From NCBI RefSeq assembly GCF_037392515.1, contig NC_090280.1, positions 17,362,001-17,426,000 on the forward strand: a DNA stretch of 64,000 nt, given 5' to 3'. The DNA comes from Haliotis asinina (Eukaryota; Mollusca; Gastropoda; Lepetellida; Haliotidae). Under the pieces are notes generated by a model. That model had not been told where the DNA came from. It saw only the letters and a list, made by a program, of their open reading frames with translations, and searched no databases. Within the stretch, counting starts at the first letter, position 1, and every line of letters starts with the position of its first letter. This document shows, one piece after another, positions 1-64,000 of the stretch. A program made the translations under genes and the position numbers.

Positions 1-456
1 CTAGAATATTGCAAAAAGCAGCACAAAACCTTGCTCATTTACTGCCATCACCTCTCAAAGTAATTCTCTTCGCATTTTACAGCATACTTTTTCAGGATTT
101 AGTTTCCTTACTGTTAGCATAATTAATGTATTTATTCGCAACGAAAATTAAATAGATTTCAAAAATCACTTTCGAATTATTTGTTTATATTTTTTTTAAA
201 CTGCCAGCTTGTAAAATATGTAAGTAAAGTGAGAGCTGTAATGTTTATGGTCACATTCTATGTTGTTTTTGTTTACACTGACAAGTTATATTGCACATGA
301 TGTTATCTGCACGCTTTGGTAAATAAATGTCTCGTCCATTGTGCTCATATGTCCCACCTAAGTGATAAACGTCTGAAAGCTGCATCAGTTCAGGCTGTTT
401 AAGCGTCAGATTGACATGCAGAGATGAAAATGATATACCATCACACTCATTTTAAG

Positions 457-610
457 GGGCAGTGGGGTAGCCCAGTGGAAAAGTATCTGCTCATGACACT
501 GAAGTCATGGCTTCCATTCAAAACACGAGAAACTTCATTTTAGGTGTCCTGCTATGATATTTCTGGAATATATTAAAAACAATGTAAAACCATACTCACT
601 CGCTGACTGA
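457..610 (+). mobile_element. SINE-A copy (tRNA-derived), old
   Basis: Diverged copy starting with the A-box-like GTGGGGTAGCCCAGTGG. It ends with ATATTTCTGGAATATATTAAAA and ACTCACTCG, matching the tail of better copies such as 42671-42836. The B-box region is degraded. Confidence 0.75.
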
Positions 611-849
611 TGTCAGCGATGACTCAATGACAAGAAATACTATAAATCAACAAAGTTCCCCATCGTCAGTGTTTTGCGAGATAAACAGCTCAGCCAGTCC
701 TACATCTTGTTTGTGCACCTCTTAATGATAACAATACTCACTCACATGAATAATCTAATATAAACATGATCTTCATGCTTTAGTGTAGTGAATTGCATTA
801 AACATGTCATGAATTGTTAAGTCCCTTCTTGCTACATGCTGCTGTTATA

Positions 850-990
850 TTAGCTGAAGCATTTGCTTGTCATGTCGAAGTAACAGGTTCATTTCCCTAC
901 ATATCATTCTTGTGAAGCCTATTTCAGTTGCACCCTGCTGTGATATTGCTGGAGGTTTGCTCAAAGGAACATAAAACCTAACTTAGGTAC
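850..990 (+). mobile_element. SINE-A copy, old and 5'-degraded
   Basis: Recognisable from the tRNA-like half (GCTTGTCATG, GGTTCATTTCCC) and from the unit GTGATATTGCTGGA followed by AACATAAAACCTAACT. The first 30 or so bases are unrecognisable. Confidence 0.6.
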
Positions 991-1094
991 AACCATAAAT
1001 ATTGTAATTTGGCCATGTACAATGACAGTCCATGCCAAACATTTTGAGTTTGTTGGCCTGAATGTGTTACTTATAATGAATTGAAGAAACTATA

Positions 1095-1160
1095 TGGCTT
1101 TAAGCCGTTTTTACCAATATTTAGCAATATCACAGCATGGGACGCCAGAAGATCTTTTGG
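1095..1160 (-). mobile_element. SINE-A tail fragment
   Basis: Reads as the SINE-A 3' half in reverse: TTTAGCAATATCACAGC and GGACGCCAGAA. Only the tail is left. Confidence 0.5.
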
Positions 1161-1764
1161 CCACCAGGCTACACCAGCACCCAAGTAAATATTTGCCATA
1201 GTATTTAGATCGGTTCATGCTGACCTAGGACATCAAGACAGTTACTTGACTACTAGAGGACTCATGCCTAGTGGATGTAGTTGCAGACTTCAGTTATTTA
1301 CAAGAATCCCCAACCTCCCCAAAAGACCAATCAGTTCACTCGTCCAATACAGCCCTGCTTGATAGCAGGTCTCCAAAGTCTCGAATATAGCGCCAATATG
1401 TCAGACAGACTGACAGACATGATAGTGTATCAAGTCTCTACACACATCATTTCCTGGTAAAGATATGACAAAACTTCAGTGTTGCTTTGATGAGGAAGTT
1501 TTTATGACTCCCTCGGGGTTGCAGGTGCTTCTAAACCAACATTGAAAGTTAGATAATATCTGTCCCAGAAACCTGGTTGATATCCTTGATAACAACTCTC
1601 TCTGCGTACATACCCTGTGATTGTCAATGCCTAAAGGGCTTGTGTACACTACTCATAATATAGACACACATATGGAGTATTGTCATATTGCCTATATGAG
1701 TGACAGGGATATATTTCACATGCACATTTATGAGTGATTTATTCATAACTCCCAACAAAACCTG

Positions 1765-2135
1765 TAAGAGCATCTGACCTATCACAAAAACACTTCTGGG
1801 AACATATGTCCTGGTTCAAAAATATCCTGTGCAAACTTGACTGTGTGCAAACTTCATAACTATCTGTGTTATCTGTCTTCATTTCCTATGACCCAACATG
1901 ACTGCTCCATCTCAAAAGTAGCCACTGTGAACTTTTGTCCTGTCTCAAATGAAACCTGTGTATGAACATCTGCTCTGTCTCAAAAGAAACTTCTGCAAAC
2001 AAATATGTCCTGTCTCAAATGAAACCAGTGTTTGAAGGTCTGCTCTGTCTCAAAAGAAACGTCTGTAAATATCAGTTTCAAATGAAACCACTGTGAGCAA
2101 ATGTCCTATCTGGAATGAAAGCTGTGCGAACCTAT
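1765..2135 (+). repeat. Divergent tandem repeat, unit about 30-37 bp
   Basis: The phrase TGTCTCAAATGAAACC, alternating with TGTCTCAAAAGAAAC, recurs about eight to ten times with variable spacers. Copies are too diverged for an exact period by eye. Confidence 0.6.
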
Positions 2136-2689
2136 AACATTTCATGAGATTCTTTATGGTTCTTCGAAACAAAGGTAAAGCCAATAGGAAAAGACTACCA
2201 ATGAATGATCAAATTGTCAGTATGATTCACATTGATACTAAGGAAGTTATCAGTCTCAGTGGAAAGTAAAGGACAACATAGTTTCATAATTGAGGTCACC
2301 GTGAAATGTCTATCCAACACATCAGTACACAGCCTTGTAATAAATGGCTTTGCTTTTCAAATTTCTTATCAGCGACAGACCTTATCTGTACATGAAAATG
2401 TTCATAATTTATATGTTCAAAGGGTTTCACCCTGCTTGCTGTGATTGAATTATTACTGGTGTTGTAGTTTGAAGCCATTGAGGGCGCTGGGCTGATCGCA
2501 AGTTATTGAGAAAAGGGGGGTGTTTTTCAGTCCCTGTGAAACATGGAACTAAGCATTCTGTTTGGGGGAGTTACATTTAATTGGGAGTTACGTCCAATAC
2601 ATGAACATTGGGATGCAAATTGAAAAGCATGTAGATCTCAGAGATCACATTTATGATTTGCCCCAGAACTTTGAAACATTGAAACCATT

Positions 2690-3100
2690 CAAACCATTGC
2701 TGTTAACAGATTTTTTTCATTTTTTTATGGTTTCCATGGAAACGATTTGAACTTAGCCTCAAAAGGAAGGAGTGACATTAGTTTCTGAGCACAGCTCGAA
2801 AACTGTTCAATGTCTTTCATCAGGACTTAAAAGATATATCCAACATGAGCTAAAGTGGTGTCTTTTGAGATTTGCCGGTATTTGGCCTTCTTATTTTCTG
2901 GGTTTCCTTAGTGGAAACGATTTGGACTTAGTTTCAAAAGGGAGGTGTTGGCTTCGTTTCCAGTTCACAACTCAAGAAATGTTAATTTCTGTCTACAAGA
3001 CTTGACAGATATATCAAACACATTTCAAAGTAGCGCCATTTACTATTTGCAGACTATGTTTTTCATGATTCCATGGAAACGATATGAAACCAAGTAAAAA
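2690..3100 (+). repeat. Divergent tandem duplication, unit about 170 bp
   Basis: A segment centred on TTCCATGGAAACGATTTG recurs near 2731, 2905 and 3070. It is followed by CTTAGYYTCAAAAGG and by AGATATATCMAACA in the first two copies. The first copy holds a perfect palindrome GTTTCCATGGAAAC at 2730-2743, which resembles an RFX X-box. Confidence 0.55.
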
Positions 3101-3992
3101 ATTCAAGTTGGATATTACGTAACTGTCAGACATTAAGTAACTGTCTGATGATTTGTTCTTTCAAATTTAAGAGGGCCAGGGGAATTTGTCATCGTCTGAT
3201 GACTCTTGTTATAGCTGACAATCACATGTCAACAAAGTGTTGTCACAGTGGGAACAGTGAGATCACATGAAACCACATTGGTGACAGGTCACATTGTTCC
3301 ATTATGCAAATAATATCTGGCATATACACCAAAGTTGCATGACCATTTTATGACTGTAAATATTTTAAATTTAGAGGTCAAACCTGTTGTCTCTTGTTGG
3401 TTCACACACAAAGTGATATAAGGTCTTTTTCTTACCACCAGAAAAACAAGTTTGGTAAAAATGTAACCTGTAGATGAGCCAGACACTTTCTACAACCTTC
3501 CTTATTTGATCCTTAAATTTCAGCATATCTACAGCCATATACAGTACTTGTTAACAATGAACAGATGTGAGACTGAGTTTTAAGTAGTTAATCAAGCAAG
3601 GATGAGAATGTAAAAATAAATAATTACCAATAGAGTAGATCGTATGGTCTAGTTCATGAGAATCTTATTCTCCTAGCAAGCTAGTGGTAACCTGCAGAGC
3701 AGAGAGGGTCACAAGTGCTTTGCAAATGGATGTTGTGATCTTGCATAAAGACACTCGCTCGATCAGTATAACTGTAACACTATACTCTGTACAGTGTTCC
3801 ACTAGTCAGACAGGTGATTATGAGGGGTATCACCAGTGATAGTATTGTCAGTGATGAGGGTTCTCCTTCATTATGTATAACCAAACGTTTGAGGTGATTA
3901 GTTTTCTATGAAAAAATATTTGTCTTTCTTGAATTATTTACAAGTTATTGATCATCGTCTTGCAACGAAAGTACCAGAGCACCTCTGACTGT

Positions 3993-4138
3993 TAAGGCGG
4001 CAGTGGGGTAGCCTAGTGTGACATGCCATTAAACCCACATGGGCACGATGTGTGATGCCCATTTCATGTGTCCCCGGCCATGGTATTGCTGGGATATTGC
4101 TAAAAGAAACATAAGACTAAACTCAATCAATCAATCAA
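3993..4138 (+). mobile_element. SINE-A copy with internal deletion
   Basis: Starts GCAGTGGGGTAGCCTAGTG, jumps over most of the tRNA body to CCCACATGGGCACGATGTG, then continues to ATATTGCTAAAAG and ACTAAACTCAATCAATC. The A-box to B-box part is deleted or rearranged. Confidence 0.75.
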
Positions 4139-5446
4139 TTTGATCCTGAGTTATTCTTCCCAATGTTTCAGATATTTCTAGTATTAAGGTTTAAGACATT
4201 CAAACCATGTCCAAACTATATGTACAGTTTATATATATTATATTATTATGTTATTATGTTATTATGATTGCTGTAAGATGTGTGACACATGTTATGATGA
4301 GACAGGTACACAGTAGGCGAGGTGACAGTGGGGAATATAAAGTCATAACACACTGATAGAATGGATTGATCTACCTACATATTATCCCAGCTTCTATATA
4401 TAACTGTTCAATAACCACCACTGAGAAAGGGGTCAAACATGTAGGTTTCATGAAAGGCTATTGAAATATATGGGTGTCGTAAGTGTACAAAGCATGTTTT
4501 GCCAGTGGGGGACTGGAGAGAGGCAGGGGTCTGATTTATAGGGTTTCTGTGTGGTAATTGTTCTATTGACAACTTGATTAGTCGGTGCGTCTGATTTTCA
4601 AGTTCTGGAAAAAACGTATATATGAGATGAATCTCTGGGTGTTTTGGCGACAGTAACCAAGGAGTACATGACTTAGATTCAGGTGTACAAGATGATTTTG
4701 TACATAACATGCAAGATGATTACCTACTTTGTACGCAACGTACAGACTTCTCCAGAACAATCATCATCATCCCTATTTGTATGTATGTCTCTTTTTCTGT
4801 CTATCTCTGTCTTCTTTCTGCTTTTCCTTGCTGCTTGCTTTTGTTCATATGCACAGCAATTGTAGCATTTTCATGCTGTCTCTCTCTCTCTGATCGAATG
4901 TCATCTCTGCTATGACAACCAGTGAGAATGAACAGAGAGAACCTTCTGGAACCAACGTCAGCCGGTCGCCTTCAACAAACAGATCAAGGCTGTCTCTGTA
5001 AATTTCCATCATTCCTCTCTCCAGGAAGCAGTTATCTGTGCATGTGTAGCAACACAAGAAATCCATCTTACCAGTACACTCTCATTATTTATTGGACAAA
5101 AGACCTATTCACTCTCACTTCTGATGGTGATTTCGTAAATAGATGTCTTAGTGAATATATAACCCAGGTCGATAGTTTCTGCCATCATGTTGGCTCAAGC
5201 GTCTAGCACAAAATCTTTATCGATTGTTTCCAAACAATGGCGACTTATGTTTGAATTCTTATGTTTGAATATCAGTTTTGTAGTCTTGCCATAAGCTTGC
5301 TTTTACAGTTCCATTTAATTGATTTCTTTAATGATTAATTTCCTGAATAATAGACACTGAAACATAAAACAATGAACAAATATAAGATAAATAATGGTAG
5401 TCCCCATTCAGGAAAACAAATACAGTGAAACCAGTTCATTAAGTGA

Positions 5447-5498
<52 letters not shown>

Positions 5499-5499
5499 C
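5447..5499 (+). repeat. (TCTG)n microsatellite
   Basis: About thirteen uninterrupted TCTG/GTCT units. Confidence 0.95.
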
Positions 5500-5639
5500 A
5501 CAGTTATTTTCATGGAGGACGCTGTGGCTGACCAGGTTAGGCAGCTGACTTTGAGTGGGTTTGGTGCCCGGATGTCACTCAACCTAAACAAATTACTAGA
5601 ATCTGCACTTTACTAGTGTTATCCCAAGTATAACATATA

Positions 5640-6149
5640 TACTCTTCAAAAAAAGTAGGGGAACCTGAACTTTCAATTTATATAGGAAGTGTAAACTTTA
5701 AGAAATATTTCAAAGACAGACATCTTATGAATGCACCTCCATTTCCCTCTATTACCACTCCTAAACACAACACATGATATGCACGTGCACAAAGTAGTAG
5801 CTCCATACACGTGCATGGGGTCCCATTTTTTATTTTTACGTAAATAGGTCGAGAAATCACTTAGAACACTAATTTTTACTCTCATCTTGCATCACACATT
5901 TGTTAGTGTTTGTTTCTAGTCATTTGTTTTAAAATGAAAATCGTATACATGCAAATTACATGCCATACACCAATCATCTTTCAAAAGCGACTGCATTCCA
6001 AATAACTATGGTAGTAAGGAAGTGCAAATGGTGATGCGCTCTCAAAACATTCAGTAATATCATATCAACATTGATTGACGCCGATAAGTCTCCTAGTTTT
6101 AATTGTAAATAAAAAAATATCTAGTTCCCCAAATTTTTTTTTAAGAGTA
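5640..6149. mobile_element. Tc1/mariner-like non-autonomous element, about 510 bp
   Basis: Near-perfect terminal inverted repeats: TACTCTTCAAAAAAAGTAGG at the left, and the reverse complement of CCCCAAATTTTTTTTTAAGA at the right. Each side is flanked by TA (5638-5639 and 6150-6151), as expected for Tc1/mariner integration. There is no transposase-like reading frame, so the element is non-autonomous. The family is inferred from the TA target and TIR style. Confidence 0.7.
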
Positions 6150-6420
6150 TATTACATCTGACATTGTTGTTTATACAACTCTACTGTAAATCCAGAGGGA
6201 CCTCAGTCAGCAACAACTGGAGAGTCAGTCCACTGTCCTGAGATTTGATATACAAAGCGTGGTTTTACTTCAATTCACAAACTTGCAGGTACCGCAGACC
6301 CCTAATTAGTAGTTTTAAGGGTCCTTTGCTGCAATGATGAGAAGTATCTGCGTAGAGAACTATACCGTTTATATAATTCTTTCGGTGCCGGGAATGAATC
6401 ATTGATTTTGTTAGTGAGGG

Positions 6421-6530
6421 CGGGAGTTTAGTTTTATGCTGCACTCAAGCTATATGGCAGCGGTCTGTAACTGAGTCGGAACCAGTCAGTCCAGTGATCA
6501 ACAGTATGAGCATTGATTGATCATGTGAAC
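6421..6530 (-). mobile_element. SINE-B 3' half
   Basis: Reverse-strand copy: AGTTTAGTTTTATGCTGCACTC, then GGCAGCGGTCTGTAA and CCAGTGATCAACA, matching the 3' half of 47030-47296. Confidence 0.75.
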
Positions 6531-7798
6531 TGATGGATGAAATGATGTACAGAACTAGACTGACAGAAACAGCCAAACAGCAAAGTCATCGATGTGTTGT
6601 GGGTGCAATAAATAATATTGTGCATCCCTCTGGACTCAGTGAATATTATTTTGCATCCATTGTCTACATTTGAGCTTACTGGATGTACATTTGTATGTCG
6701 CTTAAAACGTTGTAGCATTCCGAACCAGTATAACCCTATTGTGATCTTAAGAATGTCATAGTGCATTGAACTCTTTGTGAATCAGACATCAGACTGGTTG
6801 TGTTTCATGAGTTTGAATGTTGTGTTTACTCTTTACACGCTGTTATTTCCAAACTTATTGACTGAATATAGGCTGAATATGCAAACAGTATAATAGATTT
6901 CAGCCACTGGCTCTGCTTACCCAGATTTTGCAACCCTTGCTTACCTGACATGTTGCTTTACAATCAAATGTACACTCATTATTAAGTACCTGTCTCTCAC
7001 ACATTTTCTATTTGGTATAGGCAGACCTGTTTCATATTTTCAAGTGCCCATAGATATTTTCTTGTGTCCCAATGTCTTATGTGTTTAAGATGTCTTTATG
7101 TCTGTTCATTTGTCCGCCTCTCTGTATTTTTCTGTTATAAAGTGTTCAGAAATTCTACCATGTTAATAGCTTGAAAGTCAGGTCCTAGATTACGATCCAT
7201 TGTTTCATAACCTGGTAGCCAATACGTTATTCATAATCTCCTGGGAATACATTCTGAGTGGAGCAGGATTTATCATTTATCCTGGAGATCTTCCAGGATG
7301 TAACCAGTGTAACACATGAATAACAAACAAACTGTCTGGTTCAATGTAAAATGTGGGTGAATGTGGATTGTTAGTCTGACTTCTGCCTTCATTGTTAGTA
7401 AAATTTGTGCTTGGAAAATATGAAAAAATCTTACATTGCATCATTAGATTTAGGTAGATACCCTTTTATGATATTTTAGAATGGTTATGGCAAAGTGTTG
7501 AGTTTCTTTAAGTAGTTTATATGGAGAACTTATGTTAACTGTTTGCAGTCATTTTTTTTTCACTAATGTACCCTTCATTAGGACTCCTATCAATCACTGT
7601 CAGTTTCTGGGAATCACAGTATACAGAAAACATAATTTACTTACGGTACACTACAAAAGATTAGAAAAATTTATATGCTAAGCTGTATAACTATCAGTTC
7701 ATTGTATGTAACAAAACATTTTACTCACTGTACCCATATGCTGAACTGTATAGCCATGGAATGGCTGCCGTCAATGACTGATGCATGCTGGGTTGTAG

Positions 7799-14568
<6,770 letters not shown>

Positions 14569-14650
14569 ATATGGATCAAGCTATTTGGGATATTTTTAAA
14601 TTTGTGTCAACAGTTTCTTTTGAAATATCAGTATTTGGTTGTACCACTGG

Positions 14651-14656
14651 AATAAA
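14651..14656 (+). promoter_or_regulatory. Candidate polyadenylation signal AATAAA
   Basis: First AATAAA downstream of the TMEM145-like stop codon, 83 bp away. Another occurs at 18713-18718 in TAAGAAATAAAGTTTG, which would give a long 3' UTR. Confidence 0.35.
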
Positions 14657-15647
14657 TTTTCATGTACGACAAATGTTTAAAAGGATGATATGAATGATGT
14701 GATGCTGTTACACACGAAGTCATGTGAAGAAGAGAAATGGGTTTTTTTTATTTAGTGGTCTGATATTTTTTTGTATTTTTGCCCCATGATTTATTTTGGA
14801 AATATGATGTAAAGTGATGTCTGTACTGTGAAACAATAACAGAATGTTCCATTTGAGTATTTCTTAAAGGCACACATACTATCACACCACACACATTTTC
14901 TAACAATCAATATTGCATGTCTGTTATTGATACAAACTTTCAGCAAAGCTACATTTATTTTGAAATAAAATTACATATTAAGATTGCAATATGAAATTAA
15001 AAAGGTTGAGTTAATGCAAAGTTGCATTAAATCGACTGTGTGTCCCAAAGTGTTATGTCCCTTGGAAAGCTCTTTTCAAACGTCCTTTAGTGTAACCTAT
15101 GACTGAGACCAGTGCGTCATGCAACTGCATGCAACAGTTTTCAATGTACGGAGCAATCATTTACATTCCATATATGGCAAGTGTTATCTGTAGGAAGCTG
15201 TTCGCCTCAGAGTTTCAGTTATTGATTTCAGGCAAGTCACAGGGATAATAAGTCTATATATATATCATAGGCCAAAATGTTGCCTCAAAAAAATGTGACT
15301 TTGTGCCTTTGAGATTCTCAGTTATATGTGGAATAGTGTCCTCTGTCCCGTGCCTTCTGATTCTCAGATTAATGGATACAAATTTTAATGTAATGTTTTT
15401 ATTGTTATTATGCTCTTCAGCAGTGTGATGGACATGCCTCCTTGGGTGCAAGTTTCAACAAGAATTGCTTTCTTGCTGTTTTAATGTGAGGTAAAATGTT
15501 ACATTGTATTGTTTATTTACAATGAGAAAGCATGTGTCAGTGTAGTGGTAAATATTGAGAAATGTGATGAGGAACAATTTCAGAGGTGTATATATTCTGC
15601 AGCTGAGTTTAAAATTCAACTTGCCTATTTGTTCTAATCATGAATAG

Positions 15648-15730
15648 GGTGGTGGGATAGCCTTGCAGCCAAATCCTTTGCTTGTCACGCCAAAGACCTG
15701 GATTGAATTCCCCACATGTGTACAAACAAA
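15648..15730 (+). mobile_element. SINE-A tRNA-half fragment
   Basis: GGTGGTGGGATAGCCTTGCAG, TTGCTTGTCACGCCAAAGACC and a B-box-like GGATTGAATTCCCCACATG. The tail is absent. Confidence 0.7.
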
Positions 15731-16220
15731 TTGTACTCCCTTATAACTTTTTGTGATGAAAAATAGGTTTTGTTGATGTATTTGTGTAACAAATAGATTT
15801 GCAAAAGGGCTTAATTCCCTTAGTTTAAACATGATGTATACCCTTTTGGTGTGTGGAAGTGGGTTTTGAGTGGTGTTAGGTATATATGTACTGGTGACAA
15901 AAAAACAAAATGAATTTTTTGGACTTTTGATTTTTAGTGTCAGTGTGGTATGTTTATGTTTTTGAAAACATATACTCGGCAGTATTCACACTTCATGATT
16001 GTGTTCTGTAAATAAGCGAACTTGGAACAGACAATACAGAGATTGACAGCACAAGGCTGAAGCCGTGTAATACAGAACATAATACAGACAAAATTTCGTG
16101 ATCTATCTGCATTATTCAGTCTCTTTCAACCACCTCATGTGGCGACTTTTATTTACACCAAAGTCAACAAACAGGAAGATGACTCTTAAATCCCTTGACA
16201 TCTCCTGTATTTTATTACAA

Positions 16221-16370
16221 GGGACAGCCAAGTGGTTAAAGCGTTTGCTTATCATGCTGAAGACCCTGGTTCAATTCCCTACATGGGTACAATGTGTGAA
16301 GCCCATTTCTTGTGTCCTCCGCTGTGATATTGCTGGAATATTGCTGAAAGTAGCTTGGGCTAAGTTCACT
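16221..16370 (+). mobile_element. SINE-A copy
   Basis: GGGACAGCCAAGTGGTTAAA, GGTTCAATTCCCTACATGGG and GTGATATTGCTGGAATATTG in order. The tail ends in a diverged GCTAAGTTCACTC. Confidence 0.85.
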
Positions 16371-17844
16371 CCCTTGTTTCTTACTAGAACACTTTTTCAG
16401 TCTTATTTCATTACTTTTGAACCACCTGTATCGTAACCTTCAAATGATTATTGCAAGACAGATTACACTAACAGATTGTATGTCTTATTTGATACATTTA
16501 TTTCACAATGATATTTCATTAATATGTGTTCATCTTTTTGTTGTATGCTGTTATTAATAAGGTTGTAACAAGCACAATAATCAAAGTCATCGCAGTGTTT
16601 TCCTTGTTGGAAATCGGTATTAGCCTGAAGTTCTCATAAAATCTCAAGCAGTTGTTGGCTTGGTATGGTTTCTCCTTACTAATTTGGCTGCTGTGTGATG
16701 GGTTTTGTGTAATGGTATCGGGTATGCTGATGTATTCTATGTTGATATGTTACAGATTTAAGATGATCAGCAAATAAATGGTGGGGTTTTATCCAATATC
16801 CATCCATGAACAGAGTTAGTTCCCTGTGGTGGGCCAGAATTTTATGATCAGTTGGGTTGAAGACCAGACTGAGATGAATATTGGCACCACTAGATTCAGT
16901 ACTAGAGCAGCACCTATCTTGGACCTAATGGACCTAAAGCTGTTGTTAGATGTACTACGTACATTATCTTGATTTAGAATATAGAAAATAAACGTTGCGT
17001 CAGTTGCTTACTGCTTTCGTACATGCAGAATTAAGGTTTGTTTTAGATCAAAGCGTGATCCACTTATTTGATCAGATCTGTTTGATTGGCATGATTATCT
17101 GTAAGGTGCTGCAAGATTATCTGTAAGGTGCTGCAATTCCCTGTGCAGCAGTTACCTCCCTTCTTATCAGGATTCAATTCCTCTCAAATGAAGCAGATTC
17201 ACAGTAATATGACCGGAATACACTTTAGTGCAGTAAAGCCAAAATTACCCACTGATAGATGTGAGTATACAAGTAACCCCCTTGTTATTGGTTGTTGTGT
17301 ATTTGTTTTGCTGTAAATATGAAAATGAATATTTTAGCTAGATGGAACTTTTATGTGACATTATCATACCTGGTAACACGTGGAATATATGACTATTTTG
17401 TAATCGTTTACAGTGCTTTCTGAAGTCCAGTTGATAAGCATACATGTGATGAGCTATATGTGATGTGAGGTATGATAAGTATTAAAGTAGGCAATGCTGA
17501 TTTCATCTTGTAATCATTAAATCAAAATAATTCAGGTCCAGGGATAATCAGTGATTGTCTCCATTCCAGCTGACAGCACTGATTTAAATTACAAGAGAAA
17601 TATATTTAACTTGTTAAACATATTTTTTGTGATTTTTATAAATGTACATAAAAGCACTTTTACGAATTCCGTCCAACTTTTAATGTTAGAATTCAACAGT
17701 ACATTGCTTTTTCTTCATTTCTTCAAGCATTTTATTTCAACTATTTTTGATAGTTTTAATCTTGTCCAAAATTATTTTGCTCTTATCTGTTTTTTCTTAA
17801 TTTATTATTGACTTTGGCAGGTGTCTCTGTTAACAGTATGACAG

Positions 17845-17955
17845 CCTGTAGGGGAGGACCATAAAATAATACATATGGTCAGGGAGGGCCATAAAATAAC
17901 ATACATGTTCACAGAGGGACATAAAATAATATACATGTTCAGGGAGAGATGTTTA
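17845..17955 (+). repeat. Tandem repeat, unit about 34 bp, three copies
   Basis: GGGCCATAAAATAACATACATG-like phrases recur at about 17858, 17888 and 17920, each followed by GGTCAGGGAG or GTTCAGGGAG. Confidence 0.7.
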
Positions 17956-19287
17956 TTACTAATATTATGATAATTAGTGATTATTTGCAGGAAACAGATG
18001 ATCCTTACCATATTTTGAGTAGTATATTTTGTGATGTCTTGTATGAAGATAAAGGTGTAATGTGAAACCCCTAGTGTCTTTGACTTAATACTTTATAGCA
18101 TACTAGACTATGGACACTGCTGAGGTCTGCCAGGCCGTGCACCCTGTATTTCAAAGTGCTGATAGATATTTCACTGTAAATACAATGGATGAAGTCCTTT
18201 ACTTGTTTCATGCAAATTCAAAGTATTTGTACAGTGATTTATTAACAGTTGGTTTCTACCAAGTGACATGTTTCTTGTATTTCTTCTTTCTTTTTTTCAA
18301 TTCAGGGATAGCAACAGGTGAAAGCGATTTCAGCTGAAAATCAGCTGGGGTTTGGGGACCATAGGCCCCCAACAGGGTCCAGGATTGATTGATTGCCACT
18401 TAGATAAGTAGATTTCCATGGATTCGCAGAAAATTGCCATTTGTGTTAAATTGATTAATTCTGTAATTCTTGATGTGAGGGACCAAAAGAGAGTACATGT
18501 ATCTTCAGGAAAAACTGACATGTGTTAACTTCATACAGTCCTGTACGGAGACCGAGGAAATTATGATTCAAATTACAATTCTGTGTTGACTCGGAGCAGT
18601 GACGTATGTATTTTTGTGTCTTTTACTGCATAATTTGAAGAACATATTTTCTAATGCTATCTTTCTCCTCCCTGTCCGATACAATATGGTTCTGTACAGT
18701 TGTGTTATAAGAAATAAAGTTTGTATGAAGCAGTGAAACATTTGATGTATTTTATGTTAATGTCAGTCTCAATTTCTTGTCATGGATACCACCTTTGGTC
18801 TCTGAATGTAACAGGAAGTCCAAAAGTCCAACTCCTTTAAAATTGATCTTGTTCGGCTCAGTTTTGTTGTTTTATCACATATCACCAGTATTGCCGAGTG
18901 TATAAAGTCTAAAAGTCAAAATGGGCCTGCAGATTTCATTCAGGACCTGTAGATTTTAAAGTCTGCAGGCGCTAGCAGGCCCAGGTAGCCAACCGGGAAA
19001 TTAAAGTATTGCAAACACTGATTACAGCTGGGGTATATGTGATGGCGAACAACTTACAAGTGGATACTGTAAACCAGAGAGGCTAAACCCTCACAAGGTG
19101 GTAATGTCTGCTTATCTGTTGCATGGTGTAAGCTGAGTCAGACAAGATGTAACACTGTCCTGTCGATAAACTGAGATACACGTGGAAACAGATGTCATAG
19201 CCGATGACACCAGACATGGGATTCACTGTTCACTACTGAGCACACACCACGCACCCTCTTCACTTTTCCTCTCAGCTTCTTTAACTC

Positions 19288-19400
19288 AGGGATTGTAGGG
19301 TGCTGGCTAAAGTACTCTCGTCTCGTCATGCCTAAACCTGGGTTCGATACCCGATACGTGTACAGTGTGAGAAGCCCATGTCTGCTGTTTCTATCATGTC
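19288..19400 (+). mobile_element. SINE-A copy, partial
   Basis: GGTGCTGGCTAAAGTACTC, CTCGTCATGCC, GGGTTCGATACCCGATACGTG and GAAGCCCATGTCTG. Only the region up to the tail survives. Confidence 0.75.
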
Positions 19401-19453
19401 ATCCAAATTGATGTTACAAATAAATCTTTTTCTTGATTCCTTGTACCATTATA

Positions 19454-19581
19454 TACTGGACAAAAATAGTTAGGGATAAATGTAGATTTTGAAATCATTA
19501 ATAGTGATATATTTATTTATTGACACCGTGATAAGATATTGATCATAAACATACCAATATCCCTAAATTATTTGTCCAGTA
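19454..19581. mobile_element. 128-bp Tc1/mariner-like MITE
   Basis: TIRs TACTGGACAAAAATAGTTAG (left) and, at the right, the complement of CTAAATTATTTGTCCAGTA. TA is duplicated on both sides (19452-19453 and 19582-19583). No coding capacity. Confidence 0.8.
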
Positions 19582-20547
19582 TACATTACATGTACATGGT
19601 ACCCACGCCTTCCCTTCATCCTCATCCACTCTCTAAGATTTCATCATACCTCCCAGAAGTATGTGGCATACATTTTTTAATGATTGCCCCATTATAGATT
19701 ACTTGTGCCTTGTACCTTCCTTAATCTGTCTCAAAGTCCCTGAACCACATTATTTTCCCAACTGCCAAGCCCCCTTACAAAGCTCCCATCCTCCAGATAA
19801 TAGCTTTATCCACTACACCAAGGGAGAAGAACTGAGGGTCAAACCTGGCAATATAATACTGAAACGGTGGCTGACAAAAGTGGATTTAAAGACTGAAACA
19901 GTCAAAATACAGATGGAACTAAATGATAGCAAACTCAAATGCCACTAACATTCAGTCTATGCTTTATACAGTTTTATATAAAGAAAATACAGGTTTAGTC
20001 AGATGCGGGGTTCATATAAAAGCCAAGAATTACACATGTATTTATCCATTATATCTTAATCACATAAGAGACTCATGCATATATGGTCAACAATCCTCTT
20101 TGTTCCACTGGTAATATCCCCCCTCTAAGCGCAATGCTTTACTAGGGGGATCTACTAGTTCTAACAAACTTCTGTATTGTCCATGAATCTTGAACTGTGA
20201 TTCCAGATATCCAGTTTCCAAGAAGCAATGTTTCAACATACCTTTCAACATTTTTTTCATCGACAAACATTTGTGACAACCACACGAAAACAATTATTTG
20301 TAATTTCACTAATCTGACTGATTATATTACTAGTTGTTTAGATAAGATTAAGCCAATCTACGTTGCTGATATATTTTCAGAATGTGGTTCTAGTAGGTTT
20401 CCATACTTTCTCTGGTCTCTCCACATGCAGCATTGTAACGGCCAGGGAAGAGCCGTACATTATATCATGGCCAGCTGTCCTAGAACGTGCCAGTTCTTGT
20501 TTCAAGGGAAGTACAGTGATGCAGACACATAGGATAGCCATATGTAG

Positions 20548-20786
20548 AATGAGGACTATGATTTATGGATATGCAACTTCTTTTATTCAATTAGTGCGTC
20601 GACATAGATACTAATGTATTTGCTGTTGTCAAGCATTTGCTTGACAACGAAAAATGCTTGACAACGAATGCTTGACAACATTAGTATCTATGTCGAAACG
20701 TCGCACTCACGGAATAAAAGAAGTTGTATATCCATAAATCATAGTTCTCATTCTTCATCTACTCAATTTCTAGAATGCCTCTCAAA
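20548..20786. mobile_element. 239-bp inverted-repeat element with 15-bp direct repeats
   Basis: Arms of roughly 95 bp mirror each other: GACTATGATTTATGGATATG, CAACTTCTTTTATTC, GTGCG and CGACATAGATACTAATG, and the same in reverse. The centre holds repeated TTGTCAAGCATT units. The identical 15-mer GATAGCCATATGTAG flanks both ends (20533-20547 and 20787-20801). The long duplication suggests a target-primed retroelement rather than cut-and-paste; the family is unknown. The right-hand duplication touches the stop codon of the minus-strand gene. Confidence 0.8.
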
Positions 20787-20801
20787 GATAGCCATATGTA
20801 G

Positions 20802-20947
20802 TTAATACGGTGCATTTGTCATACTGGCTTTGCAGGCGTCATACGGTGGCGGCGGCGGTGCTGACGGAGTTGGCTGCAGCGGTGGTGCTGATGGTTTCGC
20901 TGTTGTAGATGCACATGTGTACTCCTGATACGAAACATGCTTTGACC
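20802..20947 (-). CDS. Minus-strand membrane protein, terminal Pro-rich exon
   Basis: Acceptor ATGTTCCAG. Encodes SKHVSYQEYTCASTTAKPSA and PPLQPTPSAPPPPPYDACKA, then SMTNAPY and stop. The insertion duplication at 20787-20801 begins directly after the stop. Confidence 0.78.
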
Positions 20948-22866
20948 CTGGAACATAACCCAGTTGGTGAGTGAGTGAGTGAGATTAATTCAGAACTTCG
21001 TTGTTTAATTCCCCACTCAACGGTATTCAGGCTACATGATAGGGGTCTGAAAAAATATGAAGTCCGGACCAGACAATCCGGTGATGACATCATGAGCATC
21101 ATGAGTGTAATTTATCTGGATATGAATACAAAGACACATGTCTACCAAATCAGCATGTCTGACCACCCGATCCCGTAGGTCGCTTGTTACTGCAAGCACG
21201 GGTTGCTGAAGACGAGTTTTAACCCAGATCTTTACTAGAGAAACAGGCATAGGTCGCTGCGGACCATTTCTAACATAGATCTTCACGGGTATTTCTCTTC
21301 TGTTGAGATACTGGCTACAGAGCTCAACGTCTGTCACCTGTCTCCTACAGACTGACCTACGTACCTGTCTGCAGGTCTAGTTGGTTCTGGGTGACCATGT
21401 GGTCCTTCTCCCCATCGGGCTCCTGGCTGCAGCACACCCAGAATACGATCACCCCAATGAACATACTGAACATGACAAAGACCACAGTCACCGCTAGCAG
21501 GTTGTATCTGTCCAAGCCGGAACTACGGATAAACATGAGACTCATGCATTGTTCACATGAAATGGTTTGCCTCAAACAAATATCACACGCAAATAGCGGA
21601 CTGACAGATATAACAACCTTGGCCCCAGTACTCAAAGCGACCGTAGCGCTACGACCATCTTAGCTCTACGATCGCTTTGAGTGATTAAAGGGGCCCTGGC
21701 CCCGATTTCTCGAAACAAACTTAAGTCTGAGTTTTGACTTATGTTCAAGTTTTTTGAGAAAATGCATTTTCCAGAATGAAAGGAAATTGGTATTCAGCTC
21801 AAACATAAAAGACAATCTGAATTTGATGGACAGATTTCTTTAGCTGTTTGGACTTCTTTAGTCTATAAAATGCAGTTGAGATAAAAAAATCAACTGTTTC
21901 AAATTGTCAAACTCAGTCTGAGATTTGAATTAAAACTTAAGTTTGTTTCGAGAAATCGGGCTCTGGTTTGGGTCACGGTCGCTCGCTGCATATTTTAGTT
22001 GCGGTTATAACAATAAAGTTAATGTGTTTTTGTTTGTTTTTTCATTTTATTTTAAAAAAAACAACAACAAACAAACAAACAAAAAAGAAATAATAAGCTA
22101 AAGACATTGGTTTGACAACTGCTTTCTTCCGAGTTATGTCTTGTTAATGTATGTAATATAGCGTTTAATTAAAGCCAGTATTCCAGCGTATACATTCGTT
22201 TACCCAGACGGATCATCATACAATGATACAACCATACAACCATACAATCATACAACCTCAGCATATACTCATAAGTGAAGTGACCATGTAATAACTTAAC
22301 ATGCACGCATCACGTTGTGTAAATAATTCTCAACAAACAAAATAATCTTTCAGTCACCCAACTACTTGGAATATCTTAAGGAAATGGGTTTACCTATCTT
22401 TACATCGCAACGATTTTATTTAAAAAGATTGTCAATAATTGATTAAAATACATACTCTGAATCATCTTGATAACGTGGCTCTGTATGGAGCTTGTCCATG
22501 AAGGTTCTTGCAACTATTTATTGCAAATCGGGGAGCATCGCTTTAAGAGAAACAACAATCTGAAAGTACCGTACCACTGCTCACCTTTCCAAAGGCCACA
22601 GAGACATGCTTATTTTACCTATATGTCACGTGAAACTCAAATGACTCAAGTCCCTACGGATATACCTACATGACACAATGGAATGCCCACAAGAAAAGAG
22701 TTCAGTATTGCGCAAACCCTTCTATATATGCCCCGGAACTTATTAATAAATCCCCGTAAATGAACACAATAAGCGTCATTGCCCGAGTGTTTCCATAAGT
22801 GTTTGCCTACAACGACAAGCAGAATCCCAAGGCTTACAATGACGTTATCATTCAATGTCATTCTTG

Positions 22867-22898
<32 letters not shown>

Positions 22899-23241
22899 TG
22901 TGTATTCCACGACAAGCAGGGTCGTGCGGCAAGATTCGCTGACTTGGTTGACACTTGTCATCGTATCCCAATTGCGCAGATCAATGCTCAAGATGATATT
23001 CACTGGATTGTCTGGACGAGACTATTATTTACAGACCGCTGCCATAGGGCTGGGATAATACTGAGTGCGGCGTTAAACAGCACGTCAGTGCGCATTGAAA
23101 TAGTGTGTGAATGTTACCCAAGCTTACCTGCAATCCAGACACTACATAATTACACAAAATCCAAAAGATATACTCACATTGGGGAATACATCAGGTGATA
23201 ACGACAGTCATCTTCCTCAACTTCAGCCTGCTGTATGCTGA
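20802..23241 (-). CDS. Unrecognised single-pass membrane protein with Pro-rich tail, three 3' exons
   Basis: Three exons splice on the minus strand with matching phases: 23178-23241, 21365-21522 and 20802-20947 (stop TAA at 20804-20802). In order they encode an acidic extracellular stretch (QQAEVEEDDCRYHLMYSP), one hydrophobic segment (NLLAVTVVFVMFSMFIGVIV, then FWVCC) and a cytoplasmic tail. The tail reads SQEPDGEKDHMVTQNQLDLQ, then PSAPPLQPTPSAPPPPPYDA, and ends MTNAPY. The CC pair just inside the membrane could be palmitoylated, and the tail has a PPxY motif (both inference). I do not recognise the family. Shisa- and VOPP1/WBP1-type proteins have a similar layout but no clear sequence match is visible. 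The 5' exons are not certain; a 19-base exon at 23478-23496 starting MCVRSS fits in phase but lies in low-complexity DNA. Confidence 0.75.
20967..21290 (-). mobile_element. SINE-B copy with duplicated head
   Basis: (TGAG)n tail at 20967, body GACCAGACAATCCGGTGATG, head GACCACCCGATCCCG ... GGGTTGCTGAAGACGAG. A second head unit follows (GGTCGCTGCGGACCATTTC, TAACATAGATCTTCACGGG). Lies in the intron between 20947 and 21365. Confidence 0.85.
21365..21522 (-). CDS. Minus-strand membrane protein, transmembrane exon
   Basis: Acceptor TATCCGTAG, donor CAG|GTACGT. 52 full codons, containing the membrane span followed by FWVCCSQEPDGEKD. Confidence 0.8.
21630..21682. repeat. Fold-back element, 53 bp
   Basis: Arms ACTCAAAGCGACCGTA and TACGATCGCTTTGAGT around a short spacer that itself contains TAGCGCTA. 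Similar pieces occur at 34675-34770 and 57475-57570. Confidence 0.75.
21701..21960. mobile_element. 260-bp MITE
   Basis: Terminal inverted repeats of 26 bp starting CCCGATTTCTCGAAACAAAC at both ends, with weaker inverted similarity further in (CTGAGTTTTGAC). No coding capacity; the target duplication is unclear. Confidence 0.8.
22866..22902 (+). repeat. (TGCG)n microsatellite
   Basis: About nine TGCG units. Confidence 0.95.
22915..23085 (+). mobile_element. SINE-B copy
   Basis: TCGCTGACTTGGTTGACACT, GCGCAGATCAATGCTC, ATTCACTGGATTGTCTGGA and TTACAGACCGCTGCCATAGG, with tail GAGTGCGGCGTTAAAC. Head truncated. Confidence 0.85.
23178..23241 (-). CDS. Minus-strand membrane protein, juxtamembrane exon
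   Basis: Acceptor CTTCGTAG and donor AAT|GTGAGT. 64 bases, in phase with exon 21365-21522 (AT plus T makes Ile). Encodes SIQQAEVEEDDCRYHLMYSP. Confidence 0.7.
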
Positions 23242-23504
23242 CTACGAAGTGAGTCAAATTTAATTGTTGCTACCTTTGTTGTTTATTACACTGACTTCAA
23301 TAGATTACACCTCCGGTTGCACATTTCACAGCGAACAACGGTTCTCAAATCGATGATATATTTATGTGAGAAACAGCTGCAGTATATGACATCGAGTCAA
23401 CAAAAGACTTTGGCCCCGAGATGATTCCTTTTGAAAAAAAAACTTTTTATTCTCACCACGCCGCACGGCGCACTTACAGCTACTACGCACGCACATGCGA
23501 TTAT

Positions 23505-23545
23505 ACACGCGCGCGCACACACTCACCACACACACACATCACTTA
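23505..23545 (+). repeat. (CA)n/(CG) low-complexity run
   Basis: CACGCGCGCGCACACACTCA followed by CA repeats. It adjoins the candidate 19-base exon of the minus-strand gene. Confidence 0.85.
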
Positions 23546-23581
23546 AGTTTGATATTGCCTGTTAAAGGCTGTAGCTACATG

Positions 23582-23660
23582 TGGCGGCAGTCTGTAAGAC
23601 AGAAAACTGAACCAGACAATCCAGTGATCAACAAATTGAGCATCGATCTCCGACTGAAGT
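23582..23660 (-). mobile_element. SINE-B body fragment
   Basis: GGCGGCAGTCTGTAAGACAG, CCAGACAATCCAGTGATCAA and GAGCATCGATCTCCG. Confidence 0.7.
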
Positions 23661-23837
23661 TCGAAGGTCTATGGACACTCGTTGTACGGCCCGACAGAAA
23701 CCAAATTTACTAAATTCCACAGACGCATACAAGTACATGCCAAGTCAATGTAGGTTATGATTCAGTAAAATGTTTTCATTCATCACTGGATAAACGAAAC
23801 TTTGTGCTCAATGCTTTTCCCTTGTGTTATAATTGAA

Positions 23838-23912
23838 CCGTGAAAATCCAGGTTAGAACTGGCAACCCATGGCTATCGTAAGAGACGGGATCGGGTGGTC
23901 AGATTCGACATC
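23838..23912 (+). mobile_element. SINE-B head fragment
   Basis: CGTGAAAATCCAGGTTAGAA, CTGGCAACCCATGGC, then GATCGGGTGGTCAGATTCG. Confidence 0.7.
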
Positions 23913-23961
23913 ATATGCATCGATCCAAGCAATTTGCTAGTTTGTTTGTTCCTTTGTTGGT

Positions 23962-24354
23962 CAACACCTCATACAGTATTCCAGCTATACGACGGCAGTA
24001 TAGGTGATCGAGTCTGGACCAGACAATCCAGTGAGTGACGTCATGAATGTCGATCAGCAAGTCAGGGTCCTGGATGCCGTTGCTCAAAGTGATCTTAACG
24101 CCAAGGTGGCCGTACCTCTCATGCTTTGCCATAGGTAGCCTTAGTGCTAAGGTTGTTTTGTATAACCGCACCCTAATCTACAAAGGGTTCGTAAGGTTAC
24201 GAACGTGTCGTAACTCTATAGTTTATCACTGGCTTACGAATGTCTCACCGCTGCGAACGTTTTGTAGATCAAGGTCCTGACAACTCGATCCCGTTAGTCA
24301 ACTCTTACAAGCATGGGTTGCTAAATATTTCTGTTCCAGATCTTCACGGGTGTC
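23962..24354 (-). mobile_element. SINE-B copy split by a 200-bp insertion
   Basis: The body (CCAGCTATACGACGGC ... GACCAGACAATCCAGTG) runs to about 24065, and the head resumes at 24280 (CAACTCGATCCCGTTAGTC ... TTCACGGGTG). The 7-mer GGTCCTG flanks the insert (24066-24072 and 24273-24279). The insert has no clear terminal inverted repeats. Confidence 0.65.
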
Positions 24355-24627
24355 TACGTACTATGGACATATGGCGCACAACAAAGTCACTTGGAGCCAG
24401 TACCTTAATCGTTTAGTCCCTTCATATAGATATTTACCTACTTATTTCAAATCGACAATACCGTTAATACCTCCCGCTAATACAGGTACATGTATTTATG
24501 GCAGCCACAACCATCTGTTCCCGCACATGATCGCCGCAGGATCCGCTAAAGCGGCTTTGTAACACCTGGCAACATGAGCTACTGTTCACAACAGCACTTA
24601 AACCTGACTACAAGTCCACACAGGACG

Positions 24628-24652
24628 ATGGTGTGCGCGGTGATTCGAAAAG
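24628..24652 (+). CDS. Candidate first coding exon of the galactosyltransferase-like gene
   Basis: ATG in a good context (A at -3, G at +4) encodes MVCAVIRK. Donor AAAAG|GTTAGT leaves one base. Joined to the acceptor at 26210 this gives Gly and stays in frame with the transferase, adding about 21 cytoplasmic residues rich in basic side chains before MTRLY. An in-frame match could occur by chance one time in three, so this is a reasonable but unproven exon. If it is not used, translation starts at 26248. Confidence 0.45.
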
Positions 24653-25329
24653 GTTAGTCGATTTCAAACGATGCCATCTACGTTGTATATATACATGGAC
24701 ACTTTCTGCAAATTTGACATTTTTCTGTAAATTTGGTATCACCTGAAATGAATTATGTTTTATTAAGGGCAATAATTACGTTTCGGCTGATCTTTGCTAT
24801 TTATCACACTGTCAGACTCTGGGATCTCGAAACTACCGACATTTTTATAACTTCGAGATATGCGGATATTCGAGATAGCAAGGCACGTACGACGACGGAG
24901 ATCAAGTTACAGTATTATTTTCTCTGATCTTATATCAAACACTGATTTTACGTGCGCAGTAAAACAATATACATGTACTACTCAAAAGATGTTTAAGACG
25001 CCTATTGTTTCATTACAGCGTCACTACCACCTGAGGCTTATTCATGTTTACATTTATTCACTGTTTGGATATTGCGAGTAGCTTCGCACGGCTTTTAATC
25101 ACATAATCCGACGTTGATTGTTTTGTAAAACAAGGAGAGTGAAGCCACATACTTACTTATGTCTGCCTACTCACATAGTTGGGGTGATGGGAATCAATAA
25201 TATTGCCTTTATGACTGCATCAAAATTATTTGTCGATAAATCACATTCAACTGCACTGTTGGTACTCTTTTTGTGCTCTCAGTGAATACATTTGCACATT
25301 CCAAGGCAAATGCCAAATTATTATTTTGT

Positions 25330-25702
25330 AAAATACGTCAAACAATATCATGACGGGACACCAGAAATGGGCTTCACACAGAAATGAGTGAGTGAGTGAG
25401 TTTAGTTTTACGCCACACTCAGCAATATTCCAGCTATATGGCGGCGGTCTGTAAATAATCGAGTCTGCACCAGACAATCCAGTGATCAACAACATGAGCA
25501 TCGACCTGCGCAATTGGAAACCGATGACATGCGTCAACCAAGTCAGCAAGCCTGACCACCCGATCCCGTTAGTCGCCTCTTACGACAAGCTGAGTCGCCT
25601 TTTATGGCAAGCTTGGGTTGCTGAAGGCCTATTCTACCCCGGGTGGACCTTCACGGGTCACACAGAAATGAGCTTTAACCACTAAACTACTCATCTCCCT
25701 CC
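25330..25702 (-). mobile_element. SINE-A copy interrupted by SINE-B
   Basis: Reverse SINE-A pieces lie on both sides of the SINE-B at 25389-25658. The left is ATGACGGGACACCAGAAATGGGCTTCACAC; the right is CTTTAACCACTAAACTACTC. The joined pieces read as one SINE-A. Confidence 0.8.
25389..25658 (-). mobile_element. SINE-B, full length with 14-bp target duplication
   Basis: CACACAGAAATGAG flanks both ends (25375-25388 and 25659-25672). Read on the minus strand it starts ACCCGTGAAGGTCC, has the 5' section with an extra GACTCAGCTTGTCG step, and ends in (CTCA)n. Confidence 0.93.
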
Positions 25703-25796
25703 GAGCTATTCGGGCCATAAAAAGAACTTATCTCAGCCAATGTGTCCAGGGTATGTAACATGGCATAACGGGGACAGTACAAAGTGGCTAATTGTT

Positions 25797-25925
25797 TTTC
25801 TGTGTTTGTTTTGGTTGTTGTTTGTTTGTTTGTTGCTTTTGTGCTTTTTTGTTGTTGTTTTCTTTTCTTTTCTTTTGTTTTTGTTTTGTGTTTTTGTTTT
25901 TGTTTTGTTTGTTTGTTTTTTGGGT
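25797..25925 (+). repeat. T-rich (GTTT/TTTG)n stretch
   Basis: Irregular runs of GTTT, TTGT and TTTTC. It encodes only low-complexity Phe/Val/Cys frames. Confidence 0.85.
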
Positions 25926-26035
25926 GTTTTGTCTACATTTACTATCTCCCTGACTTCAGTACAACTGAAAGAGTCCTGACGATCATGTAGTCGTTTGTAA
26001 CCGATCCCCACCAACGTTGTCCTTCACTGTGTCCG

Positions 26036-26196
26036 GGTTGGTGGGGTAACCAAGCGGTTAAAGCGTTCGCTCGTCACGCTGAAGACTCGCGTTCGATTCC
26101 CCATATGGGTACAATGTGTGAAGCCCGTTTCTGGTGTCCCCCAACCGTGATATTGCTAAATGATTGCTAAAAGGGGCGAAAAACTAAACTAAACTT
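26036..26196 (+). mobile_element. SINE-A copy next to a splice acceptor
   Basis: GTTGGTGGGGTAACCAAGCG (A box), GCGTTCGATTCCCCATATGG (B box), then GAAAAACTAAACTAAAC. It ends about 13 bp before the acceptor at 26208-26209. Confidence 0.9.
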
Positions 26197-26209
26197 TATC
26201 TGGTTCCAG

Positions 26210-27627
26210 GCTTCCTGTACGATGGCTTCCTTTTTGTCAAACGGAGGATGACGCGGCTTTACCGACACCGTTACATGATTGTCGTCGTTGTCGCCATCGT
26301 CACTATCAGTCTCGTGGTCATCCGACACTCCGTCCACAATGGGCAGTTGCGTAAACACGGATCCAGTCCGAATCCTGTCATAAAGGGTCAAGGTCAGCTG
26401 AAAATAGGTCAAGGTCAGTCGCTCAGTTTCGGTAGATTGCACAGTGATGAATTAAATTATCCGACTTCGAAAGTGATTAAAGGCAAAGAAGGTATTGAAA
26501 ACAGAATTAATAAGACACTGCATGAAATACTTCAAAACCGTTTACCAAGTGGTTTCAAGGACGACATTCTTAATAAGACACGTGGGAATATCAAGTCCAC
26601 ATTTAGACACATGTTGGCACTGCAACTCCCGGACAAGGATCCTGAAGCTTGGCACAACAACGTCTCCGACTCCGTCTGGTTCGACTACTTCACACCAACG
26701 ACTTCTGTGACCAACCCGCACAAGTTTGAATTCCTCCTGTCAGCAAAGTCAATGTGTGACAATGTACAGGAGATCGATGTCGTGGTCACCATCCACTCCA
26801 GACACCAGAACCGGAAGCGACGTGACGTCATCAGGAGTACATGGGGCGGAGAAGCCAGAAGGGGTCTTTGGATGAACGAAAGCCTTCCAGGAACAGCAAG
26901 AGTGGTATTTCTATTCGGGAAAAGCCGGAATAACACAGAAAATATTCTCCTTGAAAAGGAAAACAAGATCCATGGTGATATTGTTCAAGAAGACTTCACG
27001 GACGTGTATAGAAATCTGACACTGAAGAGTCTGATGGGGTTGCGTTGGGTGGCTCAATACTGTTCCTCTGCATTCTACATGCTGAAAACAGACGATGACG
27101 TGTTTGTGCATCTGTCTCGCCTGATTCGTTTTGTAAAGAAACTAAGATTCAATCAGGCCCCAGAGAAATATATTTACGGCCGACAAAATTATCCTATCCC
27201 TGCTCTGAGGTCGGGCCACTGGGGTGTAGACCGGAAGTTGTACCCTTTTAAACGTTTTCCCAAGTACGTAAGCGGCGGAGGGTATCTACTTCCGGTTTCA
27301 ATGGCACATCCGCTGTTTAACATCTCAAAATATTTCCCACAATTCCCACTGGAGGATGTTGGAGTGACGGGAGTTTTGCGAAAGGCGCTTGGTTATCAGC
27401 TGCAGTACCTCCCCGCTCTTATAGAGAGGAGGTACCGGCATCATTCCGCAGTGTGTGATATGGCGAGGATTACAGACTACGTTCTCATTCATGCTGTTGA
27501 CCCCTCGCTCATGCAAGGCATTTATAATACGTTGGCAATTAATGGGACAGGTTGCCCTGAGAACGTGAGAGTATTCCAACAGCTGAGACGCTATTTGGGG
27601 AAAGACCTGCCACTGCGTATTGTGTAA
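26210..27627 (+). CDS. GT31 beta-1,3-galactosyltransferase-type enzyme, main exon
   Basis: From the ATG at 26248 the frame gives 459 residues; acceptor TGGTTCCAG lies at 26209. The enzyme would transfer a sugar (Gal or GlcNAc) in beta-1,3 linkage to glycoconjugates in the Golgi lumen; donor and acceptor cannot be read from sequence. It has type II membrane topology: a short basic tail, a signal anchor at about residues 10-25 (IVVVVAIVTISLVVI), and a stem to about 165. The catalytic domain contains KRRDVIRSTWG (190-200), VVFLFGKS (219-226), EKENKIHGDIVQEDFTD (236-252), KTDDDVFV with the metal-binding DDD at 282-284, YVSGGGYLL (340-348) and LEDVGVTG (368-375). This order is the standard GT31 pattern. 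Length is slightly above the usual 330-420 because of a long stem. Seven or so N-glycosylation sequons support lumenal location. It is not assigned to a specific human paralogue. Confidence 0.93.
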
Positions 27628-27774
27628 ACAATGCCAGACACAGTTACCACATCTGTTTATCTGTATTCTCGGCCCTGTTTCACAAAACTATCTGAGAAAT
27701 ACGGTAGTCATACTGCCTAGATCGCTTTGTGAGACGCGACACTGGGTTGGAATCATCACCTTAACTATCTTATC

Positions 27775-27850
27775 TATGTGGGGAATCAAACCCGGGCCTT
27801 CAGGTAACTGTCAAGCCCTCACCCACTAGACTATCGGGATCGTCCCACAT
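27775..27850 (-). mobile_element. SINE-A tRNA-half fragment
   Basis: GTGGGGAATCAAACCCGGGC, CTTCAGGTAACTG and CACTAGACTATCGGG, the reverse of the A- and B-box region. Confidence 0.7.
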
Positions 27851-28666
27851 GGGTTCGAGACAATCAAAAGGGTTGTTATCTTCCTACATGGTGGCTGGCT
27901 TTGCTTTTGTGTGGGTATAAAACATTAATAACTGTTTCACGGTGTGACTGGACTACAAATGATATCATAAAATGTTTATTCAAGAACCTGTTGTGTTTTA
28001 TTATCCAAAAATGGCTTCAACTTTAGAACACCTGAAGGAACAGAATTTGGCTGGGATTTTTATATTTTTTTTAAAAGAAATAGTTAATGTGTCAGGTGTC
28101 CTGAAAATAAGTTTTTTTACCTCTTTTCAAAGAATCATTATTCAAAGAAAATCTGCACGGTGACATATACTGTCTTTATCATCGATGGGTATTTTCTACC
28201 CTCATGTCCAAACATTTTCGGAAAAAGAATATTCCAGTGTTGTGTATTATGGTCACGTGTGACTTGAAATGTTGCAGTCTCTGGGTGACGATTGATGGAT
28301 CACTTTCATATGTATAACTGTTACCCACGTCGTTGTCAACAAGCACACATGGTATTTTATCAGAGTCACGTGGACCAATCAAAACTCGACATTCTTTCAT
28401 GAGGCTTCAATGAACCACACACCAAATGGCAATCCTCCCATTCAACAGGGGTACACCACTTAAAGGCACACTCACCGTTGTCTTCAGCCTATAGAAAAGT
28501 AAATGGTGCATTAAGTTAGTATCAACTGTCAGCTGATACCTAGAGTAAAGGTGACACTAATCTGACGTGAATATTATTTTGCATCAAATCAGCGTGCCGC
28601 ACAATGTCGTACACATGGGTAAAGCCATTTCATTTAGCTTTTTTCACTTGTTGTTTATTACTTAGT
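27851..28666. other. Intergenic, no supported gene
   Basis: A minus-strand frame at 28179-28400 (MKECRVLIGPRDSDKIPCVL ...) and an overlapping Cys-rich frame up to 28490 behind an acceptor-like TTCTATAG are suggestive. They conflict with each other and have no recognisable family, so I do not call a gene. Confidence 0.4.
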
Positions 28667-28905
28667 GGGACCCGTGAAGATCCTGGGTAGAATAGGCCTT
28701 CAGCAACCCATGCTTGCAATAACAGACGACTATGCTTGTCGTAAGAGGCGACTAGCGGGATCGGGTGGTCAGGCTCGCTGACTTGGTTGACACATGTCAT
28801 CGGTTCCCCACTGTGCAGATCGATGCTCATGTTGTTGATCTCTGGATTGTCTGGTCCAGACTCGATTATTTACAGACCGCCGCCATATAGCTGGAATTTA
28901 TGTCA
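28667..28905 (+). mobile_element. SINE-B, nearly full length
   Basis: Starts GGGACCCGTGAAGATCCTGG. Contains GATCGGGTGGTCAGGCTCGC, TGACTTGGTTGACACATGTC and ATTTACAGACCGCCGCCATA, then stops within the shared tail. Confidence 0.92.
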
Positions 28906-29139
28906 GTTTCATATACTTTCTCGTGGTACCATGACATCACATAGAAGAGAAACTGTCAATGGAAGTTCTTTCTCCCCTCGGTTATCATATGCTGTGCCTA
29001 CATTCAGCCTAGTTGAGATGGGTACGACAGCTTAGCTGGTAAATATGACAACTAGCCGTCAACAAGTCGCGTGACCTGCACGGGTTCCATCGCGAAACAT
29101 GTCCATAGTAAGACATCGTCAGAATTTGTCTTCGCCCAG

Positions 29140-29250
29140 GGCCGTGACTTACGAAGCTCTCTTAAATCTAAGATAGTCGTAAGTGCCATGCATTAATATT
29201 AACCTACGACTATCCTAGCGCTAAGAGAGCTTCGAAAACCTGGGCCCAGG
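29140..29250. mobile_element. Fold-back MITE, about 110 bp
   Basis: CGAAGCTCTCTTAAATCTAA with GATAGTCGTA mirrors TACGACTATCCTAGCGCTAA with GAGAGCTTCG. The outer flanks carry GGGCC and GGGCCC. Confidence 0.8.
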
Positions 29251-29390
29251 TGTAGAGTCGGACGCTCAAGTCAAACATTCTGTATGTTACCGTAGTGTAA
29301 CACGGACACCCTACTGAAACACAGTATACTGATTCCGAGCGGACCCATAATGGTGTGAGCAGTGGAGGGTTACGAGCTGAATGTTAGGAG

Positions 29391-29551
29391 AGAGTGAGTT
29401 TAGTTTTACGACGTTTTTATGAATATTCCAACAATAACAGGGCGACGAACACCACAATTGGGCTTCTCACATTGCAGCCATGTTGGGAATCGAACCCGGG
29501 TCTTCAGCGTGACGAGCAAACGCTCTTCCCACTAAGCTATGCCACTGCTCC
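29391..29551 (-). mobile_element. SINE-A copy
   Basis: AGTTTAGTTTTACGACG (tail), GGGAATCGAACCCGGGTCTT (B box, reversed), CCCACTAAGCTATGCCACTG (A box, reversed). Confidence 0.9.
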
Positions 29552-29654
29552 AGTTGAATATTAGGACGTTTAAGACAGGGTAAGTGAAACGTACCACCGG
29601 TATCCATTAAAACAAACCCTGTCCACTTCACCATGGCTCCTCTCCATGTGAAAG

Positions 29655-29670
29655 TACGTCACGTGACGTA
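29655..29670. promoter_or_regulatory. Perfect 16-bp palindrome with E-box/CRE character
   Basis: TACGTCACGTGACGTA. The core GTCACGTGAC is the consensus of TFEB/USF-type bHLH-ZIP binding, with CRE half sites on both sides. No transcript start is known nearby, so any role is inference. Confidence 0.35.
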
Positions 29671-30139
29671 GCATAATATTTGAACCGTGACCAAGAGTTG
29701 TTAATTTTGATTTGGGGAAATAGATATGGTCTTTTCAAATTCAACACTGGCTAGTGCTGTAAATGATTGGATAAAGCACTGGAGCCGTTGAGTGGGCTGT
29801 TCCGGAGGCTGCTAATTCCATGCTGACATCATTTTAGCTTCAATGGAATTTTAAACTCAGTAGATCAGTGCTGGTGGTCATAACGTTGGTTTCTCGCGGA
29901 AACGAGATTCAACTTTTGCATGATAGGGTCACGTGCTGCTTTTCCTCATTGCTCGTCAGCGTCAGCCAACTCTGGACACAAAAATAACAGCAACGGCATA
30001 TGAAGCGTTCGTAAAATATATGATTTGTCAACAGTCTTGTTTTCTGTGAATTTGCCCTAATAGGTTTCATTCGAGTGATAGAGCATTGAAAAAGTTTTTT
30101 TGCACCACACAAAACCCAGTCCCGTATCCTCTCAATAGG

Positions 30140-30410
30140 CATGAAATAACTCAGTACAACACACTGACATGAAATAACTCAGTTCAACATATAGACAGAA
30201 TATAACTCAGTACAACATAGAGACAGGAAATAACTCAGTACAACATACAGGCATGGAATAACTCAGTTCAACACACAGGCATGAAATAACTAAGTACAAC
30301 AATGAGACAGGAAATAACTCAATACAACATAGAGACAGGAAATAACTCAGTACAACATAGAGACAGGAAATAACTCAGTACAAAATAGAGACGGGAAATA
30401 ACTCAATGGA
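30140..30410 (+). repeat. 28-29-bp minisatellite, about nine copies
   Basis: Unit GAGACAGGAAATAACTCAGT plus ACAACATA. The first copies carry GGCATGAAATAACTCAG variants. Confidence 0.9.
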
Positions 30411-31412
30411 AAGTAAACAGGTAAAATAGCTTAATACAGAATACGTGATTGTTAATAACTTGGTATCCCACAGTTATTTAAAAACTCATTACAATGCGAA
30501 CCCATATACTACCTCAGTATAACAACGTATGTTGATTAAAGCTTTGATTCGTCATGTTGTATGTATACCCGGACTCAATTCAAGAGCCAGTACACCCTGT
30601 CGGTGTGACAAATATAGAAAAGAGAATATGGCACATGCTGGAAAATCATTATTTTTCTAATATTTATGCGAAACATAATGTTTTGTCTTGGCAAACATCT
30701 AGCATCCTTATCCTAACGTGCAGCATGTGCAATGAACAGTTTTCCTTTTTCTTTTAAAATGTTCTTTTTTTTTCAAAAATGTGTAAAAAAATTTAAGCGA
30801 TAAATGTGTGTGTTTAGCAGCTGGTGAAAAACACGCAACTTTCAACAGTACAGAGTAATATACTAACAGATAACAGTTAAACTTAAGTCTTAACAAAGCC
30901 TTAGGGGATTCCTCAAAACAGTACCTGTTAATCGAACAATGAAACCTTTAATCTTCTTACAGGCAAATATTTATATTGATTTTGCTAATATTAACACCTC
31001 CTTTGAACATTGATCAGGAAACGCTCTTGCCATAGCCTTGATTCTCTTCAGAAAAGTGTCTTCAACTGGCGTTGTTAATCACACTGGGTTATTGACAGGT
31101 TGTTCTCTCCGACGTCCGCGCCTCAGGTTCATGTCCATGGTATAGACATGCTGTCGCTTGTGATATGGAGTCATGTGAGAAATCTCGCCTATTAGTGTTC
31201 GATTTCTTCGTTTGCTTCAAATCTTGCATCCACGCCAACAAAAGTTACCTCCCTTGATCACAGCTGATCTACCCATTTGGAACCCACAAAATATTAGTGC
31301 ATCTATATGCATCACTTTTCTTTTTCAAACTTTTTAAGTTCGAGATTTCTGAAACAGCTGATTACTTGTGAAATGATTAAATGTATTAAACTATTTATGC
31401 AGTTAATAATAT

Positions 31413-31416
31413 TTAA

Positions 31417-31452
<36 letters not shown>
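31413..31452 (+). repeat. (AAAT)n microsatellite
   Basis: Ten AAAT/TAAA units directly in front of a 5'-truncated SINE-B. Confidence 0.95.
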
Positions 31453-31453
<1 letters not shown>

Positions 31454-31628
31454 GCAGACTTGGTTGGCAAATGTCATCGGTTACCCATTTCGCAGATCGA
31501 TGCTCATGTCGTTGATCACTGGACTGTCTGGTCCAGACTCTATTATTTACAGACCGCCGCCATATAGTTGTAATATTGCTGAGTGTGGCGCAAAACTAAA
31601 CTCACTCACTTACTCACTCACTCATTCA
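31453..31628 (+). mobile_element. SINE-B, 5'-truncated
   Basis: Begins GCAGACTTGGTTGGCAAATG and runs to the tail GCAAAACTAAACTCACTCAC with several CTCA units. Confidence 0.9.
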
Positions 31629-31884
31629 GTCCCATTAGTGACCACACCATCGTCTTGATAATCATCGCTGTCGTGGTAGTCATTTTAACATCGTCGTCGT
31701 CATCATCCAAGTCAACAACTGCAACAGTGCGTTAGTTTAGCCTCAGTGCCAACAGTGATGCATAATACTAATGACATTCTGAAGGACGCTGGTTTCGGGT
31801 TTGGCGCCCTTTGAAAAATAATGCCGTATAACTGGCCCGAGATTTACTGTCCTACGTTTGACTCATCCGTTGAGGATACAGGGT

Positions 31885-32024
31885 CAGAGACCCTGAAGAT
31901 CCAGGTAAGAATTTGTCTTAAGTAATCCATGTTCGTCGTAAGAAGCGAGTAACAGATCGGGGTCTTTGACTTTGTTGGGGCATGTCATTGTATCCCAACT
32001 ACGTAGATCGATGCTCATGACCTG
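31885..32024 (+). mobile_element. SINE-B head and centre
   Basis: GACCCTGAAGATCCAGGTAA, GTCGTAAGAAGCGAGTAACA and CGTAGATCGATGCTCATGAC. The 3' half is missing. Confidence 0.8.
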
Positions 32025-32506
32025 TATATATTTGTCTGTATACATTTCCTGTGCATATTTTAAACGTATCTTATGTACCATTAGACTGGCTATAAAATGG
32101 ATAGTTACAGTGTTCTGAGGATTGTATGAAGCAAACGCTGGTCAACAAAATACAAGACAGATAATGATAACAATGTATGTTTTACGCCTGCCGCTAAAGC
32201 GAAAGCGTTTGTAAACAAAACAAACACACAAATGTTTCGCGTGTACTAGCACGCCTGAAATATCCATACATGAAACGTAGTGCACGTGCGACAGTCGCTA
32301 CGCGTGACAGTTTAGACGACATTGCATGGTTTCTAAACGAGGTCAGGTGACTTATATCACTCGTTATGTACAGACTGCAGTGCATTCGTTGGAGAGAATA
32401 CTCCTGATTTCCGCTGTCATTGCTTGGGGATGTTTGGGAGATACATTGGTCGCCTATTCAACATGTGAAGTTCGCCATGCTCTTTGGGGTATTTAAACAA
32501 CTTTGT

Positions 32507-32595
32507 GAATGAGTGAGTATTGTTTTACGACGCCTTTAGCAATATTCCCTCAATATCACGGCGGGTGACACCAGAAATTGGGTGGATTTACCGCT
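32507..32595 (-). mobile_element. SINE-A tail fragment
   Basis: GTGAGTATTGTTTTACGACG, TTTAGCAATATTCCCTC, CACGGCGGGTGACACCAGAA. Confidence 0.8.
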
Positions 32596-33347
32596 ATATA
32601 AATTTTCAGTATTATTATTCATATTACTATTATCTTATACTGTGCTGTAAGAACAATGCTTATGCTGTAGAATTATTATATATTTCAATTCTTCAGCATA
32701 ATCTGAATATACAATGCGGTTGAAATATACTCGCCATTTATGTACCACACAAGCTAACAATGTAATGTTCACTGGTTTTGATTATCAAGAAATTTTAAGT
32801 TTTTAAGGGCAAAGCAAGGCGTAGAAAGAAAACAAATTCAGCTCTGAGCATACAATGTATGAAGTCTGTTTCAGGTCTCAACCGCCGTGGTCAGGCTAAA
32901 CCATTGCAAACAGCTGCTTACTCGCCCACTTTCCCGCCCACTTACTCGTCCACTTACTTGTCAGTTATTTAACACCAATGATATATTCAATAAATGTGTA
33001 TAAATATAGTGCTGGTTTCTATAACGTGTGTCATCAATCATTTCGTCCAACTACATCCACACGTGTTCAATCAAGCAAAGCTGAGCGGTCGCTCAAGTTC
33101 CATATTATCTACTCTTGTATCTTGCAGTCATGCTGGAGGCAGTACCAGGCTGTCGATGATGCACACGAGTCCCATCCCATCCGCGTTATCAAACTCCCCA
33201 ACAGGGTGATCCAACTGTGACTCAAACTGTTGATTGCCTGCATCATTCAAGCTCCTTACACTGATCAGTGACGACATTTCAGGAAGTCGAGAGAAGTTTC
33301 TTTCAGAATCAATTAAAGTCGCCCAACGGTTCACAGAAGCTTTAACC

Positions 33348-33411
33348 ATGGCGGGAGTAAGACAAAGTTGTGTTCTGGCCCTTATTGTTTTTAGCTGTTT
33401 TGCGGGAAAAG
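33348..33411 (+). CDS. Ig-like gene exon 1 (signal peptide)
   Basis: ATG in the context TTAACCATGG, 21 codons plus one base, donor AAAAG|GTAAGT. An acceptor-like TATCTTGCAG at 33127 suggests the exon starts at 33128 with a 5' UTR of about 220 bases. Confidence 0.82.
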
Positions 33412-36400
33412 GTAAGTTTTTCTTTATGGTTGCTATTATTTAATATCATTGACGTATAATCATGGTTTAGCGTGACCAATTATCCCAAGAGTAAGTTTGA
33501 TAGCGTCAACCCAAACTTTGGAAAACAAAAGTGACATCACCTTAGTATTTTCATATTTCCTTCTTAAAAGCAACTACTTTAATGCCACAAACAAACTCAT
33601 TTATACATACAGTAGATTAGGTGAATCTTACTTTGTTTTATCATATAACTGAGTTTAATAGTTTAAAGTCTCACCATTCAAACGCCATAGGTTTTACATG
33701 GCATTCGTATGTTTTACATAATTACAGACTTCATGAGAGAGAATGACTTATTTCCTGGGGCACTATGTTCTGTCACATCGGCTTGTGTGGTTCTGTACTT
33801 AAACAGCAAGGAGAGTTTTGTGGATATACAACATCTTTCATGTAATTTGTAAGTCCATAGAACTCCCCTTGTTCATCACACCAACATCTAAATGTCACTC
33901 AAAGACGTTCAGATCAACCCATAAGGAAACTACATTGTGCATGTATACTGAACACAAGAATAGGGGTCATGAATTTGCTTCAAGGTACATTGTGTTTTAT
34001 GACATTGTGTTCCCCATTTACACTACAAATAAAACGTACCCAAAATAATGCCTTTCCCCTAACTTTTCAAAAACATTTATCTACATATCAGGGAAGTGAT
34101 GTTTCTATTCTGACATAAAATACATTCAAGTTTAGCACGTCAGTAGTTAATTTCCATCAAAAAGACATTTAAATTCTAACCTATTATAAGTTCATGATTT
34201 CCCGGGACTGTGGGGTAGCTTATTGGTTAAACTCACTCACTCACTCATGATTTCACACAATGCCCAGTCACATGACCCCAATGGAAGTCGAGGAAAGTTG
34301 AGCATGGCCAGCTACTGATAAAATATTAATGACTTGGATCAAACAAAACAAATGTTAATGAGTGTCCAGAGACTGAAATACGTAGATTTAGGTAAAATAC
34401 CAACAATGAGTTATTAATGACCTGGCTTGTTGTATAACATTATATATGCAATCCTGATAGGTGCAGGCGTGTGATCATGGCGGTCTGACATGAGAAATGT
34501 TGCGAATGTACATATGTAACATTCATGATTGATTCTTAACATAAACATTTCATCATTGCTACTACTGAACGGCTACTGTTGATTATACTTCTCTGTAACT
34601 GGTACGGATGGGCAGTTCAGTGGTAAAAGCGTTCGCTCGCCGGCGTCTGTTTGCTGCTTATCGTAAACCTGGGCCTCGTTCCGTAACGCCACAACTGCCG
34701 TAAGTCTATGTTAAAGTATGGGACTTGCGATTATCTTAGTTCTACGATCGCTCTGAGTGAGGAATGGTGCCCTGGACGGTGGGATAGCCTAGTGGTTAAA
34801 GCTTTCACTCGTCACGCCGTAGACCAGAGTTCAGTTCCCCACATGAGTACGATGTGTGGAGCCCTCTCCGATGTCCTCATTCGCGTTATTGCTGTAATAT
34901 TGCTAGAGGCTTTAGGAGGACTGTCCTCAAACATTCGATAACAGACCAGACCGTGTGTACACCATCACATTCAGCAATTTTAGAAAATGGTCGTGACTGT
35001 CCAATGCGGTACACTGTCTAAACCGGCATTTTATTTCGGTCTCATGGGGTGCCGGTTTATACACGTTTCACTGTATATACACTCGTTAGTCGCCTCTTAC
35101 TACAAGCACAGGCTACTGACGACCATTTCTAACCCGGATGTGAAGCAGGTTTAATTGTGATGGTTGTGACGTGTGTCTCGTTTAAACCAAACTTGTGATA
35201 TATTTATACAGAATGGTGGAGAGGAAGGAAGTCTTAGTCACGTCAGTTTAGAAAAGCGGGTTTCAATTGTGTAGGTTGGTGCATGTATGTGAGATTTCAG
35301 GTCCAATTATAGTTACATCCTTGATCGGTTAAACTTTGACCTTCTCTTGTCAGTATGCAACAGGAGGAAGAATATTTCTGTCGCTCATGTGAATTATTCG
35401 GAAAACGAAATTCGCAAATTTCTGATTTGAATTTACGTAAACTATCAGCCACCGAAACTATACAGCTATAATGCTTTTGACGTACAAACAACAAATTTCG
35501 CTAAACACAGTCGCCAAAAATGTGCACACTTGACTCGTTGTTCGTTTTCCGCTCAGCCATTTTGAAATCTATGAGACTGAGCTTAATTAGTTTTACGCTG
35601 CTTTTAGCAGTGTTCCAGTAGTATAGCCCGGGTCGTTATACCCTCGACTATGTGTCTCCAGATTGATACAAGAGATGATATCTTGATGTCTTCCTTGGTG
35701 TTGTTCCCAAAGATAGGATGTAGTCGGTTCGGCACAAGCGATAAACGTCGATCTACGGGAACCTTCTATGCTTTCAGTCTCCACACATCTCACAGGTTAT
35801 ATATCACGTCGCATCTCTTCTAGGGTAATGTTTTGTAAGCTCTCTCTCTCTCTTTCGTGGCTGATTACAAGTAATAGTTAGATTTCCCAACAGGGATTCA
35901 GTGTGTGAAGCCCATTTCTGTTGTCCCCCGTCGTGATATTGCTGGAATATTGAAAATACCTTCTTCAAACTAAACTTACTCTCAATTAGTAACTGGGGCC
36001 GTGGTGTAGCGAAGTTGTGAAAGGGTTCGCACGACACGCCGAAGACCGAGTTCGAGTAAACACATGGGTTCAGTGTGTGAACGCGTAAAAGCAAACTCAC
36101 TCATTCACTCTGTAATTTCACTCACTGAGCATCAAACTCACTCACTTACTCACTTACAGTATTTGTCATGGGTTTCAGCCGTGATGTTCACGGATGCCAA
36201 AAAGCAGGTTTCATTTAATGACTGGTTTCTGACTGATCAATCACACCAGCGTGAGAGGATATAAGAACTTTTGATAACCTGTGCTCATAAAACACAATCT
36301 CTTCCTATACTTACTTTGGGCGTTCACGCAGTAACGTCCCATCAATTACTGTCACTTCGTCTCCAAAAGGGCGGCCATGCTTGGCTTGTTTGATCTGACC

Positions 36401-39400
36401 AGAGGCTGTTGCCGTTACGTCAACTACTACTCAATTGCCGTCAGCTACGACGTCACACGTTGGCGACAGCTCAGTTTCGTGACCTAGTTATCCAGCGTCA
36501 GGTCGAAGACGTGGTTCGATTCCCAATGTGTAAGCTTGGTCTTCCCGCTGTGACAGCTGAATATTGCTACCCGCGCGTAAAGCCAAACCCATGTGATACT
36601 GGGCGATAAATAAGGAAGAAAACCACCTATCGTCAACAACAACAACTCGAAATGTTGTAGACTGTTACGTAGGCGAAACATCGCCACCCACCAACACCCG
36701 AGTGGAAGAACATCGCACCTCCGTTACCAATTCCATCAGGAAATCAGTCATATATGGCTACATCAAAACAAGACCCGGGATCAAATGTTATCAGTTATTA
36801 GGTCGAAAGTATTATAGAAAAATCAATTCCTCAAATGATATATTTTTCCAAGGAAGAATAAGTGAGGACGGAGGAATGGGGAAAGAAACGAGCTCAGAGT
36901 TATCTCTCTTCTGTTATAGACATGGATGGCTCTTATGTATTAATTTAAATTACTGTCTTAACGAAAATCAATTAGTGATATTGATAGCTACAGTAATTAT
37001 TTCTGGTCGGGGGATGAAATTAACACCACTACCTGCAGTTGTTGATATTTTTCACAGTTCAATAGACTACACGCTTGTAAATTAAGTTACAAAATGTGCC
37101 CTTTTCTTGTCTAATATGACTTTTTTCTATTCGGGTATTTCGAACGGAAGAGGTTTCCATTTCTGTGCTACTTGTATCCCTAGAGGTTCCTGGTTAGAGT
37201 TGTTCACTGACAACTATTCTCAGAATTGAATGAATGAAAAAACTATTGTTTGCTTTTGCGCTACGAAGACACAAGATAACCCACTGAACGATTTATTTGC
37301 ATTAAAGACACTGACAAAATATCGGTGAACCATTTTAAAATGCATCATGCTATTTCAGTCTGCTTCACTATGAATACCCATTAGTGCAAACTAGAGCACA
37401 CGCACACGCACACGCATACACACCAACGATGCTTCATGAATGAATAATGAATACTTGCAAGTCGACGTTTTAATCCCTTTTCACGTCACAGCATCTATGG
37501 CGTCGACGTATAGACAATCATTTCAACTCATTGTCAACATGTACAAAAAGTAGTCCGGTAGAAACATTATTATTTTATACATGCAATTATTTTAATATTG
37601 TAACATTGTTGTTTTAGGTACAAGTTTAGACATTTTCGTCCCACACTTGATCGAAGTCTACAACGGCCGAAGTATCACATTTGACGTCATTTATACTCCC
37701 TACAAGACAAGCGATGACGTCACAATTAACATCACAAAACAATCACAGAGGTTCGCTGTCATTGAAGTGGCTAATGGCTCGATGGCACAGATTCAACGGT
37801 TCGGGAGTTGGTCCCGACGAGTCAGACTTGTACAAAAGGAGGAAAAGTTCTTCGTAACGTTGGATAAGGTTGCCGTTGCTGATGACGGCGATTATGATGT
37901 CACGGTCAAGGTCAACGGTGTATCTAAAGAAAAACGCATGCATATTGGCGTTCTAGGTAGGTTTTACTAATTCTTTCAGTGTTACATTTAATACTCACAT
38001 TTACATGCAGATAATCTCCCATTCAATTTCCGCAACTACTTTGGCTTAGTGTAAAGGGCAGAGGCCTCGCTGAGCCTTGAGGGACGCCACATGAAAGCAG
38101 CGCATTCTGAGAGACAGCTTCAGATGACTGCCAGTTGACATCTGTCACAAAGATAGGGGATACGCCACTTATGTACTGTGGCATCAATGTAATAATCCAG
38201 TTTGAGAGAATGGCTTAAAGTATGATAGTCAAAGGTATCAAATGAAGCAGAAAGGTTGTCCAGGAGCACCAACATTGCAAACAGGAGAACGTTCATCAGA
38301 GTTCAAGGCTGTTCCTGTGCTATGAGCTATACAACGTCCATTTGGGTATCCATGTAATACTGGTATTCCTTAGGGCAGGTATTGTTTCATTGTTGCTTAA
38401 TACCATTGCCCCTCCAATGTTAATCATTATTCAGTGACACTTTTGTGTAATATACTGAGTACAAACAATGAGGATTTTTAACTTTACGGGCACTGGCCAT
38501 TGTTCTTAAAGTGTTTTTCAAATAAGATGTATATGGAAATAGAAATATTGCTCTATTGTTCACCACGTGACGTGCGTTCTATCAGATACTATTGTATTTT
38601 AGGCTATGAGGCCGAAATAGTGACGAAATACATGATATCATATATCACGGACTTTGGAAAACCGTCTTTGGTATGGATTAATGAGAACAACTAAATAGCG
38701 CGCGCACACACACACACAGACACAGACACAGACAGACACACACCTGCGCAAGTGTAGTAATTTTATATATTGCTCCTTTTAAAGGGTTTTCTTGTCTCAA
38801 TTTCCACGTGGAAATTCATGCCATGGGTTGCAATAAGCACTCGTCCTTGTACACTCAAAGAAAATCGGTCAGCCTGATGGTTTTTATCTATATTTATTGT
38901 GGAAAAATCCGGTTCAAAGAGATTCGTTGCGCATCGTAAATTTCTTTCAAGATTACTATTACGGCAAATAACCCATGAAGATCTTTGTAAGAAGTGATCT
39001 TCAGTAAGCCATGCATATCGAAAGAGGCAACCAACAGGATCAGGTGGTCAGGATGACCGACTTGATTGACACGTCATTTTATCGCAGTTGCGTAGATAGA
39101 AGCTAATGCTGCTTATCACTGGATTGTGTGATCAAGACTCGATTGTTTACAACACACACACACACACACACACTCACACACACACAATGAATGCGGCGTT
39201 AAGAACAAACATGGTTGATAAGCATTTGTGCTCATAATATTAACCCTTTTTCAGAGTACCCATCGGATGTCAACATCGAAATCATCAATGTAAATCCCGG
39301 ATCCTACCAAGTGACAACCCCAGTGCAGTTCATGTGTAGTGGAATCGGTGGAAGGCCATTAGGGGAGATAACTCTCGCAAGAAGAACTTTAGGCGATGTG

Positions 39401-39590
39401 AATTATGTCCCCTTGGTGGCTGATCTCTTGAACAAAACTGTAGTTGGGCGGGTATTTAACTACACGTTTCAGCGACTCGTGGATCAGCAGGATAACGGAT
39501 CCCTGTTCGTGTGCCAGATACATAGAGGGCCGTTCTTCCTAGAAACTGGACTTCTTAAGCAAAGTTCTCCCGTGGAATTATCGGTAGAAT
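33348..39590 (+). CDS. Signal peptide plus two Ig-like domains, 5' three coding exons
   Basis: Exons 33348-33411, 37618-37956 and 39255-39590 splice in phase 1 at every junction, the usual arrangement for immunoglobulin-superfamily exons, giving 246 codons so far. Exon 1 encodes a signal peptide (MAGVRQSCVLALIVFSCFAG). Exon 2 encodes a V-like domain with YNGRSITFDVIYTPYKTSDD and VAVADDGDYDVTVKV, which corresponds to the Ig F-strand region but lacks both canonical cysteines. Exon 3 encodes a second domain with the Cys pair in VQFMCSGIGG and GSLFVCQIH. The product is secreted or cell-surface. Mollusc FREP and related lectins start with tandem Ig domains, but no fibrinogen or lectin exon was found downstream, so that assignment is only a possibility. 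The 3' end is missing from the model: no exon in matching phase was recognised after 39590. Confidence 0.82.
34603..34660 (+). mobile_element. SINE-A 5' fragment
   Basis: GGATGGGCAGTTCAGTGGTA and AAAGCGTTCGCTCGCCG; the rest is unrecognisable. Confidence 0.6.
34675..34770. mobile_element. Fold-back MITE fragment
   Basis: Holds TCTTAGTTCTACGATCGCTC and TGAGTGAGG, like the right arm of 21630-21682; the left arm is diverged. Confidence 0.5.
34775..34915 (+). mobile_element. SINE-A copy
   Basis: GGTGGGATAGCCTAGTGGTT, GAGTTCAGTTCCCCACATGA and GCTGTAATATTGCTAGAGGC. Confidence 0.88.
35083..35148 (-). mobile_element. SINE-B head fragment
   Basis: TCGTTAGTCGCCTCTTACTA, CAAGCACAGGCTACTGACGA and CCATTTCTAACCCGG. 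Confidence 0.75.
35583..35632 (-). mobile_element. SINE-A tail fragment
   Basis: TAGTTTTACGCTGCTTTTAG and CAGTGTTCCAGTAG, the reverse of the tail. Confidence 0.6.
35880..35962 (+). mobile_element. SINE-A 3' half
   Basis: TTTCCCAACAGGGATTCAGT, GTGAAGCCCATTTCTG and CGTGATATTGCTGGAATATT. Confidence 0.8.
35993..36112 (+). mobile_element. SINE-A copy with shortened tail
   Basis: GGGGCCGTGGTGTAGCGAAG, CACGCCGAAGACCGAGTTCG and AAGCAAACTCACTCATTCAC. The segment between the B box and tail is reduced. Confidence 0.8.
36113..37617. other. Ig-gene intron 1, remainder
   Basis: No exon supported. A plus-strand open frame at 36702-37085 (127 codons) has no recognisable domain or splice context and is not called. 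Confidence 0.5.
37618..37956 (+). CDS. Ig-like gene exon 2 (Cys-less V-like domain)
   Basis: Acceptor GTTGTTTTAG, donor CTAG|GTAGGT, 339 bases. Sequons NIT and NGS are present. No cysteine is found in the whole exon. Confidence 0.88.
38040..38330 (-). pseudogene. Decayed LINE reverse-transcriptase fragment (CR1/L2-like)
   Basis: Read on the minus strand, three neighbouring frames carry RT hallmarks in order. HSTGTAL (38330 side) is a relic of the HSTETAL motif. LVLLDNLSASFDTFDYHTL is a relic of LDLSAAFDTVDH. CGVPQGSARPLPFTL is a relic of GVPQGSVLGPLLF. At least one frameshift and a stop (TGA after CQLAVI) separate the last two, so it is dead. It is too short to fix the clade beyond the CR1/L2/Jockey range. 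It lies antisense in intron 2 of the Ig-like gene. Confidence 0.8.
38699..38745 (+). repeat. (CA)n with CAGA interruptions
   Basis: GCGCGCGCACACACACACAC followed by GACACAGACAGACAC. Confidence 0.9.
38970..39205 (+). mobile_element. SINE-B copy with a (CA)n inside
   Basis: CCCATGAAGATCTTTGTAAG, GGATCAGGTGGTCAGGATGA and ACTGGATTGTGTGATCAAGA. A (CA)n at 39151-39187 replaces the GACCGCCGCC segment, and TGCGGCGTTAAGAAC closes the tail. Confidence 0.85.
39255..39590 (+). CDS. Ig-like gene exon 3 (second Ig domain)
   Basis: Acceptor CCTTTTTCAG, donor GAAT|GTGAGT, 336 bases. It has one Cys pair about 50 residues apart and sequons NKT, NYT and NGS. Confidence 0.88.
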
Positions 39591-40730
39591 GTGAGTACAT
39601 CGTTTATTATTATTTTTCACACTCTTGTATTTGAGGACGATATGTAATGTTGCCGTATCATCAGAACTGGGAGGACATTGTATCAGCGTGGAATTAGTTT
39701 ATCAGTAATTCATGGGGGGGATGCCTGTTGATTGAAATGTTTCTGTTGAAACGTCAGACATGTATCTGAAGCTGAGAAGGAAGCCTGTCATTCCCAGTTT
39801 CAGGCTCAACGAACCGAATAGATACCTCCTATTTCGGGTTTTGAGGGTGATCTTAGGAACCATCTTCAACCGGGTACCTCCAACCCAAACTGACTGACTG
39901 AATGAATGAAAGATACGTAGCTGCCGAAGACAGTTTCCATTCCCAATAAAGTCCACCTAAAAGTGTCCTGATTCGTGATGACAATGCATTGTTGCAGTAT
40001 CAAATTAAACGTACTTTCTATTCAGTCGGAAATATTTTATCATAATGGTTTTGTCATTTAGGGAAGCAAATACACTCCATGTGATGTATATAATGTTTCA
40101 GCATATTTGCAGTGTGGTTATATTTCCTGATATTGTCAGAGTCGTGACATTCACAATGATGACAAAACCTATGGAAATTGACCTTGTGAAGGAAACACTT
40201 CCTGATACTACAACTACCGTACTGTCATTTTACTCTGATGAGATATCTGTGAGATCACCAAAAGAAGGATGGTAAATGGTAACATCCCAAACCAAACTAA
40301 TATGCCTCCCTCTGGTGCTGAACAGAGAGAATCATGTGACGGTATTTGTAATACGCACAGAGTTGGCGTACAACCAGAAAACTGTTTAAGCTAATATTTG
40401 CATGGTCGGAGTTACCTCCCTTATGCTGTTGCCCATCTGATGTTTTTGTTTTCGATTTGTCAGAACAGATATACACTGATATGTCAGAATGTGTTTTGCA
40501 TTTAAGAGAGGACTGCAATGCGAGTTTTTCTTCAGTATTGGTTTTATCTACGTTATTTCTGTGTGATGAATTTTCCTGGTAGAACAGATTCCATTTTATC
40601 AGTCTTTGGATCACAATCTTGATATACTAAAAGTTTTCTTTGGTTTCCTGGGTAGAATAGTTCTCAGTACAACATACTTAACAGAAAAATGGACTGTCAC
40701 GGAATTCAACGTTTGTGCCCAGTATAATAT
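39591..40730. other. Stretch after the last Ig-like exon
   Basis: One exon-like frame at 40113-40271 has acceptor ATTTGCAG and donor ATG|GTAAAT but starts and ends in phase 2, which does not fit exon 39255-39590. Nothing else is recognised. Confidence 0.5.
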
Positions 40731-41275
40731 CATGCCTGACATGTTTAAGAACTCGTGGGTAGAACAAGACCCGGTATATCATGCTTGACATGTGTAAGGA
40801 CTCGGGGGTAATCAGGACCCGGTATATCATGCTTGACATGTGTAAGGACTCGGGAGTAGAACAAGACCCGATACATCATGCCTGACATGTATAAGGACTC
40901 TTGGGTAGAACAAGACCCGATACATCATGCTTGACATGTATAAGGACTCTTGGGTAGAACAAGACCCGATGTATCATGCTTGACATGTGTAAGGACTCTT
41001 GGGTAGAACAAGACCCGATATATCATGCTTGAAATGTGCAAGGAGTCGTGAGTTGAACAAGACCCGGTATATCATGCCTGACATGTGTAAGGACTCTTGG
41101 GTAGAACAAGACCCGATGTATCATGCTTGACATGTGTAAGGACTCTTGGGTAGAACAAGACCCGATATAACATGCTTGAAATGTTTAAGGACTCTTGGGT
41201 AGAACAAGACCCGATATACCATGCTTGACATGTGTAAGGACTCGTGAGTTGAACAAGACTCGGTCCAGGATATCA
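40731..41275 (+). repeat. 49-bp minisatellite, about eleven copies
   Basis: Unit CATGCTTGACATGTGTAAGG plus ACTCTTGGGTAGAACAAGAC plus CCGATATAT; copies start at 40731, 40780 and onward. Confidence 0.93.
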
Positions 41276-41502
41276 AGCTTGACGTAGAAGTTGACATTGC
41301 GTTTCTGTAGTAAGCTAGGAGCGTTTGTTTGACATGCACCAGCGGTGAGCTCCTGGGGAAGATGAGCTGAAACAATACTGTCAATACCCAATTTCTTGGA
41401 ACGGTGATAACTGAAAACTGGTCCGCTCACTACATAGCATGGTCTGCCGGACCGGTAAAGTTTTTGTAACAAAATGGTAGCAGAACCAATACCGACCGAA
41501 GA

Positions 41503-41880
41503 TTGGAGTAGCCTAGTGGATAAAGCGCTCGCTCGCGACACCGATGGCCCGGATTCGATTCCCCACATGACAAAAAATGTGTGCAGCTCATATCTGGTGA
41601 GACCCGTGAAGATCCGGGTTAAAACTGAACCTCAAAATGGATCGAATGGTAAGGCTTGCAAGCTTAAGTGATAAATGTCATCATACCCCAACTGTGTACA
41701 TCGAAGGTAATGGTGTTGATGATTGGATTGTCCGGTCCAAATCCGATAACTTACACACCGTCAATATATAGCTTGAATAATGCTGAGGGCGGCGCTAAAC
41801 AACGAACCACCCAGCCAACCAAATCATATCTGGTGACCCCTTACGTGGGATTTCCTGAATAGTGATAATGCGGCATAAAT
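41503..41880 (+). mobile_element. SINE-A copy interrupted by SINE-B
   Basis: The A-box/B-box part (GGAGTAGCCTAGTGGATAAA, GGATTCGATTCCCCACATGA) ends at 41600, and the tail continues after 41836 (ATGCGGCATAAATCC). SINE-B occupies 41601-41823. Confidence 0.85.
41601..41823 (+). mobile_element. SINE-B with 13-bp target duplication
   Basis: TCATATCTGGTGA at 41588-41600 and 41824-41836. Starts GACCCGTGAAGATCCGGGTT and ends CGGCGCTAAACAACG with a tail lacking good CTCA units. Confidence 0.92.
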
Positions 41881-41971
41881 CCATATTCACCCGAACCCCC
41901 CAAGACACACATCCACAAAATATTGCTGTTTGGTCTGACACACTGGATTTGACTATAATTGTCTGAAAATT

Positions 41972-42137
41972 GAGTGAGTGAGTGCGTGTGGTTTTACGCG
42001 GCTTTAAGTATTATTCCAGCAACATGACAGAGGACAACAGGATTTTCCTTTACACCTTGATGCCATGTGTGGGTATCGAACCCGGGTTTTCGGCGTGACG
42101 AGGGAATGCCTTAACCACTAGCCTATCAGACCTCCCC
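41972..42137 (-). mobile_element. SINE-A copy
   Basis: GAGTGAGTGAGTGCGTGTGG tail, GGTATCGAACCCGGGTTTTC (B box), AACCACTAGCCTATCAGACC (A box). Confidence 0.9.
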
Positions 42138-42670
42138 AAATATCCAAATACCCAAAGAATACACTAAACAAGCTAAAACAAGGTAAATTCATGGATATGA
42201 CTTCCTTCTTTCAAACCGTTTAATCAGGGTGCAATCGACATGATGGGACTTTCCTACGAAGTTTTTATAAACTATGTACTGAAACTATAAACGACAACCA
42301 ACCCGTTCTGATATTATCTCACAACATTCATGTCTCGGCATAAAATCATAGTTTATCTAACAAACAACCTTGATCTTCCGTGTAGTTCAGCAGCCTTGAT
42401 CTTGTGGGGAGACTTTCTCACGCAACGGGACATTGAGGCGCGCGCGGGAAATGGCACTCTGCGATAGGGACTGCACCGGACGAAAGGTGGATTTATGGGT
42501 ACATTGTACCACTTTTTTCATTTGATAAAACACATTTAAAATGTAAATACTTCAATTTCAGAATCAGGAGACATTAATTTCAGCAATTGATATATAACTG
42601 GAAGTAATATTCATTATTAACCGATTATGTAACCATCTGAGATTCAGAATAAACATATTGCTGCAATTCG

Positions 42671-42836
42671 GTGTGCTGTGTGGTAGAGTAGTGGTTAAAG
42701 CGTTCACTCGTCACGCCGAAGACCTGGGTTCGATTCCACACATGGGTACAATGTACCAAGCCCATTTCTGACGTCCTCCTCAGTGATATTGCTGGAATAT
42801 TCCTAAAAGCGTCGTAAAGCCATACTCACTCACTCA
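42671..42836 (+). mobile_element. SINE-A, best full-length tRNA-derived copy
   Basis: Reference copy. A box TAGAGTAGTGG, then TTAAAGCGTTCACTCGTCAC and B box GGTTCGATTCCACACATGGG form a tRNA-like RNA polymerase III promoter. Next come GCCCATTTCTGACGTCCTCC, GATATTGCTGGAATATTCCT, AAAAGCGTCGTAAAGCC and a (CTCA)n end. It resembles a tRNA head plus an unrelated body and a LINE-like tail. Confidence 0.93.
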
Positions 42837-43846
42837 TAACAAATATACGGTATAAACTTGCCGTGCAGCTGATAGTTTGGTGAAATGCTTCTGGCTGTCA
42901 ACACGCACGTGGTCTCGCCTTTCACGCTCTGCATGCGTTGCGAAAAGCGACTTGCATGCTTTGATCTCGCCGCAGATAAATGAGAAACTGTCGACTTAAA
43001 GCGATATTGCTTCATTCCTCGTCTCGAATGAGCAGTGATTATCACAAATTATGCAGGTGAATATAAAACACCCCTACATTTCTGACAGTAAGTATGCTGT
43101 TAGACTCTAACACAGTCCCTGAACCATATATTATTTGCACAGTCACTAGTCCCATATATAAGTCATCCTTGCTGGAATTAGTGACTAACAGATTTGGGGA
43201 GGAATTCATTTAAGTTAATTATGCACGTGTAAGTGTTTCTATCAAAATTATGCTTTAAACGACAAAGTGCTAGTCTAGTACGGGCGACTGCAGGTGTTCT
43301 GTGAGGATAATTTGAATCTCAAGATAGATAGGGACGCTACCGGAGTATGACACAGGAACTGTCTCGAATTTGAAATATGCAACACTGGTATAGAGGCCAG
43401 GCCGACGGATTTTATGTCAGTGTTTCATTGTAAACCGCTGTCGGGGGTGGTGGGAGCGGGTATGTCCGTTCTGTCGGATCCGTGACTGTCACACACTTGA
43501 AACGTGCGTCCTGCCCTGTGTATCACAGGTGGCGCTTATCATTGCGATATCACATGCCTGTGGTATATGTCATACCCTAGACTTGTCAAATCGTGTTTAT
43601 GGCGATCAAAAGAAATCAATGCGCAGATTGTGTTCAGGATGGTTCACCTGCGGTACGTCGAACCTCGTTTATCCGGATTACAAGCAAATGGGGTTCACAG
43701 CGTTGAGGATATGAAGACTGGTCATATACTCTATGCTACGCAACCCTATTTGCGCTGAAGTGTGCCTATGTCTAGATTAACGAATGCGTCTTCTCTGGAT
43801 AAACGAATTTCAAGATATTTGAATCTGACCTGGTCCTTTGATGCTG

Positions 43847-44023
43847 GACCCGTGAAGATCCGGATTAGAACTGGTCTTCAGTAACCCATGCTTGTCGTGA
43901 AAGGCGATTAACGGGATTAGGTGTCCAGACTCGCTCATGAAATTACTGTTAATCACTGGCTTGTCTTGTTCAGACTTGATTATTTACAGACCAAATATCG
44001 CTAAGTACGACGTTCAACAACAA
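43847..44023 (+). mobile_element. SINE-B copy with central deletion
   Basis: TGGACCCGTGAAGATCCGGA, GTCGTGAAAGGCGATTAACG and GACTTGATTATTTACAGACC; the GTTGACACATGTCATCG segment is missing. Confidence 0.85.
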
Positions 44024-44842
44024 AACAAAACCAACATGGTATATTAACATACGCAACTTCGGAAATAATACCGTAAGCGTTGGAGGTGTCTCCCGTTACA
44101 AAGGACTTTTATCTTATATAGAGGCGAAAACTAAACTCACTCACTCACTCCTCTTATATGGTAATAGGGTAGGGTCAGTATATCTAATTAGTATATCTCA
44201 TTCCCATGCTCCTTTGTGTATCTCATGATAAATACGTGCAGTGGGACTGGGCAATCTCTCACAGTGAGACGCCATACTGTGTATGTTATGCACGTGCAGC
44301 AATTAATCTTATGGCATACGTTTGTTACAGGTGATAAAAATGCGATGTGTCATTGGACAGTCCCTCTGAGCTGACCTGACCTGAGCTTTAAATAGATTCA
44401 TTCTGTCAACAGCTAACAGCTGTTCGTAAATTTACCGTTTAAGTGGACTGTCACATCTGTTAGCTCGTTACAATACGTGTTTACATAGATGCAGGCTTAT
44501 GCAGGACTTACTGACATGTTTCACAGTTACACAGAGCTCAGAGTTATTGTCATTCTCTGAGTGAATCCGGTCGATTCTGTAGGAGGCTATGCTAAACCGG
44601 TGAGTCATAAATATGACTTATGGTTTCTTCAACCAAAACCGTTCTATCAACGTATACATGTATTTGGTTGTTATTTCTGCCGTTAGCAAGATTAGAATTA
44701 TGACAAGACTATGTAAATATCGCGAGAGGCAAACCATCGGTTTGTACAGTGTTCAAAATTAAGCTTGTAGAAAATACTTGCGACTGGGTTTTAAAATAGG
44801 TAGCAAAATTCCTTACCTGGTAGCAGCATTCTTTCGTAATTA

Positions 44843-45505
44843 ACCCCTCTCTCCTGGTCCCATTGCTGTCTTTGACCATATGGAACTGCATTAGGTGTCC
44901 TGACCCTCTCTCCTGGTCCCATTGCTGTCTTTGACCATATGGAACTGCATTAGGTGTCCTGACCCTCTCTCCTGGTCCCATTGCTGTCTTTGACCATATG
45001 GAACTGCATTAGGTCTCCTGACCCTCTCTCCTGGTCCCATTGCTGTCTTTGACCATATGGAACTGCATTAGGTGTCCTGACCCTCTCTCCTGGTCCCATT
45101 GCTGTCTTTGACCATATGGAACTGCATTAGGTGTCCTGACCCTCTCTCCTGGTCCCATTGCTGTCTTTTACCATATGGAACTGCATTAGGTCTCCTGACC
45201 CTCTCTCCTGGTCCCATTGCTGTCTTTGACCATATGGAACTGCATTAGGTGTCCTGACCCTCTCTCCTGGTCCCATTGCTGTCTTTGACCATATGGAACT
45301 GCATTAGGTGTCCTGACCCTCTCTCCTGGTCCCATTGCTGTCTTTGACCATATGGAACTGCATTAGGTGTCCTGACCCTCTCTTCTGGTCCCATTGCTGT
45401 CTTTGACCATATGGAACTGCATTAGGTGTCCTGACCCTCTCTCCTGGTCCCATTGCTGTCTTTTACCATATGGAACTGCATTAGGTGTCCTGACCCTCTC
45501 TCCAC
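44843..45505 (+). repeat. 59-bp minisatellite, about eleven near-identical copies
   Basis: Unit GACCCTCTCTCCTGGTCCCA plus TTGCTGTCTTTGACCATATG plus GAACTGCATTAGGTGTCCT. Very few differences between copies (GTCTCCT/GTGTCCT, TTTTACC/TTTGACC) point to recent expansion. Confidence 0.96.
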
Positions 45506-45875
45506 TCACCCACCACCTGTTTACTAGTGGTTTATAGGATGGAAAGTTCTAAGTCTGTGTGTCTACAAGTTTGATTTTCATGAAATCTTCAAGGGTATCT
45601 GTCTACATTCTACATCTCCAGTCAAGTCGAGATCCTACCTTTGATAATAACGGTTAAATGATGAACGTAAGCAGTTTCACTAAAATACAGGTGTTTTCAA
45701 GTGGGAAAATAGGAATTTAAATAGCAACTTTGCTACCTCAAAGCGTTAATTTCGAACCCTGTAATAACATGAGCTTCAGTAAGTGACGTTTGACATTGAC
45801 AATATATTTTATATCTTTGCAAACCATGGCGTCAGTCCTGGTTTGAATACACCCGCACCAACTCATATCCAGCTA

Positions 45876-45996
45876 GATATGCAGTATTCCAGCTATATGA
45901 CATCGAGTCGAGACTAGTGATTGACATCATGAGCATCGATCTACACAACTGGCGTCAAGCAAACCAGACAGCCTGATCGATCCTGTTGGTCGCCTT
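45876..45996 (-). mobile_element. SINE-B copy, diverged
   Basis: GTATTCCAGCTATATGACAT, GAGCATCGATCTACACAACT and GGTCGCCTTTTTC. Confidence 0.75.
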
Positions 45997-46141
45997 TTTC
46001 AGACATTAACGATGTGGGGACAATTTTAACCCACTTATTCAATCTGAAGACACAGAGAAGGGTGCCCTGAAATTTTGGTACATGACCATTGAAACTCGGG
46101 TGAAAATGGGGTGTGAACTCCTCGATGGGTTGTGGCTCATG

Positions 46142-46240
46142 ACATCAGTCACCGTTTTGTCTGGTCCAGACTCTATTCGCCTTCATACATCTGAAATATT
46201 AGTGCTGAGTGCGAGGTTAGACAACATTCAACAGTAACAA
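46142..46240 (+). mobile_element. SINE-B 3' half, diverged
   Basis: ATCAGTCACCGTTTTGTCTG, GTCCAGACTCTATTCGCC, GTGCTGAGTGCGAGGTTAGA. Confidence 0.6.
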
Positions 46241-47029
46241 TGTCTCACTTCAAACTACGCCAGTATTGTTTACACGAGATAGTGCGGCGTTATTTGTACA
46301 TTTGAACCACGCCTATAGTAACACTGGTTCGAGCAGAATAGCATTGTTTAACTCTTCCTGAATGCTTCTTTCATTGACGAAAGCTTGCACAAACGTTTGC
46401 TGATAAAAAGCTCCTTCTCAATGCCTGCGCGATATACAACCTTACACAAAGCCTTTGAAAGGTGAAATTCTTTTAGCCTTATTGTATATGTGCTGCATAT
46501 GTAAGTCTTTCTCACGCTATAGTATGAGAAGACTTACTCTACCGTGACGAAATTAGGGTCCATACACTGAACGATTCACATTTCGCTCGAGAAACGGCGA
46601 TATTTTTAGCATGGCACCTTCAACAACTTGAACCTTGACCTTTGACCTACGCAAACGGCGATTACAGTGGCGTCGTGACAGTGTGGGTCACCCGTGTTGG
46701 TTGGGCAACCTGCGTGCTTTCTGGCGAGCATTGGAGACTTTTCACGGGAGTTTTTTTAAACTTTCATTTCCCAAGCGTCAGCTTTGAAAGTCTCTATGGA
46801 ATGTGGAAACGCCGTGATATGGAGTTAGTTAAACCAGTGTTGAAGACCTGACAGGTGCTCTGTAACCGTAGAATGTTTACAATCGTCATTGACTCAGACC
46901 GAGCTATGACAATTGGAAAAACAGGAGACAGAAATATACAGGTCCATGAGTCATCCGTCAATGCCAAAGAAACTTTACTTATGACTTTACTAAACATGCT
47001 ATGCATATAAACGCCTTAATGTATTTTCT

Positions 47030-47296
47030 GACCCGTGATGGTTCCGGGGTAGAATAGGCCTTCAGCAACCCAAGCTTGCCATAAAAGTCGACTAAGCTTG
47101 TCGTAAGAGGCGACTAACGGGATCGGGTGGTCAGGCTCGCTGACTTGGTTGACACATGTCATCAGTTCCCCATTGTGCAGATCGCTGCTCATGTTGTTGA
47201 TCACAGGATTGTCTGGTCCAGACTCGATTATTTACAGACCGCCGCCATATAGCTTGAATATTGCTGAGTGCGGCGTAAAACTAAACTCACTCAATG
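47030..47296 (+). mobile_element. SINE-B, full-length reference copy with 11-bp target duplication
   Basis: ATGTATTTTCT flanks it (47019-47029 and 47297-47307). In order: GACCCGTGATGGTTCCGGGG, GTCGTAAGAGGCGACTAACG, GGATCGGGTGGTCAGGCTCG, CTGACTTGGTTGACACATGT, GATTGTCTGGTCCAGACTCG, TTATTTACAGACCGCCGCCA, then TTGCTGAGTGCGGCGTAAAA and CTCACTCA. The last part equals the SINE-A tail. No clear pol III boxes are seen in the head. Confidence 0.95.
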
Positions 47297-47343
47297 ATGT
47301 ATTTTCTACTTTGGAAATCAAAGGTAGCAAAAACAAATGCACC

Positions 47344-47479
47344 ACCTTTAGCAGAATTCCAGCGATATCACGGCGGGGAACACCAGAAATGGACTTCACA
47401 TATTGTACCCATATGGAGAATCGAACCGCCGAGTATTTCGCATGACGATAGAACGATGTTACCACTAGCTACATTACCC
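47344..47479 (-). mobile_element. SINE-A copy
   Basis: TTTAGCAGAATTCCAGCGAT, CACGGCGGGGAACACCAGAA, GGAGAATCGAACCGCCGAG, TACCACTAGCTACATTACCC. Confidence 0.88.
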
Positions 47480-47481
47480 TT

Positions 47482-47690
47482 GAACAACCCCGGTACTAGT
47501 GTTAATAGTAGCAGCTGTCGTAGTCGTAATCATAGAAGACTGAGTAGTTGTAGTTGTGTGAGCTGTAACCGTGTTAGTCACAAACGTAGCAGTGGAAGTA
47601 GTAGTAGTAGCAGGTGTAGCTGTAGTAGTATTAGCAGTAGTTGTAGCATCATTATGGCTATCATCAGTAGTAGGCGTGTCCTGTCGTCGG
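47482..47690 (-). repeat. Degenerate (ACT)n tract with a Thr-rich frame
   Basis: On the minus strand ACT/ACA/GCT triplets dominate and give a stop-free Thr-rich frame of about 70 codons (ATTTANTTTATPATTTTSTA). It has no start codon or convincing splice sites, so it is treated as a decayed triplet repeat. Confidence 0.6.
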
Positions 47691-47984
47691 TCATGTCGTC
47701 GGTATCATGCTTACAGTGACGTTGACATGTAGTATCAGCAGCATGCGGTACGCAATACTAACGGTTTCACCAGCTGACATCAGCTGTTTCCGGATTACAA
47801 AATGTCTATGTCACATCATATTACACACCCTCGCACCCGTTGACATCGGCTTATCGACAAGCTTGTCCAGATGGTGTAATACTGGTGGAATTCACGAGGT
47901 GTTTGTCATCAGGCCTGGGCAATACAGTATTGACTGCCTTGTGTGTACTCCCAATAAATACATATGGGCGTCTAACGGAACTGT

Positions 47985-48055
47985 GTGGTCAGGCTTGCTG
48001 TCTTTGTTCATGTATGTCATCTTATCCCCACTGCGTAGATCAGTGCTCATGATAT
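47985..48055 (+). mobile_element. SINE-B central fragment
   Basis: GTGGTCAGGCTTGCTGTCTT and CACTGCGTAGATCAGTGCTC. Confidence 0.65.
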
Positions 48056-48317
48056 CAACCCACTAGGTTGGCTGGCTACACGTCACTGTATGTAGAGAAC
48101 GCCATGATAAAGATGAAATATTGTTTACACCAGCTTCCATTACTCACGCAGACTACTACTTGCGCTACTGCGTATTCCTTTAAGTTGACATGTCTAGAAA
48201 AACTGAAGTCCACTCCGGCGCCACACACACTCATCCACACGTATGGTTTGATGCATACATCTGGGATTGCACAACGTGTGTTTACGACGAACCAGCTATG
48301 CGTATAACTGCTGTATA

Positions 48318-48395
48318 AGGGGGCATGGTAGTATTCAACTACTGTTAAATCTCTCCAGGAAGCTTTGATCGTGGGTTCGAATCCCACATCGTCTT
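48318..48395 (+). other. tRNA-like sequence, probably a pseudogene
   Basis: A perfect T arm GTGGGTTCGAATCCCAC (B box included) is followed by ATCGTCT. The upstream part contains ACTGTTAAATCT, which could be an anticodon arm, but no matching 5' acceptor strand is found. Not a credible functional tRNA. Confidence 0.35.
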
Positions 48396-48436
48396 GTTTC
48401 CAGGTTAGTCAGCACCATACACGTGGTCTTTACCAA

Positions 48437-48945
48437 AGTTCACTCACTCACCAACTCACCAACCCAATCGTTAACTTATCAACCCAATCAGTATCCCATA
48501 CTCGTCAACCCACTCACTCACTTACCAACCCACCCACTCGCTCACTTACCAACCCACTCACTCACTTACCAACCCATCCACTCACTCACCAACCCTCCCT
48601 AGCAGACAAACCCATTCACCTACCAACCCATCCACTCACTCACTTACCAACCCACCCACTCACTCACTTACCAACCCACTCACTCACTTACCAACCCACT
48701 CACTCACTTACCAACCCACCCACTTACTCACCAACCCTCCCTAGCAGACAAACCCATTCACCTACCAACCCATCCACTCACTTACCAACCCACCCACTCA
48801 TTCATTTACCAACCCACTCACTCACTTACCAACCCACTCACTCACTTACCAACCCACCCACTTACTCACCAACCCTCCCTAGCAGACAAACCCATTCACC
48901 TACCAATCCATCCACTCGCACACAAACCCACTCACTCACTGTATA
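48437..48945 (+). repeat. (CTCA/ACCAACCCA)n array with a higher-order unit of about 140 bp
   Basis: Built from CACTCACTTACCAACCCAC. The phrase CACCAACCCTCCCTAGCAGA marks three higher-order copies at about 48588, 48730 and 48868. It gives a long but meaningless open frame (193 codons). It may have grown from a SINE (CTCA)n tail. Confidence 0.9.
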
Positions 48946-49352
48946 AGTTACGGTACGGTAGAGTACGGTAACTGCAACTGTATTATAAAGTAACAAATCT
49001 GCCAGGGTGATAGCACCTTCAATGAGAGGGAGAACACGGTTTTGGGTTGTAAAACCAGGAACGGGCACCACATGTCCGTCATGTCGTGACTGTCAGTAAA
49101 CACCTCGATGAGTCACAGTGATCCAGAGCAAAGCTGATTTATCGATCCACTGTCATATTTTCCTTACACATTTTTGTAATACCCTTGCTCATGTCCTGAC
49201 TGACCCCGACCAGGTCATCATTAGGAAGGATTGGTTCCTGAAGACACATCGAACTAGGACTCACAATTCCAGATTATTACAGTGTCGAACCATTCGTATT
49301 TATTCCCAGAATGCGTTCCCAGCAACGTGACCTTGACAAGGCAACCAATCCT

Positions 49353-49498
49353 TGTTTGGGGGCGATGTGGTTAAAGCTTTCGCTCGTCACGCCAAAGACA
49401 AGTGTTCGATTCCCGCTTGGGTACAATGTCGGAAGCCCATTTCTGATGTCCGCCGTTGTGATATTGCTAGAGCATTGCTACAAACCTAACTCACTCTG
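49353..49498 (+). mobile_element. SINE-A copy
   Basis: GGGGGCGATGTGGTTAAAGC, GTGTTCGATTCCCGCTTGGG, TGTGATATTGCTAGAGCATT, CTAACTCACTC. Confidence 0.9.
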
Positions 49499-49857
49499 TC
49501 AGTGACTCTAAAACCACTATTCGGCCAAAAGTGGCCTCAGAAACGGAAACGCTGAGTCGTTGAATACCAGGAATGTGACATCAGTCAGAATCTTCGATGC
49601 TTGACATATTCAAACGAGAACGTTGAAAGTTTCACAGCAGGTTTCTTCTGCCGTGTTTACACGCTTGTTTCGTTACTTGTTTCGTTCAGGGATTTCGTTA
49701 AAGAAACATATGCGGTTGGTATGCTAGGTCACGATACCCTGAGAGATCACTACCTCCAGATACGATAATGATATATTATATTATCTCGCCATTTAATAAT
49801 CCAGATGTAACACAGCGTTGTTTTATCCTCATAACGCCCAGCCTTTGGTATAGGGCT

Positions 49858-50075
49858 TGAGTTGGTTGTTGTTTTACGCCACACTCGGAAATATTCTAGC
49901 CATATAGCGACTGTCTGTAAGTAATAGGGTCTGAATCAGACTATCCAGTGATTGATGTCATGACCGTCGATTTACGCTATTTGGATACGATGTGTCAACC
50001 AATTCAGCGTGCCTGACCACCTGATCCCGTTAGTCGCCTCTCACGACAAGCACAGGTTGCTGAAGGCTAAAGACC
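49858..50075 (-). mobile_element. SINE-B copy
   Basis: TTGTTTTACGCCACACTCGG, ATAGCGACTGTCTGTAAGTA, CTGACCACCTGATCCCGTTA, GTCGCCTCTCACGACAAGCA. Confidence 0.88.
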
Positions 50076-50077
50076 AC

Positions 50078-50133
50078 CGCCATATGACTGGAATATTGCT
50101 GGATGCGGCATAAACCTAAACTCACTCGCTTTA
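50078..50133 (+). mobile_element. SINE-B tail in opposite orientation
   Basis: ACCGCCATATGACTGGAATA, TTGCTGGATGCGGCATAAAC and CTCACTCGC, abutting the minus-oriented copy at 49858-50075. Confidence 0.8.
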
Positions 50134-50519
50134 CAACTACTTCTAGAACTACTACTACTACGACTGCTACTATTACTACTGCTCAGCTGCCTGCACTACA
50201 CAGCTACCTCTACGACTTCCGTTCCTCTTTCGAAGACGACAGCTACTACAACTACTCGTCCAGACTTGCTTTTCTCTCAGAACAATCAACTGTGACCATA
50301 ACCCATCAGAGCAGGATCATAATCGACCGCATTCCACCCATATAAGGACAAATTGATTTCAACGATTACAGGTGCGCGTTTTGTATGGCACCAGTCTTCC
50401 AGGATCACTATATACCAAATTGATCATTAGGGAAAAACTGTCTTAATATGTGTTAGTTTAATGTGTGGACACAGTATATCCATTAGGTTGCCACCGAGTG
50501 AAATACCTGTCCTCTTAAC

Positions 50520-50612
50520 GATGGTACGGTCCAGACTCCATTATGTACAGATTGCCGCCATAGAGCTGGAACATTGCTGAGTGCGGCGTAAAGCTAAACT
50601 CACTCACTTACT
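50520..50612 (+). mobile_element. SINE-B 3' end
   Basis: ACGGTCCAGACTCCATTATG, GCTGAGTGCGGCGTAAAGCT, CTCACTCACTTACTC. Confidence 0.85.
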
Positions 50613-50675
50613 CTTAACGATTAGTAGGGAAGAGCATCCCCGGAACTATGCATTGTACACTATAGCTGTAGAATT

Positions 50676-50830
50676 CATGGAAACGAATGGGAGAACAGAA
50701 AAAGCACATATTATTTATTTTATTCATTTCCAGGATTTCACCCACTGTGCAAATATATGCCTTGTGGGGAAACCGGGAAAAGAACAATGGAATATTTGTA
50801 CTTGCACGTGTTCCCTTATTCGTTTCCATG
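50676..50830. mobile_element. 155-bp inverted-repeat element
   Basis: Left end CATGGAAACGAATGGGAGAA, right end the complement of TTCCCTTATTCGTTTCCATG. No coding capacity; target duplication unclear. Confidence 0.65.
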
Positions 50831-51164
50831 TGTAGTTACGCGGTTCATACTCCTCAAAAGAACATCAGATTACGAAGTTGAGTGTTTTCATAGAAATCAG
50901 ACACGACAGATGAACTGTAGCCAAAAGAAGCCTTCGGGTGTTCCCCTTTTCAGAGGTATGGTTTCCCCAAAGTGACGTCATCGCACGCCTCGCAGTTAGC
51001 ACATTTGTTATCACCATAATGGTACAATATACATTATGACGTTATAATCAACACCTTAATGTTATGATAATGAACATCTATAAAGTCATGTTATAATCAT
51101 CATCATCATCATCACCCAAATATGACAACAATGATCTCCCTTAAAGTCGCAATCATCGTCATCA

Positions 51165-51480
51165 CCATCACCACGCCGATAGTATGATAAAGTACACCCC
51201 TTAAGGCCGCGCTGTCAACATGATCACCATCACCACGCCGATAGTATGATAAAGTGCACCCCTTAAGGCCACGCTGTCAACATGATCACCATCACCACGC
51301 CGATAGTATGATAAAGTACACCCCTTTAGGCCGCGCTGTCAACATGATCACCATCACCACGCCGATAGTATGATAAAGTGCACCCCTTAAGGCCACGCTG
51401 TCAACATGATCACCATCACCACGCCGATAGTATGATAATGTACACCCCTTAAGGCCGCGCTATCAACATGAGCACCATCA
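51165..51480 (+). repeat. 62-bp minisatellite with alternating units
   Basis: Unit CACCATCACCACGCCGATAG plus TATGATAAAGTRCACCCCTT plus AAGGCCRCGCTGTCAACATG. Odd copies carry GTACACC and GCCGCGC; even copies carry GTGCACC and GCCACGC. Confidence 0.92.
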
Positions 51481-51589
51481 TTATCAGCATTATATCACCA
51501 CCCTCACAGTTTACCAGTACCCCATTGTCATAATAATGTTTTATGCATCCCGTATTTAAGGCAGGTCACCATCACCTTAACAATGCAAC

Positions 51590-51785
51590 CCTTAAAGTGA
51601 CGTTATTATGATGACACTATAGATATCCCTTAAGGTGACGTTATTATGATGACACTATAGATATCGCTTAAGGTGACGTTATTATGATAACACTATAGAT
51701 ACCCCATTGAGTGACGTTGTGATGATGACGCTGTAGATATTCCTAAAGTGACGTTATTATGATGACGCTATATACATCCCTTTAA
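51590..51785 (+). repeat. 38-bp minisatellite split by a piggyBac-like element
   Basis: Unit GTGACGTTATTATGATGACA plus CTATAGATATCCCTTAAG, about five copies. Further copies follow the element at 54985-55040 (GTGACGTTATGATGAGGACA). Confidence 0.88.
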
Positions 51786-54700
51786 CCCCCTGGATGCCGA
51801 GTTTTTTTTCAGGCGCACATTTTCATAAGGTTTGAAAAGTGAACGTTGTGCGAGATTTGTGCTCGCGTGGTCCTGGATCTGCGTACGGCTATGAAATTGC
51901 ACAGACATGTAGAATATTTAATTTCCTATCCGTTGGTATAAATATAATTGCGGCTACCTCAGGGGTTTGAGAAATAGACACTGCTAAAAGTTGTCCAAAA
52001 CTTTTGTGTGTGTTGAAAAACAGTAAATTTCTCAGTGTTTTATCGTGCACCAATAAAAGCACTCTGCTACGATTTTTTAAATTTGGCATCTTTACGGAAA
52101 GTGTGAGCGAAGAAAATACAGCTTGATATCTGAACGACGTAAGTGTATATGAAATGGATGTATGTGCTAATGCATAACGTCATGCTCACAAAATAAAAAT
52201 GACCCGCAATAAATGTCAAAAATCGATTTTCTACTATGACGTCAAATGTCGACAGAGAGGTCATGCACGTATAAAGGTAAGGGGGCATAACTCCGCTATG
52301 GTTTACATTAGGTCAATGTAACTCCGATCACATGGAGAGAATTTGCTATGGATATGGACAGTATATTTTCGTGATGTTTTGTTCACAGTGAACCAAACTA
52401 TTCCAATACAAATTTCCCCAACGTGAGAGAATACCTTTTGGTAGTTTCACAATTTGTAAGAAAAGATGCCAGTGTACTACATCAAAAAGCAGGTAATAGC
52501 GATTTGGATGTCCCTATCCGATACATAATTTAGTTCTTAGATTCCCATATTCTCCTGTTTGTGTAGATGTATTTTGATTAATTTTGCATCATTATTAACG
52601 GAGTAACAGCCACATTTTCAAATGTAATGAAATTACTGAAAATACTGCGACATTTTAGTTGACGTCATGGCATGTTTTGTGCATTTTGTGACGTCGGAAA
52701 AAGACTACTCTGGTTGCTGATTAGTATATATCTAACCTAATTTCTACTCAATGTGTAAAAGATCTCGGCTTCTGTGTCAGAATTCAACACTTTTTAGCCA
52801 AAATATGAAATGAATGGTTTTATCACTGAAATAGTGTCCTGAATATATCAACAATTACACGGTTTTACTACATATCTTATTGTGAGCAACACGCGCACCT
52901 GTCTAGCATCAGTTTAGCGTAAATGAAAATTTCACAACACCTGAATATTCATAGAGTATTCATTTAGGAAAAAGACTTTTCTTCTCGTGATTATGAAATC
53001 AATTCCCTTCATAAGTATGCAATGAAAGGTACAAAGAGATCGCTTTTTCAGTAAAGAAGTATTAGAAAATGGACGTAAGGCTTGTCCAAATTAAGACTTG
53101 ACCTGATTTATATATTTTTAACAATTTCCGTATAAATATTGTTTGAGTTAGACATTCTGCCATCAGATATATTTTAATCGCATTTGAATTGACTTTATTA
53201 TCGAAAAACAATGATAATGAATCATGAAACGTTTTGACAAACTCGCACCTGGTCAATTAATATTCATAATAGTTTTGTCTATAAAAACGACACAAACCAA
53301 TACAATGAACAAAACAATTCCTTTAAATAGTAGTATGTGTGCCCCTACATTTGATAAAATGTACAAATCATTTTCATTAATATTATCCGTTTTACTTATA
53401 AGTTGGAAGTAAATCGCTGTTTATTAACCTGTTCATATGAAACTGCAATATTTGTCCCATCGTATTGAATATTGCACATGACGGGAACTAAAGCATATGT
53501 TGCAGTAATGGCTACGTGTGATCTTCCAACACTTGTGTAGAGGCGTAAAATGTGGTGTAATACACTTACTGAGTCAATTTCCCATGTAAATATTATTCAA
53601 ACAATCAAAAGCTTTCAAAGAATAAAAACGGATACCTTATATCCACACATGATATGGTGTTGAACATGGATATATGTAGATACTGAAATCAATTTCATGA
53701 AAAAATATCTGAACGATGCACAAAATATACATCACAATACTAAAAGTGCAATCGGAATGGTATGGGAATTGTGTTTACTCTTGTTCAACCGACCTTCACC
53801 TCAAAGAAATTGCCTAATATGTGCAACAATGTTGACGTGTGACATCACTACCGATGACCGATTTCTTTCAAAATGGCGGCTTCGTTGAGAAGGGTACACA
53901 GGATTTTGCGACGACTTTTTGCTTGATTCAGGGATCTTTTGTATATAAATGTGAGATGTAAGTAATTAGATTTATTCTGACTATCTGTGTATTGTTATAT
54001 GTTCTTATCGTTTACATTGTAAATGACGGAAGAAGCCAGAAATGCCGATAAGTACCGTTGTCGTTCTGCGTGATTTTGCGTCAGTCATGGCGTCACGCTG
54101 CACTAAAAGTTTGACAGTTTCTTATGAATTACCAAATTATTTCATTGTATCTATTTTCAATTTGCTATTTTTTGCCACGATACTCTTCCCCTGAATATAC
54201 TAAGCGTATTGAGCCATTGTAAACAATGATTAGAGAGCTGGATGTTGGAAAATTTCCGAAAATGCTAGGCAGTGTAAAATTGGAATTTTTCTTTGTTTAC
54301 ATTTCAGTCAAGCGCTGTCTTTCGAGCACAGCGTTCGTTTTCATACAAAGTATATTTCGTTTCGTTTGTCTAGACAGTTGGTATTGGTGACAAAGACCAT
54401 TTCTAATTTGATTCTAAGATGCTTGGGGAATTCAATAATGCATTTGTCGTAGCTAACTATGAAGTATACATGATGTAATAGGCTTCTCAATACCGGCCTT
54501 CTCGAAACGTGATTTTGTAAACACTAACCAATATGGCGGAAAGCGCACTTCGGCGTTCGTGTAAGTGTATTTTCGAAAACATCCCAACCGATTCTGGGTA
54601 CATCGGTGACGTTTCAGAATTATCATTCCTGGTTACATGAAAACTTGATATCAGTGATCATTAATATGCTATTTTTGAAATTCATTACTCCCAGTAATTA

Positions 54701-54984
54701 TCCGATTTTCACATTTCAAAACATACTGCAAATAACGCTGTGAATCTCGATTTTGTACAGTTTGAAAAATGGCGACATTTACGATGAAGCCTATTTTGAA
54801 AGGCGATTTTAAGCACTTTAGCTTAGTCTGAGTTAATAGCGGATGGTACCAAGAAACTGGGAATTTTCCGCAGAATTCAAAACTGTGAGGTGTTTATATA
54901 TGCGTGGTATATTTAGAATTTTAATGGACTTCCAAGTGAGGTATGTAGAGGAAGGACATATATGTCCCTGTGGCATCCAGGGGG
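51786..54984. mobile_element. piggyBac-like non-autonomous element, long copy (3.2 kb)
   Basis: 13-bp inverted termini CCCCCTGGATGCC, with TTAA on both sides (51782-51785 and 54985-54988), as in piggyBac transposition. No transposase-like frame: the longest open frames are under 75 codons and resemble nothing. The internal part contains TGACGTCA at 52237 and 52660. ATGGCGG-type motifs occur at 53872 and 54534. A palindrome GGACATATATGTCC lies near the right end. Confidence 0.92.
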
Positions 54985-55040
54985 TTAACGTGACGTTATG
55001 ATGAGGACAATATAGATATTCCTAAAAGTGACGTTATCAT
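54985..55040 (+). repeat. Right flank of the split 38-bp minisatellite
   Basis: TTAACGTGACGTTATGATGA and GATATTCCTAAAAGTGACGT continue the array interrupted at 51785. Confidence 0.8.
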
Positions 55041-55196
55041 CACTTCTTCATCATCATCGCCGCCGTCTCCACCACACTCTCCGCATCAGCAGCATGTCTG
55101 TCGCCAAGGTCAAACGCCCCGGAACTACAACTAGGAGATAAACAATGACAGTTAGTACCTAATCAGCTGCAGCGCTGAGACCCGCGTTGATTCTGA

Positions 55197-55575
55197 TGAC
55201 CCGTGAAGATCCGGGCCAGAACTGATCTTAAATAACCCATGTGACCTTTCTCAACCAGTGAAGGTCTGGGTTTGAATCGATCTTCAGTTGTCTCCATCAG
55301 TGAAGATCAGGGTCTGAATTAATGTTCAACAGCCCATGCATGCTTGTCTCCACCTGTGAAGATCCGGGTCAAAATCGATCTTCAGTTACCCTCACTTGTC
55401 GCAAGAGGCGACTAACGGGATGTGATAGGTACGCTGACGTGTTTGACGCATATCGTATTCAAGATGCGTAGATCGATGCTCATGATGCTGATCACTGGAT
55501 TGTCTGGTCCAGGTTCGAGTATTTACAGACCGCTGTCAGGGAACTTTAATATTGCTAAGTACGATGTCAGACAAG
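55197..55575 (+). mobile_element. SINE-B copy with about four tandem heads
   Basis: Head phrases CCGTGAAGATCCGGGCCAGA, CAGTGAAGGTCTGGGTTTGA, CAGTGAAGATCAGGGTCTGA and CTGTGAAGATCCGGGTCAAA precede one body (GCAAGAGGCGACTAACGGGA ... TGATCACTGGATTGTCTGGT). Confidence 0.88.
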
Positions 55576-56277
55576 ACAACAAACATCGATTCCGGTGCCT
55601 TATTCCAAATTTGGCACCTCATTTATACTTAGGATATTCTGTGCCAGGATGACAACCATCAACATTGTGGTATCGTCCTTTCCAAACATGGAGACAACTT
55701 AGTAAAGGATGGCAGCTTTTGGGTGTTAACAATGGCTGGAGAGGAAAGCCACATATGGCAAACGAACCTATGTAAAGTTTTGATTTATGATTTCAAACAT
55801 TCCTATGGGTAGAACTAATACCACATGAATTTTATCAACTGTTTTATATTTCACTCACGCGTTTTCGATTTCAGCATTAATGTTTTACAAATCAGATAAA
55901 TTTCTTATCTTTGTTCTTCACGCAGATCGGGCAGCAGATCATCACGGTTAATAATACTTAAACAATGGAGATACAATCACACTCGTGGTTCTGGTTAAGT
56001 GTTTAATATTTAACGTCCATATATTATTTAACATAGCATGTCTTTCGTCTTAATGTGTTTTCTTTCAGCTCTTGTGAAACCCTTGTGAATTAATTGTGTG
56101 GAAATAAACGCTCAATATATGAATGGACTATACTAATCTAGTGAACCAGTGACCAGCCCCTTTAGGGTGTTTTATAGTTCTGTTCAATAGTCTTTGTTTC
56201 CTTACGCATTTTAGTTCACAAAACAGGTGTATAGTTTCCTTTTCGAGTCAGTTTACTTGTCACAGTTAAAGTGAGTT
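55576..56277. other. Intergenic, nothing recognised
   Basis: AT-rich sequence with no supported exon, repeat or inverted structure. Confidence 0.5.
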
Positions 56278-56518
56278 CATGAGTGAGTACAATTTTTCGC
56301 CACATCCGCAACATTCCAGCTATACGACTGTCGTCCGTAAATAAGCGAGTCTGGACCAGACAATCGCGTGATGAACATCATGAACAATCTACGCAATTTG
56401 GAACCGATGACATTTGTCAAAAATGTCAGCGTGTCTGACCACCCGATCTCATTAGTCGCCCCTCAAGACATGCATGGGTTCCTGAAGATCAGTTCCAACC
56501 CGGATCTTCACGGGTCAC
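56278..56518 (-). mobile_element. SINE-B copy
   Basis: Tail GAGTGAGTACAATTTTTCGC, body GACCAGACAATCGCGTGATG, head CCGGATCTTCACGGGTCACA. A possible short duplication TCACAGTKAAA lies at both ends. Confidence 0.88.
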
Positions 56519-56754
56519 AGTGAAACCATGTAGTATGATTATATGGATAATATGGTTGCCAGGAAGGAATTATTACCCACGACGTTTACAGAAAAGTGGG
56601 GTGTAGGCTAGTGTGGGCATGTGTCGTTTCTTTTCTGGGTAACGTTACATCATTAATAAATTGCGATATTTTCTTATCATCTAACTGAATGCGCAGAATG
56701 AAATATATCTATCACACAATACGGTCGTCTATTACAGAATCTGGATGTGATTAG

Positions 56755-56975
56755 TTGGTTGTTTACCGCCACACTCAGATTCCGCTATGTGGCACCGGTC
56801 CGTAAATAATCGAGTCTAGACCAGACAATCCAGTGATCAACATGACGAGCATAGTTTTACGCATTTGGAAACCGATGACATATGTCAACCAGGTCTGACC
56901 ACCCGATCACGTTAGTTACGACAAGCGTGCATGGGTTTGTGAAGACCGGTTCTAACCGAATCTTCTCGTGCACCA
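56755..56975 (-). mobile_element. SINE-B copy
   Basis: TTGTTTACCGCCACACTCAG, GACCAGACAATCCAGTGATC, CTGACCACCCGATCACGTTA. Confidence 0.85.
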
Positions 56976-57104
56976 TAATCTGGAAATATACGAACATACC
57001 AAACATTCTGCCAACAGATAATAATTTGACCTTAATGCTATTTTTTATTATGAAAGTGTTTTCTGTTTCAAAGACTGCCAGGGGAAACCGGGCATGGGTT
57101 AACA

Positions 57105-57155
57105 TGCACATGTACTGTTGTACGGAATCGAACCGGGACCTCGGCGTAACGAAAA
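57105..57155 (-). mobile_element. SINE-A B-box fragment
   Basis: TACGGAATCGAACCGGGACC and TCGGCGTAACGAA. Confidence 0.55.
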
Positions 57156-57474
57156 AAACCCAGTCTGGTCCGCTTCGAAAACTTCTCAAGAGTTATTATC
57201 TAAACAAAATGCATTTGAAGCATTTGGCGGTGATGGCATTAGTTAAGTGAGTTAGACGTGTACATGCATCCGCCCTTGCGAATATGCAGGCACGTCTTTC
57301 CATTTAGGTAACACAGATCCTGTGTCAAGGACAAATTTCGCAACGTTTGACTTGAAATCCTCTGTTGACATAAGCATGTATTGCTGAGCGAATTGCGACA
57401 GATATGTACGTTGTAGGCGATAATGCTTAACCTATATTCACTTGGTTACTGTGGAGGTCAAACTTAACGGTCGT

Positions 57475-57570
57475 GACCCCGCTTCAGGGAGCTATCGTAA
57501 GTCTTTGTTACAGTATGTGGAAGGTACGACCGTCGCAGCGCTTTGGTAGCTTCGTGAAATGGGGCGCTAG
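57475..57570. mobile_element. Fold-back MITE fragment
   Basis: GACCCCGCTTCAGGGAGCTA with TCGTAAGTC faces GCGCTTTGGTAGCTTCGTGA and AATGGGGC; imperfect arms. Confidence 0.55.
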
Positions 57571-59291
57571 TGTCGAAATTTAGACACAACTAATATCACA
57601 TCATGCATGCTGATATTTGACGAGTAAAATACTTTTAGGATATTCTTCATTAGAGTCTTTAACATGTAGAAACATCGTGGGTGGTCTTCTCTGGAAGGAA
57701 ATGTACGTAGTCGTTGTCGTAAATGTAGCAGAGAGAGTTGTCGTCACGGTACCAGTTGACGCAGAAAAGAGCGAGAGTGATGTAGCAGTTTTTAATGGTG
57801 TAGTGACAAGCATTTTATGATGAAATAAAAGCATTCAAAACGTCATTTTAATTTGGGGAAAATATTAGAACATTTTGAGAATTAAATTTCAATTTTGGCA
57901 TCTTGATTAGGAATTTTTAGCGGTACGCATTAAGAATACCTGTAATGAGTTGAAGAGTAGATAAGGACATTTTAGAGGAACTATAAGGCGTTTGAAATGG
58001 ATGTAATCATATTAGTAATCAATGTAATCATTTTTAGTAATATAAGGATGTAAGCGTTTTGTAACGAATGTAATTTTTAAGTACGCATGTAATTGCTTTA
58101 GAAACACCTATAGATATTTAGTTGTCGACTGTAGTCGTTAGTTTTAACATCTGTAACTAGTACATGTACTGCAAGTTGCTTTAATCGAAGCATCTACATC
58201 TACTCTATACTATTTAGACAGTTCTGTTTCCTATAGCGCATTTCCTGATTAACATTTCAAGCGACACGCTGTTGAGACATACATTGTTAATAGTGTATTG
58301 TTGTAAGACATTCAACTGTGTTAACATAACAACACTGTGACCCTACCAATGATTAGCGAGTCGTGTAACTTTAATCATAACGGCCCGCTCCCAGTCGATA
58401 TTTCAACTACAGATATAGGATAGCCTACTTTGTAGCGTCCTCTCATGATATTAAACATGAGGCTTACAACCGGTGGTTATATGAACACCAAATATAGGCC
58501 TTGTATATTAATAAACTATTGTTCCATAACCTTAAATAGTTATATCTTAAACATTGATCTGTATTATTCATATGTTTTATAGTAGGAAAAATCGCCAAAT
58601 ATTATTAAATGAAATATTAAAATGGATGTGTAGACACCGGTATGGAGCCCCAGGGTTACACATTCCAGCGTACTGGATATCCACAAAACCCTTCCAACCA
58701 TATAATTTGGTAAAGAGCAATATTTATATTATATGTTTCCGGGTATCAACGGTGCAGCTGTAGCTGACAAATCTAAATGCATATATTTCCTGCGCTTTAG
58801 AGACAGTCGATTATTAACCCAAGGACTGACTATACGAGTCACGTGACAAGTAGACATGCCAAGCATAGCAGGGCGATGACACAGCCGTGCGCGCAGATGT
58901 CTCTTGACTGGGCTTCTGTCTTCCTGCATGAGGAAGCGCGCCAAGTTTCAGCGCGAACAGTCAAATTACTACACTGGTAATCGGAGCACGGCTAACAATG
59001 CGTTCAACATGAATGGTTCTATTCAAATAGTTTGAGTCGCGTGAGAAGAAAATTTCCCTTGTATAAGCACTCGTGCGTATACACAGCTCTAAACTGCTTT
59101 CCAAGCTCGTTTAACTGAACATGTCAGACGTGAACATGTTCAAATGTTTCTGCGAAAAGCGGAAAGTGAATGTTGTTTTGCATCGCGTCTTCACAACTTT
59201 CACAGTCACTGTATTTGATGTCAGTTTTTAGATTTAATATTTACGTAAGAGTTGAACATAATGATATGTTTTATTCATTCTTTGTCGAGCA
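57571..59291. other. Intergenic, no supported gene
   Basis: Includes a Thr-rich minus frame at 57601-57834 (TTPLKTATSLSLFSASTGTV) without splice support, and AT-rich DNA. Confidence 0.5.
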
Positions 59292-59457
59292 TGTGAGTGA
59301 GTATGGTTTTCCGCCGCTTAATGCAATACTCCAGCAATAATTACTGTGGAGGACACCAGAAATGAGCTTCACACATTTTTACCCACGTGGGGAATCAAAC
59401 ACGGGTCTTCAGCGTGACGAGCGGACACTTTATCCATTAGGCTACCCCACTGCCCCT
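59292..59457 (-). mobile_element. SINE-A copy
   Basis: GTGAGTGAGTATGGTTTTCC, GGGAATCAAACACGGGTCTT, CCATTAGGCTACCCCACTGC. Confidence 0.92.
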
Positions 59458-59494
59458 TTGTGGGAATTTGTGTGGTCGCTCAAAATGAGACGTC

Positions 59495-59665
59495 TTGGAA
59501 GATCATGGTTAGAACTGATCTTCTGCAACCAGTGCTTGTTTGACTTGTGGCTTTTGATCGTATAGATCACGGTTAGAACTGCTGGCTTGTGTGGTCCATA
59601 CTCCGACGTTTTTAGACGCCCGTCATGTGGCTTGAACATTGTTGAACGCAGCCTTAAACTAAAGC
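59495..59665 (+). mobile_element. SINE-B copy, diverged
   Basis: GGAAGATCATGGTTAGAACT, GATCTTCTGCAACC, then CGTCATGTGGCTTGAACATT, GTTGAACGCAGCCTTAAACT. Confidence 0.7.
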
Positions 59666-59874
59666 CAAAACATCAGTAATATTTATAAGAGTCGACTATC
59701 ATCCATCGTCTGTTTACAATATGGCGGCTTACTGACGGCATAATTATTAATCAACAGCTGTGATGCCAACTGCTGATTTACTGGTCCACACAATCCCCAA
59801 TGAAACAGGTCTACTTTTCGGCATGGAGAGCTGCGTCCCTTTGTACATTTAGGACCGAGTTCAGAATCAACCCG

Positions 59875-60015
59875 AGTCTCCTTTCACGAAGCAGCCTTTA
59901 CTAAGGTTAACCTTATCTCCCATTCTTTAACACTGGACTAAGGTAACCTTAGTGCAGTGTTAAAGAGTGGGAGTTAAGGTTAACCTTAATTAAGGTTGCT
60001 TTGTGAAAGGAGCCC
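59875..60015. mobile_element. Fold-back MITE, about 140 bp
   Basis: Arms of about 60 bp: CTCCTTTCACGAAGCAGCCT, AAGGTTAACCTTA and CTTTAACACTG are mirrored to the end GTGAAAGGAGCC. The loop itself holds CTAAGGTAACCTTAG. Confidence 0.85.
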
Positions 60016-60199
60016 CAGATAATGCACATTGATGTGTTATGACCACACCTTTGTCACGTCAAACATGCGTGCCATGTTCAAGCTGAAATAATATCGAATG
60101 CTACGCTCGACCATCCACTAGCTCAATCACACACACATTTTCAAGTCAACCCCTATCCACTAACCTATCATTCCATCCATCCGCCCGATTACCCATTCA

Positions 60200-60330
60200 G
60201 CCACTCGATCATTCATTCATTCACTCACTCACTTTATCATGCCCCCCCCCCCCCCGTCACATCCTTTTCTCACCAGTCCATCCATTCACTCGCTCACCCA
60301 CTCACCCACTCACTCAGTGTCCAGTCAAAG
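60200..60330 (+). repeat. (ATTC/CTCA)n and poly-C low-complexity tract
   Basis: CATTCATTCATTCACTCACT, a C homopolymer at 60242-60255, then CACTCACCCACTCAC. Confidence 0.85.
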
Positions 60331-61251
60331 TTACTCACTCACTCTCCGACTCTTCTCCACGCTCTTTCAAACCAGGGTGTATATCAGGGTCGGATACAGC
60401 TTTTTGAGAAGACGGGGTGCATACTTCATTTTCACCCATTTTCACGGCTTTTAAAAAATGGCCAGGACAAAAATATAAGTAAGGGGGTGAGGGTGCGCAG
60501 ACCCCTTAATGGGTCCGCCTATGAGTATGTGTTCCACAAACTTCGTCCATACATTTGACTTCCCAGAATGCAGCTGAGAATATGGTTTATCACTCATTGC
60601 TCCACTGATGCTCGGCTTGGATATAATTAAGTACGTGCCTGAACTACTTTCGCTCTTGGTGTGACCAGTACGTACATCTGAGTGCAACCACCCTTGTATG
60701 ACAGTTGACTGTTTATGAAAACAACGTTTCCCGTAGTCACAACAAATCTAGAACATCCGACAAAATGGCTACGGTCCAAGCGGCCATATTTGATTTTCGG
60801 CGTGCGTGCGGTTTCCCGACCTCAACAGGCAAATATTTTTCCCCGCCTGAGGCCAGTAACCAAACAGTGGTTGTTTGCGTATTAATGGTTGATCCAACAT
60901 TTACATCTTGTTGAACTATCTCGTTATACGTGAAAACTGCTTGTCTGTTTGCTAATATTTGAATGTTACTTCCGCCATCTTGAATTTTATGAAGATATGC
61001 ACTTCCGCTAAACAGGAAATATCCCATTAGGGAATTACGTTTCGAGTTCTCTTGCGGTTTCTGTTTTAATCAGGATAAAACATGGAGAAGAGGCATACTA
61101 TTGTTCTCACTATCGCGAATGACATACGTATATGATCGGTTAGGTTTATGCCGTTTTGGCAGTGTTTCAGCAACATCACAGAACGATACCAAAATGTTTC
61201 CAAATTTCAGCTATGCGGGGACTCAACCTCAGCTAGCTCTTCGCCGTCTAG
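60331..61251. other. Intergenic, no supported gene
   Basis: ATGGCT and CCGCCATCTTG motifs at about 60764 and 60974 resemble YY1 sites, but no exon can be shown. Confidence 0.45.
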
Positions 61252-62990
61252 AGCGGTAGGGGTATCCTAGTGGTTAACCCCCTGGATGCCGAGTTTTTTT
61301 TTCAGGCGCACATTTTCGTAAGGTTTGAAAAGTGAGCGTTGTGCGAGAATTGCGCTCGCGTGGTCCTGGATCTGCGTAGGACTATAAAATTACACACAAA
61401 TGTAGAATATTTAATTTCCTATCCGTTGGTATAAATATAACTGCGACTACATCAAGGGTTTGAGAAATAGACACTGCTAAATTTTGTCCAAAACGTTTGT
61501 GTGCGTTAAAAAACAGTAAATTTTTCCGTTTTTTATCGTGCACCGATAAAAGCACTCTGCTTTGATTTGTTTTAATTTGTCATCTTTACGTAAAATGTTA
61601 GCGAAGAAAATATAGCTTGATATCTGAACGACATAAGTGTATATGAAATGGATTTATGTGCTAATGCATAACGTCATACGCACGAAATAAAAAGATGACC
61701 CGCAATAAATGTCAAAAATCGATTTTCTTCTATGACGTCAAACGTCGACAGAGAGGTCATGCACGTATATTGACAGGGGGGCATAACTCCGCTATGGTTT
61801 ACATTAGGTCAATGTTACTACGATCACATGGAGAGAATTTGCTGTGGATACGGACAGTATATTTTCGTTATGTTTTGTTCACACTGAACCAAACTAATCC
61901 AGTACAAAGTTCCGCAGTGTGAGCGGATGCCATCTGGGAGTTTTACAATTTATAAGAAAAGATGCCAATGTAGTACATCAGAAAGTAGGTAATAACAATT
62001 CGGATGGCCCAATCCGATACATAATTTAGTTCTTAGATTCCCATATTCTCCTGTTTGTAGATTTCCATCATTATTAACGGAGTAACAGACACATCTTCAA
62101 ATGTAATGAAATAACTGAAAATTATGCGACATTTTAGTTGACGTCATGGCATTTTTTGTGAATTTTGTGACGTCGGAACAAGACGACACTGGTTTGCTGA
62201 TTAGTATATATCTAACCTAATTTCCACTCAGCGTGTAAAAGATATCGGCTTCTGTGTCAGAATTCAACACTCTCTAGACAAAACATAAAATGAATGGCTT
62301 TGCCACTGAAATAGTGTCCTGAATATATCAACAATTAGACGGTTTTACTACGTATCTTATTGTGAGCAGCACGCGCACCTGTCAGGCATCAATTTAGCAT
62401 AAATTAAAATTTCATAACACCTGAATATTCATTGAATATTCATTTAGGAAATAGACTTTTTTTCTTATGATTATGTAATTATTTTACTTCATAAGCATGC
62501 AATGAAAGGTTCAAAGAGATCGCTTTTTCAGTAAGGAACTATTAGAATACGGACGTAAGGTTTGTCCAAATTAAGACATGACCTGGTTTATCTATTTTTA
62601 ACAATTTTCGTATAAATATTGTTTGAGTTAGATATTCTGCCATAAGCACTTTAGCTTGGTCTGAGATGATAGTGGATGGTATCAAGAAACAGGGAATTTT
62701 CCACAGAATTCAAAACTGTGAAATATATATATGTGCATGGTATATTTAGAATTTTATTGAACTTCAAAGTGAGGGGTGAAGAGGAAGGACAAAGGACATA
62801 TATGTCCCTGTGACATTCAGGGGGTAAGCCTTACTGCTCGCTTGTCACGCTGCAGATCCGGTTCGATTCCCCACACTGGTACATTGTGTGAAACCCCTGG
62901 TGTCTGGTGTCCCCCGCTGTGGTATTGCTGGAATATTGAAGAAGAAAAACAATATATCGAAAATGTGGCGTAAAACTCTCTTACTTGTGT
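61252..62990 (+). mobile_element. SINE-A copy interrupted by the short piggyBac-like element
   Basis: 5' piece GCGGTAGGGGTATCCTAGTG plus GTTAA ends at 61277. The remainder continues at 62825 with GCTCGCTTGTCACGCTGCAG, the B box CGGTTCGATTCCCCACACTG, GTATTGCTGGAATATTG and GGCGTAAAACTCTC. Confidence 0.9.
61278..62824. mobile_element. piggyBac-like non-autonomous element, short copy (1.55 kb)
   Basis: Left terminus CCCCCTGGATGCCGAG, right terminus GACATTCAGGGG (two changes from the complement). TTAA at the left, TAA remaining at the right. Left about 1.37 kb aligns with 51786-53164 and the right about 180 bp with 54813-54984. The middle 1.65 kb is missing. Confidence 0.92.
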
Positions 62991-63125
62991 TTCAAAAGCC
63001 TACGCTTTAACCAAGATGCTACCTCACCGACCCTTTCCACAAAGGAGCAAAGCATATAAAATACGTTATTGGAAGAAAAGAGATGCGACCGAAACAGTTC
63101 AACCCCAATTTACCGTTCCTAACCG

Positions 63126-63182
63126 TGACTGACTGGGTATGGTTTTACGCCGCGTTTAGCAATATTCCAGCAACCTGAGGAA
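63126..63182 (-). mobile_element. SINE-A tail fragment
   Basis: GGGTATGGTTTTACGCCGCG, TTTAGCAATATTCCAGCAAC. Confidence 0.75.
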
Positions 63183-63372
63183 ATCTAGACTTGCTACATT
63201 TAGGACTTAAGCGTTTCAGAAAGAATTGGGCGGGAGGGAAAACAGTGCACTTCAGGAACTGTGAGACAGACAAGCCCCATAACCCCGTCATAAGGGGGTA
63301 AGCAAAGAGAAGAAATGAGGTTATTTGGGACCTGTTCGGCGCGGTATTTCAGCACAGAATTACAGATTGATT

Positions 63373-63582
63373 CTGATGATCTGGGATGATCCAGGTCAGA
63401 ATTGTTCGTCAGTAATTAACCCATGTTTGTCTTAAGATGAGACTAACAGGATCAACAGTCACACTCGCTGACTTGGTTGACACGTCACCGTATCCTAATT
63501 ACGTCGATCGATGATAAATTATTTACAGAGCGCCCGCCGTCATGTTACTTGGATGTTGCAGAGTGCAGCTTAACAAACAACA
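63373..63582 (+). mobile_element. SINE-B copy
   Basis: GGGATGATCCAGGTCAGAAT, TCGCTGACTTGGTTGACACG, AAATTATTTACAGAGCGCCC. The ATCACTGGATTGTCTGG segment is lost. Confidence 0.85.
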
Positions 63583-63854
63583 GAGGATACCTACATAGTT
63601 GATCCAGTAATCTGAAGATGGCTAAACACGATAGATCATAAAACAGTGTAACCGGACTGGACTGGACTTGGCTGTGTAGCCTCCATATAATTCTCAGACG
63701 GCAAGAACTCTTGTCATACCTCATGTCACCCCCCTCGTGACAGTTTACGCCATTCCTTGTGTAAACAAGCTTCCTACTGGACCAGGTTATGTACAGGAGG
63801 ATCCCTTTGTTGCACGCGACGACCTATCATGTGCTAGATATGTTCCAAAACGTT

Positions 63855-64000
63855 AAGGGTTAACCCAGTGGTTAAAGCGTTCGCTCGTCATGCCGAAGAC
63901 CTGGGTTCGATTCCCCACATGGACACTATGTGTGAAGCCCATGTCTGGTGGCCCCCGCCGTGATATTGCTGCAATATTGCTAAAAGCGACCTAAAACTAA
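63855..64000 (+). mobile_element. SINE-A copy, cut by the window end
   Basis: AACCCAGTGGTTAAAGCGTT, GGGTTCGATTCCCCACATGG, CCCGCCGTGATATTGCTGCA, GCGACCTAAAACTAA. Confidence 0.92.

Follow-up and report, generated by a model that had tools for sequence, protein, structure and literature searches.

A large non-autonomous piggyBac-type family in Haliotis asinina and an old member with a deleted interior

Results

Two related elements in one window

The window analyzed here is a stretch of 64,000 nucleotides of Haliotis asinina DNA (assembly GCF_037392515.1, contig NC_090280.1, positions 17,362,001 to 17,426,000 of the forward strand). It contains two related elements, designated copy A and copy B (Table 1), whose boundaries had been predicted correctly to within a few bases. 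Copy A has perfect 13-bp ends and TTAA on both sides, and its flanks, once joined, align with the minisatellite that hosts it. Copy B splits a tRNA-type SINE; its joined flanks align with six SINE copies. The ends and TTAA target originally predicted to be shared are thus present, except that TTAA remains only on the left of copy B. Its right end (CCCCCTGAATGTC) was not described as altered in that prediction but must be considered eroded, since 11 of 13 bases match the left end and TAA stands in place of TTAA. Within the window, the subterminal palindrome was found only in the two copies. The window gave 0 matches to Rfam and no tRNA with ARAGORN.

Table 1. Features of copy A, copy B and their insertion sites (window coordinates).
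Feature	Position	Strand	Remark
38-bp minisatellite	51589..51782	+	host of copy A insertion
TTAA, left of copy A	51782..51785	.	target duplication
Copy A, non-coding piggyBac-type element, 3199 bp	51786..54984	+	typical full-length family member
Left inverted end of copy A, 13 bp	51786..51798	+	CCCCCTGGATGCC
Middle of copy A, 1647 bp	53164..54810	+	missing from copy B
Subterminal palindrome beside right end of copy A	54954..54967	.	GGACATATATGTCC
Right inverted end of copy A, 13 bp	54972..54984	-	perfect match to left end
TTAA, right of copy A	54985..54988	.	target duplication
Further 38-bp minisatellite unit after copy A	54990-55026		
tRNA-type SINE, left part	61254..61277	+	split by copy B; similar SINEs elsewhere in window
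TTAA, left of copy B	61274..61277	.	
Copy B, internal-deletion copy, 1547 bp	61278..62824	+	old, right end eroded
Subterminal palindrome in copy B	62794..62807	.	GGACATATATGTCC
TAA, right of copy B	62825..62827	.	remnant of target duplication
tRNA-type SINE, right part	62828..62938	+	split by copy B

Copies A and B are identical at 1238 of 1368 aligned bases in the left shared part (90.5%, K2P 0.10) and at 157 of 178 in the right shared part (88.2%, K2P 0.13). The corresponding BLAST E-values are 0.0 and about 1e-54, so the likeness is not due to chance. Counted base by base, the middle that copy B lacks amounts to 1647 bp; a single shared T leaves a one-base ambiguity at the join, for which at most a couple of shared bases had been anticipated. 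No transposase was recognized in the 20 of 22 frames of copy A that were scanned (frames of at least 50 aa), and the longest stop-free frame overlapping the element is 96 aa. The claim that neither copy is coding therefore stands as far as the frames of copy A are concerned.

A 3.2-kb family in the genome

Other genomic copies with these ends, on which the original prediction depended, are abundant. The genome contains 837 exact TTAACCCCCTGGATGCC ends and none for a reversed-pattern control, which rules out a chance origin; with two ends at most per element, they represent at least 419 elements. Among the first 100 ends listed, 29 facing pairs were obtained, 25 of them spanning 3103-3217 bp and one falling below 3.1 kb, while 42 ends were unpaired; note that exact-end pairing overlooks eroded copies such as copy B. 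Other paired copies that were read have TTAA on both sides.

Ten full-length copies were compared, chosen for exact ends about 3.2 kb apart, with L039 included for its odd size. Left out were L031 (matching the element over A 2337-3199 and in one further piece only, with distances of about 0.41 that stem from its non-matching sequence), L032 (match stops at A 1107), L033 (sequence read no further than A 1527), and L040, L041, L042 and L050 (rearranged or deleted). Mutual K2P values range from 0.013 to 0.070. All ten carry the 1647-bp middle, which is partly a consequence of how they were chosen. In all six frames, 42-57 stop codons per frame are common to at least nine of the ten, and the longest stretch between shared stops is 103 codons. 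Because these stops are shared, the 3.2-kb element must have spread as a non-coding passenger. By the scanned frames and the shared stops alike, copy A lacks the encoded transposase that would mark an autonomous piggyBac element.

The exact 13-base end was absent from the literature searched (subscription papers and repeat databases lay outside its scope), and titles combining piggyBac with mollusc or Haliotis included none on this family (again with subscription papers outside the scope). A 20-base pattern had 0 occurrences in bacterial and archaeal genomes. A 17-base pattern occurred at 2 loci in viral contigs, neither of which was matched by the elements in BLAST.

Other piggyBac elements and a candidate partner

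The same genome encodes piggyBac transposases, as predicted, with 117 PF13843 matches. Some are complete elements of 2.6-3.6 kb, similar in length to copy A, inserted at TTAA and bounded by 13-bp ends starting with CCC (CCCTTATCAGGCC, CCCTCTGATCCTG, CCCTCTAGTTCCC). Unlike copies A and B, they enclose PF13843 frames and have other ends, and they gave no BLAST match to either copy. The coding elements that were read were rejected as partners on these differences. At the 28 distinct places read of the 117 matches (L003-L030, in which L003, L008 and L009 overlap L011-L013, plus L051-L053), neither an intact transposase with the ends of copy A nor an exact TTAA plus end was found. The listed ends extend over C1 and the first 44.7 Mb of C2, roughly an eighth of the genome, and all 18 PF13843 places in this region are at least 86 kb away from the nearest exact end. 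One locus, L053, holds a broken PF13843 transposase and one end that matches the right end of copy A, palindrome included.

Deletion derivatives

Every one of the ten long copies differs from copy B by 10-12%, which rules out copy A as its source. Its junction is spanned by one of 41 matches, namely copy B itself. The scoring covered 40 of 1692 first-look candidates, so that a diverged second junction copy could be missed, but a match across the junction would be expected to rank above matches to one half. A second deletion is found in L050, in which A 1-1500 is joined to A 2958-3199 between perfect ends at TTAA, with a join different from that of copy B. L042 is a foldback with two left ends.

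Discussion

Copy A is a member of a non-autonomous piggyBac-type family of a known kind, the family being new and unusual for its size. This family is large, and copy B is very probably an old member that has lost 1647 bp of its interior. Copy A combines a TTAA target with short inverted ends starting with CCC, a start typical of piggyBac (PMC10813416). Kolobok elements also duplicate TTAA and have been recorded in a wide range of animals, mollusks included (PMC9587614). A Kolobok identity is nevertheless extremely improbable and was rejected on the termini, which are 5'-RR in Kolobok (PMC9587614, PMC6004289) and 5'-CC here; the CCC starts and the PF13843 transposase lying about 2 kb inward of the matching end at L053 also argue against it. 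We regard L053 as a decayed candidate partner. Its end shares 41 bp with the right end of copy A at 83% and points toward the transposase, and the palindrome occurs twice at the locus and in 0 of six other piggyBac loci checked. It is quite possible, if not our preferred reading, that this end comes from a different non-autonomous element, located by coincidence 2 kb ahead of a transposase relic to which it is unrelated. The opposite end is absent from the 5.1 kb examined, even with 3 mismatches permitted, TCAA stands at the flank, and the L053 end abuts the end of a 3.2-kb family member; moreover, at 57-77% protein identity, the transposase relatives greatly exceed the young long copies in age.

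As to the direction of change, copy B is the deleted form and copy A is not an enlarged one, as originally predicted, because 25 of the 29 facing pairs (first 100 ends listed) are long and because L040, a diverged copy, continues through both breakpoints and L033 through the left one. The reverse, a B-like ancestor that gained the 1.65-kb middle by insertion, could draw on the distances, which place copy B outside the group of ten young long copies. We rejected it as scarcely credible on the evidence of these other copies. In addition, inverted repeats are lacking in the middle, whose borders show a duplication of one base at most. In the tree, copy B falls together with L040, though their distance of 0.125 is no smaller than that between B and A. 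The deletion in copy B founded no visible subfamily, and copy B does not appear multiplied. That it represents an amplified, short, MITE-like subfamily with A-type elements as progenitors is very unlikely, even though both ends are present in copy B, deletion derivatives have formed more than once (L050), and in Daphnia the mPok MITEs seem to have arisen from Pokey by deletion (PMC3849761). Against this stand the single junction match (40 of 1692 candidates scored), the different join of L050, and 0 of 29 exact facing pairs near 1.55 kb, a count in which eroded copies would not show; a MITE subfamily is thus unsupported. Neither element is small (3199 and 1547 bp), but size alone does not decide MITE status, since PMC3849761 describes 750 bp as atypically large for a MITE while noting that larger ones are known. 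A homogeneous short form in high copy number was not seen among the matches scored. The proposal that copy B illustrates how MITEs arise is unsupported: among the candidates scored its junction recurs in no other copy, and copy B is 1.5 kb long, old, and not derived from copy A.

Pokey and mPok of Daphnia, of the piggyBac superfamily, have the same TTAA target and short inverted ends, and the shorter non-coding derivatives are likewise read as deletion products (PMC3849761). According to the same source, however, mPok is about 750 bp long and has multiplied beside full-length Pokey copies that may still make transposase, whereas here it is a non-coding form of 3.2 kb that has multiplied. The deletion copy seems to be a singleton, and the 28 transposase places read of 117 yielded no intact partner. 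A-type elements resemble MITEs in general in being non-coding, with inverted ends and many copies, but copies A (3.2 kb) and B (1.5 kb) exceed the usual size, and the short form does not appear multiplied. With Kolobok / T2-MITE elements only the TTAA duplication is common, the termini of those elements being 5'-RR rather than 5'-CCC (PMC6004289, PMC9587614).

We propose that a transposase supplied from elsewhere, probably of piggyBac type, would recognize the 13-bp ends and probably neighboring sequence, excise the element and paste it into TTAA. The 3.2-kb interior is without a coding frame and already was when the family spread. Copy B may have lost its 1647 bp by end-joining or interrupted gap repair, before or after insertion into the SINE, and would then have gathered point changes. 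An unlikely extension is that the 3.2-kb interior is kept since it matters for movement or survival, so that shortened forms such as copy B and L050 recur and fail to spread; if true, it would invert the customary view that the shorter derivatives prevail. Spacing, chromatin and a non-coding transcript are candidate roles for the interior.

A full-size piggyBac-type passenger has multiplied to at least 419 elements without coding for anything, and shortened forms are rare among the pairs seen (one of 29 below 3.1 kb, among the first 100 ends listed). The origin of MITEs by progressive shrinking is a common idea, and it can be tested within one genome by counting deletion and full-length forms. 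The defined end pair and subterminal palindrome provide a search handle for the transposase partner.

Extent, ends and insertion sites

The original prediction, that copies A and B share both ends and most of their sequence, agrees with the alignments, which gave 90.5% identity over 1368 aligned bases in the left part (K2P 0.10) and 88.2% over 178 aligned bases in the right part (K2P 0.13). The predicted jump is also present: B is without A's 53164-54810 (1647 bases, counted on the printed sequence), and one T at its join is common to both breakpoints. TTAA insertion of both copies holds for A, which has perfect 13-bp ends and TTAA on each side, and for the left side of B; the right side of B is TAA, and its right end carries two changes. 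No third copy was found by self-comparison of the window at E 1e-3.

A lies in a 38-bp minisatellite (51589-51782), with another unit of it on A's far side, and B lies in a tRNA-type SINE. When the flanks were joined by script, sister minisatellite units aligned across A's join (three alignments) and six SINE copies of the window aligned across B's join at 70-76% identity. Just right of its join, B's host SINE has about five extra bases relative to most sister SINEs; these could mark a subfamily or have arisen later. Self-comparison also showed two abundant dispersed short repeats in the window, one a tRNA-type SINE. The window further contains an intact 478-aa frame (26191-27624, + strand; Galactosyl_T match, PF01762, E 2e-40) that is probably a beta-1,3-galactosyltransferase gene, and a frame at 37596-37967 (+) with an immunoglobulin V-set domain match (E 4e-6) that is probably an exon.

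Copies and repeats located in the window and elsewhere in the assembly (G000; C, contig; L, locus read outside the window; "A" followed by numbers, positions counted from A's left end)
Feature	Location	Description	Basis
Copy A	window 51786-54984		sequence read
Copy B	window 61278-62824		sequence read
Dispersed short repeats	e.g. window 16219-16350, 26043-26187, 63857-64000; and 25393-25660, 47029-47293		self-comparison
L031		match only to A 2337-3199, plus second short piece	
L032		match to A ends at A 1107	
L033		match read up to A 1527	
L039		full-length copy with 684-bp insert	
L040		older copy, A 805-1265 replaced	
L041	G000:C2:882036-889825	compound: two family copies, inverted internal segment between	
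L042	G000:C2:17471173-17473634	foldback: A 1-797 + reverse complement of A 1-1561; two left ends, TTAA both sides	
L050	G000:C14:7255900-7258100	second internal deletion: A 1-1500 runs directly into A 2958-3199; perfect ends, TTAA	
L053	C4:54544800-54549900	one of three further places fetched	

Family size and coding content

A search of the whole assembly (1.143 Gb; window at G000:C1:17362001-17426000) with the terminus plus TTAA, the check proposed originally, returned many further ends: the exact 17-base pattern occurred 427 times forward and 410 times in reverse, versus 0 for a control pattern. The 100 places listed first included 29 facing pairs, of which 25 were spaced 3103-3217 bp and the other four 2354, 3825, 3849 and 7682 bp; the unpaired ends among the 100 numbered 42. 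Such pairing detects a copy only if both of its ends are exact, and so misses eroded short copies such as B. Eight elements at L043-L049, picked by their 3.2-kb end spacing, match A 1-3199 at 93.6-96.1%. The L039 insert (positions 1412-2095 of that locus) interrupts the element at A 1372/1373; the left breakpoint of B's deletion is only six bases away, which may be a coincidence.

Twenty-two frames of at least 50 aa overlap A, the longest being 96 aa. None of the 20 scanned against Pfam gave a transposase match, their best matches (E 0.02-0.24) all falling below family cut-offs. The scan covered A's frames, and nearly all of B has a counterpart in A; within that scope the results agree with the claim that neither copy codes for a transposase. 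Ten full-length copies (A, L043-L048, both elements in L049, and L039 minus its insert) were aligned and differ pairwise by K2P 0.013-0.070. Stop codons common to at least nine of the ten number 42-57 in each of six frames, and no interval between two such stops exceeds 103 codons. Judged from sequence, the 3.2-kb family was already non-coding when it spread.

Candidate transposase partner

The piggyBac transposase profile PF13843 gave 117 matches in this genome and none in the 14 named control genomes. From these matches 28 distinct places were read. Complete piggyBac elements among them end in CCCTCTAGTTCCC, CCCTTATCAGGCC or CCCTCTGATCCTG, and no similarity of these coding elements to A or B was found. 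Complete or near-complete elements with these three other end types are L004-L007, L012-L014, L016, L019, L023-L026 and L028; in several of them the transposase frame is still long and open (559-626 aa in the best eight of 117, two with an internal stop). L015 (C18) and L016 (C4) have 5.8 kb in common at 99.8%, perhaps a recent duplication or alternative haplotype.

At L053, position 204, an end (CCCCCTAGATGCCACAGGGACAT...TGTCCC) matches A's right end over 41 bases at 83%. Broken transposase frames begin ~2 kb inward of it, in three pieces; PF13843 is matched by two of these (E 4e-16 and 3e-11) and not by the third. Across TCAA the matching end adjoins the left end of a 3.2-kb family member (207 bp at 88%, truncated where the fetched stretch stops). 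The palindrome GGACA..TGTCC occurs twice at L053 and once each in A and B, and was found nowhere else in the window nor in six other piggyBac loci. L053's opposite end was not found within the 5.1 kb fetched. A protein search with one of its transposase pieces returned 29 matches; apart from the query, the closest share 57-77% identity and nearly all are interrupted by stops. L053 could be an inactivated relative of the family's mobiliser. Inward of its end, its best match to A has E 0.13, which is not significant; simple deletion from the L053 element therefore does not account for the 3.2-kb interior.

Origin of the short copy and classification

We take the long form to be the older state, because its size predominates and because, among diverged copies, L040 covers both breakpoints and L033 the left one; B and L050 we regard as separate, independent deletions. 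B's left part lies at a distance of 0.104-0.119 from each of the ten full-length copies. In a quick FastTree tree B clusters with L040, an old copy, at support 1.00 for the whole and 0.87 when only the left part is used; B's terminal branch is ~0.06 long and A's ~0.017. Despite this grouping, the pairwise distance B-L040 (0.125) is not smaller than B-A (0.107). Searching with 160 bases that cover B's join returned 41 matches, with 40 of 1692 first-look candidates scored; among them B alone spans the join and the rest cover one half. B therefore appears to be an old, singleton deletion copy rather than the founder of a short family, and the claim that it shows how MITEs arise is left unsupported. 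That MITEs can arise by deletion from piggyBac elements is nonetheless known, as described for mPok (PMC3849761).

The family is assigned to non-autonomous piggyBac-type elements because it duplicates TTAA and its ends start with CCC, two features consistent with piggyBac (PMC10813416). They do not fit Kolobok, for which 5'-RR termini are described (PMC9587614, PMC6004289), versus CCC here. What is unusual in this family is that the form that multiplied is 3.2 kb.
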